Positions 1 to 64,000 of a stretch of DNA of 64,000 nt are shown here, piece by piece; the stretch's first letter is position 1, and each line of letters begins with the position of its first letter. Source of the DNA: Isoalcanivorax pacificus W11-5 (GTDB lineage Bacteria > Pseudomonadota > Gammaproteobacteria > Pseudomonadales > Alcanivoracaceae); contig NZ_CP004387.1 of assembly GCF_000299335.2 (NCBI RefSeq), positions 3,426,994 to 3,490,993 on the forward strand, given 5' to 3'. Below the pieces are notes generated by a model, which ran no database searches, had not been told where the DNA came from, and saw only the letters and a list, made by a program, of their open reading frames with translations. The position numbers were made by a program, and so were the translations under genes.

Positions 1-1
1 G

Positions 2-295
2 GCCGAAGGACGTGAACCGGACGGCCTGTTCGCGCATTTGAATGGCTGGCTGACGCAACCTGATCCGGTCAGTCATGTGGTGCTGGGCTGCACACACTTT
101 CCGTTGCTCAGGCCGATGCTGGCGCGCTTGTGGCCAACGGTGATCTGGGTGGATTCCGGCGAGGCGATTGCCCGCCGCGTGGCGCAGTTGCTCGATGATG
201 ACATACCCGCTACAGGACACCCCGAAGCGCAGCTGTTCTGGACAGGCGAGCGACCGCCCGCAGACGGCGTGGAACGCTACCTGGCTACACTTTAA
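2..295 (+). CDS. murI: Glutamate racemase, C-terminal part (5' end outside window)
   Basis: This is the 3' part of a gene that enters from the left edge; the reading frame is open from base 2 and ends at TAA 293-295. Glutamate racemase makes D-glutamate in the cytoplasm for peptidoglycan precursors, using two cysteines. The translated piece contains LGCTHFPLL, the motif carrying the second catalytic cysteine and the following His of the Asp/Glu racemase family, and then a typical short C-terminal tail. The first catalytic cysteine lies outside the window. No terminator with a T-run is visible downstream; a long inverted repeat begins 26 bp after the stop. Identification rests on the GCTH motif and its context, so family membership is firm and the exact paralogue somewhat less so. 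Confidence 0.88.
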   Translation, partial: AEGREPDGLFAHLNGWLTQPDPVSHVVLGCTHFPLLRPMLARLWPTVIWVDSGEAIARRVAQLLDDDIPATGHPEAQLFWTGERPPADGVERYLATL

Positions 296-320
296 TGTTG
301 CCGACCTTCACAAGAGCTCC

Positions 321-488
321 GTAGGGTGGGTAGAGCCAAAGGCGAAACCCACCACGTCCATGCCGCACACTGCTCGCACAAAAACAGCGAAACTGCCGGC
401 CGCCGTAAAGGCCAGCTTCGATGATTTTGCGGGAGTGGATAACGGGCATGGACCCGGTGGGTTTCGCCTTTGGCTCTACCCACCCTAC
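321..488. repeat. Perfect 33-bp inverted repeat pair
   Basis: Positions 321-353 and 456-488 are exact reverse complements (33 bp). The left arm starts GTAGGGTGGGTAGAGCC. The similarity continues inward: GTCCATGCC recurs next to the left arm and, inverted, next to the right arm. The loop is about 100 bp. The right arm contains the stop codon of the minus-strand TPR gene (TAG at 485-487). Similar GTAGGGTGG-type intergenic repeats are common in gammaproteobacterial genomes, so this is probably a dispersed palindromic element rather than a simple terminator; there is no T-run. Confidence 0.85.
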
Positions 489-2317
489 CGCGCAGCACGC
501 GCCTGCACATCACTCAACGCCATCCACGCCTGCGCCGCCAGCCCGTTCAGCCGTGGCCGCTCGCGCGCAATCCACTCCAGCGCCAGCGCTTCAATCGCGA
601 CCTGCTGGCGTTGCATCAACTGCTCGCCACGGGCGTCCAGCTCATCCACGGCCCGGGTCAGGTCGGTGAGTGCGCTGCGCCACTGCGCCAGCCGGCCGCT
701 GTCGTCGGTGGCGGCGCGCGCCACGCGCCCGCGCAGGGCATCGGTGTCCTGCAATAGCCGCTGTGCTTCATTGAGCAGCTTGCGATGCTGCCACTGGCGC
801 GGCACCTGATCGTCCTGCAGGTCCCAGGCCAGCAGCCCTTCGTAGAAGGCCAGTTTTTCCCGCACGTTCGGCCGCACCCGGTCGCCCCATTTTTCCGCCA
901 GGGCGCGCGCTTCTGTCAGGGCGGCCAACAACCGTGTTTCTTTTTCATCGCCGAAAGCGCGCCAGTCGTTGTCCTGCACTGCCGCATCCAGACGCTCGAA
1001 CAGATGCTGGAGCTGCTGCTCCAACCGGGCTGCGTCCACCTCCGCCAGCAGCGCGTGTGCCTGGGGCACCCGTTCCTGGTGGCGCGTTTCGTGCGCCGCC
1101 AGCAATTGCTCCATGGCCGGCAGCGCGGCGCGCCAGCGGGTCAGCAGGCGGCGCTGGCGCAGCAGTTCGTGATAATTGCGCCAGGCGGCATGAAACGCAT
1201 GGGAGGCAAACAGCGCCCGGAATGACACAAAGCTCTCCACCCGTTCTGGCACCAGTGGTGGCAGCGGGTCCATCGCGGTACTCCAGGGCACCTCGCCGAG
1301 CAGTTCGGCAAACCAGCCACCGGCACGGATCTGTTCGGCCAGCGTGCCCAGGTAACGATAGTGTGCGGTGTAGCCCTCGATGGCGTTGCGATACCCCTGC
1401 TCGGCGGCACTGTAGTCACCCAGGTCTTCATACACGCCGGGCAGCAGCAGGGCACCTTCCTGCACGGGCTCGTACTGCATCGGCCGCGCCACCAGTTGTT
1501 GCAGGGATCCGAGCGCGCGCGCCGGCGCATCCTGATCCAGCGCTGCGCGCGCGTGCAGCAGCAGCGACAGTTCCGCGTAGGGCCCGTCGAGCCGCGCAAA
1601 CCCCATGTAGTAGGCGGCCTGTTCAGGCTCGCCCTGGCGCAGATGATGCACACCCAGCGCCAGCAGCGCGCGATCCTTGATGGCGTTGATTTCCGCATCG
1701 CCGGGCGGCAGGGCCGTCAGCTCGCGCAAGGACAGCAGGCCGGCCTCGCCCTGCCCGGCATTGATGCGGCTCACCGCCAGGTTGTACTTGAGGTAGGCGT
1801 TCAGGCGGCTGCCGGTGTCCAGTTGGGCGAGCGCGTCCAGGGTGTCGTCGTAACGCCCCAGCCGCATCAGGATGCGGGTGCGCAGGGCATGGTAGTTTTC
1901 GCGCAGGTCGTCCGGCACCTGCGTGACACGCTGATCAAGCAACGCCAGCGCCTGTTCCGGTTGCGCGCGTCGATAATACAGCTCCGCCAGATGTATCCAG
2001 ATGCGCGTCGACAGGGACGGGTCGATGTCTTCGGTGAGCAACGCCCCGAACACTTCCTCGGCATCCTGCGGCATGTCGTAGGCGAGATACAGCACGCCCA
2101 GCATCACCCGCGCACGATCCCGCTGTGTCGGCAGGGCGTTGCTGTCCAGCGCCACCAGCGTGGTGGTCAAGGCGGCAAAATACTGCTGCTGAAAATAATC
2201 GTAGAGGATCTGGCCGTAGGCCGGGTCTTCGACACGGTGTGCCGCATGCAGGGCCGAGGCCGGCGCGGCAGCCGGCCACAGCGCAAGCAGCAGTAACGCA
2301 AGGACGCGGCGCATCAC
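485..2317 (-). CDS. Exported tetratricopeptide-repeat protein
   Basis: This is a 610-residue protein with an N-terminal signal peptide (MMRRVLALLLLALWPAAAPA, cleavage probably near residue 22). The first 300 or so residues read as degenerate TPR helices, for example the stretch around RIWIHLAELYYRRAQPEQAL, followed by paired-helix units about every 34 residues. The C-terminal half is long, charged and alpha-helical without a recognisable catalytic motif. It is translationally coupled to the upstream small exported protein: the two overlap by 4 bp (ATGA at 2314-2317). Its stop codon lies inside a 33-bp inverted-repeat arm. The likely role is a periplasmic scaffold or part of an envelope complex; I cannot name the pathway. 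The gene call is firm, the function unknown. Confidence 0.8.
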   Translation of the reverse strand: MMRRVLALLLLALWPAAAPASALHAAHRVEDPAYGQILYDYFQQQYFAALTTTLVALDSNALPTQRDRARVMLGVLYLAYDMPQDAEEVFGALLTEDIDPSLSTRIWIHLAELYYRRAQPEQALALLDQRVTQVPDDLRENYHALRTRILMRLGRYDDTLDALAQLDTGSRLNAYLKYNLAVSRINAGQGEAGLLSLRELTALPPGDAEINAIKDRALLALGVHHLRQGEPEQAAYYMGFARLDGPYAELSLLLHARAALDQDAPARALGSLQQLVARPMQYEPVQEGALLLPGVYEDLGDYSAAEQGYRNAIEGYTAHYRYLGTLAEQIRAGGWFAELLGEVPWSTAMDPLPPLVPERVESFVSFRALFASHAFHAAWRNYHELLRQRRLLTRWRAALPAMEQLLAAHETRHQERVPQAHALLAEVDAARLEQQLQHLFERLDAAVQDNDWRAFGDEKETRLLAALTEARALAEKWGDRVRPNVREKLAFYEGLLAWDLQDDQVPRQWQHRKLLNEAQRLLQDTDALRGRVARAATDDSGRLAQWRSALTDLTRAVDELDARGEQLMQRQQVAIEALALEWIARERPRLNGLAAQAWMALSDVQARAAR

Positions 2318-2826
2318 TGCCAGTTGCGGAAGACGATGTTGGGTTGCTGCGCCGCCGCATCATCTTCCAGGCGCAACTGGATGTAATGCTGGCCGCTGGC
2401 CTTCTCGAACGTCAGTGTGCCGGCGCGGCGAATTTCACGGCCGTTCGGGCCGATGCCGGTAACAAAGGCGGTCAGTTCGTGCTCGCCGTTGCGCAGGTTG
2501 GTGGTATGCAGCCGCTGCACGGCGCCGTTCCTGAGGGCGCGAATTTCGCGCTCGGTATAGAGATGGCTCACCAGGGTGTCGCCATCGAGTTTCAGCGTCA
2601 CCGCATCCGGCGTGAAGAAACGGCCCACGTCCAGCGACAGAAACAGCGTCACGCGCGTGTCGGCGGGGAACAGCAGTTCCTCTTCCATCAGCAGCAGGCG
2701 CTTGTTGATATCCAGTATGTCGCGCCGGAACTGCGCGCTGTCGTCGCTCAGCTCACCGGCCACGGTCAGGCCGCTGCACAGTAGCAACACCGCGCACAGC
2801 AGACGGCGCAATAAGGTCAGGCTCAC
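2314..2826 (-). CDS. Small exported protein of unknown function, paired with the TPR protein
   Basis: The 170-residue product begins with a clear signal peptide (MSLTLLRRLLCAVLLLCSGL, ending around TVAGE). The mature part starts with a helix (residues about 30-50, with an LLLMEEELLFP segment) followed by a beta-rich domain, including FLSLDVGRFFTPDAVTLKLD, that resembles a small immunoglobulin-like or carbohydrate-binding fold. That fold assignment is my impression only. It overlaps the downstream TPR gene by 4 bp, so the two are almost certainly one operon and probably act together in the periplasm. No known family is recognised with confidence. Confidence 0.75.
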   Translation of the reverse strand: MSLTLLRRLLCAVLLLCSGLTVAGELSDDSAQFRRDILDINKRLLLMEEELLFPADTRVTLFLSLDVGRFFTPDAVTLKLDGDTLVSHLYTEREIRALRNGAVQRLHTTNLRNGEHELTAFVTGIGPNGREIRRAGTLTFEKASGQHYIQLRLEDDAAAQQPNIVFRNWQ

Positions 2827-2900
2827 GATGATTCCCCAATCAGGCGTTCCCCAGTGATGCCGAATCTAGCACGCACGCCCGACGTCTGGCGCGCACCCGG

Positions 2901-3920
2901 TCACAGCCCGGCGCGGGCATGGCGGGCAAAGGTCCCCGGTGTGATGCCGGTCCAGCGGCGGAAAGCGTGGATAAAGCTGGCCACTTCGGCATAGCCCAGC
3001 CTGGCCGCCACCTCTTCCACGCTGAAGCCCCCGGCACGCAGCATCTCTTCCGCCAGCGCCTGGCGTACTTCTTCCACCAGGGCGCGGAAGCTGGTGTCCT
3101 GCGCCTCGAGCTGCCGGCGCAGGGTGCGGGAGCTGACGTGCAGCGCCTGCGCGACCCGCTCCATGTCCGGCATGTCTGCCGCAGCGGCCAGCAATTGCTC
3201 GCGCACCTGCCCGGCAATCCCCGCGCGGGCGCGGCGGCGCACCAGCAGGTCACGACACTGGGCCTCGCACAACCGGCGGGTGTGGCTGTTGGCCTGCGGG
3301 AGCGGCAAATCGAGCAGGCGGGCATCGAAGGCGGCCAGGTCCTGTGGCTGGTTGAACGTGGGCATGATGGTGAAGACCTGCCGGTACGGGCCGAGATCCT
3401 CCGGCGGCGAATGACGGAAGCAGACGCGCCGTTGTGGCAGCGGTGTATCGAACAACTCCCGTTGCAGCGTGGCAATGGCGGCGGCATCCCGTTCGAGCAG
3501 GAACACGCGCACATCCTCCGGCAGGTGGCTGCCATCCAGGCGCAGCCGCGCTTCACCTTCGACTTCCTCCAGCCAGATGCGGGCGAAGGCAAAGGTCAGG
3601 TCCAGATAGTGGATACCCAGCTCCACCGCACTGCGCAGGCTCGGGCTGCTGACCAGGCCGAAGCCCCAGATGCCGTAGCTGGTCAGGTGGTAGCGCTGCC
3701 CGGCCAGCACACCCGGGCCCGGGCCGCTGCCGATCCGGGCAACCAGATTGCGCACCAGATGCAGTTCCTGGCCGGCGGTGATCTCCGCCAGCGGGTCGGC
3801 CAGCAGCGCCTCGTCCAGCCCGGTATCCCGCAGGCAGGCCGCCGTGGACACGCCCAGTTCTTCACCGAGCTGGCAGAGCAGTTGTACCGAGGCGGTGCCC
3901 CGGCGTGCCTGAAGGTTCAT
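2901..3920 (-). CDS. AraC-family transcriptional regulator (arabinose-binding-like N-terminus)
   Basis: A 339-residue cytoplasmic activator. Residues about 1-210 form the variable ligand-sensing domain of the OruR/VirS branch of AraC proteins. Residues about 240-335 form the double helix-turn-helix, with VAQALHVSSRTLRRQL as the first HTH and VAARLGYAEVASFIHAFRRWTG as the second, including the signature F-x-R-x-W-x-G. It is transcribed away from the monooxygenase-esterase-SDR operon across a 115-bp shared promoter gap, the usual layout for a regulator of its neighbours. Length and domain order match VirS of Mycobacterium tuberculosis, which sits divergently from the mymA operon. The inducer is unknown; a ketone, ester or fatty-acid-type ligand would fit the context. 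Confidence 0.88.
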   Translation of the reverse strand: MNLQARRGTASVQLLCQLGEELGVSTAACLRDTGLDEALLADPLAEITAGQELHLVRNLVARIGSGPGPGVLAGQRYHLTSYGIWGFGLVSSPSLRSAVELGIHYLDLTFAFARIWLEEVEGEARLRLDGSHLPEDVRVFLLERDAAAIATLQRELFDTPLPQRRVCFRHSPPEDLGPYRQVFTIMPTFNQPQDLAAFDARLLDLPLPQANSHTRRLCEAQCRDLLVRRRARAGIAGQVREQLLAAAADMPDMERVAQALHVSSRTLRRQLEAQDTSFRALVEEVRQALAEEMLRAGGFSVEEVAARLGYAEVASFIHAFRRWTGITPGTFARHARAGL

Positions 3921-4035
3921 GACGCCACTTGACCGGATGTCCGAAAATCACAATCTAATGGCCGCTGCGGTCATAAACAAGCCGCCTGACCTGCACTAGC
4001 ATGCCCACCATCAGGGACTGTGACCGGGATATGTC

Positions 4036-5496
4036 ATGCAGAACACCTTTGAAGTGGCCATCATCGGCGCCGGCTTTGGCGGGCTGGGTATGGCCATCAA
4101 ACTGAAAAAAGCCGGCCGCGATTCGCTCGTGCTGCTGGAAAAGGCCGAGGACGTGGGCGGTTGCTGGCGCGAGAACAGCTACCCCGGCGCCGCCTGCGAT
4201 GTGCCTTCGCACCTGTATTCCTATTCGTTTGAGCGCAAGCCGGACTGGTCGCGGCGCTTTGCCCCGCAGGCGGAAATCTTCGACTACCTCCGGCACTGCG
4301 CGCGCAAGTATGACCTGTACCGGCATATCCGCTTCGGCACCGAAGTAGCCGGCGCCCACTTCGATGACACCGCCGGCCTGTGGCGCATCAACACCACCCG
4401 GGGCGACACCCTCAGCGCCCGTTACCTGATCACCGCCACCGGCCAGCTCAATCGCCCGTCCATTCCCCGGCTGCCGGGTATCGACAGCTTCCAGGGCCCG
4501 GCATTTCATTCGGCCCAGTGGCGCCATGATCTCGACCTGACCGGCAAGCGGGTCGCCGTGATCGGTACCGGCGCCAGCGCGATCCAGTTCGTGCCGGCCA
4601 TTGCGCCGCACGTCGCCAGGCTGACCCTGTTCCAGCGCTCTGCCCCCTATGTGATCCCCAAGGCCGACCGCCCTTACACGCGGCTGGAAAAAGCCCTGAT
4701 CGCACGCTCACCGCTGCTGCAGAAACTCAGCCGGGGCGGCATCTACTCGCTGTACGAGACCCGCGTGCTCGGTTTCACCGCGCTGCAACAGGTGATGACG
4801 CTGTACGCCCGTAAAGCACAGGCGCTGATGCACAAGCACATCAAGGACCCGGCGCTGCGCCGCACGCTGACCCCGGATTACCCGATCGGCTGCAAGCGGG
4901 TGCTGATCTCCAACGACTATTACCCGGCGCTGGCCCGCGACAACGTCCAGGTAGTCGATACCCGCATCGACAACATCACGCCCACCGGCGTGCGCACCCG
5001 CGACGGCGTCGAGCACCCGGCCGATGTGCTGATCTACGGCACCGGTTTCCAGGCCACCGAATTCCTGTCGCCGATGCAGATCACCGGCCGCAACGGCCTC
5101 TCCCTGAACCAGGCCTGGCGCGACGGCGCCGAGGCCTACCTGGGCATTACCGTGCACGGTTTCCCGAACCTGTTCATGCTCTACGGCCCGAACACCAACC
5201 TGGGCCACAGCTCCATCGTCTATATGCTGGAGAGCCAGATTCACTATGTGATGGACAGCCTGAAGACCATGGACGAGCGCAACGCGCGCTCGCTGGAAGT
5301 GCACGAGGTCTCACAAGACGTCTTCAACCTGGCGCTGCAGGAGCAGATTCGCAGCACCGTCTGGGACAAGGGCTGCACAAGCTGGTACAAGACCGACAGC
5401 GGCAAGAACACCAATAACTGGCCGGGCTTCACCTTCCGCTACCGGCAACTGACGCGACGGATCAATCCGGATGACTACCACTTTACTGCCCGCTGA
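4036..5496 (+). CDS. Flavin-containing Baeyer-Villiger-type monooxygenase
   Basis: A 486-residue class B flavoprotein monooxygenase. The FAD-binding Rossmann motif GAGFGGLG lies at residues about 11-18 and the NADPH-binding motif GTGASAIQ near residue 180. Between them sits the type I Baeyer-Villiger fingerprint F-x-G-x-x-x-H-x-x-x-W (FQGPAFHSAQW). The residue after W is Arg, where the published pattern prefers Pro or Asp. The family inserts one oxygen atom into ketones, or oxidises long-chain substrates, with NADPH and O2. The gene opens a three-gene operon with an esterase and an SDR, which would allow ketone to ester to alcohol plus acid. It resembles the cyclohexanone/phenylacetone-type branch (ENSYPGAACDVPSHLYSYSF) more than the AlmA/EthA branch. 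The substrate cannot be read from sequence. Confidence 0.9.
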   Translation: MQNTFEVAIIGAGFGGLGMAIKLKKAGRDSLVLLEKAEDVGGCWRENSYPGAACDVPSHLYSYSFERKPDWSRRFAPQAEIFDYLRHCARKYDLYRHIRFGTEVAGAHFDDTAGLWRINTTRGDTLSARYLITATGQLNRPSIPRLPGIDSFQGPAFHSAQWRHDLDLTGKRVAVIGTGASAIQFVPAIAPHVARLTLFQRSAPYVIPKADRPYTRLEKALIARSPLLQKLSRGGIYSLYETRVLGFTALQQVMTLYARKAQALMHKHIKDPALRRTLTPDYPIGCKRVLISNDYYPALARDNVQVVDTRIDNITPTGVRTRDGVEHPADVLIYGTGFQATEFLSPMQITGRNGLSLNQAWRDGAEAYLGITVHGFPNLFMLYGPNTNLGHSSIVYMLESQIHYVMDSLKTMDERNARSLEVHEVSQDVFNLALQEQIRSTVWDKGCTSWYKTDSGKNTNNWPGFTFRYRQLTRRINPDDYHFTAR

Positions 5497-6400
5497 CACC
5501 CGGCGCGGCCAGCAACTGGCGGCGGCGTCGCTGCGGCTGGCACTGCGCACGCTGGTGAAACCGATGTTCCATCCGGCGGTGCCGGTCGCCGTGCTGCGGC
5601 GCGGCCTGCGCCTCTCGGCACTGACCACCCTGACCGCCCGCGGCGTCGAGCGCAGCGTCGTCTCGCTCAATGGCGTGCCAACGGAATACCTGCATGTCCC
5701 GGATACGGCGCAACCGGCGCGCGCGCTGCTCTACCTGCACGGCGGCGCCTATGTAGTGGGCGGCCCGGGCACGCACCGGGCGCTGACCAGCCACCTGGCG
5801 CGGGCCAGCGGCGCCGGCGTGTTCGTGGTCGACTACCGGCTGGCGCCGGAGCATCCGTTCCCGGCTGCGCAGGACGACGCCGTGACGGCGTACCAAAGCC
5901 TGCTGGCCCAGGGCTATGCGCCGGAGAACATCGTGATTGGCGGCGATTCCGCCGGCGGCGGCCTGACCCTCTCCACCGCACTGCGCCTGCGCGACAGCGG
6001 CCTGCCGCTGCCGGCCGGGCTGATCCTGATCTCGCCCTGGGCGGACCTCACCCACCCGGCCGCGCACCATGCCGAGCAGCCGGACGACGTGATGCTGAGC
6101 TGGCGCACGCTGGAGCATGCTGCCGATCTGTACGCACCGGCCCGGCGCGAACTGCCGTACGTCTCGCCACTGCGCGCCGACCTGCGCGGCCTGCCGCCAT
6201 GCCTGACCATCGGCGCCACCGACGAGATTCTCGCCGACGACACCCTGCGGCTCACCGAGGCGCTGGCCGCCGCCGGGGTGGCGCACCATACCTGCATCTA
6301 TCAGCAGATGTGGCACGTCTTTGCCGTGCATGCCGGTGTGCTCAGCAGTGCTGACGACGCCATCGCACGCATGGCGACTTTTATTCAACGGGGACTGTAA
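5471..6400 (+). CDS. Alpha/beta hydrolase, hormone-sensitive-lipase family esterase
   Basis: A 309-residue esterase with the HSL-family features in order: oxyanion-hole motif HGGAYVVGG (residues about 90-98), nucleophile motif GDSAGGG (about 157-163), acid region TIGATDEILADD (about 238-249) and a catalytic His in MWHVFAVH (about 278-285). The start overlaps the monooxygenase gene by 26 bp, so coupling is likely; a later ATG at 5564 would lose N-terminal helix sequence typical of the cap domain. In this operon the natural job would be hydrolysis of the ester made by the Baeyer-Villiger enzyme, as proposed for LipR in the mymA operon. It has no signal peptide, so it is cytoplasmic. Confidence 0.9.
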   Translation: MTTTLLPADTRRGQQLAAASLRLALRTLVKPMFHPAVPVAVLRRGLRLSALTTLTARGVERSVVSLNGVPTEYLHVPDTAQPARALLYLHGGAYVVGGPGTHRALTSHLARASGAGVFVVDYRLAPEHPFPAAQDDAVTAYQSLLAQGYAPENIVIGGDSAGGGLTLSTALRLRDSGLPLPAGLILISPWADLTHPAAHHAEQPDDVMLSWRTLEHAADLYAPARRELPYVSPLRADLRGLPPCLTIGATDEILADDTLRLTEALAAAGVAHHTCIYQQMWHVFAVHAGVLSSADDAIARMATFIQRGL

Positions 6401-7170
6401 TGAGCAACAGCATTCTGATTACCGGTGCCGCCTCCGGCATCGGCCTGGCCACCGCGCAACTGTTCCATCAGAAGGGCTGGCGCGTGGGCCTGCTGGATAT
6501 CAACCAGCGCGACCTGGCCCGCATCGCCGGCGGCCTGCCCGATGCCAGCGGCGCCCCGGCCTGGCATCGGGCGCTGGATGTCAGCGACAGCGAAGCCGCG
6601 CAGGCGGCGGTGGATGATTTCGCCCGGGATCACGGGCTGCGGGTGCTGTTCAACTGCGCCGGCATCCTGCGCACCGGGCATTTCGAGGACCTGCCGCTGG
6701 ACGAACACGAGCAGACCCTGCGCATCAATGTGCTCGGCCTGATCACCATGACCCGCGCCGCCCTGCCCTGGCTGAAACAGGCCGAGCGCCCGGTGGTGAT
6801 CAACATGAGCTCCGCCTCGGCGGTGCACGGCATCCCGCACCTGGCCAGCTATTCCGCCTCCAAGTTCGCGGTGCGCGGGCTGACGGAAGCGCTGAACCTG
6901 GAATGGCGCGCACTGGGTATCCACGTCTGCGACCTGATGCCACCGTTTGTGAACACACCGATGCTGTCACAACAGGCGTTCATCCCGCCGGTGCTGCGCA
7001 AGCTGGGGGTCAATATGGGGCCGGAGAAAGTGGCCCGCGCGGCCTGGCACGCGGTGGAGAGCAAGGCCGTGCATCACGCCATCGGCCTGCAGTTCAACGG
7101 GTTGGTGACGATGGAAAAGCTGGCGCCGAAAGCGGTGACGCGGCAGTTGATCGGCTGGTTGAGCCGCTGA
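6400..7170 (+). CDS. Short-chain dehydrogenase/reductase
   Basis: A 256-residue classical SDR. The N-terminal cofactor loop is TGAASGIG, the NAG-type motif is NCAG, and the catalytic triad is a Ser in NMSSASAVHG followed by YSASK. It starts in the TAATG stop-start overlap with the esterase, so it is the third member of the operon. It would interconvert an alcohol and a ketone or aldehyde with NAD(P)H, either feeding substrate to the monooxygenase or removing the alcohol released by the esterase. Immediately after the stop is a perfect palindrome shared with the convergent hinT gene. Confidence 0.9.
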   Translation: MSNSILITGAASGIGLATAQLFHQKGWRVGLLDINQRDLARIAGGLPDASGAPAWHRALDVSDSEAAQAAVDDFARDHGLRVLFNCAGILRTGHFEDLPLDEHEQTLRINVLGLITMTRAALPWLKQAERPVVINMSSASAVHGIPHLASYSASKFAVRGLTEALNLEWRALGIHVCDLMPPFVNTPMLSQQAFIPPVLRKLGVNMGPEKVARAAWHAVESKAVHHAIGLQFNGLVTMEKLAPKAVTRQLIGWLSR

Positions 7171-7190
7171 AGGCGCCTGGCGCCTTCAGC
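7166..7190. terminator. Palindromic hairpin between convergent SDR and hinT genes
   Basis: GCTGAAGGCGCC and GGCGCCTTCAGC are separated by one T, giving up to 9-12 paired bases. The left arm includes the SDR stop codon (TGA 7168-7170). No T-run follows on either strand, so it may act as an mRNA-end stabiliser or a weak bidirectional terminator. Confidence 0.5.
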
Positions 7191-7199
7191 AGCGGCACA

Positions 7200-7547
<348 letters not shown>

Positions 7548-7799
7548 TCACTGCGGAAAAAGAATCCGGCGTGCCGCGCACCCTCTTGCTGGAGCCACAA
7601 CACGCCACGGGACAATCACCTTAATCCAGCGCCACCGGCATGACCAGTGTCTACGAGCCAGCATTGTCGACGTGGCACGGTTCACACCTGTAACGTTAAT
7701 AATCAACAAATCGCCGGACGGTAGGATGAGCCGGCTGGCCGCAACTGTCATAATGTTGGCCGCTTTATCTCGCGGTAACGAACAGACAAGCAGGCAAAC

Positions 7800-8681
7800 A
7801 TGGCAACCCTCTTCGTGGATAACCTGACAGTGCTCGATTTTTCCTACCTGCACGGCAAGCGCGGCATGGTGGGCGAATCCTGGATCGTTGATCTGGAACT
7901 GACCGGCGATCTCGACGAGCAGGGCATGGTGTTCGACTTCGGCCTGATCAAGAAGGCCGTCAAGAAGGCCGTGGATGCCACCGTGGATCACAAACTGGTG
8001 GTGCCCGCCGACAGTGACCATCTGGTAGCCGGCCAGGCCGGCGGTGACGTCAATCTGGAGTGGGTCTATCAGGGCGGCACCATCCGCATGAAGGCGCCGA
8101 CGTGCAGCACGGTGTACCTGCCGGGCTCGGAAGTCACCAAGAGCACCCTGACCCTGTTTCTGCTGGATATCGTCCAGCCGGTGCTGCCGGCCAACGTGCG
8201 CGAGCTGGTGCTGACGTTGCGCGAGGAAGACGTGGGCACGGCACCGAGCTACCACTACTCCCACGGCCTGAAGAAACACGACGGCAACTGCCAGCGCATT
8301 GCCCACGGCCACCGCTCCTGCATCCAGATCTTCGAAAATGGCCGTCGCAGCCGCTATTGGGAAAAACTCTGGGCGGATCGCTGGGAAGATATCTACATCG
8401 GCACCCGCGAAGACCTGGAAGGCACCTACTATATTGATGAGGTGCCGCACCACCGCTTCCGCTATGAAGCCGAGCAGGGCCTGTTCGAACTGCTGATCCC
8501 CGAAGACCACTGCTACCTGATCGACACCGACTCCACCGTGGAGCATCTGGCCGAGCACATTGCCCGCCAGCTCGCCGACGAGGCGCCCGGCAAGCACTTT
8601 CGCGTGCGTGCCTTCGAAGGGGTGGCGAAAGGGGCGCTGGCTGAGGCCGGCTCGCTGGGGCCGCGGGGGCCGGTGGGGTGA
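7800..8681 (+). CDS. Double-domain 6-pyruvoyl-tetrahydropterin-synthase-like protein
   Basis: A 293-residue protein that reads as two consecutive PTPS/6-carboxytetrahydropterin-synthase-like domains. The first (residues about 1-120) has FSYLHGKRGMVGESWIVDLEL and the acidic VFDFGLIKK segment; the second starts near residue 140 with SYHYSHGLKKHDGNCQRIAHGH, which has the spaced His residues that bind zinc in this fold. Single-domain relatives make 6-carboxytetrahydropterin in queuosine synthesis or tetrahydropterins; tandem forms of this size occur in several gammaproteobacteria, often without a proven reaction. The last residues (GSLGPRGPVG) are low-complexity and run into a heptad repeat region. 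The fold is confident, the reaction is not. Confidence 0.82.
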   Translation: MATLFVDNLTVLDFSYLHGKRGMVGESWIVDLELTGDLDEQGMVFDFGLIKKAVKKAVDATVDHKLVVPADSDHLVAGQAGGDVNLEWVYQGGTIRMKAPTCSTVYLPGSEVTKSTLTLFLLDIVQPVLPANVRELVLTLREEDVGTAPSYHYSHGLKKHDGNCQRIAHGHRSCIQIFENGRRSRYWEKLWADRWEDIYIGTREDLEGTYYIDEVPHHRFRYEAEQGLFELLIPEDHCYLIDTDSTVEHLAEHIARQLADEAPGKHFRVRAFEGVAKGALAEAGSLGPRGPVG

Positions 8682-8688
8682 GAAAGAG

Positions 8689-8825
8689 GTCGGACGTCTG
8701 ACGTCGGACGTCTGACGCCAAAACCAAAAACACTGCCCACCGATACTGGGGACCGGCATATGCCCCGATGCTGCAGGATAGCGCCTTCCCGGTTTAGCGT
8801 CCGACGTCAGACGTCCGACGTCAGA
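8689..8825. repeat. Inverted arrays of the 7-bp unit ACGTC[A/C]G
   Basis: Positions 8689-8718 carry four copies of the heptad on the minus strand, alternating ACGTCAG and ACGTCCG. Positions 8797-8825 carry four copies on the plus strand, again alternating. Shifted by one unit, the two arrays pair perfectly over more than 20 bp. The 80-bp spacer shows no gene. The array lies just after the PTPS-like gene stop and before the end of the convergent LysR gene. Confidence 0.85.
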
Positions 8826-8834
8826 CCCGCCCCC

Positions 8835-9806
8835 TCAAATATCCTGCTCCCGCTCGTCCGGGTCCTCGCGCAGGATATTCCCCGCCTCTTCCTGAATCAG
8901 CTTACGCAGCCAGCGGTGCGCCGCGTTGTGATGCAGCAGCGGTGACCAGGCCATCTTCAACTCAAAGCGCGGAATCACGAACGGCGGGTCCTTGATCACC
9001 AGCCTCGGGTTCTGGGCCTGCATGCGCGCCACCCGGCTCGGCAGCGTCGCCACCAGGTCATTGTTCATCGCCAGCAGCGCCGGCATCTGATAGTGGCGGG
9101 TAAAAATGGAGATGCGCCGGGTCTTGCCGATCCGCGCCAGCGCCTGGTCGATCCAGCCCAGGCCGCCGAGCTTTTCCGGGTTCATGCCGAAGCCGACGCC
9201 GAAGCCGGTCTTGGACACCCAGATATGCTGGGCGCTGAGGTAGGCATCCAGATTGAAATCCCGCGCCAGCGGGTTGCCCCGGTTCAGCAGGCAGGAAAAG
9301 TAGTCCTTCCACAGGGTGACCTGGTGGAAGGAGCGGGGGATCTCGTTGAAGCGGTTGATCGCCAGGTCCACCCGGCCCTGCTCCATGTCGGCATAGCTGA
9401 CGTCAGAGGGCGTCAGGAAATCCAGCACCACGTTCGGCGCCTCCAGCCGCAGGCGGCGCACCAGATGCGGCACCAGGGTCGCCTCGGCGTAGTCGCTGGT
9501 CATGATGCGGAACACCCGGCGGCTGCTGTCGGGCAGGAATTCCTCGTCCGGGGTCAGCATCGCTTCCGTCTGGGCCAGCACTTGGCGCACCAGCGGTTGC
9601 AGCTCCAGCGCCCGTTCGGTGGGGTTCATGCCATTGGAGGTGCGGATCAGGAGCGGGTCACCGAACAGTTCGCGCAGGCGCTTGAGGCCATTACTCATGG
9701 CTGGCTGGGAGATGCCGAGCTGGTCGGCGGCACGGGTGACGTTCAATTCGCGCAGCAGGACATCCAGGTACTTAAGCAGGTTGAGATCAACGCGACCTAT
9801 GTTCAT
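8835..9806 (-). CDS. LysR-family transcriptional regulator
   Basis: The 323-residue product (start MNIGRVDLNLLKYL) has the LysR winged-HTH at residues about 8-65 (LNVTRAADQLGISQPAMSNGLKRLRELFGDPLLIR) and a NodD/NahR-like effector domain. I prefer ATG 9804-9806 over an upstream in-frame ATG at 9878 because the family's DLNLLKYLDVLL motif normally begins within ten residues of the start. It ends convergently with the PTPS-like gene. The target is probably remote or itself; no divergent partner lies close enough, since the next gene upstream, amrZ, is more than 300 bp away. Confidence 0.88.
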   Translation of the reverse strand: MNIGRVDLNLLKYLDVLLRELNVTRAADQLGISQPAMSNGLKRLRELFGDPLLIRTSNGMNPTERALELQPLVRQVLAQTEAMLTPDEEFLPDSSRRVFRIMTSDYAEATLVPHLVRRLRLEAPNVVLDFLTPSDVSYADMEQGRVDLAINRFNEIPRSFHQVTLWKDYFSCLLNRGNPLARDFNLDAYLSAQHIWVSKTGFGVGFGMNPEKLGGLGWIDQALARIGKTRRISIFTRHYQMPALLAMNNDLVATLPSRVARMQAQNPRLVIKDPPFVIPRFELKMAWSPLLHHNAAHRWLRKLIQEEAGNILREDPDEREQDI

Positions 9807-10128
9807 GATGGGGCTCTCTGGAAGGGCTTGCTGGCAGGGCTTCCCGCCCGTCATTCGTTCTGTGAATGAAAATGCCACGATTATAATCAGGGCGAATTAT
9901 GTCACTTGCCCCGGCGCAGGTCACTTGACCCTCAGGCCGCGTCAGCCGGTGGAATCCACCCTAGAGCTTGGCCCCGGAGACGCCGCCAGAATGCGCTGCG
10001 GTCACACCATGATGTTAATCAGTACTGAGGCACACTCCCGTTTGCGGTGTAGTATCATCGGGTTGGCACGCAGCACAGACTGCTATCATTATGATATTTA
10101 AGTGTTTTTGTCGGGAGGATGGAGTGTG

Positions 10129-10476
10129 ATGGACAACAGAAAGGCATCCGTACAAACAAGACAGGAAGTGGAAAAATTCGTGGTACGCCTGCCGAAAGGC
10201 ATTCGCGGCATGATCTCGGAAATTTCCCGTATCAACCATCGCAGCATGAATTCTGAAATCGTTGCGCGACTGGAAGAAAGTCTGGGTCTGTCGGCGCCAG
10301 TGGATGGCGTCAGCGAAGCCGCACCGGAGTTGTACGCCGTCAACGGCGATCATCCGCGTCCGGACATGCAACTGACCGACGAACAGACTGCCGCCCAGCA
10401 GGAAGAGCGTCTGCTCGAGCGCTTCCGTCGCCTTTCCGGCGACCGTCGTCGCGCATTGCTGGAACTGCTGCGCTGA
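10129..10476 (+). CDS. amrZ: AmrZ/AlgZ-like ribbon-helix-helix transcription factor
   Basis: A 115-residue Arc-family regulator. The DNA-binding core VEKFVVRLPKGIRGMI, followed by INHRSMNSEIVARLEESL, matches the Pseudomonas AmrZ core almost residue for residue, and the C-terminal LLERFRRLSGDRRRALLELL matches the AmrZ tetramerisation tail. I chose ATG 10129 because GGGAGGA lies at 10113-10119, nine bases upstream; an in-frame ATG at 10102 has no such site. In Pseudomonas AmrZ controls alginate, flagella, twitching and c-di-GMP genes. Its position next to a quorum-sensing locus and GGDEF/HD-GYP genes makes a similar lifestyle role plausible, but that is inference. A strong terminator follows. 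Confidence 0.85.
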   Translation: MDNRKASVQTRQEVEKFVVRLPKGIRGMISEISRINHRSMNSEIVARLEESLGLSAPVDGVSEAAPELYAVNGDHPRPDMQLTDEQTAAQQEERLLERFRRLSGDRRRALLELLR

Positions 10477-10506
10477 TCCAGCGGGCAACCGCCTCAGTGC
10501 TCTACC

Positions 10507-10533
10507 AAGGCTGGCCAACAGGCCAGCCTTTTT
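10507..10533 (+). terminator. Rho-independent terminator of amrZ
   Basis: AAGGCTGGCC, loop AACA, GGCCAGCCTT, then TTT. A ten-base-pair perfect stem ends 23 bp before the kinase start codon, so amrZ and the quorum-sensing genes are probably separate transcripts. Confidence 0.9.
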
Positions 10534-10555
10534 ATGTCATGCGTGCCGATACCTG

Positions 10556-11842
10556 ATGATTGTCTCCCGTCTTAACCAGTCGATCAGCGAAAGTGCACAT
10601 TTTTCTCGCCACAATGCGCCCATGGTCGGCGTGCTCGGCCTGGTGAGCTTTCCGCTTTACTACTTCATCTGGCAATTTGTCTTCCCGCAGCCGTACGAAA
10701 GCGTGTGGCTGCGAATCGGTGGCGTGCTGGTGTGTATCCCGCTGCTGTTCTATCGCCTGTGGCCGGCGCGCATGCAGCGCTATTTTGCCGGCTACTGGGT
10801 GTTTGCCCTGAGCTACGCCCTGCCGTTCTTCTTTACCTACATGCTGCTGCGCAACGACCTGTCGCTGGTCTGGAGCATGAGTACCATGGCGGCGCTGTTC
10901 ATGCTGGTGCTGGCCGTGTACGACTGGCTGCTGGTGATCTGCATTGCTGTCGTCGGCTCGTTGCTGGGCTGGATGGCCTTTCTGCTGACGGCGGACAGCG
11001 CCGCCGCCTTTTCCGCCTACATGCAGCAACTGCCGATCTATGCGTTCGTGGTGATTGCAGGCAGTATCTTCAACTACACCGCTAACATGGTGAAGGAAGA
11101 AAAACTCAACGCCCACGCGGCCATCGGTCGCAATATAGCCCATGAGCTGCGTACGCCTCTTTCTGGCATGAAGGGCGCCACCTCCGGCCTGGTGCAATAC
11201 CTGCCGCACCTGGTCGCCGCACACCGCGCGGCCATGGAGGCCGGCCTGGACGTGCGCCGCATCCGCAGCACCCGCCTGGACCAGCTCAGCGACGCCGCCA
11301 ACCGTATCCAGGAGGAGATCGACTTCTCCCATACCATCATCGACATGCTGCTGCTCAGTGCCGGTCAGACCACCATCAAGCAGGATAATTTTCGCAATCA
11401 TTCCATCAATGACACCATCCGCCGGGCGCTGGAGCGATACCCGTTCAAATCCGAGCGCGAACGGCATCTGGTACAGTGGCAGGAAGGCGAAGACTTTGAA
11501 TACTATGGGTCTGACCTGCTGGTGACCCACGTGCTGTTCAACCTGACCAAGAACGCCCTGCACAGCGTCATCAGTGCCGGCAAGGGTGTGATCCATATCA
11601 GCAGCAGTCGTGGCGTGGACACCAACCGGCTGATTTTCATGGACACCGGGCCGGGCATTCCCCGTACCCAGGTAAAACACATCTTCGACTACTTTTACAC
11701 GTCGAAAACGGTTGATCAGGGTACCGGGCTCGGCCTGTCATTCTGCCGTCTGGTGATGCAGAGCCTGCATGGTGGCATCCGTTGCGAGTCCAGGCTCGGC
11801 GAATACACACTGTTCGAATTGTCTTTTCCCCGGGGTCGCTAA
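10556..11842 (+). CDS. cqsS: CqsS/LqsS-type membrane histidine kinase for alpha-hydroxyketone signals
   Basis: A 428-residue sensor kinase. Residues about 25-180 are a six-helix membrane sensor with the CqsS signature FPLYYFIWQFVFPQPYESVW and the later ALPFFFTYMLLRNDLSLVWSM. The dimerisation/phosphoacceptor box is IAHELRTPLSG with His196; the ATP-binding lid MDTGPGIP and GTGLGLSFCR lie at residues about 361-400. The protein begins MIVS like Vibrio CqsS but lacks its C-terminal receiver, as in Legionella LqsS. The neighbouring response regulator (2-bp gap) supplies that domain. CqsS kinases switch from kinase to phosphatase on binding hydroxyketones such as CAI-1 or LAI-1. The synthase gene lies convergently downstream, so signal, sensor and regulator are all local. 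Confidence 0.88.
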   Translation: MIVSRLNQSISESAHFSRHNAPMVGVLGLVSFPLYYFIWQFVFPQPYESVWLRIGGVLVCIPLLFYRLWPARMQRYFAGYWVFALSYALPFFFTYMLLRNDLSLVWSMSTMAALFMLVLAVYDWLLVICIAVVGSLLGWMAFLLTADSAAAFSAYMQQLPIYAFVVIAGSIFNYTANMVKEEKLNAHAAIGRNIAHELRTPLSGMKGATSGLVQYLPHLVAAHRAAMEAGLDVRRIRSTRLDQLSDAANRIQEEIDFSHTIIDMLLLSAGQTTIKQDNFRNHSINDTIRRALERYPFKSERERHLVQWQEGEDFEYYGSDLLVTHVLFNLTKNALHSVISAGKGVIHISSSRGVDTNRLIFMDTGPGIPRTQVKHIFDYFYTSKTVDQGTGLGLSFCRLVMQSLHGGIRCESRLGEYTLFELSFPRGR

Positions 11843-11844
11843 TC

Positions 11845-12855
11845 ATGTTGAAGCCTGTCATTCAGCCCTACTTTCATCCCACCACCGTGGTGATGGTGGA
11901 TGACAACGAACGGTTTCTCGATAATTTCAGCCTGCAGCTGGATGAGAAACTGGCCTGTGTCTTCTATTCCTCGGCCGTGGAATGCCTGGCGATGCTCAAC
12001 GGCCGCGCCAAGCGCACGCCGCTGGACCAGCGCTGCTTCTCCTACTACCAGCAGCCGTCCAACACGGCCTCGAACCGGGTCATCCGGCTGGACCTGACCC
12101 TGATCGAGCAGGAGATCAGCAATCCGGAGCGCTTCCGCGACATTTCCGTGGTCGTGGTCGACTACGACATGCCGGAGATGACCGGCCTGGAATTCTGCCA
12201 GCGCATCCGCAACCACCGTATCAAGAAGATTCTGCTGACCGGCGTGGCGGACGAGAAAATCGCCGTGGAGGCGTTCAACGCCGGCATCATCGATCACTTC
12301 ATGATGAAGAGCGATCCGCAGATCACGATGCGCATCAACAAGACCATCAATGACCTGCAGCGCCGTTATTTCTCCGAAATTTCCTCGCTGATCCAGAGCA
12401 CGCTGGCACTGGAAGCGCCGGATTTTCTCTACGATGCCGACTTCATCCGCTATTTCTTCGATCTGGTCGACAGGCACCATGTCGCCGAGTACTACTACGT
12501 CGAGGACCCGACCGGCTTCCTGATGGTGAGCGAGACCGGCCAGCTCTGGCGCCTGGTGGTCTATAGCGAAACCGACCTGCAACGCACCCTGTTCAACCTG
12601 CGCGGCCTGAAACCGCCGGCCGCCCTGATGAAACGCATCTCTTCCGGCAAGGCAGTGCCGTGGCTGTGGGCATCACCGGACGAATTCGACGAGGATGAGG
12701 ATTTCTTCTGGGACGATTACGTGCACACAGCAACGCGTGTCAGCGGCGACCAGACCTGGTTCTGCGCACTGGTGGAAAGCCCGCCGGCAGATATTGAGTA
12801 CGACAGCGAAACCTCCAGCTACATGGCCTACCTGGAAGAGCTCGACAAGCAATAA
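11845..12855 (+). CDS. LqsR-type response regulator with enlarged receiver domain
   Basis: A 336-residue protein starting two bases after the kinase stop. The receiver has the acidic pair VMVDDN (Asp19, Asp20), the phosphoacceptor in VVVVDYDMPEMTG (Asp106), the Thr in ILLTGVADE and the Lys in HFMMKSD. About 86 residues separate the acidic pair from the phospho-Asp, roughly 40 more than in CheY-type receivers; the insert covers about residues 50-95. The C-terminal 150 residues (from FLYDADFIRYFFDLVDRHH) match no DNA-binding fold that I recognise. Organisation and length fit Legionella LqsR, the regulator of the Lqs system. An earlier in-frame ATG at 11782 lies inside the kinase gene and is unlikely. 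Confidence 0.82.
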   Translation: MLKPVIQPYFHPTTVVMVDDNERFLDNFSLQLDEKLACVFYSSAVECLAMLNGRAKRTPLDQRCFSYYQQPSNTASNRVIRLDLTLIEQEISNPERFRDISVVVVDYDMPEMTGLEFCQRIRNHRIKKILLTGVADEKIAVEAFNAGIIDHFMMKSDPQITMRINKTINDLQRRYFSEISSLIQSTLALEAPDFLYDADFIRYFFDLVDRHHVAEYYYVEDPTGFLMVSETGQLWRLVVYSETDLQRTLFNLRGLKPPAALMKRISSGKAVPWLWASPDEFDEDEDFFWDDYVHTATRVSGDQTWFCALVESPPADIEYDSETSSYMAYLEELDKQ

Positions 12856-12901
12856 GCCTCTCTGCAGCACAAGCCCCGCAGCCCGCCCCCGGCGGCCGGA
12901 C

Positions 12902-12949
12902 CCAGGGAAAGTGCCCGGAAAAGCCGAGGCTTTTCCAGGCCTTCCCTGG
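12902..12949. terminator. Bidirectional terminator between response regulator and cqsA
   Basis: An inner hairpin GGAAAAGC-CGAG-GCTTTTCC at 12917-12936 is enclosed by CCAGGGAA (12902-12909) and TTCCCTGG (12942-12949). It lies in the 111-bp gap between the two convergent genes. Confidence 0.7.
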
Positions 12950-12966
12950 CTCAGGCCCGGGATCTA

Positions 12967-14226
12967 TCAGCCGACGGCACGCTGACGTGTCACCACGTCA
13001 CGATGCAGACGACGGGTCGACGCCCAGTCCCACATACCCACTTCATCACGAATCTCCGCACACACATCGAGCACATGCCCGACCTGATTGAGCGTCAGGC
13101 CGGCGTTGATGCTCAGGCGAATCATCGAGCGGTTCTTGGCCGTTGCCGGTGCGCAGAACACCGAGCCGAACACGTCACGCTCCTCCAGCGCCTCGCGCAG
13201 TTTCAGGGTCAGGTTTTCCGGCCCGGCTTCCAGCGAGATGATCTGCGACTGGCTGGCCGAGACGTTGTAGCCCAGCTCGGTCAGCCCGTTGCGCAGAAAG
13301 TCGGAGTTCATCCGCATGGCCTCACGCCGCCAGCCATCACGAATGATGATGTCGAGCGTCTTGTCGAGGCCGGCGATTTCATACGGCAGCAGACAGGAAC
13401 TGAAAATCGCCGTTCGCGCGGTGCACCAGAAATACTCCTCGAAGGTCTTGCTGCAGAGGATGATGCCAGCACGGCCGGAGAACGCCTTGGCCAGGCTCGC
13501 GGTGACAAAATGCACCCGGTCATTGAGACCGTACTCGCGCACCATGCCACTGCCGAACGGCCCATGCGTCCCGAGCGAATGGGACTCGTCGACGATGATC
13601 AGGCAACCGAATTCGGTGGCGAGATCCACTACCCCCTCCAGTTCACACAACGCCCCCATGGTGCTGTACACCGAATCCACACAGACAATGCCCTGTCCGT
13701 ATGTCTTCAACTGCCGCCGCAGGTGCTCCAGATCGTTGTGGCGGAATGGCCGCACCTGGGCGCCGGCACTGATCACGCCTTCCCACATGGACGCATGGGC
13801 GTTCATGTCCATGTACACCGGCACACCATCACTGGCCAGCACCTGGATCAGCCCCACGTTGGCGGCGTACCCGGACTGCGCCAGGATCGACGATTCATAG
13901 CCGGTGTAATCCGCCATGCGCCGCTCGAACCGGCGCTGGTGGTTGTCACCGCGCAGGAACGACCCGGACATCAGCACGCTCTGGGTGTCTCCCAGCAGAC
14001 AGTCCACCTGCGCTTTCACGATTTCCTCGTGTCCGGCGATGCTCAGGTAATCGTTGCTCAACAACTGGATCGACTGCCGGTCAGGAATGCGACCCCGAAG
14101 GATGTGCTTGCCCCCCCACAGTTTCCCCCAGCGCTCCAGGAAAAATTCATCCATACGGCGTTTCAGAAAATCCGGCATGTCGGCGATTTTCGTCTGTACG
14201 GACAGTTCGTTGAGTTTGATATTCAT
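12967..14226 (-). CDS. cqsA: Alpha-hydroxyketone autoinducer synthase CqsA/LqsA
   Basis: A 419-residue PLP enzyme of the alpha-oxoamine synthase family. It joins an acyl-CoA to an amino-acid-derived substrate and yields the CAI-1/LAI-1 type signal. The N-terminus has the CqsA-specific segment RIPDRQSIQLLSNDYLSIAG; the cofactor residues are Asp213 in VDESHSLGTHG and the Schiff-base Lys247 in VTASLAKAFSGRAG. It is 20-30 residues longer than V. cholerae CqsA, close to LqsA. GGAG precedes the ATG by eight bases. It is convergent with the kinase-regulator pair and divergent from a GGDEF gene across 571 bp. It differs from BioF and KBL by its N-terminus and by this context. Confidence 0.92.
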   Translation of the reverse strand: MNIKLNELSVQTKIADMPDFLKRRMDEFFLERWGKLWGGKHILRGRIPDRQSIQLLSNDYLSIAGHEEIVKAQVDCLLGDTQSVLMSGSFLRGDNHQRRFERRMADYTGYESSILAQSGYAANVGLIQVLASDGVPVYMDMNAHASMWEGVISAGAQVRPFRHNDLEHLRRQLKTYGQGIVCVDSVYSTMGALCELEGVVDLATEFGCLIIVDESHSLGTHGPFGSGMVREYGLNDRVHFVTASLAKAFSGRAGIILCSKTFEEYFWCTARTAIFSSCLLPYEIAGLDKTLDIIIRDGWRREAMRMNSDFLRNGLTELGYNVSASQSQIISLEAGPENLTLKLREALEERDVFGSVFCAPATAKNRSMIRLSINAGLTLNQVGHVLDVCAEIRDEVGMWDWASTRRLHRDVVTRQRAVG

Positions 14227-14797
14227 GCATTTGTCTCCGATTAATACTGATTTGGTTTATCAGCAACACGTCATGGCTTGCTGATGGCAGAACGTGACGC
14301 GCTCTGTTTGTTTTTTCACGCCACGTTTCTAAGATAGAGCAAAGGTGATGGCTCTTTTACATCCGCTGATATCGAACGAATGCGAGGGAAAGGCTGCAAA
14401 AAACAGGTCAGATATCGGCCTGATATCAAGCTGATTGTCTTTTGATACCCAGGGATTTTTTTGTTTTTGAGGATCGCGAGAGAACGCCGCAGCAGGCAGC
14501 AGAAAAACCTCTTTTCGGCGATGTTTTTCTGGCAGAAAAATTTCTCTGCAAAGCAAAATCTGAATGCCATTCAGCGGTCATGTGTAAACTCTATGAACGC
14601 GTCCTGCACTGGCATCGGGCAAGGGAGCCGGAACAGGGCATCGTCCTCTGCGGCAGTCATGATTTCATAATGCCTGCACGGCCTGTCGGCTGCGCATCAC
14701 CCGGCAACTGGTGGCAGCCCGCCCGCCGGTGGTAATCTATTGAGCCGCAAGGGGTTGTTTGCGTTACCCGGGACCACCCGGGACGTCAGGGGCAGGG
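14227..14797. promoter_or_regulatory. 571-bp AT-rich divergent control region between cqsA and the GGDEF gene
   Basis: No convincing gene lies here. The segment 14285-14600 is markedly more AT-rich than its surroundings. It contains three copies of the palindrome GATATC (14368-14373, 14411-14416, 14422-14427, the last two 11 bp apart). It also holds an inverted pair CAGAAAAAC/GTTTTTCTG (14500-14508 and 14523-14531) directly followed by the near-palindrome GCAGAAAAATTTCTCTGC (14532-14549). A short minus-strand frame at 14316-14570 is Phe/Lys-rich with no start signal and is not called. Confidence 0.55.
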
Positions 14798-16033
14798 ATG
14801 AACAGTCAGCAGTCACTACAAGAAGACCAGTCATTACCCAACGGACGCGACCTGGCCCTGCCCTGGCACCTGACCCTGCCAGCGCGGCTGGAAAGCGCCT
14901 TCCGCGAACAGTTCCGCGACAACGCTGCCCGCCTGATTCCCGCTGCCACCATCTTGATGCTGCTGGTGTATGTCGTGGCCTTTGCGGTCGAGCATCATGT
15001 GGCCCCGGAGGCCACCGAGATCAGTTGGCGGCCGCGCCTGCTGGCCGCCATGGTCACGGTGGGCGTACTGCTGGCAAGCCGCCATGCCCTGCGCTGGCTG
15101 CAGCCGGCGGTGGCCGGCATGGCACTGGTGGTTGCCGGCATCCACCTGTACCTGGGGCTCAGCGTCGATCACCCACTGCAGGATGCCTACTTCTACGTCC
15201 CGTTCCTGGCCATCCTGCTGCTTGGCAGCCTGTTTCGCATCCAGCTCTACTGGGCGTTACCCACCAGCCTGGCCATCCTCGCCGCGCAGGCGGTGATCCT
15301 GTTCGGCGCCAGCCACCTCAGCGACGCCGAGGCGCTGGTGATCACCGCCTTCACCGCCTGCGCCACGGTCATGAGCCTGTTCGGCCAGTATTTCTTTGAG
15401 CGCCTGCAAAGGCAGCATTTCCTTTCCGACCGGGTACTGCACCTGCACCGCAGCGAATTGCATGCCGCCAACCGGTCCTTGGAAAGCCAGGCTACCGAGG
15501 ACGGCCTCACCGGCGCGGTCAACCGGCGCGGCATGGACGTGCGCCTGAGCAACCTGCTGCACAACATGCAGCACCAGGCGCGCGGCGCCCCGGACAGCAT
15601 CGCCGTGCTGCTGTTCGATATCGACTACTTCAAGCAATACAACGACACCTACGGCCATCAGGCTGGTGATGAATGCCTCAAGGCAGTGGCCGAGGTGCCC
15701 AAGGCCATGGTGCAGCGGGCCACCGATTTCGTTGCCCGTTATGGCGGCGAGGAATTTGTCATCGTGCTGGGTGGCACTCGGCTGCGTGATGCGCTGGTGT
15801 TTGCGGAACGCATGCGCGCCCGTATTGAGCGGCTCGGCATTCCGCACCGCAACTCCAAAAGCAACAACGTGGTCACCATCAGCATCGGTGTGGCCTGCAC
15901 CGCCGAGGGTGTTGATTCTGCCGAGCGACTGATCCACCTCGCCGACGAAGCGCTCTACCAGGCCAAAGGCGCCGGCCGTAACCGGGTCGCCTGCGTCGAT
16001 GACGACGGCTCCGTGCGAGTCCTCACCCCATGA
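14798..16033 (+). CDS. Membrane diguanylate cyclase (intact GGDEF)
   Basis: A 411-residue inner-membrane protein. Residues about 45-200 hold roughly six membrane helices, followed by a short coiled linker (about 205-232) and a GGDEF domain. The active site is intact: FDIDYFKQYND with the metal-binding Asp at about 274, and YGGEEF at 315-320. The inhibitory site RATD lies five residues upstream of GGEEF, so product feedback is likely. It should make c-di-GMP from two GTP. I chose ATG 14798 over 14759, which would add Pro/Gly-rich residues; GGCAGGG lies just upstream. It overlaps the following paralogue by 4 bp. Its long divergent promoter region is shared with cqsA. Confidence 0.9.
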   Translation: MNSQQSLQEDQSLPNGRDLALPWHLTLPARLESAFREQFRDNAARLIPAATILMLLVYVVAFAVEHHVAPEATEISWRPRLLAAMVTVGVLLASRHALRWLQPAVAGMALVVAGIHLYLGLSVDHPLQDAYFYVPFLAILLLGSLFRIQLYWALPTSLAILAAQAVILFGASHLSDAEALVITAFTACATVMSLFGQYFFERLQRQHFLSDRVLHLHRSELHAANRSLESQATEDGLTGAVNRRGMDVRLSNLLHNMQHQARGAPDSIAVLLFDIDYFKQYNDTYGHQAGDECLKAVAEVPKAMVQRATDFVARYGGEEFVIVLGGTRLRDALVFAERMRARIERLGIPHRNSKSNNVVTISIGVACTAEGVDSAERLIHLADEALYQAKGAGRNRVACVDDDGSVRVLTP

Positions 16034-17265
16034 CGTCACTGCCCGGGAAGGACCCTGTGCAGCAACACCCGCCGCCAGACACCCCGGTGGCCCAACTCGA
16101 CCGGCTCACTGCACTGCTGCACCGGCCGATCTGGCTGCTGCGCTTCCCTGCGGCGCTGGAGCAACCCTTCTGGCGCCGGCAACAACCGGCCCAGGTGCTG
16201 GCCGCACGCATCGGTGTACTGGTTGGCATACCGCTGTACCTGATCACCACACTGATCGAATGGCGCACCGATCCGGCACTGTTACGCCTCACCCTGCCAA
16301 CCCGCGCGCTGGCGATCGGGCTGCTGTTGCTGGTGGGCGTGGCGGCCAGTTGCGCCATGACGCGCCGTCATCTGGCGTGGATCGTACCGCTGGCCATCCT
16401 GTTGCTGAACAGCCTGCAACTGTATATCTGCCGCTTCAGCGCACCGGCCTACCAGGCGATGACCCTGCTGTGGATGCTGCTGCCGCTGACCTTCATGAGC
16501 ACGGTCTCGCGGGTGCCGTTTCGTTGCGCACTGTGGGTGGGACTGTGTACCGCCGGTGGCTTCCTGCTATGTTCGGCCCGCTTTTCCAGCCTTTCCGGTA
16601 TCCAGCTCTATCACACCGGTTTCTTTTTTCTCTCTTTCATCCTGATCCTGCTGCTGAGTCACTTTTTCAATGAACGGCTGCAACGCCAGCGTTTCCTGCA
16701 GGCCAGCCTGCTCAATCTGCACCGGCGCGGCCTGCACCGGCCGGACCCCGGCCAGCCGGAGGTTCTGCAACCGGACCGCGAACTTGGCGTGGTCAGCCGC
16801 GCTGCGCTGGATCAGCGGCTGCGCAAGCACTTTGCCTACCACCACCCGCCACGTATCGCCGTGGTGATCTGCACGCTGGATCATTTCGATACCCTCGTCG
16901 CCACCTACAGCGAACACGAGGCGCTGTTCTGCCTGGCCACCGTGGCACGCACGGCGCAACGCATGGTTGCTGGCAGCGGTGATTTTGTCGCCCGGCGTGG
17001 TGACCGCTCTCTGGCGCTGGTACTGGAAGGCGGCAATGGCTTCGATGCACTGCATCTGGCAGAACGCTTGCGCCGGCAAGTGGAGGCCATGGGGATTCCG
17101 CACTTTGGCAGCCCAAGCCAGGTCATCACGCTCAGTGGCGGCGTAGCCGCCAGCGAACACCTGCGCGAACCAAGCGCCGATACCTTGCTGCAGGCTGCCG
17201 ATCAGGCCCTGTCGCGGGCCCTCGCTGCCGGCGGCAACCGCAGCGAGGCGTGGCGTTCAGCGTGA
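16030..17265 (+). CDS. Degenerate GGDEF membrane protein, paralogue of the upstream cyclase
   Basis: A 411-residue protein, the same length and layout as its upstream neighbour: membrane region at about 50-215, then a GGDEF-like domain. Alignment by eye shows the catalytic motif replaced (FVARYGGEEF becomes FVARRGDRSL), the metal motif altered (FDIDYFKQYND becomes CTLDHFDTLVA) and the I-site Arg lost (RATD becomes GSGD). The FVAR context is kept, pointing to tandem duplication. It cannot be a normal cyclase and may regulate the active copy, for instance as a heterodimer. Translation is coupled by the ATGA overlap at 16030-16033. Its 3' end overlaps the convergent M23 gene by 9 bp. Confidence 0.85.
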   Translation: MTSLPGKDPVQQHPPPDTPVAQLDRLTALLHRPIWLLRFPAALEQPFWRRQQPAQVLAARIGVLVGIPLYLITTLIEWRTDPALLRLTLPTRALAIGLLLLVGVAASCAMTRRHLAWIVPLAILLLNSLQLYICRFSAPAYQAMTLLWMLLPLTFMSTVSRVPFRCALWVGLCTAGGFLLCSARFSSLSGIQLYHTGFFFLSFILILLLSHFFNERLQRQRFLQASLLNLHRRGLHRPDPGQPEVLQPDRELGVVSRAALDQRLRKHFAYHHPPRIAVVICTLDHFDTLVATYSEHEALFCLATVARTAQRMVAGSGDFVARRGDRSLALVLEGGNGFDALHLAERLRRQVEAMGIPHFGSPSQVITLSGGVAASEHLREPSADTLLQAADQALSRALAAGGNRSEAWRSA

Positions 17266-18081
17266 CGGCATCGGCCCGACCACGGTGGTCGGGTCCAACC
17301 GCTCCTGAAACCAATTGATGCGCCAGTCCAGATGCGGCCCGGTGGCACGCCCGGTGGCACCGACGCGGGCCACGGCCTGCCCCTGTGTCACCTCGTCGCC
17401 TTCCTGCACCAGCATTTCACTCAGATGAATGAAGGTGGTCGAGACGCCGTAGCCGTGATCAATGATCAGGGTGCCACCGGAATAGAACATGTCGTCGTGT
17501 ACCAGCGTCACCACACCCGCCGCCGGTGCCACCACCGGCGTACCGGTGGGCGCGGCGATATCCAGGCCCAGGTGCGGGCTGCCGGGCACGCCGTTGTAGA
17601 CACGCTGGCTGCCATATACGCCGCTGATGCGGCCGGTCAGCGGCCAGATGAAGCCGTCGGCGAAAAAATCCAGCGAGCTGTCGGTATCCCGCGCCCTGCG
17701 CACCAGCGCCGTTTCTTCACGAATGCGCGCCAGCACCTCCGGCGGCGGCGGATCAACGGTGCGTTGCGGCACGCCCTCGATGCGCTGGATATTCCATTCG
17801 CGTGGCGACAACGGCAGACGGACCCGTTCCTCCCGTGCTCCCTGCTTCAGCAGCAATGTCGCCTCGCCCTCGGTATCGCGCCCGAAGCCGAACGGCACCT
17901 GGCCCGCCGGGCTCACACGCAATGGCGTATCGCCCAGCCACACCTGCGTACCCGGCACCACCTCCGCCCGCAGCAGGGCGCCGGGCGCCGGGTCGCCGTG
18001 CAGGGTGATCAGCAGGGAATCCGCCGCCCGGGCGGCCACAGACAACAACAGACACAGACTACAAATAAGAACTCGCATCAC
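17257..18081 (-). CDS. Exported M23-family (LytM) metallopeptidase-like protein
   Basis: A 274-residue protein with a signal peptide (MMRVLICSLCLLLSVAARAA). A beta-rich domain occupies residues about 20-110, and the LytM domain about 150-265. The first zinc motif is HLGLD. The second is GPHLDW, where classical members have H-x-H, so the last His is Asp. This Asp form recurs in a proteobacterial subgroup (TGPHLDWR-INWF pattern), so it may be a distinct zinc site or a non-catalytic amidase activator. It acts on or near peptidoglycan in the periplasm. It overlaps the end of the upstream HD-GYP gene by 23 bp, indicating co-transcription. Confidence 0.88.
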   Translation of the reverse strand: MMRVLICSLCLLLSVAARAADSLLITLHGDPAPGALLRAEVVPGTQVWLGDTPLRVSPAGQVPFGFGRDTEGEATLLLKQGAREERVRLPLSPREWNIQRIEGVPQRTVDPPPPEVLARIREETALVRRARDTDSSLDFFADGFIWPLTGRISGVYGSQRVYNGVPGSPHLGLDIAAPTGTPVVAPAAGVVTLVHDDMFYSGGTLIIDHGYGVSTTFIHLSEMLVQEGDEVTQGQAVARVGATGRATGPHLDWRINWFQERLDPTTVVGPMPSR

Positions 18082-19624
18082 TCACATCCAGTTGCGCCGG
18101 GTCGAGAATCTGGAGGGCATAGCTTTCCCAGACCCGGGCGCGGACAAACAGTTCATACAGCCCGGCATCGATATGCCGGGCATCGCGCATGCGTCGCAGG
18201 ATACCCAGCGCTTCGGAAATTTTCATCGGTGACTTATAAGGGCGGTCGTGGGCAGTGAGCGCCTCGAACACGTCGGCAATCGCCATCATCCGCGCCGGCA
18301 GCGACATCTGCTCGCCGGTCAGGCCACGCGGGAAACCCGTGCCGTCGATACGCTCGTGATGACCACCGGCGTATTCCGGCACCCGGCGCAGCTTGCGTGG
18401 AAAGGGCAGCGACTCAAGCATGTCCAGCGTGACCTGGATGTGGTTGTTGATGATGTCCCGTTCGGCAGGGGTCAGCGTCCCCCGGACAATACACAGTGTG
18501 GCCACTTCCTCATCACTGAGCAGCGGTTGCAGCACACCGTCGACGTCACGCCACTCGCGCATGGCGATCTCGCGCACGCGCTGCTGGTCGGCCTCGGCCA
18601 TGCGCTCGCTACCGACATTGATACGGCGCAGGAACGCCAGCTCATCCACCAGCGTCTCCAGCGTGCGCGCCAGCGTCTCGGCCAGGGCCTCTGCCGCCTG
18701 CGGCTCATCCGCCACGGCGGCAGCACACTCCGCCTGATACTGCACGCGCAGCACGGCGAAGCGTGTCGCCACCTCGTCGATGCGGTCATGCAGGGTGTGC
18801 AGCTTGGTGGATTTTTCCAGCACGGAGTCCGGCGTGGTCAGCTTGCCGCAATCGTGCAGCCAGGCGGCCACGCGCAGTTCATACCATTCGTCGTCGTTCA
18901 GGTTGAAATCGGCGTAGTGCTGCTGGTCCTCACAGGCGGCCCGGGCCAGCAGTTCAGTCAGCAACGGCACTCGCTGGCAGTGGCCGGAGGTGTGCGAGCT
19001 TTTCTCGTCCACTGCTCGCGCGATCACCTTGATGAAGGCATCCAGCAGTTGCTCCATCTCCTGAACCAGCAGGACATTATGCAAGGCGATGGCGGCATAA
19101 TTGGCCACCCCGGACACCAGTGCCAGCAGGCGCGGCGGAAAATCCGTCACTTCCTGCGAGTCATCATCGCGGGCGTTGAACAGTTGCAGCACGCCGAGCA
19201 CTTCGCGGCCGTGATTGAGCAGCGGCACCACCAGGCTGTTTTCCACCCGTTCGCGCATGTCCGGCGGCACACCGGCCAGTTCGCCCGGTTGCGGGCCGAC
19301 CAGCACTTCACCGCTGAGCACCGCGCGGGCAGCCGGATGCAGGCTGCCGGCGGCAACCACCACCGGCGCTGCCGTCACCGGTACCCCGCCGGCGCCGCCC
19401 TGGCACAGCACCAGCGCCGGCCAGCGCAGCAGCACGCATTCCAGTTGCGGCGCCCGCGCGCCGGCACCGTCATCCAGCAGGTACAGCATGCCGCCATCTG
19501 CCCGCGCCAGCAGCCGTGCCTCGTCGAGGATCACTTCACACAGGCGCAGCGTGTCACGCTGCATGGTAATGCGCTGCGCGACACGCAGAAGACGCTGATA
19601 ATGTTGCGGGCTGAACGGTTCCAT
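18059..19624 (-). CDS. GAF-HD-GYP-type c-di-GMP phosphodiesterase
   Basis: A 521-residue cytoplasmic protein. A GAF domain spans residues about 15-185. An HD-GYP domain follows with HTSGHCQRV, the metal-binding AAWLHDCGKL and the signature GGHHERIDGTGFP (GFP in place of GYP). Between the HD and GYP halves there is an insertion of about 100 residues rich in Ala, Glu and Leu, probably helical. HD-GYP proteins hydrolyse c-di-GMP to pGpG or GMP. It is the third c-di-GMP gene within 5 kb, next to the GGDEF pair and the quorum-sensing locus. The start at 19624 gives a GAF domain of normal length. Confidence 0.88.
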   Translation of the reverse strand: MEPFSPQHYQRLLRVAQRITMQRDTLRLCEVILDEARLLARADGGMLYLLDDGAGARAPQLECVLLRWPALVLCQGGAGGVPVTAAPVVVAAGSLHPAARAVLSGEVLVGPQPGELAGVPPDMRERVENSLVVPLLNHGREVLGVLQLFNARDDDSQEVTDFPPRLLALVSGVANYAAIALHNVLLVQEMEQLLDAFIKVIARAVDEKSSHTSGHCQRVPLLTELLARAACEDQQHYADFNLNDDEWYELRVAAWLHDCGKLTTPDSVLEKSTKLHTLHDRIDEVATRFAVLRVQYQAECAAAVADEPQAAEALAETLARTLETLVDELAFLRRINVGSERMAEADQQRVREIAMREWRDVDGVLQPLLSDEEVATLCIVRGTLTPAERDIINNHIQVTLDMLESLPFPRKLRRVPEYAGGHHERIDGTGFPRGLTGEQMSLPARMMAIADVFEALTAHDRPYKSPMKISEALGILRRMRDARHIDAGLYELFVRARVWESYALQILDPAQLDVSDASSYL

Positions 19625-19760
19625 GGCGCCATCCTGGGCTGTGACTCGGGGCAGAATAGCCCCGGCATCCGGGGGCGCATAGCATCGCTTTGTTACTGCA
19701 TGAGGGCAGCATGTAACCCTGCTGGCAGGCTGCCAGCTCCCGTGGTTTCCTTGCAGCCCC

Positions 19761-19786
19761 CCGGCTGATTGCCTACCATCAGCCGG
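19761..19786 (+). promoter_or_regulatory. Hairpin in the thrS leader
   Basis: CCGGCTGAT and ATCAGCCGG are perfect complements around an 8-nt loop (TGCCTACC). The hairpin ends 40 bp before the thrS ATG. Enterobacterial thrS is controlled by leader structures that bind ThrRS, but this loop does not contain a threonine anticodon, so a tRNA mimic is not supported. Confidence 0.45.
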
Positions 19787-19826
19787 CTATCCAACCCTAT
19801 TAGCCACAAGCCGACGACCTGATCCC

Positions 19827-21740
19827 ATGAGCATAGCGTACCGGCTGCCCGACGGGGCGGCCCTGGAATTTGAGCAGCCCGTGTCCGGCAGCGAGATCGC
19901 CGAACGCATCAGTAAAAAGCTGGCCAAACAGGCCCTGGCCGTGAAAGTGGACGGCCAGTTGCGGGACGTCTATCTGACCGTCCCGGCGGGCGCCACCGTC
20001 CAGATCATCACCCGTGAGGACGCCGATGCGCTGGAACTGATCCGTCACGATGCCGCGCACGTCATGGCCGAGGCCGTGCAGGAGCTGTTCCCCGGGACCC
20101 AGGTCACCATCGGCCCGACCATCGAAAACGGCTTCTATTACGACTTCCACCGCGAGCAGCCGTTCACCCCGGACGACCTCAAGGCGATCGAGAAGCGCAT
20201 GCAGGATATCGTGCGCCGCAACGAAGAGATCCGCCGCGAAGTCTGGGACCGTGACGAGGCCATCGCCTTCTTCCTGGAAAAGGGCGAGACCTTCAAGGCC
20301 GAGATCATCCGCGAGCTGCCGGCGGGCGAGGAAGTGAGCCTGTACCGCCAGGGCGACTTCATCGACCTGTGCCGTGGCCCGCACCTGCCCGCCACCAGCA
20401 AGCTCGGTGACGGCTTCAAACTGACCAAGGTGGCCGGCGCCTACTGGCGTGGCGACAGCAACAACGCCCAGTTGCAACGCATCTACGGCACGGCCTGGCG
20501 CGACAAGAACGAGCTGAACGAACATCTTCGCCAGCTTGAAGAAGCCGCCAAGCGCGATCACCGCAAGCTGGGCCGGGAAATGGACCTGTTCCACCAGCAG
20601 GAAGAAGCCCCCGGCATGGTGTTCTGGCACCCGCGCGGCTGGGCCATCTGGCAGAAGGTCGAGCAGTATGTGCGCCAGGTGTACCGCAAGAGCGGTTATC
20701 AGGAAGTGCGTGGCCCGCAGATCATGGATGTGAGCCTGTGGAAGAAATCCGGCCACTGGGACAACTACCAGGACAACATGTTCTTCACTGAATCCGAAAA
20801 ACGGATCTACGCGGTGAAGCCGATGAACTGCCCTGGCCATGTGCAGATCTACAACGCTGCCCTGCACAGCTACCGTGACCTGCCGATCCGCTATGCCGAG
20901 TTTGGCGGCTGCCACCGCAACGAGCCGTCCGGCGCCCTGCACGGCATCATGCGCGTGCGTGCCTTTACCCAGGACGATGGCCACATCTTCTGCACCGAAG
21001 ATCAGGTGCAGGAAGAGGTGACCGCATTCCACCAGCAGGCCATGAAGGTGTACGCGGACTTCGGCTTCGAGAATATCTCCGTGAAGCTGGCGCTGCGCCC
21101 GGACAAGCGCATCGGCACTGACGACGCCTGGGACAAGGCCGAAGCCGGCCTGCGTGCCGCGCTGGCCAGCGCCGGCGTGGAATGGGAAGAAATGCCCGGC
21201 GAAGGCGCCTTCTACGGGCCGAAGATCGAATACCATCTGAAGGACTCCATCGGGCGCTCCTGGCAGATGGGCACCGTGCAGTTTGATCCGATGATGCCGG
21301 AGCGCCTGGACGCCGAGTACGTCGACGAGCACTCCCAGCGCCAGCGCCCGATCATGCTGCACCGCGCCATCCTCGGCTCCATGGAGCGTTTCATCGGTAT
21401 CCTGATCGAACACCACGCCGGCCACCTGCCGCTGTGGCTGGCGCCGGTGCCGGTGGTGATTGCCACCATCACCAATGCTGCCGATGAGTACGCCAACAGC
21501 GTGCGGGACACACTGGAAGCCGCGGGCGTAACGGTGGAAATGGACCTGCGCAACGAAAAGATCGGCTACAAGGTGCGCGAGCATTCCGCTGCCAAAGTGC
21601 CGGTGATTTTCGTCATCGGCGAACAGGAAGCGAACGAAGGCAAGGTCGCCATCCGTCGCCTGGGCAGCCGCGACACCGAGGTCGTCGCGCTGGCCGACGC
21701 CGTACAACAGATACAGGACGCCACCCGCATACCGGGCTGA
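19827..21740 (+). CDS. thrS: Threonyl-tRNA synthetase
   Basis: A 637-residue class II synthetase of standard length. An N-terminal TGS domain (residues about 1-60) is followed by the editing domain (about 65-225; [17 protein letters not shown] carries the metal-binding HxxxH). Then come the catalytic core, with zinc-binding [10 protein letters not shown] (Cys about 334) and [16 protein letters not shown], and a C-terminal anticodon-binding domain. It charges tRNA-Thr in the cytoplasm. The gene leads a compact cluster with hisI (7-bp gap) and cysS (5-bp gap), rather than the thrS-infC-rpmI arrangement of enterobacteria. Confidence 0.97.
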
Positions 21741-21747
21741 GAGGATC

Positions 21748-22182
21748 ATGTTCAAGGACAACGAGCAGCAGCCGAACGGTTTCACCCTGCCGCTGGCGCA
21801 GGCGCTGGATCACCTGCGCTGGAACGCTGACGGGCTGGTGCCTGCCATCGCCCGGCAGCACGACACCGGCGAAGTGCTGATGATGGCCTGGATGAACCGC
21901 GAAGCGCTGGAAGACACCCTGCGCACCGGCCGCGTGTGCTACTACTCCCGCTCGCGCGGCGGCCTGTGGCGCAAGGGCGAATCCTCCGGCCAGACGCAGA
22001 CACTGATCGAACTGCGCATCGACTGCGACGGCGACACCGTGCTGCTGAACGTGGACCAGACCGGCCCGGCCTGCCACACCGGCCGGCGCGACTGCTTCTA
22101 CTGGCGTGCCGACGGCGCGCAACTGGTGCTCGACAAGGCACCGCTCATTGATCCTGCTGACCTGTACCCGGACAAACGCTGA
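21748..22182 (+). CDS. hisI: Phosphoribosyl-AMP cyclohydrolase
   Basis: A 144-residue enzyme of histidine synthesis (step 3), opening the purine ring of phosphoribosyl-AMP. It shows the family motifs [29 protein letters not shown], the metal-binding DCDGD and the zinc cysteines in [13 protein letters not shown]. There is no fused HisE domain. It lies seven bases after thrS and five before cysS, away from other his genes. The gap sizes indicate one transcript with the two synthetases. Confidence 0.95.
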
Positions 22183-22187
22183 CCGCC

Positions 22188-23573
22188 ATGCCGACACTGA
22201 CCCTGCACAATACGCTTTCCGGCCGGAAAGAAATCTTCACCCCGATCGACCCGGAGCGGATCACCCTGTATGTGTGCGGCCCGACGGTCTACAACTACGT
22301 GCACATCGGCAACGCTCGCCCGGTGGTGGCGTTCGATGTGCTGTTCCGACTGTTGCAGCGCCTGTATCCGCAGGTGGTCTACGCCCGCAACATTACCGAT
22401 ATCGATGACAAGATCATCAACGCCGCGCGCGACAACGGCGAACCGATCAGTGCCCTGACCGCACGTTTCACCGAGGCGTTCGAACAGGACATGGCCGCAC
22501 TGAACGCGCTGCCACCGACCATCACGCCGCACGCCACCGAACATGTCGGCGACATGATCGGCATGATCGAGACGCTGGTGGACAAGGGCCACGCCTACGC
22601 GGCCGAAGGCCACGCATTGTTCGACGTGCAGAGCATGCCCGACTACGGCCGGCTGTCGAAACGCTCTCTGGACGACATGCTCGCCGGCGCGCGCGTGGAA
22701 GTGGCGCCCTATAAAAAATACCCCGGCGATTTCGTGCTCTGGAAGCCGAGCAGCGACGACCAGCCCGGCTGGGAATCCCCCTGGGGCCGTGGCCGCCCCG
22801 GCTGGCATATCGAATGCTCGGCGATGATCGCGCGTCACCTCGGCCCGCTGATCGACATTCACGGTGGCGGCCAGGACCTGATCTTCCCGCACCACGAAAA
22901 CGAAATCGCCCAGGGCTGCTGCGCGCACGGCACCGACTATGTGCGCTACTGGCTGCACAATGGCTATATCAATATCGATGGCGAGAAGATGTCCAAGTCA
23001 CTGGGCAACTTCCGGCTGGTGCGCGAGCTGCTGAAAGTCTATCCCGGCGAAGTGCTGCGCTTTGCCCTGCTGTCGGCGCATTACCGCTCACCGCTGAATT
23101 TCTCCGAAGACGTGTTGCAACAGGCACGTTCAACGCTGGACAGTCTGTACTACGCCCTGCTCGGCCGTGGTGAGCAGGTGACACCAGAAGCTGGCTATGC
23201 ACTACCGGAAGATCATCCGGTCAATCTGGCCCTGTGCGACGACCTGAACACACCGGAAGCGATCAGCGAACTGCACCGCATCGCCGCCGCGCTGAACAAG
23301 GCCGACGACGCCGACAAACCACGCCTGAAAGCCGAACTGCTGGCGGCGGCGGCGTTGCTTGGGCTGCTCTCGCAAGAACCGTCTGCCTGGTTCCAGCAGG
23401 GCAGCGGCGACAGCAACCTGGCAAATGAAACGATTGATGCGTTGATTGCCGAACGCGCCGAAGCAAAAAAATCCCGTGATTTTGCCCGCGCTGACGCCAT
23501 TCGGCAGCAACTGGACGAGGCCGGCATCGTGCTGGAAGACACGCGCGAAGGAACACGCTGGTCGCGCAAGTAG
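22188..23573 (+). CDS. cysS: Cysteinyl-tRNA synthetase
   Basis: A 461-residue class I synthetase. The HIGH-type motif is VHIGNARP, preceded by the zinc Cys in [10 protein letters not shown]; the second zinc region includes WHIECSAM and HHENEIAQ; the KMSKS motif is EKMSKSLGN. The C-terminal anticodon-binding domain ([20 protein letters not shown]) is complete. It ends the thrS-hisI-cysS cluster and is followed at once by a terminator. Confidence 0.97.
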
Positions 23574-23587
23574 GTATTTTTATCGTG

Positions 23588-23610
23588 AGGCCGGATCACC
23601 GGCCTTTTTT
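23588..23610 (+). terminator. Rho-independent terminator after cysS
   Basis: AGGCCGG, loop ATCA, CCGGCCT, followed by a T-run (TTTTT). It begins 15 bp after the cysS stop, and its T-run touches the stop codon of the convergent FUSC gene. Confidence 0.93.
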
Positions 23611-25786
23611 ATGACGCCGGCTGCAGGCTGTCGTGCAGCGCCATCACCTGCCGGCAAATCAGCGCCAGTTGCGACTGCACCCGGCGATGGCCTTCATCAA
23701 GTTCCTCCGGAATCGCCTCCAGCGCCTGCGCCAGTTCTTCCATGCGTTGACCACCCGCCGGCACCGGCTGCGACTGCATCAGGGCCTGCGCCATCGCATC
23801 CAGCCAGTCCGCCATCGTTTCCACTGCGTCATCAATCAATGCATCGCTGGCATGCGCCTGCAACAGATCCCGGTGCGCACCCAGTGCCGACAGATAATTC
23901 AGCAGGGCATGGGACAACGCCAGAAAACGCAGCCCGCTTTCCACATCGCCCCGCAACCCGTCCGGCTCCTCTCGCATATTCGCCAGCATTGCGGCCAGCG
24001 CGGCGTCGGCGTTGTGGGCTTCGCGCCGGGCGATGCGGTAATTCAGATCATCCCGTTTGCCCGTGTCGTACTGGTGCATGATCTGCCGCAGGTAGCGACC
24101 ATGGCTGGCCAGGATCGTTGCCTGCAAACGATCAAGCCGTCGCCCCTGCCAGTCAGGCAGCACCAGCAGTACGGCTGCGCCGGCCAGCGCACAGCCCAGC
24201 AGCGTATCCATCAGGCGCGGCCAGAACAGCGCGTAACCATCGCCCACCTGGTTGAAACAGAACAGCACCAGCAAGGTGATCGCCGCCGTCGCCACCCGGT
24301 AGCGCCGATGGCGTGTGGCAAAGAACAGCACACCCGCCACCACCGCGAACAGCGCTTGCCACTGCGGTGACGGAAACAGATCGAACAGCGCCCAGCCCAG
24401 CGCCAGCCCGAGCAGGGTGCCGGTGACCCGCTGGCCAAGCCGGCGCCGTGTGGCACCAAAACTCGGCTGGCAGACAAACAGCGTGGTAAGCAGAATCCAG
24501 TAGCCCTGTTCTGCATGAAGCGCATGCATCAACCCGTACCCGGCCGGCAATGCCAGCGCCAGCCGCACCGCATGACGAAACACGGACGACGCCGGGGTCA
24601 GGTGGCTGCGCAGACGCGCCGTGATTTCCCGCGCGGTACGTGGCGAATGGTCAAGCAAGGTGCTGTCGTGTTCCGCCACCAGGGCATCGGGCCGTCCGGC
24701 ACGCGTCAGCAGATCCTCCAGGTAGGTGAGGTTGTCCATCAGCGCACCGAGCAGGCGCAGCAGGCCACGCCGCGCCGGATCGCTTTGTGTGGTCAGCCAC
24801 GCCATGGACGTGCGCAGATCATCAAAGGCCGGATTCGGCATGGCACCGTAATCGAACGGTTGCCGCTGGCGCAACGCACGGCCGAGCGCCTTGCAGGCAC
24901 TGCCCTGCTGGCGCAGCACGCGCTGGAAACGAAACATCACATCGCTGTGAAAAAACGCCTCCGCCAACCGGTGATAGGGATAGTGCGACGAACTGGCGCG
25001 CTCATGAATATCCTGCGCCAGGAAATACAGTTTCAGGTAGCGATTCACACGCTGCCCGGCGCGGCGCCGCGCCAGCCGGTGCAGGATCACGTCGCGCGCA
25101 TCGTTCATGGCCTCGACCACACGCCGGTTTTGCTGTGCCAGTGCCAGCCGGTGGCTTTCCACATCCAGTTGCGTAAGCGGCTCGAACAGGCGCGATTTCA
25201 GCTTCAGGTATTCACCGAGTTCGATAAACACGCGCGACAGCACCTGCTGCACGGCCTGCTGGGTAAACAGCGCCTGCCACAACACCGACAGCAATCCATA
25301 CCAGGCGGCGCCGGCCAGCAGGCGCAGCGGTTCCTGCCATAGCGCCAGCGTCACACCATTGCGCTGGTCAACGCCGATCATGCTGTAGATGGACAGGATC
25401 AGTGTCGCCGAACCAATGCTCGCATAACGACCGCCCAGCGCGCCGAGCATCACCAGCACGAAGCTGGCCAGCGACAGCGCCAGCACAAACGGCACCGGCC
25501 AGGGGAACAGGATTTCCACCGTCAGCGATGCCACCGCAAAACACAGCAGCGTCACCAGCAGCGCGCGCAGCCGGCCGCGCCAGTTGTCGTCGGTTTCCGC
25601 CAGCGCGCTGGCAATGACACCGAGAAACAGCGGAATCAGCCAGTCCGGCCGGGCAGTGAAATGGCTCCAGAGCAGGGCGCCGGAGAGCGCCAGCAAAATG
25701 CGCAGGCTGTCGCCGAACGCCTCCTGTCCCCACAACCGCCCGAAGGCGTGACGAAGCGGAGACAACAGGGTGGCGGCAGCGGGCAT
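23609..25786 (-). CDS. YccS-like FUSC-family inner-membrane protein
   Basis: A 725-residue protein with two sets of membrane helices (residues about 25-175 and 405-545), each followed by a long cytoplasmic helical region. This is the duplicated FUSC layout of YccS/YhfK. Segments such as DWLIPLFLGVIASALAETDDNW and YWILLTTLFVCQPSFGATRRRLGQRVTGT are typical of the family; the second resembles the aromatic-acid-exporter signature. The function of YccS proteins is unproven; efflux or envelope maintenance is usually proposed. It is convergent with cysS. Confidence 0.9.
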   Translation of the reverse strand: MPAAATLLSPLRHAFGRLWGQEAFGDSLRILLALSGALLWSHFTARPDWLIPLFLGVIASALAETDDNWRGRLRALLVTLLCFAVASLTVEILFPWPVPFVLALSLASFVLVMLGALGGRYASIGSATLILSIYSMIGVDQRNGVTLALWQEPLRLLAGAAWYGLLSVLWQALFTQQAVQQVLSRVFIELGEYLKLKSRLFEPLTQLDVESHRLALAQQNRRVVEAMNDARDVILHRLARRRAGQRVNRYLKLYFLAQDIHERASSSHYPYHRLAEAFFHSDVMFRFQRVLRQQGSACKALGRALRQRQPFDYGAMPNPAFDDLRTSMAWLTTQSDPARRGLLRLLGALMDNLTYLEDLLTRAGRPDALVAEHDSTLLDHSPRTAREITARLRSHLTPASSVFRHAVRLALALPAGYGLMHALHAEQGYWILLTTLFVCQPSFGATRRRLGQRVTGTLLGLALGWALFDLFPSPQWQALFAVVAGVLFFATRHRRYRVATAAITLLVLFCFNQVGDGYALFWPRLMDTLLGCALAGAAVLLVLPDWQGRRLDRLQATILASHGRYLRQIMHQYDTGKRDDLNYRIARREAHNADAALAAMLANMREEPDGLRGDVESGLRFLALSHALLNYLSALGAHRDLLQAHASDALIDDAVETMADWLDAMAQALMQSQPVPAGGQRMEELAQALEAIPEELDEGHRRVQSQLALICRQVMALHDSLQPAS

Positions 25787-25847
25787 GGCGAGGCGTCACG
25801 GCAATCGGGAAGCGGTCACTATACCACTGCGTGATCATCTGGACTTT

Positions 25848-25862
25848 TGTTACAACATATCA
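25848..25862. promoter_or_regulatory. Candidate Zur-box-like operator
   Basis: TGTTACAACATATCA matches 12 of 15 positions of the general Zur core TGTTATAATATAACA. It lies 62 bp upstream of the yidD start and heads a run of genes with strong zinc-uptake features. The assignment is inference from this match and the context. Confidence 0.45.
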
Positions 25863-25924
25863 TAATCTGCCACGCACACTTGGCCCCGAACCGGCCACCC
25901 TTCCGACGCCTCAACGCATGGTGC

Positions 25925-26188
25925 ATGGTGAAATCCCTGCTGCTCGGCATGATCCGACTGTACCAGTTCCTGCTCAGTCCCTGGGTGGGCAACCAGTGCC
26001 GTTTCTATCCGACCTGCTCAGAGTACGCTCGCCTGGCGATCATTCATCACGGCAGCCTGCAGGGCAGCTGGCTGGCCACAAAACGCGTCTGTCGCTGCCA
26101 CCCCTGGCATCCCGGCGGGTTTGATCCGGTGCCCGGCGTCCCACTGCCCGAGGACGCACATCCCGAGGCCGATGACGATGCGCGCTAG
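25925..26188 (+). CDS. yidD: Membrane protein insertion efficiency factor YidD
   Basis: An 87-residue YidD. It shows the family core [31 protein letters not shown], with the conserved cysteines of C-RFYPTCS and [15 protein letters not shown]. YidD is a small amphipathic protein at the inner membrane linked to YidC-dependent insertion. I start at ATG 25925 because the preceding in-frame codons (from 25847) do not resemble the family. It is usually found in the rnpA-yidC cluster; here it stands apart and heads a zinc-related group. The downstream small gene overlaps its 3' end. Confidence 0.9.
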
Positions 26189-26525
26189 CCGGTCGTGGCG
26201 CGCCCTGCCCTGGCTGCTGGCGCTGCTGATGGTCGTGGGCCAGGCCCATGCCGTGGTGCATGCGCTCAGCCACATCGACGTTGGCACCGGGCATACGCTG
26301 CACAGCGATCACGACAACGATCACAGGCTGCCCGGCCATGCCGGCGTGTCGCATTCCGATCTCACCTGCAAGCTCTGCGCCGCCGGACACGCCACCCTGC
26401 CGGCCGCCACCCTGCCGCTGATTCCGCAACACGAAACCCACGCCTGGTGTGCCCCACCGGACAACCGCAGCCTTGCCGCGCCCCGCGAGCAATACCTCTG
26501 CCGGGACCCTCCCCGCGCCGGCTGA
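26172..26525 (+). CDS. Small exported His/Cys-rich protein
   Basis: The predicted product has 117 residues with a signal peptide ([17 protein letters not shown], cleavage near residue 27). The mature region is rich in potential metal ligands: [16 protein letters not shown], then a C-x-x-C motif (TCKLCAAGH), and two more cysteines near the end. It overlaps the yidD end by 17 bp and precedes a ZnuD-like receptor. It may belong to the loose DUF2946-type group of small exported proteins found beside metal receptors, but I am not sure. A periplasmic zinc-binding or sensing role is inference from composition and position. Start may be ATG 26172 or 26178. Confidence 0.65.
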
Positions 26526-26568
26526 CCGCCGGCCCCGCTGCTTTTCCTGACCCGCGTGCCGGCGGTCA
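26523..26568 (+). terminator. Hairpin between the His/Cys-rich gene and the receptor gene
   Basis: TGACCGCCGGC (26523-26533) and GCCGGCGGTCA (26558-26568) form an 11-bp perfect stem with a 24-nt loop, then a short T-rich stretch. The left arm includes the stop codon. It could be a partial terminator that lowers or uncouples expression of the receptor, or an mRNA-end stabiliser. Confidence 0.5.
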
Positions 26569-26610
26569 TTTCCTGCTTTCCGGAAACTGACTGCACACGA
26601 GGGTAATCGC

Positions 26611-28716
26611 ATGTTGAGCAAATACCGCCAGCTCGCGCTGGCGACGGGGACCGTGATGGTCGCCTCACTGGCCAGCGCCAGTGTGCGCGCCGATGCGGAG
26701 GACGCCGGCACCACGCACCAGCTCGCGCCGGTGCGGGTGTCGGCCATGGCACTGGACGAAGACGCCGACAAACTGGCCGCGCCCTACAGCGTGATAGAGG
26801 AAGACGAAACGTTCCGCCGCAGTGCGGCCACGCTCGGCGACACCCTCAATGGGGAACCGGGTGTGCACGTCGACACATTCGGCGCTGGCGCCGGCCGGCC
26901 GGTGATTCGCGGCCAGACCGCGCCACGGGTCAGCGTGCTGTCTGACGGTGCCGCGCTGGTGGATGCCTCGGCAATTTCGCCGGACCATGCCATCACCGCC
27001 GAGCCACTGCTGATACGCCGGGTGGAAATCCTGCGCGGCCCGTCCACGCTGCTGTACGGCGGCGGCGCCATCGGCGGCGTGGTGAACCTGCTGGACGACA
27101 AGATCCCCACCGCCATGCCGGAAGAGGGTGTGGACGGCTTTGTCGCGCTGCGCGGCAACACCGTCGCCAACGAACGCGCCGGGGCAGCCGGGATCACCGC
27201 GCGCGCCAGCGAACACCTGGCCATCCACGTGGAAGGCTCGACCCGCGACGCCAACGACTATGAAGTGCACGGCTTTGACACGCTGCGCGTGGACGGCACC
27301 TTTGCCGAAAGCCACAACGGCAGCGCCGGGTTGTCCTGGATCACACCGCGCGGCTATATCGGCATGGCCTACAGCTACCGCAAGGACAAGTATGGCCTGC
27401 CGGGACACAGCCATGAGTACGAAGGTTGTCATGCGGAGGGCGGCAGCCTGCACTGCGACGATGACGGTCACGACCATGGTCACGATCACGACCATGAGCA
27501 TGACCACGCGCAAGCCGCCCCCTGGGTGGATCTGGAAAGCGAGCGGGTCGATCTGCGCGGTGAATACCGCGACCCGGTGGCCGGTGTCGAGCGCGTGCGT
27601 TTTCGCGCCAGCTACACCGACTATGCCCACGATGAAATCGAGGGCGGCATGGTCGGCACCCGCTTCCAGAACCTCGGCTATGAAGCCCGGGTCGAGGCCG
27701 AGCATGTGCCGGTGGCCGGCCTGCACGGCGTGATCGGGGCACAGTACGGCTTCAGCCGGCTGACCACCGAGGGCACCGAGGCGTTCCTGCCGCAGACCGA
27801 AACGGAAACCCTCGGGGTGTTCATCCTGGAACATTACGCACTCAACGAGCAGTGGCACCTGGAAGCCGGTGCACGGCAGGACTATCAGAAGATTGCCACG
27901 CGCAACGATCCGCAGGACCTGCCGCACTCGCGCATGTACGGCACCTCGGCGTCGGCGGCTGCCACCTGGCAATTCCTGCCCCGCTACAGCCTGTCGTTGA
28001 CGGCCGCCCGCTCGCAGCGCCTGCCGCACGCACAGGAGCTGTATGCCCGCGGCGTGCACCTGGCCACCAACACCTATGAGTGCGGCCTGTTCCCGAGCGC
28101 CCTGACCTGCGGCGGCGCGGCCGATGACGCGCGCATCCGCGCGGAAACCTCCAACAACATTGGCCTGACGCTGCGCCGCACCATGGGCGAGCTGACCTTC
28201 AATATCGGCGTGTTCCACAACCGCGTGAACGATTACATCTACGCGCGCACGCTGGACCAGTTCGAGGATTTCCGGCTGATCAAGTACACCCAGGCCGACG
28301 CCGAGTTTACCGGCGCCGAGGCGGAAGCCACCTGGTTCCTGTCGGACCAATACTCCGTCACCGCCTTTGGCGACACGGTGCGCGCCACCTTTGTCGACGG
28401 CGGCAACCTGCCGCGCATTCCGGCCTATCGCGCCGGTGCACGGGTCAACCGCTACTGGGACACGCTGACCGGCGAAGTGGAGATGTATCACGTCGGCAGC
28501 CAGGACGACATTGCCGACTACGAACAACGCACACCTGGCCACAACATGCTGAACGCATCACTGACCTGGCATCCCGCCGGCGACGATCGCTACAGCCTGT
28601 TCGTGCGCGGCACCAACCTGCTGCGCGAAAAAATCTGGCATCACAGCTCGTTCCTGGCCAATAACGTGCCGGAACCGGGCCGCAACCTCAGCGTCGGCGT
28701 CCGGCTGACGTTCTGA
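26611..28716 (+). CDS. znuD: TonB-dependent receptor, ZnuD-like, with His-rich loop
   Basis: A 701-residue outer-membrane receptor. A signal peptide (to about residue 27) and a plug domain (residues about 55-165, with RPVIRGQTAPRVSVLSDGA and VEILRGPSTLLYGGGAIGGVVNL) precede a 22-strand-type barrel ending in a C-terminal Phe (SVGVRLTF). Around residues 284-305 an external loop is packed with His and Asp (DDDGHDHGHDHDHEHDH), flanked by two cysteines. Neisseria ZnuD has the same kind of His-rich loop and imports zinc. TonB-ExbBD would energise it. The next gene encodes a His-rich lipoprotein resembling AztD, supporting zinc as the substrate. GAGGG precedes the ATG. Confidence 0.87.
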   Translation: MLSKYRQLALATGTVMVASLASASVRADAEDAGTTHQLAPVRVSAMALDEDADKLAAPYSVIEEDETFRRSAATLGDTLNGEPGVHVDTFGAGAGRPVIRGQTAPRVSVLSDGAALVDASAISPDHAITAEPLLIRRVEILRGPSTLLYGGGAIGGVVNLLDDKIPTAMPEEGVDGFVALRGNTVANERAGAAGITARASEHLAIHVEGSTRDANDYEVHGFDTLRVDGTFAESHNGSAGLSWITPRGYIGMAYSYRKDKYGLPGHSHEYEGCHAEGGSLHCDDDGHDHGHDHDHEHDHAQAAPWVDLESERVDLRGEYRDPVAGVERVRFRASYTDYAHDEIEGGMVGTRFQNLGYEARVEAEHVPVAGLHGVIGAQYGFSRLTTEGTEAFLPQTETETLGVFILEHYALNEQWHLEAGARQDYQKIATRNDPQDLPHSRMYGTSASAAATWQFLPRYSLSLTAARSQRLPHAQELYARGVHLATNTYECGLFPSALTCGGAADDARIRAETSNNIGLTLRRTMGELTFNIGVFHNRVNDYIYARTLDQFEDFRLIKYTQADAEFTGAEAEATWFLSDQYSVTAFGDTVRATFVDGGNLPRIPAYRAGARVNRYWDTLTGEVEMYHVGSQDDIADYEQRTPGHNMLNASLTWHPAGDDRYSLFVRGTNLLREKIWHHSSFLANNVPEPGRNLSVGVRLTF

Positions 28717-28763
28717 GCACTGACGTTGCAGTGATCACCACACGCATCATGGAGCAGAACATC

Positions 28764-30017
28764 ATGACCCCTTTTTCCAATGGCTTTGCGCGCCCGATGG
28801 CGCTTTCCCTTCTCGCCGCCAGTGTCGTCCTCAGCGGCTGTGGCAATGACAGCAACCCGCGCCCCGGCACCGGGGATGATCACGACCACGGCGGCCTGCG
28901 CGGCCGGCTGGTGTTCACCAACGCCGGCAGCGATGCGCATGCCTATGTGTACGATCTGGATGCGGGAGAAATGCTGCCGGACCTGCACCTGGACTATCCT
29001 GCACACAGCCTTTATGCCAGCCCCGGCAAACGCTTCGCGGTCATTACCCAGCGCGACACCGGCGCCAACCCGAACCAGGTCCAGTTCGTCGACGCCGGCC
29101 TGTTCGCCCACGGCGATCACATCGACGCGGCGAACCCGTCCCTGGTCAGTCTGACGCTGTCCGGCGAAACGCCAGCGCACTACCGCACGGTGGAAGACCA
29201 GGCTGCGCTGTTTTTCGACGGCGCCACGGCCAGCAACCGCTTTGTGCTGTTTACCGATGCCAGCCTGGAAGCCGCCAGCATCATGGCGGCCGACAGCAGC
29301 CTGGCCGCCCACCACGGCATCGCCGAGCCACGCGGTGAGTTCGTGCTGACCAGCAACGCCACCCGCGATGCGATTGAGGTGCACGAGCTGCACGGCGATC
29401 ACTTCCATCTGGAAGAGACGCTGGCCGAACCCTGCACCGGGCTGCACGGCGGCGGTTCGCTGGAGGATTTCGCGGCGTTCGGCTGTGACGACGGCGTACT
29501 GGTCGTGGCACAGAACGGCGCCACCTTCACTGCCAGCAAGGTCGCCACGCCGCTGCGCGTCACGCAGGTCAGCGGCCACCACGCGCTGTCACAGTTCGCG
29601 ACGTTCGCCACTGGCAATCAGGTGATGTACGCGGTGGATCCGGTGGCCGGCACCCAGCAGGAGATCGACTGGTCCAACGGCGCCGGCGCCACACGCAGCC
29701 AGCACCAGATCGACGCCCACGGCGAGCATCTGCTGGTGCTCGACACCACCGGCACCCTGCACGTACTGGAAGCCGATGACTGGTCCTATAAAGGCAGCGT
29801 CGCGGTACTCGGCAACGTTACCGGCGCGCAGATCACCACCAGCGGCACGGAAGATATCGCCTACATTACCGACCCGGCCAATGAAGCGATCCTGGCCGTG
29901 GACCTGGAGACGGTGACCCTGCTGGATGATGAACGTATCGAGCCGGGTTTTGCCCCCGTGGGCCTGGCCTGGACCGGCGTTGTCGAGGCCGGTGACGAGC
30001 ACGATCACGCGCACTGA
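28764..30017 (+). CDS. AztD-like zinc-binding beta-propeller lipoprotein
   Basis: A 417-residue protein with a lipobox (LLAASVVLSGC), so probably membrane-anchored. After a His/Asp-rich linker (GTGDDHDHGG) there is a repetitive beta-rich region to about residue 410, consistent with a WD40-like propeller, and a His-rich C-terminus (DEHDHAH). The zinc chaperone AztD of Paracoccus is a periplasmic propeller with a His-rich N-terminal segment, and the layout here agrees. I start at ATG 28764 because GGAG lies nine bases upstream and the signal sequence then has normal length. It sits 47 bp after the ZnuD-like receptor and likely accepts zinc from it. Confidence 0.75.
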   Translation: MTPFSNGFARPMALSLLAASVVLSGCGNDSNPRPGTGDDHDHGGLRGRLVFTNAGSDAHAYVYDLDAGEMLPDLHLDYPAHSLYASPGKRFAVITQRDTGANPNQVQFVDAGLFAHGDHIDAANPSLVSLTLSGETPAHYRTVEDQAALFFDGATASNRFVLFTDASLEAASIMAADSSLAAHHGIAEPRGEFVLTSNATRDAIEVHELHGDHFHLEETLAEPCTGLHGGGSLEDFAAFGCDDGVLVVAQNGATFTASKVATPLRVTQVSGHHALSQFATFATGNQVMYAVDPVAGTQQEIDWSNGAGATRSQHQIDAHGEHLLVLDTTGTLHVLEADDWSYKGSVAVLGNVTGAQITTSGTEDIAYITDPANEAILAVDLETVTLLDDERIEPGFAPVGLAWTGVVEAGDEHDHAH

Positions 30018-30023
30018 GCCTGA

Positions 30024-30052
30024 CAGGCGAAGGGGCAAGGCCCCTTCGCCTG
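30024..30052 (+). terminator. Strong hairpin after the AztD-like gene
   Basis: CAGGCGAAGGGG and CCCCTTCGCCTG form a perfect 12-bp stem around CAAGG, seven bases after the stop codon. There is no T-run, so Rho-independent action is uncertain. Confidence 0.6.
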
Positions 30053-30158
30053 TGTCCGCCCGCACACCACACGCACACCACAGGACAGGCGGCGAGCGAG
30101 GGGCAAATGAATCCGCTACAATGCCCCGCATTCGAGATTCATGACCTCAGGAGCCACC

Positions 30159-30707
30159 ATGAAAGCAGTCCTGCGTACCCTTGCTGTTGCCGGCCTTACC
30201 CTGGGCACCTTCATCGCCCTGCCCGCCCAGGCGCAATCCGGTTATGTGACCATGGGCTATGTGCTGAGCGACCTGGAACCCAAGCGCGCGCGCAGCAGCG
30301 CCGATGTCGACGCACTGCAGTTCGGCTTCGGCGGCTGGTTCAACGCCGAGCAGACCTTCGCAGCCGAAGGCCGTATCGCCCTGGGCCTGGGTGATGACAG
30401 TTTCACCAACCAGAACGGCATCCGTGGCAAGGTCGAGATCGATCGCTACTACGGCGGCTACCTGCGCGCCCAGTTCCCGAACACGGTACCGGTCCGCCCC
30501 TACGGCCTGGTCGGTGTCACCCGCGTGGAGACCACCGAGAAGACCAATGGCAGCCGTGGCCGCAGCTACAGCGATGTCTCGCTGGGCTTCGGTGTCGACG
30601 TCCGCCTGGACCGCAACATCTTCGTGACCCTGGAATACCTGCGCGCCACCGACAGCAGCAGCAGCGAAGTCACCAACCTGACCCTTGGTATCGGCGGTCG
30701 TTTCTGA
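30159..30707 (+). CDS. Outer-membrane beta-barrel protein
   Basis: A 182-residue protein with a signal peptide (LRTLAVAGLTLGTFIALPAQAQ). The mature part consists of alternating beta strands ending in an aromatic residue (LTLGIGGRF), the pattern of an eight-stranded OmpA/OmpX-like barrel. AGGAG precedes ATG 30159 by five bases. The stop codon overlaps the next gene's start (TGATG), so it is translationally coupled to a thioesterase. No specific role is visible. Confidence 0.8.
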   Translation: MKAVLRTLAVAGLTLGTFIALPAQAQSGYVTMGYVLSDLEPKRARSSADVDALQFGFGGWFNAEQTFAAEGRIALGLGDDSFTNQNGIRGKVEIDRYYGGYLRAQFPNTVPVRPYGLVGVTRVETTEKTNGSRGRSYSDVSLGFGVDVRLDRNIFVTLEYLRATDSSSSEVTNLTLGIGGRF

Positions 30708-31120
30708 TGACCCGGGGAGATTTCCCCTACTGCCACCGCCTGCGCGTCCGCTACTCGGAAGTGGACGCGCAGAACGTGGTATTCAATGCCCACTATCTGA
30801 CCTACTTCGACGTCGCGCTGAACGAATACCTGCGCGAACTCGGCTACGACTACCACGCCCTGGTGAAACAGCAGGGGCTGGACTTTCACCTGGTGAAATC
30901 CACCGTCGAGTACCTGGCACCGATTCATTTCGATGAAGAACTGGATATCGGCGTGCGCGCCGGCCGCCTCGGCAACAGCAGCCTGACCTGGGAGCTGGGC
31001 GTGTTTCGCCGTGACGAGGACGCCTGCCTGAGCCGGGGCGAGATCATCTGGGTCTGTGCTGCGGTGGGAACACACAAGGCGCATCCGCTGCCGGATGAGC
31101 TGGTGCGATTGCTGTCGTAA
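30707..31120 (+). CDS. YbgC-like acyl-CoA thioesterase (hotdog fold)
   Basis: A 137-residue 4-hydroxybenzoyl-CoA-thioesterase-type protein. The N-terminal RVRYSEVDAQNVVFNAHYLTYFD contains the family's catalytic Asp and the HxxYxxxF pattern; LVKSTVEYLAPIHFDEELDI follows as usual. It hydrolyses short or medium acyl-CoA in the cytoplasm. It starts inside the stop codon of the barrel-protein gene. A hairpin with an A-run lies downstream, shared with folE2. Confidence 0.88.
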   Translation: MTRGDFPYCHRLRVRYSEVDAQNVVFNAHYLTYFDVALNEYLRELGYDYHALVKQQGLDFHLVKSTVEYLAPIHFDEELDIGVRAGRLGNSSLTWELGVFRRDEDACLSRGEIIWVCAAVGTHKAHPLPDELVRLLS

Positions 31121-31163
31121 TCCGGAACCCTCACTGCGCGAGCCCCAAAAACGGGCCAAAAAA

Positions 31164-31183
31164 AAGAGAGCCGAGGCTCTCTT
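31164..31183. terminator. Bidirectional terminator between thioesterase and folE2
   Basis: AAGAGAGC, loop CGAG, GCTCTCTT. The left flank is an A-run, which is a T-run for the minus-strand folE2 transcript; the right flank is TTCTTC for the plus strand. Confidence 0.85.
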
Positions 31184-31208
31184 CTTCTGGTGTCCGGGCA
31201 TGCCGGCT

Positions 31209-32162
31209 TTATGGAATCGGCAGGTAACCCCCGTCCACATTCTTGGTCACAATCGCCACCGCATTGTGTGCGTGCAGGCTCTCCAGGTGGTTCACCCGCA
31301 GCCAGAAGTCCTTGTACTGCGGATCCTGGTCCATGACCACCTGCAGGCGCCGCGCAGCGTCTTCGCAGAACATCAGGTTCTGGCCATTGAGACGGGCGAA
31401 TTCCTGTTCGTCCTCACGTTTCACTGCGGTCTGCACTGGCGTCTTCAGCGCACCCTCGATCAGGTCGATCAGGGCAGTAATCGGGAAAGCGTCATCCTGG
31501 GCATGATCCAGCAGCACCCGCACCTGGGCGATGGAGCGCTGGCTGTGCGGCGTGGCCACGATGCCCTGCTCGGTGCCGAGCCATTCGGCGGCATCTTCTG
31601 CATCAATGGTGCCGACATCACCGAACTTCTCGCGGAAGGCGTCCTGGATCAACTGGCGTGCCAGCGCCGCCGAACACGGGCAGGTGGAGGAATACGGCAC
31701 TTCCACCGACAGCTCGATACGCAGGCCCTGCTCGCACAAGGTGCCGGCGATACGTACCGGGTAGCTCTTCCAGCCGGCGTACTGGCTCTTCAGCGACGGG
31801 CGCCGCACCGAATATTCGAAGTCCAGCTCGACAAAGGCACGGCTGCTGAGGCCGTCGTGAGTGTGCAGGAAGTTTTCCAGCAGCGTGCGGATGGACGCCG
31901 TGCTGACGGAATGATCACCGAAGGTTTCTTCCAGCATCAGGTACAGGCGCGACATATGAATACCGCGCGCGTTGGTGTCCGCCAGGTTCACATACGCCTG
32001 TATTCTGGAACTGATCGGACGCTCACCGTGCACACTGTCGCTGACCCGCGCCGGCAGGTGGATTTCACTCATGCCCACCCAGTCCAGCTTTGGCCCTTTA
32101 TGGCGGCTGGCCATGCTGGCGACATCCGGCATGCTGTGGGGCGCTGCGTCTTCGCGTTTCAT
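31209..32162 (-). CDS. folE2: GTP cyclohydrolase FolE2 (type IB)
   Basis: A 317-residue enzyme making 7,8-dihydroneopterin triphosphate from GTP, the first step of folate synthesis. Family features include the active-site cysteine region [31 protein letters not shown] at the N-terminal half and [12 protein letters not shown] near the end. FolE2 works with metals other than zinc and is often induced by zinc starvation through Zur; the nearby zinc-uptake genes fit this. I chose the ATG at 32162 because GGAG lies six bases upstream; an in-frame ATG at 32174 lacks a site. No Zur-box-like sequence was found just upstream. Confidence 0.93.
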
Positions 32163-32641
32163 CAGGATCTCCATCTTGCACGGGCGGGCCGTGGGATGCG
32201 GCGGTCAGGGCAGCGGCCCGTGACGCCTCGGGGCGGGCAAGTCTAGCAGAAAAGCCCGGGGTAATTGACCGACTTTCCGTGGGGGGATATCACGCTTCCT
32301 GCACCCCCATGCACGATGCTGCGCCACGCGCACGCCTTCGCGCTTTATCACCTGTCGTCAGGGGCGGAAGTGTAGCCGCCAGGCACGTTTTTCAAGCGTG
32401 AAACCGGGCTATGGCCTTCATAGCCCGAAACTTTCCGTGACCACCCGTTCATTCCCTGAACACCCCGCAGCACGCGGCTTTGCGGCATTTCTGCAGCGAT
32501 CCGGGTGGCCGGCGGCAAGCATTTTTACGCCTTAAATTTTGACATCTAAAGTTTCGGGCGCTATGGTTTACGCCACGTTTAACGGATAGATATTCATATT
32601 TATCAACCTATTAAGTATGGATATCGAGGAGCGGACGCGAA
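32163..32641. promoter_or_regulatory. 479-bp control region between folE2 and the ectoine genes, with palindromic operator candidate
   Basis: No gene is seen here. The last 120 bp before the MarR gene are AT-rich. An imperfect palindrome, GATAnATATnnATATnTATC at 32585-32604, has 16 of 20 symmetric positions and lies 37 bp before the MarR start, a good size and place for a MarR-dimer site. Upstream, CTTTATCACC and the CGGGCTATGGCC...TAGCCCG hairpin near 32405 are further structures of unknown use. Confidence 0.5.
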
Positions 32642-33247
32642 ATGAGTAGCCCACGCCCTCATTACTTTTACTTACTGTCGAGAGTATCAGCAGACATGGC
32701 GAGGCATGACGAAGTGTTGATTGCATTACGCAGAATCATTCGCGCGACTGATATGTACTCGCGCCATCTGAGCAAGGTCGCCGGGCTGACCGCCCCGCAA
32801 CTGCTGGTGATGCAGTCCATCGCCAATCGCGGCGAGATGACCATGGGCGATATCGCCGATGAGGTGTCTCTCAGCCAGGCGACCATCACCACCATTCTCG
32901 ACCGGCTGGAAAAACGGGAGCTGATCCAGCGCACCCGTGGCTCCACCGACAAACGCCGGGTGTACGCGAGCCTCACCGAGGCCGGCGCCGTCCTGCTGGA
33001 GAAGGCCCCCACGCCGCTGCAGGAAGAGTTCATCGAGCGCTTCGCCGAACTCAACGACTGGGAACAGTCATTGATCCTGAGTTCGCTGCAACGTGTCGCC
33101 GCGATGATGAATGCCGGCGATATCGACGCCTCACCGGTGCTGGATCTCGGCGCCATGGATCGGGCCCAACCGACCGTGGACCTCAGCGACCGGCGAGCGC
33201 GCAGCGCCCCATCCAAACCCACCATTTCCGAGGCCAACAGAAAGTAA
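32642..33247 (+). CDS. MarR-family regulator of the ectoine operon (EctR-like)
   Basis: A 201-residue winged-helix protein. Residues about 25-165 form the MarR fold with LTAPQLLVMQSIANRGEMTMGDIADEVSLSQATITTILDRLEKRELI and the wing RTRGSTDKRRVYASLTEAG. An unusual basic, Pro-rich tail of about 30 residues follows. It is the first gene before ectA (5-bp gap), so it is co-transcribed with, and likely autoregulates, the ectoine operon, as EctR1 does in methylotrophs. AGGAG lies ten bases before the ATG; an alternative start at 32696 would drop 18 N-terminal residues. Confidence 0.88.
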   Translation: MSSPRPHYFYLLSRVSADMARHDEVLIALRRIIRATDMYSRHLSKVAGLTAPQLLVMQSIANRGEMTMGDIADEVSLSQATITTILDRLEKRELIQRTRGSTDKRRVYASLTEAGAVLLEKAPTPLQEEFIERFAELNDWEQSLILSSLQRVAAMMNAGDIDASPVLDLGAMDRAQPTVDLSDRRARSAPSKPTISEANRK

Positions 33248-33252
33248 ACGCT

Positions 33253-33792
33253 ATGCTTGCAGAGAAAACGGACACCCAACAGGACCAGGACAGCACACCG
33301 CAGATCGCGCTGCGCAAGCCGGAGAGTCAGGACGGCGCCCGTCTGCACAAGCTGATCAGCGAGTGCAAGCCCCTGGACGAGAACTCCACCTACTGCAACC
33401 TGCTGCAGTGCACCCATTTTGCCGACACCTGCGTGGCGGCCGAGATGGACGGCGATCTGGTCGGCTTCATCTCCGGCTACATCCCGCCGAAACAGCAGAA
33501 CACGCTGTTTGTCTGGCAGGTGGCGGTGCACGAGAAAGCCCGCGGGCAAGGCCTGGCCAAGCGCATGCTGGCCGAGCTCATCGGTCGCGACGAGTGCGCC
33601 AACGTGCAGTTCATCGAAACCACCATTACGCCGGACAACGAGGCGTCATGGGGCATGTTTCGCAGCTTCGCCTATGCGCGCCGCATGCCCACCGAACAGT
33701 TCATCCTGTTCGACAGCCGGCTGCATTTTTCCGGCGAGCACAAGGACGAACATTTGCTGCGCATTGGCCCGTTCAACCGCGACGACGCCTGA
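33253..33792 (+). CDS. ectA: L-2,4-diaminobutyrate N-gamma-acetyltransferase
   Basis: A 179-residue GNAT acetyltransferase, second step of ectoine synthesis. The acetyl-CoA loop is QVAVHEKARGQGLAKRML; the EctA-specific N-terminal part has CKPLDENSTYCNLLQCTHF. It works in the cytoplasm on diaminobutyrate made by EctB. It lies five bases after the MarR gene and 103 bp before ectB. The gap to ectB has two small hairpins and a repeated CATACCCACG. Confidence 0.96.
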   Translation: MLAEKTDTQQDQDSTPQIALRKPESQDGARLHKLISECKPLDENSTYCNLLQCTHFADTCVAAEMDGDLVGFISGYIPPKQQNTLFVWQVAVHEKARGQGLAKRMLAELIGRDECANVQFIETTITPDNEASWGMFRSFAYARRMPTEQFILFDSRLHFSGEHKDEHLLRIGPFNRDDA

Positions 33793-33805
33793 GCGAACAC
33801 CCTGA

Positions 33806-35188
<1,383 letters not shown>

Positions 35189-35205
35189 GGCGCCCGAGTT
35201 ACACC

Positions 35206-35294
35206 GCCTCTCCCGTAACCAGCGGGCCGCGCCGGCCGGTTACCTCCCCGGGAGAGGCCCTATTCCCCGCCCGCGCCCCGTTTCCGGCGCGGGC
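35206..35294 (+). promoter_or_regulatory. Two strong hairpins between ectB and ectC
   Basis: GCCTCTCCCG (35206-35215) pairs with CGGGAGAGGC (35249-35258), with an inner pair GTAACC/GGTTAC. A second stem GCCCGCGCC/GGCGCGGGC (35269-35277 and 35286-35294) is followed by TGTTTTC, resembling a weak terminator or attenuator. The gap to ectC is 147 bp. Confidence 0.65.
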
Positions 35295-35335
35295 TGTTTT
35301 CGCCGAAGGACCGGCACCGTCCAGAGGAGAGTTCA

Positions 35336-35740
35336 ATGATTGTTCGTACGCTTGAAGAAACCCGCAATACGGATCGCGCCGTGCGTGCCGAGAATGGCAA
35401 CTGGGAATCCGTGCGCCTGTCCCTGAAAGACGATGGCATGGGTTTCTCGTTCCACATCACCACCATTTTCGCCGGTACCGAAACCCACATCTGGTATCAG
35501 AACCATTTCGAGACGGTGTACTGCATTTCCGGCGAGGGTGAAGTGGAGACACTGGATGATGGCAAGATCTGGCCGATCAAGCCTGGCACCGTGTACATCC
35601 TGAACAAGCACGACAATCATCTGCTGCGTGCCAAGACCGACATGCAACTGGCCTGCGCTTTCAACCCGCCGCTGCATGGCAAGGAGCAACACGACGAGAA
35701 CGGCGTGTATGCCCTGGAAGCGGAAGCCATCGAAGGCTGA
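35336..35740 (+). CDS. ectC: L-ectoine synthase
   Basis: A 134-residue cupin that cyclises N-gamma-acetyldiaminobutyrate to ectoine. Family features include [14 protein letters not shown] at the start, the metal-binding glutamate, tyrosine and histidine region ([24 protein letters not shown]) and [26 protein letters not shown] precedes the ATG. It ends the operon; no ectD hydroxylase follows. A long terminator lies 20 bp after the stop. Confidence 0.97.
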
Positions 35741-35760
35741 CTCTCACGCACGCCGCACAT

Positions 35761-35798
35761 AAAAAACGGGAGCCCTGTTACCAGGCCTCCCGTTTTTT
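35761..35798. terminator. Bidirectional terminator after ectC
   Basis: AAAAAACGGGAG (35761-35772) pairs with CTCCCGTTTTTT (35787-35798). The A-run and T-run serve both the ectoine operon and the convergent porin gene. Confidence 0.93.
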
Positions 35799-35849
35799 GC
35801 GTCCAGCGCCTGCTCAATTACGCCGGACGCCCTCCCTTTGTAGCACGGA

Positions 35850-37037
35850 TCAGAATGCCAGCTTGGCGGAGAACTGGAAGCGCTCTACGTCGCCCTTGTC
35901 GCCGCTTTCGTTTTCGCGCTCGCCCCAGATCAGCTCACCACCCAGCTCCAGACGCGCCACCGGCGTATAGATCAGGTTGACGTGCGCTGTACGGTAGGCT
36001 TTCGCGACACCGGCTGCCACGGTATCCGGGTTATCGGCTTCCACCACGGAGGCGGACACGCTGGAACGCCACTGGTCACTCCACAGATGCCGGTAGGCCA
36101 GCATGGCACCCCAGGTATCGATCGGCTCGATGGAACCATCCGCTTCGATTTCACCGGAACGGAAACCGTTCAGTGCAATATAGCGGCCGATGGCATTGCC
36201 CCCGGTCAACTGCAGGCGAATGTCGTTGCCGCGATCGCCCACCGGGATCTTGCCGGAGAAGTTCACGCCGTAACCGTATTCGCTTTCGCGGCTGCCGGTG
36301 CCATCACGGTAGGCCAGTTCGCGGCCCATGACAGCCAGGCTGTAATGGGCTTTGCCGACAGGCATCCTGTAGCGGACGATCAGGTCGGGCACGCGGTTGT
36401 CATCGAACGAGCTCGGGTTGCCCACCAGGTTGCTGGTGTCATACAGCGTGGTGGACGGGTTTTCCATCGCGAAATCCCACTGGCCCGGGCTGTAGCGAAT
36501 CTGCGCCTGACGACCGAAAGTCGTACCGGCCGGCCCCACAAAATCGAGCAGGTCGGGCAGTGCTGCGACGTCGAAGAAGGTGGTCCAGGTCTGGCCCATC
36601 AGCCAGTCGTTGAAAGTCAGATACGCGTGACGGATACGCGGTGCATAACTGTTGCTGATCCGCTCATCGCCCATGCTTTGCGTGGAAAAATCCACTTCGA
36701 TGTGAGTACCGAGTTTGCCGTAGTCTGTCTGCGTGGTGGTTTTCAGCCAGAAACGGCTTTCCTTGGCGCTGAAATCGGTGTGGGCGCCACCGCTTTCACC
36801 TCCCACAGGGATCGTGCTGGGCACGAGATAATCATCGCCAATGGTCGCCGTGGCCCGGTTGCCGTCACTGAAACGGCTGACCTGCGCATCCAGTTTGATA
36901 TAACCACCAATATCCACCTTGGTCCCCGATTGCAACCGGGATTCCAGTGCGGAAATTCTTTCTTCCAGGGTTTGCGCGCTTGCAACGTTAGCGCTGAGTG
37001 CAGCCGCGAGTACGGCGAGTGACAGCCTTGTTTTCAT
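35850..37037 (-). CDS. DcaP-like outer-membrane porin
   Basis: A 395-residue porin. A signal peptide (MKTRLSLAVLAAALSANVASAQ) precedes a short coiled-coil (TLEERISALESRLQSG) and then VDIGGYIKLDAQVSRFSDG, the start of a DcaP-type barrel that ends in a terminal Phe (FQFSAKLAF). DcaP proteins are trimeric porins that admit dicarboxylates and other small anions. I start at ATG 37037, which has AGGAGG upstream; an in-frame ATG ten codons earlier is weaker. It is divergent from a NarL-type two-component pair, which may control it. Confidence 0.87.
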   Translation of the reverse strand: MKTRLSLAVLAAALSANVASAQTLEERISALESRLQSGTKVDIGGYIKLDAQVSRFSDGNRATATIGDDYLVPSTIPVGGESGGAHTDFSAKESRFWLKTTTQTDYGKLGTHIEVDFSTQSMGDERISNSYAPRIRHAYLTFNDWLMGQTWTTFFDVAALPDLLDFVGPAGTTFGRQAQIRYSPGQWDFAMENPSTTLYDTSNLVGNPSSFDDNRVPDLIVRYRMPVGKAHYSLAVMGRELAYRDGTGSRESEYGYGVNFSGKIPVGDRGNDIRLQLTGGNAIGRYIALNGFRSGEIEADGSIEPIDTWGAMLAYRHLWSDQWRSSVSASVVEADNPDTVAAGVAKAYRTAHVNLIYTPVARLELGGELIWGERENESGDKGDVERFQFSAKLAF

Positions 37038-37234
37038 TATTAAGTCCTCCTGAGCAGTAACCTGCACAGCGTGAACCCGCGTGCGCGGCAGGAGGTATTG
37101 GCAAAAGGTCTAACATGACGGTCACAATGGGTGGCAAATTACCCACTTCTGGTGATGTGCCGGGCCGGCGCGTCTGTGGGACACTGCCCGGCAACCATCG
37201 AACAACATCGCCACTGACAACCCTGGGCAGCACC

Positions 37235-37933
37235 ATGCCGATCCCTTCTTCCCCGTTTCCCGCGTCACCGCTCCCCGCCCCGGTCCTGGTGGTCGAGGAT
37301 GATCCGCTGATGCAGCAGCGCCTGCTGCGCATCCTGCAGGACCTGGGCTACAGCCTGGGCGCGCTCGACATGGCGTCCAGCATCGCCAAGGCACGCGCGC
37401 GCCTCGACACGCAGCGCCCCGCCCTGACGCTGGTGGATCTGGGGCTGCCGGACGGCAGCGGCATCGAACTGATCCGGCAGCTCAGGGCCTCGGCGCCGGA
37501 GTTGTGCATTCTGGTGATCTCGGCCTGGAGCACGGAGGATCACATCCTCGCCGCGCTGCGCGCCGGCGCCACGGGTTATGTGCTCAAGGACAGGGACGAT
37601 ATGGAGATCGCGTTCTCCATCAGCAGCGTGCTGCGCGGCGGCGCGCCTATTGACCCGTTCATCGCACGCCGTATTCTGGAACTCATTCCCGCCGCCGCTT
37701 CCGCACCCGAAGCGCAGCAGGACACTGACATGGGGGAAGTCAGCCTCAGTACCCGCGAAACCGAAATACTGCATCAGGTCGCGGAGGGGCTGACCAATCG
37801 GGAAATCGCCGAACGGTTGTTCATTTCACGCCATACAGCCGAATGCCACATCAAAAATATCTACAAAAAGCTGGCCGTCTCATCGCGCACGCGCGCCGTC
37901 AACGAAGCGCGTCAGCGTGGCTTGTTGCCCTGA
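37235..37933 (+). CDS. NarL/FixJ-family response regulator
   Basis: A 232-residue regulator. The receiver has VVEDDP (Asp22, Asp23), the phosphoacceptor in LVDLGLPDGSG (Asp68) and the Lys in GYVLKDRDD. The LuxR-type HTH is at about 165-225 (LSTRETEILHQVAEGLTNREIAERLFISRHTAECHIKNIYKKL). I start at ATG 37235; an in-frame ATG at 37115 adds a low-complexity extension. The following kinase gene overlaps it by 91 bp. It is divergent from the DcaP-like porin, a likely target. Confidence 0.88.
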   Translation: MPIPSSPFPASPLPAPVLVVEDDPLMQQRLLRILQDLGYSLGALDMASSIAKARARLDTQRPALTLVDLGLPDGSGIELIRQLRASAPELCILVISAWSTEDHILAALRAGATGYVLKDRDDMEIAFSISSVLRGGAPIDPFIARRILELIPAAASAPEAQQDTDMGEVSLSTRETEILHQVAEGLTNREIAERLFISRHTAECHIKNIYKKLAVSSRTRAVNEARQRGLLP

Positions 37934-39804
37934 CATTGCTGCTGGCCGGCCTGGCCACGCCGGTGGCGGCCGACGACTGCCGGACACGCCTGCTCGACAT
38001 CGCCGCCGCGCCGGAACAGCCCGGTAGCGCGCAACCGCCCACCGATGGCTGGGTGAAGGTTGCCCTGCCGGATACCTGGTTTCAGCGCTGGCCCGGCCAT
38101 GATGGCGCGGTCTGGTACCGCCTGCGCTGGCACGACGGATGCCACGGCAAGGCGGCCATCGCGGTCGCAGTCAGCCATGTGACGATGGCAGGCAGCCTGT
38201 TGATCAATGACACGCTGCTCTGGCGCGACGCGCATCTGCAAGAACCCTTCTCCCGCAGCTGGAATATGCCCCGCTACTGGGTTTTGCCCCGCGCGGCGCT
38301 GAATGCTGATGGCGACAACACGCTGTGGTTTCGTGTCGTCGGCATGCGTCACGATGTGCTCGGGCTGGGGCAGGTGGACATTGGTGATCCCGCCACAATC
38401 TGGCCGCTGCACACGCAGCAAGTCTGGCAGAAGCGCGATCTGTTCACGCTCAACATGAGTATCTCGCTGGTGCTCGGCTGTCTGTTTCTCTCCCTGTGGG
38501 CCGTGCAGCGCTCGGAGCGGGCATTCGGCTGGTACGCGCTGGCATCGCTGTCCTGGGCGCTGTTCGCCCACACCATGCTGGCCACCTCACCCTGGCCCTT
38601 CACCAACAGTGCCGACTGGAATCGTGCCGTCACGCTGGTGCTGACGATCTATTGCAGTGCGTTCTGCCTGTTCACCTGGCACTTCGGCGGGCAACGTTTC
38701 CCGCGCCTGTCCCGTGCACTGCCTGGCATCACGTTGTGTCTGACGGTGACGCTATGGTGGATACCGGACGACCATCTCACGCCGGTATTGATGGCCGTGA
38801 TCCCCGGCTACACGCTGGTCTTTATCGCCAACTGCATCCAGTTCCAGTTTCACGCCTGGCTCAACCGGCAGCGGCATAATGTACTGCTGGCATTGTGTCT
38901 GTTGTCTTTCCTGGTCATCGCCACACACGATCTGCTGGTAGTGCTCACGGTGATTGGCGGCGAGCATATCTATGCCCCGATTGCATCCCCCATCTCGATG
39001 CTGTTCATGTTTCTGATCATCGCGGATCGCTTCGCCAGCAACCTGCGCCACATCAAGGCGTTCAACACGGAGCTGAAAACCGCCATCAGCCACACCAGCG
39101 CCGAGCTGACCCGCACACTGCAACACCAGCACCAACTGGAAAGCCGCAATATCCGCCTCACCGAGCGGTTGCGGCTCTCCCATGATCTTCACGACAGCCT
39201 GGGCAGCTCGCTGATGCGCTCTATCGCTGTGGTCGAGCAGTCCGGCGAGCAGCTCGGCAGCACCCGCTTTCTGTCCATGCTCAAGGAACTGCGTAGTGAC
39301 CTGCGGCAAATCATCGACAACAGCGCGGGCTCGGCCGTCACACACACCACGCCGTCCGCCTGGATTGCCCCCCTGCGCCACCGTTTTGTACGGTTGTTTG
39401 AAGAGCTGGGCCTGACCTCCACCTGGCAGGTGCCCGCCGACTGGCCCCGGGCACTGTCCTCCATCCCGCTACTGACACTGACGCGTTTTATTGAGGAAGC
39501 ATTGACCAACGCCATCAAACACAGCCGCGGCGATCATTTCCAGGTGCAGTTGCACACGGGTGAAGACGGCATCCTGATGCTGGAGGTCTCCGACAACGGC
39601 ATCGGTTTCGATGTCGAGGCAGTGAGCGACGGCAGTGGTGTCGGCATGCACAGCATGCGTACCCGTATCGAACGCATCGGCGGGCAACTGACCATCACCT
39701 CTGTGCCAGGCGAGACACGCCTCACCGTGCATTTGGCCCTGCCCCCGCCGCCGGGCGGCCCTCCACTTCCGCCCCCTCACTCCGATTTTGCTACCAAGGT
39801 CTAA
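37843..39804 (+). CDS. 7TM sensor histidine kinase (NarX-type), partner of the preceding regulator
   Basis: A 653-residue kinase. An N-terminal signal/anchor (SAWLVALTLLLAGLATPVAA) is followed by a periplasmic jelly-roll-like domain (about 45-190), about seven membrane helices (about 200-400), a coiled linker, a HisKA_3 box (SHDLHDSLGSSLM, His450) and an HATPase with NGIGFD and GVGMHSMRTR. This is the 7TMR-DISM type layout. The only in-frame ATG that preserves the signal peptide is at 37843, inside the regulator gene, giving a 91-bp overlap. The tail is Pro-rich (PPPPGGPPLPPPH). The signal is unknown; a carboxylate-related ligand would suit the porin neighbour. Confidence 0.85.
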   Translation: MPHQKYLQKAGRLIAHARRQRSASAWLVALTLLLAGLATPVAADDCRTRLLDIAAAPEQPGSAQPPTDGWVKVALPDTWFQRWPGHDGAVWYRLRWHDGCHGKAAIAVAVSHVTMAGSLLINDTLLWRDAHLQEPFSRSWNMPRYWVLPRAALNADGDNTLWFRVVGMRHDVLGLGQVDIGDPATIWPLHTQQVWQKRDLFTLNMSISLVLGCLFLSLWAVQRSERAFGWYALASLSWALFAHTMLATSPWPFTNSADWNRAVTLVLTIYCSAFCLFTWHFGGQRFPRLSRALPGITLCLTVTLWWIPDDHLTPVLMAVIPGYTLVFIANCIQFQFHAWLNRQRHNVLLALCLLSFLVIATHDLLVVLTVIGGEHIYAPIASPISMLFMFLIIADRFASNLRHIKAFNTELKTAISHTSAELTRTLQHQHQLESRNIRLTERLRLSHDLHDSLGSSLMRSIAVVEQSGEQLGSTRFLSMLKELRSDLRQIIDNSAGSAVTHTTPSAWIAPLRHRFVRLFEELGLTSTWQVPADWPRALSSIPLLTLTRFIEEALTNAIKHSRGDHFQVQLHTGEDGILMLEVSDNGIGFDVEAVSDGSGVGMHSMRTRIERIGGQLTITSVPGETRLTVHLALPPPPGGPPLPPPHSDFATKV

Positions 39805-39965
39805 TTCAGAGCACCGGGCACCGCGCGCACACTCCGGGGAGTCACTACCCCGTGATATCTGATCGTGCCGGATACCCCGGCCACGCCGTGCCTTCGGGAT
39901 GCGCAGCCGGGCACCATTACCCCTGGTGCCTGCCGCATCGGGCATGGAACGAATAACAAAGGCAG

Positions 39966-40251
39966 GGGAACCTCTGAATAACTCCCCGGTGGTTCTGGCT
40001 TCCCGGGCGGCGCCTGATCAAGGCGCGACTTCGAAGGCATAGCGGGCTACGTCGAGAAGTCGCTTTGCTCCGCAGGCGCCGCCCGGAAAGCCCCGAAGGG
40101 CGGGCGCTACAGCACGCATTAGCCGCGTTGCGTCGCTTGGCAAGGGCTACGGCCACTATGTGCCCCGAATGGGGTATTGCCGGCGCGCCGCGCCTTGCTA
40201 CTGCATGCTGTAGCGCCCGCAGAACCACCGGGGAGTTATTCAGAGGTTCCC
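39966..40251. mobile_element. 286-bp MITE-like element with three-stem architecture (copy A)
   Basis: Perfect 32-bp terminal inverted repeats lie at 39966-39997 and 40220-40251 (starting GGGAACCTCTGAATAACTCC). Inside are two more inverted pairs: 39998-40016 with 40073-40091 (18 of 19 match) and 40101-40114 with 40206-40219 (14 of 14). The whole can therefore fold as a three-way junction. It encodes no protein. No clear target-site duplication was found. It ends 20 bp before the acetyl-CoA synthetase start codon, so it forms that gene's leader or promoter region. Confidence 0.8.
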
Positions 40252-40271
40252 AAGCTCAGGGAGAGCCCGTC

Positions 40272-42245
40272 ATGTCCGCTACACACGCCACCGTGGCGCC
40301 CAGCGATATCCAGCCCGTCGCAGTGAAACCGCGTTTCCGCGACAACGCCTGGATGGATGCCACCACCTATGACGCGCTCTACGCGCGCAGCATTGATGGG
40401 CCGGATACGTTCTGGCGCGAACAGAGCCAGCGCCTGCACTGGCGCCAGCCCCCCACGCAGATCCGCGATATCCGTTGGGACAAGAACGACCTGCATATCC
40501 GCTGGTTCGCTGATGGCCAGCTCAACGCGGCGGAAAACTGCATCGACCGCCACCTGTCAGCCCACGCGGATCGCGTAGCGCTGTACTGGGAGCCGGACAC
40601 ACCGGGCGAGGCGCGCGTCATCACCTACGCGGCTCTGCACCAGCAAGTCTGCAAACTGGCCAACGTGCTCAAGCACCTGGGCGTGCGCAAGGGCGACCGC
40701 GTCACCATTTATCTGCCGATGATTCCCGAAGCCGTATTTGCCATGCTGGCCTGCGCGCGCATCGGCGCGATTCATTCGGTGGTGTTCGGTGGTTTCTCGC
40801 CGGAAGCCGTGGCCGGCCGTATCGCGGACTGCGGCAGTTCACTGGTCATTACCGCTGATGCCGGCCTGCGCGGTGGCCGTGAGATCCCGCTGAAGGCGAA
40901 CGTGGACGCCGCCCTGGCCCGCCCGGAAGCGAAAGCCGCCAGCAAGGTGCTGGTGGTGCAACATACCGGCGGTGCCGTGGACTGGCACGACGGCCGCGAC
41001 CTCTGGTACCACGACCTGATGGCCACGGCCTCGGAACAGTGCGAACCGGCGGTAATGAATGCGGAAGACCCGCTGTTCATCCTTTATACCTCCGGCTCTA
41101 CCGGCAAACCGAAAGGCGTGCTGCACACCACCGGCGGCTACCTGACCTATGCCTCACTGACCCACCAAATGGTGTTCGACTACCACCCCGGCGATATCTA
41201 CTGGTGCACCGCCGATGTCGGCTGGATCACCGGCCATACCTATCTGGTCTACGGCCCGCTCGCCAACGGCGCCACCTGTGTCATGAGCGAGGGCCTGCCG
41301 AACTGGCCCGACGCCGCCCGGCTGGGCCAGATCATCGACAAGTTCAAGGTCAACACGCTTTACACTGCGCCCACCGCAATACGTGCCCTGATGGCTGCCG
41401 GCGACGGACCGCTGGCGCAGAGCCGTCGTGATTCACTGAAACTGCTGGCCACTGCCGGCGAGCCTATCAACCCGGCAGCCTGGCACTGGTTCCACGACAG
41501 CGTCGGCCACGGCGGCAGCGCCGTGGTGGACACCTGGTGGCAGACCGAAACCGGCGGCGTCATGATCACGCCACTGCCGGGGGCACACGCCACCAAGCCC
41601 GGCGCCGCCATGCGGCCGTTCTTCGGCATCCGCCCGGCGCTGGTGGACAACGACGGCACCCTGATCGACGGCCCCGGCGAGGGCAATCTGGTGATCCTGG
41701 ACAGCTGGCCGGCGCAGGCACGCACGCTGTGGGGGGATCACCAGCGCTTCATCGATACCTATTTCACCACCTTCCCCGGCACTTATTGCTCCGGCGACGG
41801 CGCACGCCGTGACGCCGATGGCGACTACTGGATTACCGGGCGGGTGGACGACGTGATCAATGTCTCCGGCCACCGCATGGGCACGGCGGAGATCGAAAGC
41901 GCGCTGGTATCGCACCCGGCCGTTGCCGAGGCAGCTGTGGTCGGCTACCCGCACGAGATCAAGGGCCAGGGGATTTACGTGTATGTCTCACTGACCTGCG
42001 ACCACAGCCCGAGCGATGAGCTGTATGCCGAGCTCAGGCAGTGGGTGCGCCGCGAGATCGGCGCCATTGCCACACCGGATCTGATCCACTGGGCGCCGGG
42101 GCTGCCGAAGACCCGCTCCGGCAAGATCATGCGCCGCATCCTGCGCAAGATCGCCGCCAACGAGCACGACAGCCTGGGCGATGTGTCCACGCTGGCCGAG
42201 CCGGCGGTGGTGCCCCAGTTGGTCGAAACCCGCATGAATCGCTGA
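40272..42245 (+). CDS. acsA: Acetyl-CoA synthetase
   Basis: A 657-residue AMP-forming ligase converting acetate, ATP and CoA to acetyl-CoA. It shows the family motifs in order: [11 protein letters not shown] (P-loop), [63 protein letters not shown], and the C-terminal [10 protein letters not shown], whose Lys is the usual regulatory acetylation site. GGGAGAG precedes ATG 40272; an open frame extending further upstream is the MITE-like element and not coding. A CrbR-like regulator follows, and a CrbS-like kinase lies 10 kb away, matching the known acetate regulon. Confidence 0.95.
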
Positions 42246-42277
42246 TTCTGCGTTTGTCCCCATGGGCGTTTTGCCCA

Positions 42278-42569
42278 GAGGGTACGGCAACGCTATTTCC
42301 ATCGGCCCTGTTGGGGCTGAAAAAGCGCCGATCACCAGAAGTAGGCGCTTCAAGCGAGGCGCGAGGAGTGAAGTTTGGCGGACCCAAATGAACGACGAGC
42401 AACGCGGAGCGGCGCTTTTTCAGCCCCAACCCGAAGGGCTGGGCCTGTCTGGCCGTCCCGCCGCGTTAGCCTCTGCTCATGTAGGTCTCGCTACACTACG
42501 CTTCGGCTGCCTTGCTGGACGGCCAGACAGGCCCAGCAGGGCCGATGGAAATAGCGTTGCCGTACCCTC
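42278..42569. mobile_element. 292-bp MITE-like element with three-stem architecture (copy B)
   Basis: Perfect 33-bp terminal inverted repeats lie at 42278-42310 and 42537-42569 (starting GAGGGTACGGCAACGC). Inner pairs are 42313-42330 with 42410-42427 (18 of 18) and 42438-42458 with 42517-42537 (21 of 21). Size and layout repeat those of the element upstream of acsA, but the terminal sequences differ. It begins 32 bp after the acsA stop codon. No protein is encoded. Confidence 0.8.
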
Positions 42570-42570
42570 C

Positions 42571-42640
42571 TGCCATGCCGGCATGGGCACGTGACCGACC
42601 GTCACCCCGGTCACAGACCCGGCATGGCAGCTTTTTCTTT
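42571..42640 (+). terminator. Terminator between acsA and the CrbR-like gene
   Basis: TGCCATGCCGG (42571-42581) pairs with CCGGCATGGCA (42619-42629), enclosing a second stem GTGACCG/CGGTCAC, and is followed by GCTTTTTCTTT. It separates the acsA transcript from the regulator gene. Confidence 0.75.
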
Positions 42641-42651
42641 CCTCACAGGCC

Positions 42652-42657
42652 TATAAT
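42652..42657 (+). promoter_or_regulatory. Perfect -10 box six bases before the regulator ATG
   Basis: TATAAT at 42652-42657 lies six bases before ATG 42664, and no Shine-Dalgarno is placed correctly. Transcription would start at or next to the start codon. A good -35 is not seen; the T-rich terminator tail occupies that place. Confidence 0.5.
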
Positions 42658-42663
42658 CAGCCC

Positions 42664-43332
42664 ATGGACCCGATACTGATCGCCGACGACCATCCGCTGT
42701 TCCGCGCGGCCCTGCGCCAGGCCGTGGCGGGCTGCTTTACCGATGCACCGATCACCGAGGCCGATTCGCTGGCCGCCGTGCAGCATCTGGTCGAAGCACA
42801 GCGCAGCTTCAGCCTGTTGCTGCTGGATCTGCACATGCCGGGCACACACGGGTTTTCGGGCCTGATCTATCTGCGCGAGCAGTATCCGCAGACGCCGCTG
42901 GTGGTGATCTCTGCCAGTGACGAACCGGATATCATGCAGCGCGCGGTCAACTTCGGTGCCAACGGCTTCATCCCCAAGTCCACCAGCCTGGACACCATGA
43001 CCGATGCCTTGAAAGCGGTGCTCAAGGGCGAGACCTGGTTGCCGGTCACGGCCCGTCAGAGCAGCGCCACCGCCGCCTCGGCCAGCGAGCAGGAACTGGC
43101 CCGGCGTATCACCAGCCTCACGCCGCAGCAGTTCCGCGTGCTGGGCATGTTGCTGGAAGGCATGGCCAATAAAGTGATTGCCATCGAACTGAATGTGTCC
43201 GAGGCGACGGTGAAGGCGCACATGACCGCCATCCTGCGCAAGCTCGGCGCCCGCAACCGGACGCAGGCGGTGCTGCTGCTGCGCGACATCGCCATCGACA
43301 CCGCGCACGCGGAATCCGCCTCCGACGCCTGA
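42664..43332 (+). CDS. CrbR/ErdR-like LuxR-type response regulator
   Basis: A 222-residue regulator. The receiver runs from residue 3 (ILIADDHPLFRAAL) with Asp55 in LLLLDLHMPGTHG and Lys in FIPKSTSLD; a LuxR-type HTH occupies about 150-205 (LTPQQFRVLGMLLEGMANKVIAIELNVSEATVKAHMTAILRKLGARNRTQAV). It resembles ErdR/CrbR regulators that activate acetyl-CoA synthetase and acetate permease genes. It lies directly downstream of acsA, while its probable kinase (CrbS-like) is encoded at 52.4-55.8 kb. Start is fixed by the domain's first strand. Confidence 0.85.
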   Translation: MDPILIADDHPLFRAALRQAVAGCFTDAPITEADSLAAVQHLVEAQRSFSLLLLDLHMPGTHGFSGLIYLREQYPQTPLVVISASDEPDIMQRAVNFGANGFIPKSTSLDTMTDALKAVLKGETWLPVTARQSSATAASASEQELARRITSLTPQQFRVLGMLLEGMANKVIAIELNVSEATVKAHMTAILRKLGARNRTQAVLLLRDIAIDTAHAESASDA

Positions 43333-43340
43333 GGCGCGCC

Positions 43341-44636
43341 TCAGACCTGATTCAGGTCATCATCCTTGGTTTCGCGCGTCATCCACAGGGCTGCCAGCGT
43401 CAGCAGCGCCGCCACCGCCAGGTAATAGCCGACGTATTGCAGGCCGTAGTGCGTGGCCAGCCAGGTGGCGATATAGGGCGCCAGCGAGGCCCCAAAGATG
43501 CCGGCCATATTGAAGGTCAGCGAGGCGCCGGTGTAGCGCACTGCGGTGGGGAACAACTCGGAGAGCACCGTCCCCAGCGGCCCGTAGGTCATGCCCATCA
43601 GACCCAGGCCCAGTGTCAGGAAGATCACCACGCCGGCCAGGCTGCCACCGCCAAACATCGGCTGGAACAGCAGCCCGAACAGGGCGATGCCGGCCGTCAC
43701 CAGGATCAATGTACGACGGCGGCCGTAGCGGTCCGCCGCCAGCGCCGCGACCGGGATCATCAGCGCGAAAAACAGCACCGCGAACAACTGGATGGTGAGG
43801 AATTCATCGCGCGCATAACCCAGTTGCGACACGCCCCAGGTCAGGCTGAACACCGTGGTCAGGTAGAACAACACGAAGGTGGCCAGCGCGATCAGCGTGC
43901 CCAGCACCAGCGTGCGCGGGTGCTTGCGCACCACTTCCACCATCGGCAGTTTCACCTGCTCATTGCGGTCCAGTGTCTGGCGGAACACCGGCGTTTCCTC
44001 GATCTGCAGGCGGATATACAGGCCGATCGCCACCAGCAGCGCGCTGGCCAGGAACGGAATACGCCAGCCCCAGGAGAAAAATTGCTGTTCGCTCAGCGTC
44101 TCGGCCAGGATCAGGAACGACAGGCCGGACAACAGAAAGCCCAGCGGTGCACCCAACTGCGGGAACATGCCGTACCAGGCGCGCTTGCCCGGCGGCGCGT
44201 TCTCGGTCGCCAACAGCACCGCGCCGCCCCACTCGCCGCCCAGCCCCAGCCCCTGACCAAAGCGACACAGCGCCAGCAACAGCGGTGCCAGCATGCCGAT
44301 CTGCGCGTAGGTCGGCAGCAGGCCGATCACGACAGTGGAGACCCCCATGGTCAGCAACGCCGCCACCAGTGTCGCCTTGCGGCCGACGCGGTCGCCGTAA
44401 TGCCCGAACACCGCCGAACCGAGGGGCCGGGCAAAGAATGCCAGTGCAAAGGTGGCCAGCGATTGCAGGGTGGCGGTGGTCGGGTCCGAGCCAGGGAAGA
44501 ACAGGTGCGGGAACACCAGCACGGCGGCGGTGGCGTAGATGTAGAAATCGTAGAACTCGATCGTGGTGCCCACCAGGCTGGCGAACAGGACACGGGCTGG
44601 CGAGTTAGTCGGGCGCTCTGCGGCGGCAGTGGTCAT
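43341..44636 (-). CDS. MFS transporter, metabolite:proton symporter family
   Basis: A 431-residue inner-membrane carrier with twelve predicted helices. The N-terminus VGTTIEFYDFYIYATAAVLVFP and the loop motif GHYGDRVGRKATL are those of the MHS (ShiA/ProP-like) group; GQGLGLGGEWGGAVLLATENAP is the family's helix-5 signature, and ALAADRYGRRRTL follows at the domain duplication. The substrate is probably a carboxylate or zwitterion but cannot be read from sequence. I start at ATG 44636, which has a G-rich ribosome site; earlier in-frame ATGs lack the family N-terminus. It is convergent with the CrbR-like gene, eight bases apart. Confidence 0.9.
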   Translation of the reverse strand: MTTAAAERPTNSPARVLFASLVGTTIEFYDFYIYATAAVLVFPHLFFPGSDPTTATLQSLATFALAFFARPLGSAVFGHYGDRVGRKATLVAALLTMGVSTVVIGLLPTYAQIGMLAPLLLALCRFGQGLGLGGEWGGAVLLATENAPPGKRAWYGMFPQLGAPLGFLLSGLSFLILAETLSEQQFFSWGWRIPFLASALLVAIGLYIRLQIEETPVFRQTLDRNEQVKLPMVEVVRKHPRTLVLGTLIALATFVLFYLTTVFSLTWGVSQLGYARDEFLTIQLFAVLFFALMIPVAALAADRYGRRRTLILVTAGIALFGLLFQPMFGGGSLAGVVIFLTLGLGLMGMTYGPLGTVLSELFPTAVRYTGASLTFNMAGIFGASLAPYIATWLATHYGLQYVGYYLAVAALLTLAALWMTRETKDDDLNQV

Positions 44637-44798
44637 GTGGCTTCCCCCCAGGGGACAGGAAAGCAGGGAATGCTGCCAGTTTCCGGGCAAGGGAGCCAGA
44701 GGGAGATGGCGAAAGCCCGGCAGCGTTGCCGGGATCCACATACTCCCCCTGCTCTACCTACCCTGCCGCCCATGGCTTTAGTGCCCGGAGCCCGACAC

Positions 44799-47700
44799 TC
44801 AGTACCGCAACCCGATCTTGAGCTGCCCGCCATAATCCCGCACGGTGTCGCCGGTGCGCGCCGTGCCGCTCAGGCGCACGCTGAAGCCATCGTGGGTGAG
44901 CAGGTCCACGCCGGCCGTGATATCCAGCAGGGTGTCGTCGAGCTGATCGGATACCGTGAAGGCGCCCACCCCGCCCGGCGCCGCCGCCAGCGCCACCGAG
45001 ATTGATGGATCATCCCCGGAGAGCAGACGGGTGGCACCCACCTGCGCATAGGGGCGCAGCAGCGCACTGCGTCCCAGGCCAAGTTCACCGCCCAACTCCA
45101 GCGCGGGCGACAGCGAGACATAAGTATGGCGGTCACCGCTGACACGCAACGCCAGTGGGCCACCCTGTTCGGTGTAGCCGGAATACATCATGTGCGTCAT
45201 GCCCAGCCCGAGCATCGGCTTGAGGTAGAGATTGCCAAATTCAAACGCATGGCTGGCCATGCCGTTGACCGCCAGGTAGCGCAGCCGCTGGGTGGCTTCC
45301 AGATGCTGCACCGGCTGCCCCGGCATGGAGACAGTGCGCACCACGTCCATGTTGGCGAGCGCACCGGAGAACGACGACGACAGCACGCTGTTGCCCCAGC
45401 GCGCCTTCAGCACGGCGCCCAGGTGGAAGCGGGTGCCGTCGCTTTTCATGCTGTCGCCGGCGTTGCCCTGCACTTTGTCGAAGCCGACACCAAAGCCGGC
45501 GAAGAACCGTTCCTGCCGGTCCAGCGCGGCCTGGATGCCGTAGGCGAATGCCGTGGTGTCCTGGCGTGACTCGGGCAGGTCGTCCGTTTCATCGCGCCGG
45601 GAGGTTTCACGCTGGAGGCTCATCCAGGCACATTCCTGCTCCGCGACATAACGATAGGCGCCGTCGCTGCTCCGGCAACTGAGCATCTTGCGCGCGAAAT
45701 TCATGCCCGCGAACAGCGTCGTGGCCTCGTTGGCCTGATAGGCGGAAGGCAGCATCTGCCGCACTGCCTGCTGATAGCTTTCGGCATCTGGCAGGTAAAA
45801 CAGGCTGGTGACGAAGGGCGCCAGCGTGTCCGACCCGCCCGCCGTCTGAATCGCGTTGATGTGGCCGCCCAGTGCCTGCTGGTTGCCGGTCAGGCCGTCG
45901 ACCTGAAAATCAATGCCGTAGTCGAGTTGCAGTGCGGTGTCGCCAACCAAACGGTAATCGAACTGGATCACTGCGGATTCCGGATGCAGCAGCGTCAGGC
46001 CGGCATTTGCCAAGCTGGTCTGAGACTCGGCCAGCGTCACCGAATACTGGCCGGGCTTGAGCTGGCTGACGTTGTGGACATGCAGATCAACGTCGCCGGC
46101 CAGCACGATATCGCCAGTGGCGTTCAGGCGGTCCGCCTCATCGGCCCCGCCGGAACGGGCCAGGTCCAGGTCCAGCCCGAGCGTGCCGTCACCGCTCTGC
46201 GCAAAACGGCCCGTCAGTTCGGTGGTCAGGATGGCCCCGGCACCGCCGATTTCCACCCGGCCTTCGTTGGACAGCGTATTGCCGGCGCCCAGGTCCACGG
46301 CGCGCCCGGTATCGAACTGCGCACTGCTGAAATTGTTGAAGGCATTGGTGCCCTCACCGAGGTCCACCGAGCCGATGATCAGGCCGTGATTATCGACAGT
46401 GGTGTGTCCGCCGCTGAGGCCAATCTCGCCGTGGCTGCCACTGGCATAGATGGCCAGGCCACCCTGCACCCCGTCGGCGGTGAGAATCGTGCCTTCGTTG
46501 GTCACGGTATTGTTGCGGCCATCGAGCAGCCAGACTCCAATGCCGACATATTCGGCATAATCGGCCGGGTCATCGCGCACCACCTGGCTGCGACCGCCGC
46601 GCACCACGCTGTCCGCGCCGGCAATCGTGATGGTGATGTCGCCACTGTTGGCCCGGTCCACCGAGTCGTCCTGACCCAGGTCACCATCGCTGCCCAGCGC
46701 CGCGCTGTGCGCCATGATGCCCACCGCGCCCAGGCCACGCTGCGGATCGTCCGCCGTGCCGTCTTCATCCTCCAGCAGCGCCGCCATCAACACCTGGCCG
46801 CGCACCAGCACATCCACATCACCGGCCACGCCCTTACCGCCACTGCTCTGCGCAAAAATACCCTGCGCCGCGTTGCCGCTGGCGAGGACATTACCGTCCA
46901 CCTCGACATTGACGCCGCCGCCGTTGCCCGCATCACCATTGGAGCCGATATGCCAGGACAGCATCGACAGCACCGGCCCCTCATTGCCCAACTCGCCGCG
47001 CACACCGCCACCACCGCCGACGGACTGCGCAAACACGCCCGCGCTGCTGTCGCCGTGGGTGAGGATATTGCCGTCCACCGACACATCCACCGCGCCACCG
47101 TGGCCGCCATTACCCGCGTCACGCCCAAACGCCAGCCCCAGGCCGATGCCGACACCAAACGCCGCCTCAATGCCACTGCCCATGCCGTCGCCGACATCGC
47201 CCAGGTGACTCAGCACGCCGGACGCGAACATGCGGTCCACGTTGCCGGCCATGCCACCACCGCCGCCCACCGACTGGGCAAAGATGCCGTGGCTGGCCAC
47301 CGCGAGTGTCTCGATGGTGCCGCCGCCGAGTTGCGCGACGTCGACACGCCCACCATCACCGCCGGCACCCCCTTCACCGCCGACACCGACCTTGCCCACG
47401 GCACCGATCACGGCCTTGCCGCCGACGCCACCACCGCCGCCCACTGACTGGGCAAAGATGCCGTTGGAATTGGCACCGGAAGTGAGAATCTCGGCGGCGT
47501 TCTGCGCCAGCACATCGCCGCCGTTGCCGCTGGCGCCACCATTGCCGCCCACCACGACACTGATGTCCTGATAAATCGGGGTATAGCTTTTCAGCGGTGG
47601 CCCGCCCTCGACACCGTTCACGCCATTGCCGCCGCTGCCGCCACCACCACCCACCGACTGGGCAAAGATGGCATCGGCGGTATCGCCCAGCGTGACCAGC

Positions 47701-50700
47701 GTGCCGGTGTTGATCACCTCGACAGCATCGCCATCGCCGCCGGCACCGCCAAAGCCGCCCACCGTCACGGCCAGGGCCAAATTATTGTTGCTGCGGTCGC
47801 AGGCCAGCGGCACCGTACAGACACCGCCAAACACCACGTTCATGGTGTTGGCACGGCCACCGATACCGCCACCGCCGCCCACCGACTGGGCGTAAATGCC
47901 ATAGCCGCCCATGCCGGCGACATACTCGACGCCGTCGATCTCGGTCAGGCTCCCGGTGATGATGCTGCCGCTGTTCACCACCTTCACCGCGCCGGCATGA
48001 TTGCCACTGCCACCTTCGCCGCCGACCGACGCCGCCAGGTTGTAGGTGGTGGCCTGCGACTGCGAGGTATTGGACAGGCCGAGCAGGCCGGTATAGGCAT
48101 CGCCACCGTCCCCACCGCCGCCACCGATGGATTGCGCCAGGATGCCGATGGCCGAATCATCGTGCACCCGGATGGCCCCGGCGTTGACCACATCCACCCG
48201 GTCACCGTAGCCGCCATCCCCGCCCCAGCCACCAACGCTGCCGGCAATACTCAGCGACTTCTCGTTGCCGGCTTTGCTGATGCCACCGTACACCGCCAGC
48301 CCGCCCTTGCCGCCACCGCCGCCAACGGACTGCGCCTGGATGCCGTGCGCCCCCAGCCCATAGGTAGTGATGCTGCCCGCCGCCAGGTTATCCACCGCCA
48401 CCTGGCCACCGTAACTGCCCTGGCCACCGTTGCCGCCGATGGCCAGGCCGACCTGGCCGGAATAATCCTCGCTCATGACAAACTGCCCTGTCACGGACAG
48501 GCCGCCATTGCCACCGCCGCCACCTATGGACTGCGCCAGGATACCCAGCGAGCCGTCGCCCAGGGTGGTAATGGCGCCGGCATTGCTCACCGTCACCGCC
48601 GACGCAAAGTTGCCGGTGCCACCCTGGCCGCCCACCGACACACCGGCCTGGGCGGCATTGCCCGATACGGTCACAGTGCCCGTGGCCGCGAAGCCGCCGT
48701 TGCCGCCACCACCGCCTATGGACTGCGCCAGGATGCCGTTGGACTGGTTACCCGCTGTGTTGATGGCGGACTGGTTGTCCACACTGACCAGATTGCCCGT
48801 GCCGCCGTCGCCGCCCGCGCCACCAATGGCCACCCCGACGCTGAGGTTGGTCTGCCCGCCGCCGCTGGCCGCCAGCGCCAGCCCGAAGCCGGCGTCACCA
48901 CCGCCGCCGCCGATGGACTGGGCATGAATCCCGTCCGCGCCATCGCCAAATGTCTGCAATACCTCGCCGGTGCTGGTGAGCGCCACCTCACCGCCGTCGC
49001 CCCCGGCACCGCCCTGCCCACCGACCGCCACGGCAAAGCTGGCGCCCTGGCCCAGCGTCAGCGCTGCGGCACCGGCAAAGCCGCCATTGCCGCCACCGCC
49101 ACCCACTGATTGCGCAAACAGCGCGTGTGCACCCTGGCCGGTGCGCACCACCTCGTCATCCACCGTGGTCTGTGTGCCGGTCTGCACACTGCCGGTATTG
49201 GCCAGCAACACCTCACCGCCGTGGCTGGCGGTGCCGCCCCGGCCGCCGATGGCCACCGAGGCACCTGCCGCCGGCACGTTCTCCACCGAGATCGCCAGCG
49301 TGGCCGACACCGCCGAGCCGCCGTTGCCGCCACCGCCGCCCACCGACTGCGCCAGCACGCCATACCCCAGATTGCCTTCGGTGATGACGGTGCCATGGTT
49401 TTCCAGCGACACATCGCCACCGTCACCGCCGCCACCGCCCGAGCCGCCCACGGCGGCAGCGGCCGACAACACCCCCACGGCGCCACTCAGCGCGAACCCG
49501 CCGTGGCCACCCCCGCCGCCCACCGACTGCGCCATCAGGCCGGTGGCAGACTCTCCCAGAGCCTGGATCAGGTTGTAATTCACCAGCCCGACCGCGCCGG
49601 CGTTACCACCGCCACTGCCGCTGCCACCCAGCGCCACCGATACCGAACCACCGCCAAGACTACCGCTGATCGCCATGCCGCCATTGCCGCCCCCGCCACC
49701 CACGGACTGCGCGAACACGCCATGCGCCCCTTCGCCCTGCGTGGCGATCTGGTGCGCATTCGCCACCTCGCCGATCCGCACCGACACATCACTGGCGTGC
49801 CCGGCCTGCCCACCGCCACCGCCGAGGCTGACACTGCCGCTCACACTGCCGGTGGTCACCACTGCGGCAAAGCCGCCGTCACCGCCGCCGCCGCCCACCG
49901 ACTGCGCCAGCACACCGAAGGACTGCGTACCTTGCGTGGACACATCACCGAGCAGGCTAACCGCCACCTCGCCGGCATCGCCCCCCTGGCCGCCACTGCC
50001 CCCCAGCGCCAGCCCCATCGCATAACCGCCGCTGACCGAGGCACTGATCGCACCACCGCCGCTACCACCGCCGCCACCCACGGACTGGGCAAAGATGCCG
50101 TGCGCATGGTCGCCGCCGGTCAGCACCTCACCATGCTGATTGATCGTGACCGCCGCCGCATCGCCGCCCTGGCCACCACTGCCGCCCAACGCCACGCTGG
50201 CACTGAAGCCGGGGTCCACCGAGCCGGCCACCGCCAGCCCGCCATTGCCACCACCACCGCCGATGGACTGTGCCTGGATACCGTGCGCCCGCGCGCCGGA
50301 CGTCTCGATCACACCGGCGATCAGGTCCGCCAGCCCCTCGCCGGACGCCAGCGCATTGATCAGTACATCATTGCCGTCACCGCCCAGCCCGCCATCACCG
50401 CCGACCGCCACCGAGCCGCTGGTGCCGCCCGAAACAGCATTGCCGCCGTTGCCGCCGCCACCCCCGATGGACTGCGCCAAGATGGCCGTGGCCCCTTCGC
50501 CCTGGGTGCGGATCACACCCGCGTTATTGACCGTGACCAGATCACTGCCGCCTCCGGAGCCACCGCTGCCGCCCACGGAAAAAAGCCCGCCAGCACCGCC
50601 GCCATCACCGCCACCGCCGCCAATCGACTGGGCAAAGATGCCGATGGCGTTCTCGCCGCCGGTGAGGATGGTGCCGGTGTTGATCACCGTCACCTGATTG

Positions 50701-51911
50701 CCGCTGGATTCGCCACCACCGTTGCCGCCCACCGCGACCAATCCGCCGGAACTGCTGCCCTTGCCGGCGCCCGCGCCGGTGCTCAGGGCGTAAATGCCGT
50801 AGGAAGCCTCACCGTGGGTGGTGATCTGCCCGTGGTGAATCACGTTGACCAGGCCGGCGTTACCGCCATTGCCGCCGGCACTGCCCAGCGCAACCGAACC
50901 GGAGGAAGACCCGCCACGACCACCGTTACCACCACTGCTGCTGGCCAGCACCCCATAGCTGCCCGCGCCGAAGGTTTCGATCACCGAACTGCTGCTCAGC
51001 AGCACACTCACCTGCGCACCGTGCCCTCCATTGCCACCCCGGCCGGCACTGGAATAAAACGCCCCGAATGAACCACCGCCGTTGCCGCCCTGGCCACCGA
51101 GGCTGACCGCACGGATACCGTGCACACCGTCGCCGCGCACGGTAATGGCGCCACGGTGGTTGACCGCCACGGACCCGGCGTTGCCGCCGGCCCAGCCGCC
51201 ACGGCATTTGGTATAGACGAGGTAGGAAGTACAGCCGCCGTTGCCACCCTTGCCACCGCTGGAGACGGTAGTGATGCCGTCGGCATCGACGGTCTCGAAC
51301 GAGGCCCGGTTATCGACCGTCAGGCTGCCGGTGAGGGCACCGCCGCCATCGCCCAGCGCGACCTCTTCTTCCAGCAGGTATTCCGCCAGCGCGTCGCCGT
51401 CGCCAAAAGACCGCAGCGTGCCACTGTCGTTGGCCAGTGAAAATGCGTCATTGGGCAGCAAGCGCACATAGTAGCCATCGATCAGCACCGGCTGGCCCTG
51501 GTCATCCGCCAGCACCGTCCATTCCGGTGTCGGCTCTTGCTCTGCACCATCACCGTCATGATCCAACTGGACCGTGTTGTTGCCGAACTCTGTTTCACGC
51601 ACCTGATCGGTGCCGTGCAGGCCGGTCTGGCGCAGGAATATGCCGGTCTGTCCCGGCTCCACCGGCGTGCTGCCATCGCCTCCCGGCTCGACGACGATTT
51701 GCCTGATGGCGGAGTTGTCCTCGCGGATGCCCTCCACCGGCACCCCGGCACACGTCATGTCGGCGCCTTGCCGCGTACAGTCCGCCACCACGGCAGGGCT
51801 GCCCAGCAGCAGTAACATTACGATTGCGAAACCGAAACAACGCGCAGAGAAGACGGCGCCAGCTATCAAGCAGATGTGCAGGCGCTGCCGCGCACGATGA
51901 ACATGACTCAT
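44799..51911 (-). CDS. Giant Gly-rich autotransporter (type Va)
   Basis: A 2370-residue surface protein. It begins with an extended signal sequence (basic stretch, then FGFAIVMLLLLGSPAVVA). The passenger (about residues 50-2080) consists of beta-solenoid-like repeats of roughly 50-90 residues. Each ends in a motif of the form G-[IV]-x-AQS-[IV]-GGGGG-x-GG; I count 19 exact AQS-[IV]-GGGGG copies plus one variant (AQSSGG) and three divergent forms at the start. The last 270 residues form the autotransporter barrel, ending in IGLRY. I start at ATG 51911, where AAGGGGA lies upstream and the signal fits; the open frame continues upstream through a G10 tract. The likely role is adhesion or aggregation. 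It lies between two halves of the acetate regulon. Confidence 0.9.
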   Translation of the reverse strand: MSHVHRARQRLHICLIAGAVFSARCFGFAIVMLLLLGSPAVVADCTRQGADMTCAGVPVEGIREDNSAIRQIVVEPGGDGSTPVEPGQTGIFLRQTGLHGTDQVRETEFGNNTVQLDHDGDGAEQEPTPEWTVLADDQGQPVLIDGYYVRLLPNDAFSLANDSGTLRSFGDGDALAEYLLEEEVALGDGGGALTGSLTVDNRASFETVDADGITTVSSGGKGGNGGCTSYLVYTKCRGGWAGGNAGSVAVNHRGAITVRGDGVHGIRAVSLGGQGGNGGGSFGAFYSSAGRGGNGGHGAQVSVLLSSSSVIETFGAGSYGVLASSSGGNGGRGGSSSGSVALGSAGGNGGNAGLVNVIHHGQITTHGEASYGIYALSTGAGAGKGSSSGGLVAVGGNGGGESSGNQVTVINTGTILTGGENAIGIFAQSIGGGGGDGGGAGGLFSVGGSGGSGGGSDLVTVNNAGVIRTQGEGATAILAQSIGGGGGNGGNAVSGGTSGSVAVGGDGGLGGDGNDVLINALASGEGLADLIAGVIETSGARAHGIQAQSIGGGGGNGGLAVAGSVDPGFSASVALGGSGGQGGDAAAVTINQHGEVLTGGDHAHGIFAQSVGGGGGSGGGAISASVSGGYAMGLALGGSGGQGGDAGEVAVSLLGDVSTQGTQSFGVLAQSVGGGGGDGGFAAVVTTGSVSGSVSLGGGGGQAGHASDVSVRIGEVANAHQIATQGEGAHGVFAQSVGGGGGNGGMAISGSLGGGSVSVALGGSGSGGGNAGAVGLVNYNLIQALGESATGLMAQSVGGGGGHGGFALSGAVGVLSAAAAVGGSGGGGGDGGDVSLENHGTVITEGNLGYGVLAQSVGGGGGNGGSAVSATLAISVENVPAAGASVAIGGRGGTASHGGEVLLANTGSVQTGTQTTVDDEVVRTGQGAHALFAQSVGGGGGNGGFAGAAALTLGQGASFAVAVGGQGGAGGDGGEVALTSTGEVLQTFGDGADGIHAQSIGGGGGDAGFGLALAASGGGQTNLSVGVAIGGAGGDGGTGNLVSVDNQSAINTAGNQSNGILAQSIGGGGGNGGFAATGTVTVSGNAAQAGVSVGGQGGTGNFASAVTVSNAGAITTLGDGSLGILAQSIGGGGGNGGLSVTGQFVMSEDYSGQVGLAIGGNGGQGSYGGQVAVDNLAAGSITTYGLGAHGIQAQSVGGGGGKGGLAVYGGISKAGNEKSLSIAGSVGGWGGDGGYGDRVDVVNAGAIRVHDDSAIGILAQSIGGGGGDGGDAYTGLLGLSNTSQSQATTYNLAASVGGEGGSGNHAGAVKVVNSGSIITGSLTEIDGVEYVAGMGGYGIYAQSVGGGGGIGGRANTMNVVFGGVCTVPLACDRSNNNLALAVTVGGFGGAGGDGDAVEVINTGTLVTLGDTADAIFAQSVGGGGGSGGNGVNGVEGGPPLKSYTPIYQDISVVVGGNGGASGNGGDVLAQNAAEILTSGANSNGIFAQSVGGGGGVGGKAVIGAVGKVGVGGEGGAGGDGGRVDVAQLGGGTIETLAVASHGIFAQSVGGGGGMAGNVDRMFASGVLSHLGDVGDGMGSGIEAAFGVGIGLGLAFGRDAGNGGHGGAVDVSVDGNILTHGDSSAGVFAQSVGGGGGVRGELGNEGPVLSMLSWHIGSNGDAGNGGGVNVEVDGNVLASGNAAQGIFAQSSGGKGVAGDVDVLVRGQVLMAALLEDEDGTADDPQRGLGAVGIMAHSAALGSDGDLGQDDSVDRANSGDITITIAGADSVVRGGRSQVVRDDPADYAEYVGIGVWLLDGRNNTVTNEGTILTADGVQGGLAIYASGSHGEIGLSGGHTTVDNHGLIIGSVDLGEGTNAFNNFSSAQFDTGRAVDLGAGNTLSNEGRVEIGGAGAILTTELTGRFAQSGDGTLGLDLDLARSGGADEADRLNATGDIVLAGDVDLHVHNVSQLKPGQYSVTLAESQTSLANAGLTLLHPESAVIQFDYRLVGDTALQLDYGIDFQVDGLTGNQQALGGHINAIQTAGGSDTLAPFVTSLFYLPDAESYQQAVRQMLPSAYQANEATTLFAGMNFARKMLSCRSSDGAYRYVAEQECAWMSLQRETSRRDETDDLPESRQDTTAFAYGIQAALDRQERFFAGFGVGFDKVQGNAGDSMKSDGTRFHLGAVLKARWGNSVLSSSFSGALANMDVVRTVSMPGQPVQHLEATQRLRYLAVNGMASHAFEFGNLYLKPMLGLGMTHMMYSGYTEQGGPLALRVSGDRHTYVSLSPALELGGELGLGRSALLRPYAQVGATRLLSGDDPSISVALAAAPGGVGAFTVSDQLDDTLLDITAGVDLLTHDGFSVRLSGTARTGDTVRDYGGQLKIGLRY

Positions 51912-52054
51912 GACGTCCCCTTCCCACTGTCCATGCGAAAGGGGATGGCCGTGCACAGCAACCCGACACACAGGTCTGCGCCTGTCTCTCGGGTCACCCT
52001 GTCGCATGGCCGGCAAGGCAGCCTGCCATGTCCACGGCGACCGCTGTCTGGCCG

Positions 52055-52070
52055 CCCCCCCCCCAAAAAA
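52055..52070. repeat. C10-A6 homopolymer tract in the autotransporter leader
   Basis: Ten Cs (52055-52064) followed by six As (52065-52070), read as T6-G10 on the coding strand, lie about 145 bp upstream of the autotransporter ATG. The tract is inside the open frame that extends upstream of the chosen start. Such runs commonly change length by slippage and switch surface-protein expression. Confidence 0.8.
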
Positions 52071-52075
52071 CGCCC

Positions 52076-52104
52076 ATTTAACAGAGGTGTTGACGCGCGC
52101 CCAA
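52076..52104 (-). promoter_or_regulatory. Weak sigma-70-like promoter candidate for the autotransporter
   Basis: On the minus strand TTGGGC (52099-52104) and TTAAAT (52076-52081) are 17 bp apart. The match to consensus is modest (3 of 6 and 4 of 6). If used, transcription would start at or just before the T6-G10 tract, placing that tract in the 5' leader. Confidence 0.3.
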
Positions 52105-52144
52105 TTACCAGAACTAGGTATTTGGCGGCCATGAGGGTTATGAA

Positions 52145-52258
52145 CAGGCTGTTGAAAAACAGCCTGCACTGACGGCTCAATCAAAATAAAACGCGATAAG
52201 CGATTGATTTTACTGACGGCCGGATTAGGCCGTCAGCACAGACTGTTTTTCAACAGTC
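52145..52258. repeat. Nested hairpin cluster between the autotransporter and CrbS-like genes
   Basis: AGGCTGTT-GAAA-AACAGCCT (52146-52165), CTGACGGCC-GGATTA-GGCCGTCAG (52213-52236) and GACTGTT-TTTC-AACAGTC (52241-52258) are three perfect hairpins. The first and last also pair with each other over CTGTTGAAAAACAG (52149-52162 with 52243-52256). A related TTTTCAACAGCCTG recurs at 56214-56227. Between 52259 and 52355 I see nothing further. Confidence 0.7.
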
Positions 52259-52355
52259 AGTTAAAACATCCAGCTCGCGAGCACAGCACGCAACGGTAGA
52301 TACCAGAAGCCCGACCAGGGTCGGCGCATCATTGGCAAGTCTTGGTCCGATCTGC

Positions 52356-55300
52356 TCAAAGCCCCGTCAGCGCGTTATACAGCGCCTGCGCATCCACCGG
52401 CTTCTGCAGAAATCCAAGCCCCTGGTCCTGCGCCCGCTGCCGCACCCGGGGATCATGGTTGGCGGTCATCAGCACCGCCGGCACGGCATCATCCCAGCGT
52501 GCATCCAGCGCCGTCACCACGTCGAAACCGTCTTCGTCGTCGAGTTGATAATCCACCAGCAGCATGTCCGGCACGGTGCCGTCGGCCAGCAGTGCCTCGG
52601 CCTCGGCCAGTGAGCGGGCGCACAGCACATCACAGCCCCAGTCGCCCAGCAGCGCGGCGATGCCGGCCAGGATGGTGCTGTCGTTGTCCACGCACAGCAG
52701 CCGCATGCCGTCCAGGCGGCGCGGCGCAAACGACGGCGGCGGCGTCTCCACCGGGCGCACGGTCTGGGCATCCGCCAGCGGCATGGTGACGCTGAACACC
52801 GTGCCCTGCCCCGGCCAGGAGCGCACCGACAGCTCAAAGCGCAGCAGTTTGCAGATGCGTTCGGCAATGGCGAGGCCCAGCCCCAGGCCGTTGCCGTGCT
52901 GCTCGCTGTTGGGCAGGCGGCGGAATTCGCGGAAGATTTCCTTCTGCTCGGCCGGGTCGATACCACTGCCGGTATCCCAGACTTCAATGCGCACCGCACC
53001 CGGCAAGCGCCGGCAGCCGAGCAGGATGCGGCCTTCACGGGTGTAGCGCACCGCATTGGCGAGCAGGTTCTGCAACACGCGCCGCAGCAGTTTTTCATCG
53101 GTGAAGACCAGCGCGTCGCACGGCACCCAGTGCAGCACCAGATTGCGGGATTCCGCCAGCACCGAGAATTCACCGGCCAGGTTGGCCAGCAGGCGCTTCA
53201 GCGGCAGCGGTCGTTCATCCACCGGCATGGCGCCGGTATCCAGGCGGCTGATGTCCAGCAGATCACTGATCAGCCCTTCGGCGGCTTCCAGCGCGCCGCT
53301 GATATTGGCCACCATTTCCCGCGCGCGCGGGACATCATCCAGCGTGTCGGCCTGCATGCGCTGTTGCAGTGAGGAACAGAACAGGTGCGCCGCATTCAAG
53401 GGTTGCATCAGGTCGTGCCCGGCGGCAGCAAGAAACAGTGTCTTGCCTTGGTTGGCGCGCTGTGCTTCGGCAATCGCGTGTTGCAGGCGCTCGTTCACTT
53501 CCGACAGACGCCGCGTGCGGTCGGCGACGATCTGTTCCAGGTTTTCGTTGATTTCGCGCAACACCCATTCGTCGCGCTTGCGCGCGGTAATGTCGAGGAA
53601 GGTGCTGACAAAGCCGCCGCCGGGCATCGGCATACCCGACACCTCCACCACCGTGCCGTTGGGCAGCACACGCTCGAAGTTGTGCGCCGACCCTTCGCGC
53701 AACAGCGTCACCCGCCGGCCAACCTGCTCATGCAGGTCACCTTCGCCGTAAAAACCGCGCTGGGCGTTGTAGCGGTACACGTCGGCAATCGGCCGGCCAA
53801 GGCGGATCAGCCCTTCCGGGTAATCGAACAAGCGTTCGTAGGCACGGTTCCACGCGACGATATTAAGATCGCGATCCACCACGCAGATGCCCTGGGAAAT
53901 GGTTTCGATGGTGGTACGCAGCAACTGGTGGTTGAACTGGATCAGTTGGGACGCTTCATCCATGATGCGCGCCACTTCGTGGCGGTCGGCTTCCTGTTTT
54001 GTCAGCAAAGTGCCGAGCAGGATGCGCGCGGAACTCGCCCCCATGGCCCCGGCCAGCAGCCGTTCGGTGAAGCGCACCAGGTGCAGCGGCGCCGGCAATT
54101 CCGGCTGCCAGAAAAATTGCTGTTTGTCAGCGTGCTCGCGAAACAGCACTTCCGCACGGTAGGCGCCCAGGCAGCGGCCGGCCAGATCCAGCAGTTCACC
54201 CTGGCTCACCAGCCCGGAGGTGCCGGCATCACGCCACCAGTCCAGCGGCATGTCGACGAACAGCGTCGCCTGTGACTGGTCCAGCGCCGAGGGCCGCGCA
54301 CGGCGCGAGAACCAGATGTAGGCCAGGGTGTTCAGCGACAGGCTCCAGATCACCCCGTGCGCCAGCGGTGTCAGCCCTTGCAGGCCGAACAATTGCTGCG
54401 GCCGCAGCACGCCGAACCCGAGCAGCCCTTCCCTGTTCAGCATCGCCACCCATTGCGGGTCCGCAATGGCCGGCAGCAACAGACAGAATGCCCACACCAC
54501 GATGCCCACCACCAGCCCGCTCGCCGCACCGCGCACCTGCCCGCCACGCCAGTACAGGCCGCCGAACAGCGCCGGGGCGAACTGCGCCACCGCCGCGAAT
54601 GACAACAACCCGATGCTGGTCAGGCGCACGTAATCCACCATCAGCTGATGGAACAGGAACGCCAGCAGCAGGATCAGCACAATCGCCAGCCGACGCAGGC
54701 TGCGCACATTGCTGCCAAGCTCTTCCAGGTCATCGCGCAGGTTCACGCGGCGGCGCAGCCACAGTGGCAACAGCACTTCGTTGGTGACCATGATTGCCAC
54801 GGCGATGGTGGACACAATCACCATGCCGGTCGCGGCCGCGATGCCGCCAATGAACACCAGCAGCGTCAGCCAGCCCGGCCCTTCCATCATCGGCAGGGTT
54901 AGCACATAGACGTCGGCATAGGCGGCAAACTGCGGCTGGCGGATCAGGCCGGCCAGTGCAATCGGCATCACCAGCACAGCAAAGATGGCAAGATAGGCCG
55001 GCAGCACCCAGCGCGCCGTGCGCAGGTGTCGCAGATCGTTATTCTCCACCACCGCCGCGTGGAACTGGCGCGGCAGGCAGACAATCGCGGCCATCGCCAG
55101 CAGCATCTGCGCGATGAAATCCTGTTCAGGCCAGCCGATGGCAAACAGGTCTCCGGCGAGGGAGGCCACGGTCTCGTCGGTGAAGAAACCCAGCGGCCCC
55201 TCGAACACATAGAACAGACAGAACACGCCGACCGCGATATAGGCCACCAGCTTGATGAACGACTCAAAGGCCACCGCCAGCATCAGCCCGGACTGGTGTT

Positions 55301-55847
55301 CGGTGGCATCCAGATGACGGGTGCCGAACAACAGCGTGAAGGCGGCCATCAGCATCGCCACCACCAGCGCGCTGTCGGCCATGCCGTCCAGCTCCGCCGT
55401 GCCCGGCGCCAGCACATCGAAGGCCAGCGTGACGGCTTTCAGTTGCAGTGCGATGTAGGGCAACACGCCAATCACCGCGATCAGGGTGATCAGCATTGCC
55501 AGCCGTTGTGATTTGCCGTAGCGGGCCGCGATGAAGTCGGCGATGGAGGTGATGCGCTGTTGCTTGCCGAGCGTGATCAGTTTCAGCAACACGGTGCCAC
55601 CGAGCCCGACCAGCAGGATCGGGCCGAGATAAATGGGCAGGTAGCTCCAGCCCCGGTTGGCGGCCTCGCCTACCGCACCGAAGAAGGTCCAGGACGTGCA
55701 GTAGACCCCCAGGCCGAAGCTGTAGGTCCAGGGGTTGTTGACCAGCTTCGAGCCGCGCCGCGCCGCGCGGTCCCCCCACCAGGCGATCACGAACAACACC
55801 AGCACATACAGCAGCGCCAGGCCGCCAAGCTGTAACAGTGAGAACAC
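52356..55847 (-). CDS. CrbS-like hybrid sensor kinase with SLC5 transporter domain
   Basis: A 1163-residue inner-membrane protein. Residues about 1-500 are a sodium:solute-symporter-like domain with about 13 helices (WTYSFGLGVYCTSWTFFGAVGEAANRGW, TSIADFIAARYGKSQRLAML). A PAS domain lies at about 645-760 (ISQGICVVDRDLNIVAWN). The kinase core follows with the His in FLAAAGHDLMQPLNA, WDTGSGIDPAEQ and GNGLGLGLAIAERI, and a C-terminal receiver (about 1045-1160; LLVDYQLDDEDGFDV). This is the layout of CrbS/MxtR kinases that, with a CrbR/ErdR regulator, switch on acetate use. The regulator candidate is at 42664-43332. It heads the same strand as the exonuclease, DUF294 and symporter genes. Confidence 0.9.
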   Translation of the reverse strand: MFSLLQLGGLALLYVLVLFVIAWWGDRAARRGSKLVNNPWTYSFGLGVYCTSWTFFGAVGEAANRGWSYLPIYLGPILLVGLGGTVLLKLITLGKQQRITSIADFIAARYGKSQRLAMLITLIAVIGVLPYIALQLKAVTLAFDVLAPGTAELDGMADSALVVAMLMAAFTLLFGTRHLDATEHQSGLMLAVAFESFIKLVAYIAVGVFCLFYVFEGPLGFFTDETVASLAGDLFAIGWPEQDFIAQMLLAMAAIVCLPRQFHAAVVENNDLRHLRTARWVLPAYLAIFAVLVMPIALAGLIRQPQFAAYADVYVLTLPMMEGPGWLTLLVFIGGIAAATGMVIVSTIAVAIMVTNEVLLPLWLRRRVNLRDDLEELGSNVRSLRRLAIVLILLLAFLFHQLMVDYVRLTSIGLLSFAAVAQFAPALFGGLYWRGGQVRGAASGLVVGIVVWAFCLLLPAIADPQWVAMLNREGLLGFGVLRPQQLFGLQGLTPLAHGVIWSLSLNTLAYIWFSRRARPSALDQSQATLFVDMPLDWWRDAGTSGLVSQGELLDLAGRCLGAYRAEVLFREHADKQQFFWQPELPAPLHLVRFTERLLAGAMGASSARILLGTLLTKQEADRHEVARIMDEASQLIQFNHQLLRTTIETISQGICVVDRDLNIVAWNRAYERLFDYPEGLIRLGRPIADVYRYNAQRGFYGEGDLHEQVGRRVTLLREGSAHNFERVLPNGTVVEVSGMPMPGGGFVSTFLDITARKRDEWVLREINENLEQIVADRTRRLSEVNERLQHAIAEAQRANQGKTLFLAAAGHDLMQPLNAAHLFCSSLQQRMQADTLDDVPRAREMVANISGALEAAEGLISDLLDISRLDTGAMPVDERPLPLKRLLANLAGEFSVLAESRNLVLHWVPCDALVFTDEKLLRRVLQNLLANAVRYTREGRILLGCRRLPGAVRIEVWDTGSGIDPAEQKEIFREFRRLPNSEQHGNGLGLGLAIAERICKLLRFELSVRSWPGQGTVFSVTMPLADAQTVRPVETPPPSFAPRRLDGMRLLCVDNDSTILAGIAALLGDWGCDVLCARSLAEAEALLADGTVPDMLLVDYQLDDEDGFDVVTALDARWDDAVPAVLMTANHDPRVRQRAQDQGLGFLQKPVDAQALYNALTGL

Positions 55848-55937
55848 CGCCCCGTCTCCGTTGTTATCTGATCAGGCGGGCCCAAGGACCCGCTGCGGCA
55901 TCATGCGCCGTTATTCAGGGTGTGGCAGAACCCGCCC

Positions 55938-56162
55938 TCACACCAGCCAGATGCTGCTGACCAGGCGCAACGCCACCGCCAGAAACATTACCACGATACC
56001 GGCCCGTTGCAGCTTGAACTCCGGCACCGACAGCGCCAGCCGCCGGCGCCAGAACACCAGCACCCCGTGCCAGTCACCGGTACGGCGGATATAGCGGCCG
56101 TAGGCGAACAGTACCATCAGCAATCCGATCACCAGCAGCAGTACTTCCAGACGTGCAATCAC
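55938..56162 (-). CDS. Small two-helix membrane protein
   Basis: The 74-residue product has two hydrophobic helices (residues about 5-22 and 54-73) separated by a basic loop with RRTGDWHGVLVFWRRRLALS. I do not recognise the family. It lies 90 bp upstream of the CrbS-like gene on the same strand and 65 bp downstream of the exonuclease gene, so it is probably co-transcribed. It might be an accessory subunit of the kinase-transporter, but nothing in the sequence proves this. Confidence 0.6.
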   Translation of the reverse strand: MIARLEVLLLVIGLLMVLFAYGRYIRRTGDWHGVLVFWRRRLALSVPEFKLQRAGIVVMFLAVALRLVSSIWLV

Positions 56163-56227
56163 GCTTGTCTCCCGTCATCTTGTGTTGTTGTTCTGCGCGC
56201 GCAGGGCAGGGTGTTTTCAACAGCCTG

Positions 56228-56872
56228 TCAGTTCGGTGTGGCAACCGCGCCGAGTTTCTTCAAGCGAAGATACATCAGCGCCGTAGTGGTGGCGTCACCT
56301 TTTGCCGAATGGCGTTCCAGCTCCGGCAAGGACAATGCCTTTGCAATTGCCTCAAAGCGCAGGTCCGGCGTCACTTCCGGCTGGATGCGGCGCAGGTACC
56401 GCTGGTACAGCGCCGACACCTCGATGGTGGCATTCGGCAGCTCAAAACCGAAGCGCGGCCGCAGGTGCCGGTTGATCACCGCCACGTCAAAGTCGATGCA
56501 CCAGCCCAGCAGCGGCCGGTTGCCGATAAAATCCAGCAGCGCGGCCAGGGCATCCTCCACCGATAATCCATCGCTCAGGTCCATCGGCCGCAACCGGTGA
56601 ATACGGATCGAGTCACCGCTCAATCCGGCAGGATGGCGCAGCCGAATATCCAGCGCGCTGCCACTGAGGGCCCGTTCCTCCCGCACCGGCACCGCTGCGA
56701 TGGATACCAGCTCGGCGCTGCGCGGGTCCAGGCCGGTGGTCTCGCAATCCAGGGCAACCACTTCGTCGCCCTGGTAGCGCTCGAACAGGTGCGCGTAGGC
56801 CCCCTGCCCGTGACGATGGCGATCCACCGCCCGCCGTATCGCTTTCAACATGCTCCACTCCACTTCTTCCAC
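56228..56872 (-). CDS. DnaQ-like 3'-5' exonuclease
   Basis: A 214-residue DEDD-family exonuclease. Exo I is VALDCETTGLDP, Exo II is WCIDFDVAVINRHL, and Exo III is in the region HSAKGDATTTALMYLRL, where His and Asp are present. It resembles the exonuclease encoded beside the DUF294 and symporter genes in Pseudomonas acetate loci. It lies 20 bp after the cNMP-CBS-DUF294 gene, indicating an operon. What a nuclease does in the acetate cluster is unknown. Confidence 0.87.
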   Translation of the reverse strand: MEEVEWSMLKAIRRAVDRHRHGQGAYAHLFERYQGDEVVALDCETTGLDPRSAELVSIAAVPVREERALSGSALDIRLRHPAGLSGDSIRIHRLRPMDLSDGLSVEDALAALLDFIGNRPLLGWCIDFDVAVINRHLRPRFGFELPNATIEVSALYQRYLRRIQPEVTPDLRFEAIAKALSLPELERHSAKGDATTTALMYLRLKKLGAVATPN

Positions 56873-56892
56873 GCCGGTCCGGCGTGGAGACT

Positions 56893-58704
56893 TCAGTATT
56901 CCAGATGAAACCGGCGCGAGAGATGCTGGCGAAAATCACTCACCACATGCAGCGCATCACGCAGCATGTCACGCTCCAGGGACGGCAGCTTCTGCACCAC
57001 CAGCAGGTTGCCCTCGCCGGGCTCGCCATCGGCCATGCGTTGCAGCTGCTGATGCAGCCGCAGTTCGGCAAACAGCGACATCGCCTCGCCCAGGTCCTCG
57101 GCCATTTCCCGGCTGAGGACGCCACTGGCGGCCAGCCGTTCCAGCCGCACAAACGTCGAGGTCGCATCGATACGTGCCTGCAACGCCAGCGTGCGCACGC
57201 CGTGCACGATCGGGAAAATGCCGCCCTTCTTGATATCAATGCCGTGCTGCGGCTTTTTCAGTGAGCCGAACAGTGTCAGCGGCGTGGAAAATTTGAGCAC
57301 GCTACGGGCAAACTGCGACAGCAGCAGCTCATCGCGGCTGCACTGGTCGAACAGTGCCGTGCGCACCTTGTCCAGCAGTGTCAGGTCGCCGGCGATAGCG
57401 TGCGCATCCAGCATGATCGCCAGCCTCATCATGGAGGTGCCGTCGCGCAGCATCGCCCAGCGCGCGATACGCGCCCGCCAGCCGGATACACTGTGCACCC
57501 ATTCCGGGTTGTTCACCATTACATGGCCCGGACACGGGGGGTAACCCAGCGTCAGCAGGGTATCGCTGAACCGGGACAGCACCGGCTCGCGGTCCGGCCA
57601 GTCGACGTCATCGGCGAGGATCAGCCCGTTGTCCTGGTCGGTTTTCAGTATCTGCTCGCCGCGTCCCTCACTGCCCATGACGATCAGGCAACTCTGCGCC
57701 TGGCGTGCCGCAGGCACGACGAACCCGAACGCCTTGCTCATGATGCGGCCATTCAGTGCCGCCAGCAGATCCATGGCAAAGCGCAGCTTCACGCCCTGCG
57801 CCATCAATGCCCTGACCAGCTCTGGCAGCCGTGCGCTGGCCAACGCCAGTGCATCAAGGTCGTTGGCCTTTTCCACTTCCAGCCCGACCACATACGAGCG
57901 GCTGGAGAAATAACTGAGCACATCCGGCAGTTCGACCACGCCCACCGGTCGCCCTTGCCGCAGCACGACCACACGCGCCACTTCATGGCGCGTCATCTTG
58001 ACCAGTGCGGCGAACAGGAATTCCTCGGGCGCCACTGTCACCAGCCGGTATTCGGCCACCTCACCCAGCGCTGCATCGACACCCCGGCCATGCAACACCA
58101 TGGCGTTGAGCATATCGGTCTTGGTGATGATGCCCAGATCGCCATCGCGAAATACCAGCACGCTGTCGGCGCGCTGTTTGTTCAGCGCCTGCACCGCATC
58201 CTGGATGGTGTCGCCGGCTTCCAGCAGCAGCGGTGCGCGCATGCATTCAGAGACGCGTGCGAGCATGAAACCCGCCATGGTCACGCCACCCTCCCGCTGC
58301 TCTGTCAGCAGGCGGCTCTTTTCCGCCAGGCGCTGGCGGAAGTAATCGGCGAACGGCGCGCTGGCCTCGCACAGCCTGGAGAACAGCACGCCGGGGATCA
58401 GATAACAGAGCGTTTCCTGGTCGGCCACAAAGCGGTAACGGCTATGCCCGTTGAGTACACTGATGGCGCCGAACAGATCGCCATGGGTATACAGCCCGAT
58501 GCGGGCCCTGGCGCTGGGGGCGCTGAGGTCCAGCTCTTCCACCGCGCCTTTTTCAATCACGAAGACATGCTGGCCGACGTCACCGGCATCAAGGATCACC
58601 TCGCCGCGATCGTAATAGGCAACATCCGCGCCCTGACGCAATTGCGCCAGGGCGTCGTCGTCCAGCAGCGAAAAGGGTAGCTGAGCGAGATCCAGACGGA
58701 TCAT
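56893..58704 (-). CDS. cNMP-binding/CBS/DUF294 nucleotidyltransferase-like protein
   Basis: A 603-residue cytoplasmic protein of four parts. A cyclic-nucleotide-binding-like domain (about 15-125; GEVILDAGDVGQHVFVIEKGAVEELD), a CBS pair (about 150-275), a DUF294 nucleotidyltransferase domain with the motif GSEGRGEQILKTDQDNGLI (about 350-370) and a C-terminal DUF294 helical domain. The same protein stands next to the symporter pair in many Pseudomonas-type genomes; a regulatory role in acetate or solute uptake is likely. I start at ATG 58704 (AGGA seven bases upstream) instead of 58731. Confidence 0.9.
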   Translation of the reverse strand: MIRLDLAQLPFSLLDDDALAQLRQGADVAYYDRGEVILDAGDVGQHVFVIEKGAVEELDLSAPSARARIGLYTHGDLFGAISVLNGHSRYRFVADQETLCYLIPGVLFSRLCEASAPFADYFRQRLAEKSRLLTEQREGGVTMAGFMLARVSECMRAPLLLEAGDTIQDAVQALNKQRADSVLVFRDGDLGIITKTDMLNAMVLHGRGVDAALGEVAEYRLVTVAPEEFLFAALVKMTRHEVARVVVLRQGRPVGVVELPDVLSYFSSRSYVVGLEVEKANDLDALALASARLPELVRALMAQGVKLRFAMDLLAALNGRIMSKAFGFVVPAARQAQSCLIVMGSEGRGEQILKTDQDNGLILADDVDWPDREPVLSRFSDTLLTLGYPPCPGHVMVNNPEWVHSVSGWRARIARWAMLRDGTSMMRLAIMLDAHAIAGDLTLLDKVRTALFDQCSRDELLLSQFARSVLKFSTPLTLFGSLKKPQHGIDIKKGGIFPIVHGVRTLALQARIDATSTFVRLERLAASGVLSREMAEDLGEAMSLFAELRLHQQLQRMADGEPGEGNLLVVQKLPSLERDMLRDALHVVSDFRQHLSRRFHLEY

Positions 58705-58797
58705 GCAGAATCCTCGGTCTTCAGAAAGCAAAATCGGGACACCGCCCCGCGATGCCCCGTTCTTGTGTGTACCACATTCATCCTCACTGTGGCATCA

Positions 58798-58821
58798 CCG
58801 GCCCGGCGGACGCCGGGCCGG
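58798..58821. terminator. GC-rich hairpin after the symporter gene
   Basis: CCGGCCCGGC, loop GGAC, GCCGGGCCGG gives a perfect 10-bp stem 11 bp downstream of the minus-strand symporter stop. No T-run follows, so partial read-through into the DUF294 gene is possible. Confidence 0.6.
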
Positions 58822-58831
58822 GATACGCGGT

Positions 58832-60634
58832 TCAGTGATCCACGGCTGCACCGGCACCACGCGGAACACGGATGTCCTCGACGATGTGCTGGATGTGCTC
58901 CGGCGGTGGCGGCGTGAAGCGCGATACCGTAAACGCCACGGCAAAGTTCAGGATCATGCCCAGCGTGCCAATACCTTCCGGCGACACGCCCAGCCACCAG
59001 TGCTCGGCGGTGTTCAGTTCAGGCGAAATGAACTTGAAGTAGACGATATAGGCAAAGGTGAAGGCCAGACCCACCACCATGCCGGAAATCGCACCTTCCT
59101 TGTTCATGCGCTTGTAGAAAATGCCCATGATGATGACCGGGAAGAAACTTGCCGCCGCCAGACCAAAGGCGAACGCCACCACCTGCGCCACAAAGCCGGG
59201 TGGATTGACCCCGAAGTAACCGGCAATGCAGATCGCCACCACCGCAGACAAGCGCGCCGCCAGCAATTCCTGTTTCTCCGAAATATTCGGCATCAGCGTT
59301 TTCTTCAGCAGGTCATGCGAAATCGCGGCGGAAATCACCAGCAGCAGACCCGCTGCGGTGGACAACGCTGCGGCAATGCCACCGGCAGCCACCAGCGCGA
59401 TGACCCAGGCAGGCAGGTTACCGATTTCCGGGTTGGCCAGTACGATGATGTCGCGGTCGATATACACCTCGCCATCATTTTCGGTCGGCGCATTGTTCAA
59501 CAGGCGCTCTCCGTATGTGCCACGCGCCGCCGGGTCATCATTGGCACCCGCATAGCTCGGCGCACCGGCGAACGGGTTGCCGGCACGCATCTGCACCAGG
59601 CCATCGTCGTTCTTGTCGACCCAGGCAATCAGACCGGAATTTTCCCAGTTATAGAACCATTCCGGCAGTTCCTGATAGGCGGTTTCGTTCACGGTATCGA
59701 TCAGGTTGGTGCGGGCAAAGGCGCCAACCGCCGGTGCAGTGGTGTACAGCAGGGCAATGAAGAACAGCGCCCAGCCGGCAGACACGCGCGCATCACGCAC
59801 TTTCGGCACCGTGAAGAAACGCACGATCACGTGCGGCAGACCCGCCGTACCGCACATCAGCGCAGCGGTGATGAAGAACACATCAATGGTGGATTTGGTG
59901 CCATCGGTGTAGGTGCCAAAACCCAGATCGGTGACGACCTGGTCCAGTTTGTTCAGCAGGTAGACACCGGTGTCATTCCCCGCGCTGTCCAGCAGCGTGG
60001 CCCCGAACCCGGTTTGCGGCAGAATGTGGCCCGTCATCATGATGGACAGGAACACGGCCGGCACCAGATAGGCAAAGATCAGCACGCAGTATTGCGCCAC
60101 CTGGGTGTAGGTAATCCCCTTCATGCCCCCGAGCACGGCGTAGAAGAACACCACCGCCATACCGATGATGACCCCCACGTTCACGTCCACTTCCAGGAAG
60201 CGGGCAAAGACGATACCGGTGCCACGCATCTGCCCGGCCACATAGGTGAACGACACGAACAGCACGCAGATCACCGCCACGGTCCGGGCGGTGCTCGAGT
60301 AATACCGGTCGCCGACAAAATCCGGCACGGTGAATTTGCCGAACTTGCGCAGGTAGGGCGCCAGCAGCATGGCCAGCAGCACGTAACCACCGGTCCACCC
60401 CATCAGGTACACCGACGCGTCGTAGCCCGAATAGGCGATGATCCCCGCCATGGAGATAAAGGAAGCAGCGGACATCCAGTCAGCGGCGGTGGCGGCACCG
60501 TTGGCCAGCGGCGATACACCACCACCGGCAATGTAGAATTCCTTGGTTGACGCGGCTCGGCTCCAGATCGCAATACCGATATAGAGCGCGAATGACCCGC
60601 CAACGAAGAGATAGGTTAGCAGTTGCACATCCAT
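58832..60634 (-). CDS. Sodium:solute symporter, large subunit (acetate-permease-like)
   Basis: A 600-residue SLC5-family transporter with about 13-14 membrane helices. Typical segments are GGGVSPLANGAATAADWMSAASFISMAG, YTQVAQYCVLIFAYLVPAVF and AGGIAAALSTAAGLLLVISAAISHDLL. It carries a large external loop near residues 300-380 (charged, with DDDGLVQM-type residues nearby). Its partner is the DUF4212 small protein immediately upstream. The context (CrbS-like kinase, acsA and CrbR-like genes in the window) makes acetate or another short carboxylate the likely substrate. ActP itself usually pairs with a DUF485 protein, so this is a related but distinct subtype. Confidence 0.9.
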   Translation of the reverse strand: MDVQLLTYLFVGGSFALYIGIAIWSRAASTKEFYIAGGGVSPLANGAATAADWMSAASFISMAGIIAYSGYDASVYLMGWTGGYVLLAMLLAPYLRKFGKFTVPDFVGDRYYSSTARTVAVICVLFVSFTYVAGQMRGTGIVFARFLEVDVNVGVIIGMAVVFFYAVLGGMKGITYTQVAQYCVLIFAYLVPAVFLSIMMTGHILPQTGFGATLLDSAGNDTGVYLLNKLDQVVTDLGFGTYTDGTKSTIDVFFITAALMCGTAGLPHVIVRFFTVPKVRDARVSAGWALFFIALLYTTAPAVGAFARTNLIDTVNETAYQELPEWFYNWENSGLIAWVDKNDDGLVQMRAGNPFAGAPSYAGANDDPAARGTYGERLLNNAPTENDGEVYIDRDIIVLANPEIGNLPAWVIALVAAGGIAAALSTAAGLLLVISAAISHDLLKKTLMPNISEKQELLAARLSAVVAICIAGYFGVNPPGFVAQVVAFAFGLAAASFFPVIIMGIFYKRMNKEGAISGMVVGLAFTFAYIVYFKFISPELNTAEHWWLGVSPEGIGTLGMILNFAVAFTVSRFTPPPPEHIQHIVEDIRVPRGAGAAVDH

Positions 60635-60701
60635 GACTATGGCCTCTCGTTATTGTTAGTGCCGGGTTGCAACCCGAGCAGTTGTAGCGTGGATTCCGGT
60701 A

Positions 60702-60959
60702 TCACTCCTCGTGTACGTCGAATTTCCTGTCGAGTTTGTTCATCGACACCGCGTACATCACGATCAGCACCAGAAAGGCATAGATGGAGCCTTGTTGCGC
60801 AAACCAGAAACCCAGCTTGAAGCCGAAGAACTCGATGTGATTGAGAACATCCACCAACAGAATGCCGAAGCCATACGACACGACAAACCAGATGGCGATA
60901 TAGGTGAGGATCAACCTCACGTTCGCGGCCCAGTAGGCACGGGCATTTTCTTCTTTCAT
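60702..60959 (-). CDS. DUF4212 small subunit of the sodium:solute symporter
   Basis: An 85-residue protein with two membrane helices (NVRLILTYIAIWFVVSYGFGILL and SIYAFLVLIVMYAVSMNKLDRKFDV), the standard form of the symporter small subunit. AAGGGG precedes ATG 60959; an earlier in-frame ATG at 61040 is less likely. It is the first gene of the symporter operon, 67 bp before the large subunit. Confidence 0.9.
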   Translation of the reverse strand: MKEENARAYWAANVRLILTYIAIWFVVSYGFGILLVDVLNHIEFFGFKLGFWFAQQGSIYAFLVLIVMYAVSMNKLDRKFDVHEE

Positions 60960-61113
60960 ATGCTTTACCCCTTTGCATACCTGATATGCCTGTCCACTGG
61001 ATATGGACGGGTTACCGTTCAACTTAAAACAAGGGGGCAAGCACGCACATCATGACTTTAGTCGAAGGTGTAGCGCGGGATGACCGGTCGGACAACAGGG
61101 AGGGGGCTGGTAC

Positions 61114-62049
61114 TCAGGCGGCTTTATCCGCCGCCAGCAGCGTCAGCATTGCGTGCGGATCGCGTTCTCGGCGGACCCGTGCCAGCAGCGCCGCGGCCTG
61201 AGGATAATCACGACGCAGATAATTGAGCCATTGCTTCACCCGACCGGCTTCCTGGTCAGGTTTGCCAGTACCAAGCAGCATGCGTACGTAGGCATCCAGA
61301 TGCGGCGCGATGTCATCCCAGCCATGGCCTCTGCCGGTACGAATGGCATGCGCCAGATACGGGTCACTGACGGCACCGCGCCCCAGCATCAGGGCCTGGC
61401 AGCCACTTTCCGCCTGGCAGCGGCGCGCATCGTCCGGTGTCCAGATCTCGCCGTTGGCGATCACCGGCAGGCTGACAGCCGCCTGCACAGCGTGAATACG
61501 ATCCCAGAATGCGGGTGGCCGGTAACCCTGAGCCTTGGTACGGCCATGCACCGTCAGCCAGCTCGCCCCGGCCGCCGCCACGGCCCGGGCATTGTCCAGC
61601 GCCCGGGCGTCATCCGCATTGCCCAGCCGCATCTTCGCGGACACCGGGATATCAACCGGCACCGCCCGGCGCACGGCGGCGACCACGGCATGCACCAGCT
61701 CCGGCTCATCCAGCAGCACCGCCCCGCCCCGGTGCCGGTTCACGGTTTTGGCCGGGCAGCCAAAATTCAGATCAATGGCCGGCGCCCCCAGCGACGCCGC
61801 CAGCGCTGCGTTCTCGGCCATACAGGCCGGGTCGGAGCCAAGCAGTTGCACGTGCACCGGGGTGCCGGCGCGGGTCCGCGCGCCCTGTTTCAGTTCCGGA
61901 CACCAGCGATAGAACACCTTGGGCGGCAACAGCAGCCCGCTGACACGGACAAACTCCGTGACACACCAGTCGTAACCACCGATGTCCGTGAGCACCTGAC
62001 GCAACCAGAAGTCGGCCAGGCCCTCCATGGGGGCAAGTATCAGTTTCAT
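61114..62049 (-). CDS. dusC: tRNA-dihydrouridine(16) synthase DusC
   Basis: A 311-residue FMN enzyme reducing uridine in tRNA. The N-terminus MKLILAPMEGLADFWLRQVLTD is the DusC form; the catalytic Cys is in LNFGCPAKTVNRHRGG; FMN/phosphate motifs VHGRTKAQGY and VIANGEIWTPDDA follow. I start at ATG 62049, as the upstream in-frame sequence does not fit the family. It is single-gene, ending 74 bp before the start of the next region. Confidence 0.93.
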   Translation of the reverse strand: MKLILAPMEGLADFWLRQVLTDIGGYDWCVTEFVRVSGLLLPPKVFYRWCPELKQGARTRAGTPVHVQLLGSDPACMAENAALAASLGAPAIDLNFGCPAKTVNRHRGGAVLLDEPELVHAVVAAVRRAVPVDIPVSAKMRLGNADDARALDNARAVAAAGASWLTVHGRTKAQGYRPPAFWDRIHAVQAAVSLPVIANGEIWTPDDARRCQAESGCQALMLGRGAVSDPYLAHAIRTGRGHGWDDIAPHLDAYVRMLLGTGKPDQEAGRVKQWLNYLRRDYPQAAALLARVRRERDPHAMLTLLAADKAA

Positions 62050-62182
62050 GGCGGCGATGATAAGGCCGCCCCGACGGGACGGCCAGCGCGAGGCCTTAGC
62101 TGCCAGCTTTGTGACAATTGTTTTACACTTCGTGCGCTTCTCGAATGGAAGCACATCCATAAAACCAAACAAGGTCGTTGAA

Positions 62183-62500
62183 ATGAAAATTATTAAACTG
62201 CTTGCAATGGGGACAATGATTACCACTCTTGGCGGCTGCGCTGCTGCCGTCAGTCCGGTGGGCAACGGATTTTTGTTCACTTCAGTAGCCGGACCGGTAA
62301 ACGCTTCAGACAACGAGCACTCATCCAAGACTGGGGAGTCATGCGCCGCCAATATTTTGGGGATAGTCGCTGGGGGTAATGCCTCTATTGATGCAGCCAA
62401 GCAAAAGGGCAACATCTCTAAAGTTTCCAGTGTCGACTACCGGAGCACCACAGTACTCGGCATGTTTAGCCAATCCTGCACTATCGTTAAAGGGGAATAG
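62183..62500 (+). CDS. TRL-like small lipoprotein
   Basis: A 105-residue protein with a lipobox (TTLGGC) after a short hydrophobic segment. The mature part resembles the TRL (tRNA-associated locus) family: GFLFTSVAGPVNASDN, the cysteine in GESCAANILGIVAGGNASIDAAKQKGNISKV, and VDYRSTTVLGMFSQSCTIVKG. The function of TRL proteins is unknown. The codon use is less GC-rich than that of neighbouring genes, hinting at recent transfer. AAGG lies eight bases before the ATG. Confidence 0.85.
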   Translation: MKIIKLLAMGTMITTLGGCAAAVSPVGNGFLFTSVAGPVNASDNEHSSKTGESCAANILGIVAGGNASIDAAKQKGNISKVSSVDYRSTTVLGMFSQSCTIVKGE

Positions 62501-62509
62501 AGCATCAAC

Positions 62510-62540
62510 GCCCCGCCCGCTAAAAATTAGTGAGCGGGGC
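62510..62540 (+). terminator. Hairpin after the TRL-like gene
   Basis: GCCCCGC (62510-62516) pairs with GCGGGGC (62534-62540), with an inner partial pair GCTAA/TTAG. It starts ten bases after the stop codon. No T-run follows. Confidence 0.55.
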
Positions 62541-62931
62541 AATTGCTCCGCAAATTGCGGCGAATGTGAACTGACTCTTCTGAAGGCTGCCTGACACAGA
62601 GATTGATCCGTCTTCTGCTGATAGATCGGTTGGCAAGAGGCCCAAAGGCCCCCGCCGGGGGTGCGGGCATGAATACCAAGGGTTTAGGAGATCTCGGGAA
62701 TCCGGAATGCCCGCACGGCCGACGAGGCCCACCAATATAGCCCTGGCGGGGCTGTTCAGGAAATAGCCGTCTTATGCCGATTTGGAATGCACACGCCTGT
62801 AGCAAGCGCCCACTCACTTCGCAAGGGCCGTACAGATTGACTCGCCCCCTGCTCTCTTTTAGTGTTCTGCCCGCCACCGCCGTGGCATGTCACAATGCCC
62901 GTCCGCCCCGCCACCGAGGACCCCGCCCGCT
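62541..62931. other. Intergenic region before xseB with a long inverted pair
   Basis: About 390 bp without a supported gene. GTGCGGGCAT (62661-62670) and ATGCCCGCAC (62707-62716) form a ten-base-pair stem around a 36-nt loop. No clear promoter could be assigned; the xseB start lies at 62932. Confidence 0.5.
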
Positions 62932-63183
62932 ATGGCCGCAAAGCAAAAGCAAGCCCGTCTTGAGGACGCGCTGGCCACTCTGGAGAGTCTGGTCGAGCGC
63001 ATGGAATCCGGCGAGCTGTCGCTGGAGGAGTCCCTCAAGGCGTTCGAGGATGGCATCCGCCTGACCCGCGAGTGCCAGCAGGCACTGCAACAGGCCGAAC
63101 AAAAGGTGCGTATCCTGCTGGACCAGCATCAGGACGCCGAACCGCAACCCTTCAGTGATGGCGACGATGCTGACAACGCCTGA
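62932..63183 (+). CDS. xseB: Exodeoxyribonuclease VII small subunit
   Basis: An 83-residue helical protein with the family signature LEDALATLESLVERMESGELSLEESLKAFEDGIRL. With XseA it degrades single-stranded DNA in the cytoplasm. I start at ATG 62932; the longer frame from 62887 has a Pro/Ser-rich leader unlike the family. The next gene, ispA, starts inside its 3' end, the common xseB-ispA-dxs order. Confidence 0.95.
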   Translation: MAAKQKQARLEDALATLESLVERMESGELSLEESLKAFEDGIRLTRECQQALQQAEQKVRILLDQHQDAEPQPFSDGDDADNA

Positions 63184-64000
63184 TTTCACCCGCCTCGAGC
63201 AGTTCATGCAGGCGCATCGCGCACGCCTGGAGGCGCAACTGAACCTGGCCGTGCCCGCTGACCTGGGCGCCTCCCCGCGGCTGGCCGACGCCATGCGCTA
63301 CGCTGCCCTCGGCGGCGGCAAACGGATTCGCCCGGTGCTCACCTACGCCGCCTGCGCCCTGTGCGGCGGCACCGATGAGCAGGCCGACGCGCCGGCGGTG
63401 GCCGTGGAACTGATCCACGCCTATTCACTGGTGCATGACGACCTGCCGGCGATGGACGACGATGACCTGCGCCGGGGCCGCGCCACCTGCCATATCGCCT
63501 ACGATGAAGCCACTGCCATTCTGGCCGGCGATACGCTGCAGACCCGCGCCTTCGAAGTGCTCGCCAGCGGCGGCGGCCACAGCGACACCGCCCGCCTGGC
63601 GATGGTGCGCACCCTGGCCCACGCCGCCGGCGCCGGCGGCATGGCTGGCGGCCAGATGCAGGACATGCAGGCGCACGGCCAGATGCTGACACTGCCGGCA
63701 CTGGAAGAAATCCACTACCTAAAGACCGGCCGGCTGATCACCGCCGCGCTGGTGATGGGCGCGCTGGCCGCAGGTGCCCCGGCGGTACTGCGCGACACAT
63801 TGCGCCAGTACGGCGACCTGATCGGGCTGGCATTCCAGATTCAGGACGATATCCTTGATGTCACCGCCGCCACCGAGCAACTGGGCAAGCCCAGCGGCTC
63901 GGATGAACGTCACGGCAAGAGCACCTTCCCCGGCCTGATCGGCCTGGAAGCCAGCCGTGAACGTGCCGCTCAACTTTGCCAGCAGGCCCATGCGCTGCTG
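63158..64000 (+). CDS. ispA: Farnesyl diphosphate synthase, partial (3' end outside window)
   Basis: The frame is open from ATG 63158 (or 63167) to the window end (281 codons). Isoprenyl synthase motifs are all present: GGGKRIRP, the first Asp-rich motif DDLPAMDDDDLRRG, GMAGGQMQDM, KTGRLI, the second Asp-rich motif QIQDDILD and the Lys in GKSTFPGLIG. It condenses isopentenyl and dimethylallyl/geranyl diphosphates to farnesyl diphosphate. It overlaps xseB by 26 bp if ATG 63158 is used, and about 15-20 residues are missing at the 3' end. Confidence 0.95.
   Translation, partial: MATMLTTPDFTRLEQFMQAHRARLEAQLNLAVPADLGASPRLADAMRYAALGGGKRIRPVLTYAACALCGGTDEQADAPAVAVELIHAYSLVHDDLPAMDDDDLRRGRATCHIAYDEATAILAGDTLQTRAFEVLASGGGHSDTARLAMVRTLAHAAGAGGMAGGQMQDMQAHGQMLTLPALEEIHYLKTGRLITAALVMGALAAGAPAVLRDTLRQYGDLIGLAFQIQDDILDVTAATEQLGKPSGSDERHGKSTFPGLIGLEASRERAAQLCQQAHALL

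Follow-up and report, generated by a model that had tools for sequence, protein, structure and literature searches.

The window analyzed here, a 64,000-nucleotide stretch of the Isoalcanivorax pacificus W11-5 genome, holds a predicted alpha-hydroxyketone (AHK) signaling cluster bordered by a ribbon-helix-helix (RHH) regulator gene on one side and by genes with c-di-GMP-related domains on the other (Table 1). The initial annotation had described this 9.5-kb span as an AmrZ homologue, a CqsS-LqsR-CqsA set, a GGDEF pair and an HD-GYP gene. All of these genes lie where it placed them, but its layout overlooked an M23 peptidase gene that parts the GGDEF pair from the HD-GYP gene, which is encoded on the opposite strand to the pair. 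The genome of the window contains 15 GGDEF genes, for which 0.034 are expected in a random 9.5-kb segment, and the GGDEF arrangement is one inherited event rather than a separate coincidence in each genome. No Rfam family reached its gathering score between positions 8000 and 22000.

Table 1. Genes and candidate regulatory elements of the AHK locus (window coordinates).
Feature	Position	Strand	Evidence and remarks
LysR-type regulator gene	8835..9878	-	Pfam HTH_1 and LysR_substrate; left edge of conserved framework
Candidate operator palindrome TATCATTATGATA	10084..10096		5' of RHH; overlaps weak -10-like hexamer
AmrZ-like RHH regulator, 115 aa	10129..10476	+	Pfam Arc, 1.9e-15; proposed first gene of AHK operon
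Terminator-like hairpin, RHH-HK gap	10507..10530	+	10-pair stem followed by T run
CqsS/LqsS-type membrane histidine kinase (HK), His196	10556..11842	+	HATPase_c, 2.2e-18; without receiver domain
LqsR-type response regulator (RR)	11842..12855	+	PDB 6sy9, 2e-62
CqsA/LqsA-type AHK synthase	12967..14226	-	NF005526, 571 bits; PDB 3hqt, 1.4e-104
Candidate operator, tandem TATCA-N3-TGATA pair	14413..14436		cqsA-dgc1 gap; one mismatch each; 11 bp apart
dgc1, membrane GGDEF protein	14759..16033	+	Pfam GGDEF, 3.3e-47; GGEEF and RxxD intact
dgc2, degenerate GGDEF protein	16030..17265	+	Pfam GGDEF, 1.7e-20; start overlaps dgc1 stop
M23 peptidase gene	17257..18081	-	Pfam Peptidase_M23, 3.6e-29; overlaps HD-GYP gene
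Predicted GAF-HD-GYP phosphodiesterase	18059..19624	-	HD_5, 2.3e-42; GAF, 9.8e-10
thrS	19827..21740	+	Pfam tRNA-synt_2b and TGS; right edge of conserved framework

At the gene level, the proposal of a full AHK circuit holds as a prediction, with synthase, kinase and response regulator all present and their catalytic residues intact in relatives as well. The CqsA protein scores above the NCBIfam AHK-synthase cut-off (428 bits) and aligns to CAI-1 synthase structures, with Lys247, which we take to be the PLP lysine, within a conserved ASLAK; the catalytic lysine is kept in all 13 family rows of the alignment. The response regulator matches, over residues 10-336, a PDB chain named only 'Response regulator', which we take to be LqsR, and its phospho-acceptor Asp is kept in 13 of 13 family rows. 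In the kinase, the Pfam HATPase_c match exceeds its cut-off and HisKA falls just short (26.5 vs 26.9 bits), and the phospho-site His is present in all 12 family rows covering that column. A simple hydrophobicity scale gives only four clear hydrophobic segments, so that six membrane spans are not demonstrated. No receiver domain was detected in the kinase by Pfam, and its layout is therefore Lqs-like; the CqsS-type sensor initially proposed stands as a CqsS/LqsS-type membrane kinase, but not in the receiver-bearing form. A synthase with its catalytic lysine next to such a kinase places the locus among Cqs/Lqs-type systems, and the separate LqsR-type regulator together with the receiver-less kinase places it in the Lqs subtype. 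Within Alcanivoracaceae, the CqsA proteins form one group (support 93/96, just below the tool's star), as do the kinases in a quick tree (SH-aLRT 100).

The synthase family is shared with the Vibrio CqsA/CqsS system, in which the partners of CqsS are LuxU and LuxO, unlike the LqsR-type partner of the receiver-less kinase found here. Phe172 of this kinase aligns with what we read as the residue of Vibrio CqsS that governs tail length, C170/F175 (PMC3285556), which suggests a preference for short-tailed signals. The closer parallel is the Legionella Lqs system (LqsA/LqsS/LqsR), with its AHK synthase, kinase without receiver and separate LqsR-type regulator. There, hdeD lies between the kinase and regulator genes (PMC3376566), whereas here these two genes follow one another on one strand and run toward the synthase gene, an AmrZ-like gene leads the proposed operon and a GGDEF gene adjoins the synthase. 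The Janthinobacterium Jqs system (JqsA/JqsS/JqsR) likewise has adjacent synthase, kinase and regulator genes in an environmental, non-pathogenic host, but the accessible text of its description mentions neither AmrZ-like nor GGDEF neighbors, and c-di-GMP does not appear in the main text (PMC3566124).

Motif inspection bears out the description of an intact cyclase beside a degenerate one. The dgc1 product carries RATDFVARYGGEEF at the GG(D/E)EF position, together with RxxD; of the 19 rows, 18 show GGEEF, G032 being unread, and RxxD is missing in several relatives. In dgc2 the corresponding site reads RRGDRSL and the active site is lost. The HD-GYP assignment is upheld by the HD_5 domain and by LHDCGK and HHERIDGTGFP motifs, with F replacing Y in the latter.

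The identification of an AmrZ homologue is likewise upheld, at the level of the protein family, by an Arc-like RHH domain whose best PDB match is AmrZ (3qoq, 4e-12). With Pseudomonas AmrZ the protein shares the KFVVRLP strand, identical in the window species and most relatives, and a similar C-terminal tail. Pseudomonas AmrZ represses the gene of a diguanylate cyclase, AdcA (PMC3946381); here, unlike there, the gene heads a proposed AHK operon near a cyclase gene, and the protein lies on a branch apart from the AmrZ proteins of the Pseudomonas-type family (f21). That branch is shared with the RHH proteins of a second family, f40 (97/93 for the joint group, in a tree of a short protein), and is separate from the 12 other RHH proteins in the tree, from which two of 16 outside rows, both from G106, were left out. 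Two f40 genomes carry the same order of genes, RHH-HK-RR-cqsA in G332 and RHH-HK-RR in G175. On these grounds, and because the palindromes described below recur, the RHH gene looks like a member of the quorum-sensing operon.

The cqsA gene is present in 13 of 46 Alcanivoracaceae genomes, including all seven of the window's own genus and none of the 30 from genera g2 and g3. In every cqsA-bearing family genome (13/13) dgc1 adjoins cqsA, and in all 12 cqsA loci with both ends visible the HK-RR-cqsA block is bracketed by RHH and dgc1. In the cqsA-less g2 and g3 loci fetched, RHH directly adjoins dgc1 (17/17), usually followed by M23, HD-GYP and thrS, and a lysR gene is found in 29 of the 31 family loci read, the exceptions being G023 and G044, in whose read portion none was seen. 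A scan of genome contigs returned only two loci. The conserved gene order that the initial annotation anticipated thus holds for dgc1 but not for its other c-di-GMP genes: four of the 13 cqsA genomes have no HD-GYP match at 1e-30, and dgc2 is absent from 10 of 12 readable cqsA loci, being present in the window species and G035. These two genes were accordingly discarded as constant parts of the locus.

This distribution bears directly on the proposal that AHK signaling and the GGDEF/HD-GYP genes act as one density-dependent switch between motility and biofilm, kept together by selection. The constant adjacency of dgc1 and cqsA fits it, as do the palindromes in their shared upstream region, the GGDEF-EAL gene that adjoins RHH in G175 and the ties of Legionella LqsS to c-di-GMP through LvbR and Hnox1 (PMC11237717). 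The inconstancy of HD-GYP and dgc2 is against it, and so is the same c-di-GMP neighborhood in cqsA-less relatives: because RHH and dgc1 adjoin in those loci, the neighborhood is independent of cqsA, and conservation of c-di-GMP genes restricted to cqsA-bearing loci was not found. Nor is the association enriched elsewhere. Single-sequence searches and a profile placed a GGDEF gene near cqsA in one of 24 loci outside the family (L072), against 2.46 expected over the 22 genomes counted, an expectation derived with a different profile from that used on the loci, and the depletion is not significant (P 0.295). Over all 26 outside loci GGDEF genes occur in three, the other two (L137 and L138) being f40 loci fetched for RHH and not among the 24 cqsA loci, and single-sequence searches detected HD-GYP in none (0/26); a general linkage of cqsA to c-di-GMP genes was rejected on these counts. 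We consider joint selection as one switch quite improbable, and the density-dependent switch is weakened in the form originally put forward. A link from cell density to c-di-GMP is nonetheless possible through the RHH gene and the palindromes at RHH and between cqsA and dgc1.

Palindromes with a 5-N3-5 architecture recur at the RHH promoter and in the cqsA-dgc1 gap, and their occurrence is not random. For binding to a GCC-containing site and autoregulation, traits of the AmrZ family, the counterpart seen here is the presence of these palindromes in the promoters. Allowing one mismatch, TGGCA-N3-TGCCA turns up 22 times across 41 promoter regions of the family against 0.73 expected, and it ranks second among the 231 half-site/spacer combinations of an exhaustive scan. 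The first-ranked combination, ATTCA-N5-TGAAT, is confined to the lysR-RHH region, presumably resembles the type of site used by LysR regulators, and was set aside since it may belong to the LysR regulator. In G332, which was not used in the discovery of the motif, two perfect TGGCA-N3-TGCCA copies lie one 5' of cqsA and one 5' of RHH, the former also preceding a divergent aminopeptidase-like gene. Three of 16 outside RHH loci contain a copy with one mismatch, that of G106 lying some 155 bp 5' of RHH; no site was found in the RHH loci of G175 and G120 or in four f21 amrZ loci.

The window species has a different element. TATCA-N3-TGATA occurs three times in the window with at most one mismatch (0.24 expected; none of 100 shuffles reaches three), in every case in the RHH and cqsA-dgc1 promoter regions, and the tandem pair in the cqsA-dgc1 gap compares with 0.006 sites expected from local shuffles. 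The same tandem layout is seen upstream of RHH in G039. Promoter-like hexamers lie at 10063-10092 in the RHH promoter, the number of such hits being no higher than expected by chance. The TGGCA form, at up to one mismatch, occurs in neither the RHH nor the cqsA-dgc1 promoter of this species and was rejected as its operator; the nine perfect copies in its genome lie elsewhere, six inside genes, two between genes (by a simple gene call) and one between HD-GYP and thrS. Given the shared KFVVRLP strand, either the TATCA element is recognized by a different factor, or the basis of specificity is to be sought elsewhere.

Such observations are relevant to a second alternative, in which the AHK cassette and its dgc1/HD-GYP neighbors sit together by ancestry alone, are regulated separately, and the palindromes are targets of some unrelated, globally acting regulator. 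The conservation of the framework without the cassette agrees with this, and the TGGCA motif occurs genome-wide in G034 (31 sites against 5 for the control) and in G037. In G034, 16 of the 22 sites read fall between genes, most of their neighbors having no obvious relation, and the contexts of these 22 of 31 sites, read from sequence without a family search, reveal no clear theme; another regulator could therefore own the motif. Three further perfect TATCA copies lie in the window genome; the gene whose start one of them overlaps encodes a 7TM-type sensor kinase and is not a c-di-GMP gene. The concentration of palindromes at the RHH and cqsA-dgc1 promoters is at odds with separate regulation, as is their presence in a second family that shares RHH and cqsA but not dgc1, and we regard it as rather unlikely.

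The explanation we consider probable is that of an Lqs-type AHK cluster in which the RHH gene heads the receptor operon and tunes the RHH and cqsA/dgc1 promoters, and whose HK-RR-cqsA part comes and goes within the conserved framework. CqsA would make an AHK, and the membrane kinase, judging from the protein families, would sense it and exchange phosphate with the LqsR-type regulator. RHH would be the first gene of a co-transcribed RHH-HK-RR receptor operon, and its product would most likely repress or tune its own promoter and the cqsA/dgc1 region through the 5-N3-5 palindromes. The most likely reading is thus an Lqs-type system whose first gene, AmrZ-like, is autoregulated and whose AmrZ-like product may reach dgc1 as well. 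The framework lysR-RHH-...-dgc1-(M23)-HD-GYP-thrS extends across most of the family, with HK-RR-cqsA as its variable part, most probably lost in the common ancestor of g2 and g3 so as to leave RHH directly before dgc1.

The converse history, in which HK-RR-cqsA was inserted between the members of an ancestral RHH-dgc1 pair, has to be weighed against such a loss. Support is strong (100/100) for a clade uniting genera g2 and g3, and one gain in the remaining genera is compatible with a family backbone left open both by an rpoB tree (no rpoB retrieved for four of 30 genomes) and by a concatenation; because of that open backbone, the species tree does not settle gain versus loss. RHH-HK-RR nevertheless looks older than RHH-dgc1, since G332 and G175 carry it without dgc1 and their RHH proteins group with those of the family, and we deem insertion unlikely. 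A broader scenario can be advanced only tentatively: an AmrZ-family repressor may have been built into the AHK quorum sensing of two families, binding its own and the cqsA promoters, with dgc1 captured by the same operator and the repressor orphaned before the cyclase gene after AHK loss. If true, a connection between quorum sensing and c-di-GMP would have been made by gene neighborhood.

AHK signaling has been studied in depth in Vibrio and Legionella and lightly in Janthinobacterium. The predicted system described here is conserved within a family of marine oil-degrading bacteria, and sister genera without AHK genes at the same locus constitute a natural control. Clusters of lqs genes are widespread in Alpha-, Beta- and Gammaproteobacteria according to a PhcX/LqsR survey whose main text does not name Alcanivorax and whose accessible part does not describe an RHH gene (PMC10653808). 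The same survey treats the downstream role of LqsR-type regulators as an open question, to which an AmrZ-like partner with candidate operators offers a concrete entry. No article came up when the literature was searched for Alcanivorax together with cqsA plus quorum sensing, or with hydroxyketone, and AmrZ together with an AHK term returned one secretion review among the matches listed. The c-di-GMP gene mutated in an available report, ABO_2691, encodes a GGDEF-EAL protein and, by that domain content, is not dgc1 (PMC6440734).

The operon model is weakened in the window species by the terminator-like hairpin that separates RHH from HK. Such a hairpin is found in two of the 12 family RHH-HK gaps, those of the window species and G035, the total number of terminator-like hits being no higher than in shuffled sequences.

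The alpha-hydroxyketone (AHK) cluster is real and conserved, and its novelty is its AmrZ-like leading gene. Gene calls and family profile searches place the genes named in the initial annotation where it had them: an AmrZ-like ribbon-helix-helix gene (RHH), a CqsS/LqsS-type kinase (HK) and an LqsR-type regulator (RR), an opposing cqsA, an intact and a degenerate GGDEF gene (dgc1, dgc2) and an HD-GYP gene, which an overlooked M23 peptidase gene separates from the GGDEF pair. CqsA exceeds the curated cut-off of the AHK-synthase profile NF005526, is 99% identical to CqsA of 'Alcanivorax sp. S71-1-4' and aligns with CAI-1 synthase structures, its lysine (residue 247) being kept in 13/13 family alignment rows. 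Domain searches of HK return HATPase_c, a HisKA match slightly below cut-off and no receiver domain, and the kinase histidine is kept in all 12 family rows covering that position. Residues 10-336 of RR align with PDB 6sy9, which we take to be Legionella LqsR, and the receiver aspartate is kept in 13/13 family rows. The closest solved structure to RHH is AmrZ. GGEEF is kept in 18/19 dgc1 rows (the G032 row was not read) and lost in dgc2. Our reading of the HK F172 column uses an assumed spacing to the V. cholerae phospho-histidine. Aligned in this way, F172 falls at the tail-length position of Vibrio CqsS (excerpts of PMC3285556), suggesting an AHK signal with a shorter tail. The terminator-like hairpin between RHH and HK, present in 2/12 family gaps (the window species and G035), may attenuate expression of the receptor genes.

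Coordinates of the window and of features in it and in two fetched loci
Feature	Sequence	Coordinates
Window, in a single-contig genome of 4,168,427 bases	NZ_CP004387.1	3426994-3490993
Terminator-like hairpin	window	10507-10530
thrS	window	19827-21740
Two tandem 7TM-type sensor histidine kinase genes	L187 (window's own genome)	1357-5554
RHH-HK-RR	L137 (genome G175)	9010-11649

Within the family, the NF005526 cut-off is exceeded in 13/46 genomes (by genus: g1, the window's own, 7/7; g5 1/1; g6 2/2; g7 2/3; g8 1/2; g2 0/17; g3 0/13; g4 0/1). We read the loci of all 13 and of 18 genomes lacking cqsA (8/17 g2, 9/13 g3, one g8). Across these 31 loci the order HIT, PTPS-domain gene, lysR, RHH, dgc1, HD-GYP, thrS, hisI, cysS is constant wherever the genes are found, and departures take the form of absent genes: G023 lacks lysR and the genes to its left in the part read, G042 and G043 lack HIT, and four g1 genomes lack HD-GYP; in G001, ~10 kb separates dgc1 from HD-GYP. 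RHH and dgc1 flank HK-RR-cqsA in all 12 cqsA loci showing both ends, a count outside which G044 falls, its contig beginning within HK. The initial annotation had presented the GGDEF/HD-GYP neighbourhood as special to cqsA, which is not borne out: dgc1 comes straight after RHH in 17/17 g2/g3 loci read, all without cqsA. Because the order stands there too, the neighbourhood is wider than cqsA, and the c-di-GMP island is a shared neighbourhood. Homologues of dgc1 score >390 bits in 30/30 g2/g3 genomes; neither cassette nor dgc1 occurs in the locus read of G045, which lacks cqsA. HD-GYP matches at 1e-30 occur in 39/46 family genomes, with none in G033, G034, G036 and G037 (with cqsA) or G010, G031 and G041 (without). 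In phylogenetic trees the family CqsAs form one group (support 93/96), as do the kinases, and a single origin with mostly vertical descent is therefore likely.

Farther along the locus, thrS apparently exists in two forms among relatives, unlike the adjacent cysS and hisI. It is 95% identical to the window's in the window species' own sister, 86-89% in G032, G020, G002 and G006 (loci L035, L047, L054, L056) and 66-74% in the remaining relatives read; close and distant forms are scattered across genera, which suggests replacement by recombination.

Outside the family, nothing points to a general linkage of cqsA with c-di-GMP genes. In overlapping draws, cqsA is above cut-off in 8/390 genomes of the order (five of the window's own family), 8/369 of the class and 16/398 of the phylum. 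Among 24 cqsA loci compared (23 fetched plus L004; one a sub-cut-off second copy, several ending at contig ends), a GGDEF-EAL gene lies near cqsA in one, L072, against 2.46 GGDEF-bearing loci expected by chance (from the 22 genomes with GGDEF counts), and HD-GYP in none.

The leading gene reaches a second family, f40. In its genome G332, RHH-HK-RR is followed by a facing cqsA as in the window, with a single additional gene separating RR from cqsA; dgc1 was not found at this locus. G175 (f40) also carries RHH-HK-RR with no cqsA match, although it is stated to be 99% complete and was among the order genomes searched; it is possibly a listener only. Beside its RHH lies a divergent gene interpreted as REC-PAS-GGDEF-EAL (the searches detected GGDEF and EAL), and G120 has a related gene ~5 kb from RHH, on a contig that ends before a kinase could be seen. 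RHH matches occur in 18/145 order genomes. The f40 and window-family RHHs cluster together with support (97/93), separate from the 12 others in the tree, and those of cassette-less genomes, G045 included, form one clade (98/94). The simplest reading of these trees and gene orders would be an old RHH-HK-RR(-cqsA) unit, with RHH-dgc1 the remainder after loss, on a species tree whose backbone would also allow a gain of the cassette; alternatively, the two families may share RHH-HK-RR through transfer between them.

Alignment of own-genus promoter regions revealed a palindrome, TGATGGCA-N3-TGCCATCA. A scan of 32 loci for TGGCA-N3-TGCCA (≤1 mismatch) gave 59 matches, of which 25 (two in G332) fall in the promoter regions, 3% of the sequence. 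Because this motif had been seen first, we ran an exhaustive scan of all 5-base half-sites with spacers of 0-10, in which it ranked second among 231 combinations seen; 8 of its 11 perfect copies lay in one or other of the two promoter regions. Shuffling the same promoters gave 0.73 expected sites against 22 observed (16 in 28 RHH promoters, six in 13 cqsA-dgc1 regions), counts that are not independent events because the genomes are related. G332, not used in motif discovery, has a perfect copy upstream of RHH and another upstream of cqsA, the latter also upstream of a divergent gene.

The window species carries TATCA-N3-TGATA instead, with three matches in 64 kb against 0.24 expected (0/100 shuffles reached three; local promoter shuffles agree). 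One match lies at the RHH promoter; the other two stand in tandem, 11 bp apart, in the cqsA-dgc1 region. Proteins of the ribbon-helix-helix class are known to bind tandem sites spaced by one helical turn. The RHH-promoter copy is no independent test, since the motif was picked from the half-site scan; the cqsA-dgc1 pair is one. Upstream of RHH, G039 shows this tandem arrangement too, and the motif is absent from the cqsA-dgc1 region in both G039 and G040. The AmrZ site, described in the source excerpts as a GCC between A/T-rich stretches, is fitted by the TGGCA form and not by the TATCA form.

Most likely, CqsA would produce an AHK that the membrane kinase senses and relays to the LqsR-type regulator, while the AmrZ-like protein would set how strongly the receptor operon, cqsA and possibly dgc1 are expressed. 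AmrZ represses a cyclase gene in P. aeruginosa (PMC3946381) and the Legionella Lqs system touches c-di-GMP via LvbR and Hnox1 (PMC11237717); given these precedents, an AHK/c-di-GMP link in the window species would not be strange.

Elsewhere in the window's own genome (L187), TATCATTATGATA occurs as a perfect copy that overlaps the start given for the second 7TM-type kinase gene. Genome-wide, TGGCA-N3-TGCCA occurs 31 times in G034 (control 5; 16/22 sites read are intergenic) and 29 times in G037 (control 0), pointing to a putative sizeable regulon with no regulator assigned. A further palindrome, ATTCA-N5-TGAAT, has 11 copies across the 31 family loci, every one in the lysR-RHH intergenic region (11 family genomes), and is possibly the site of the divergent LysR regulator.
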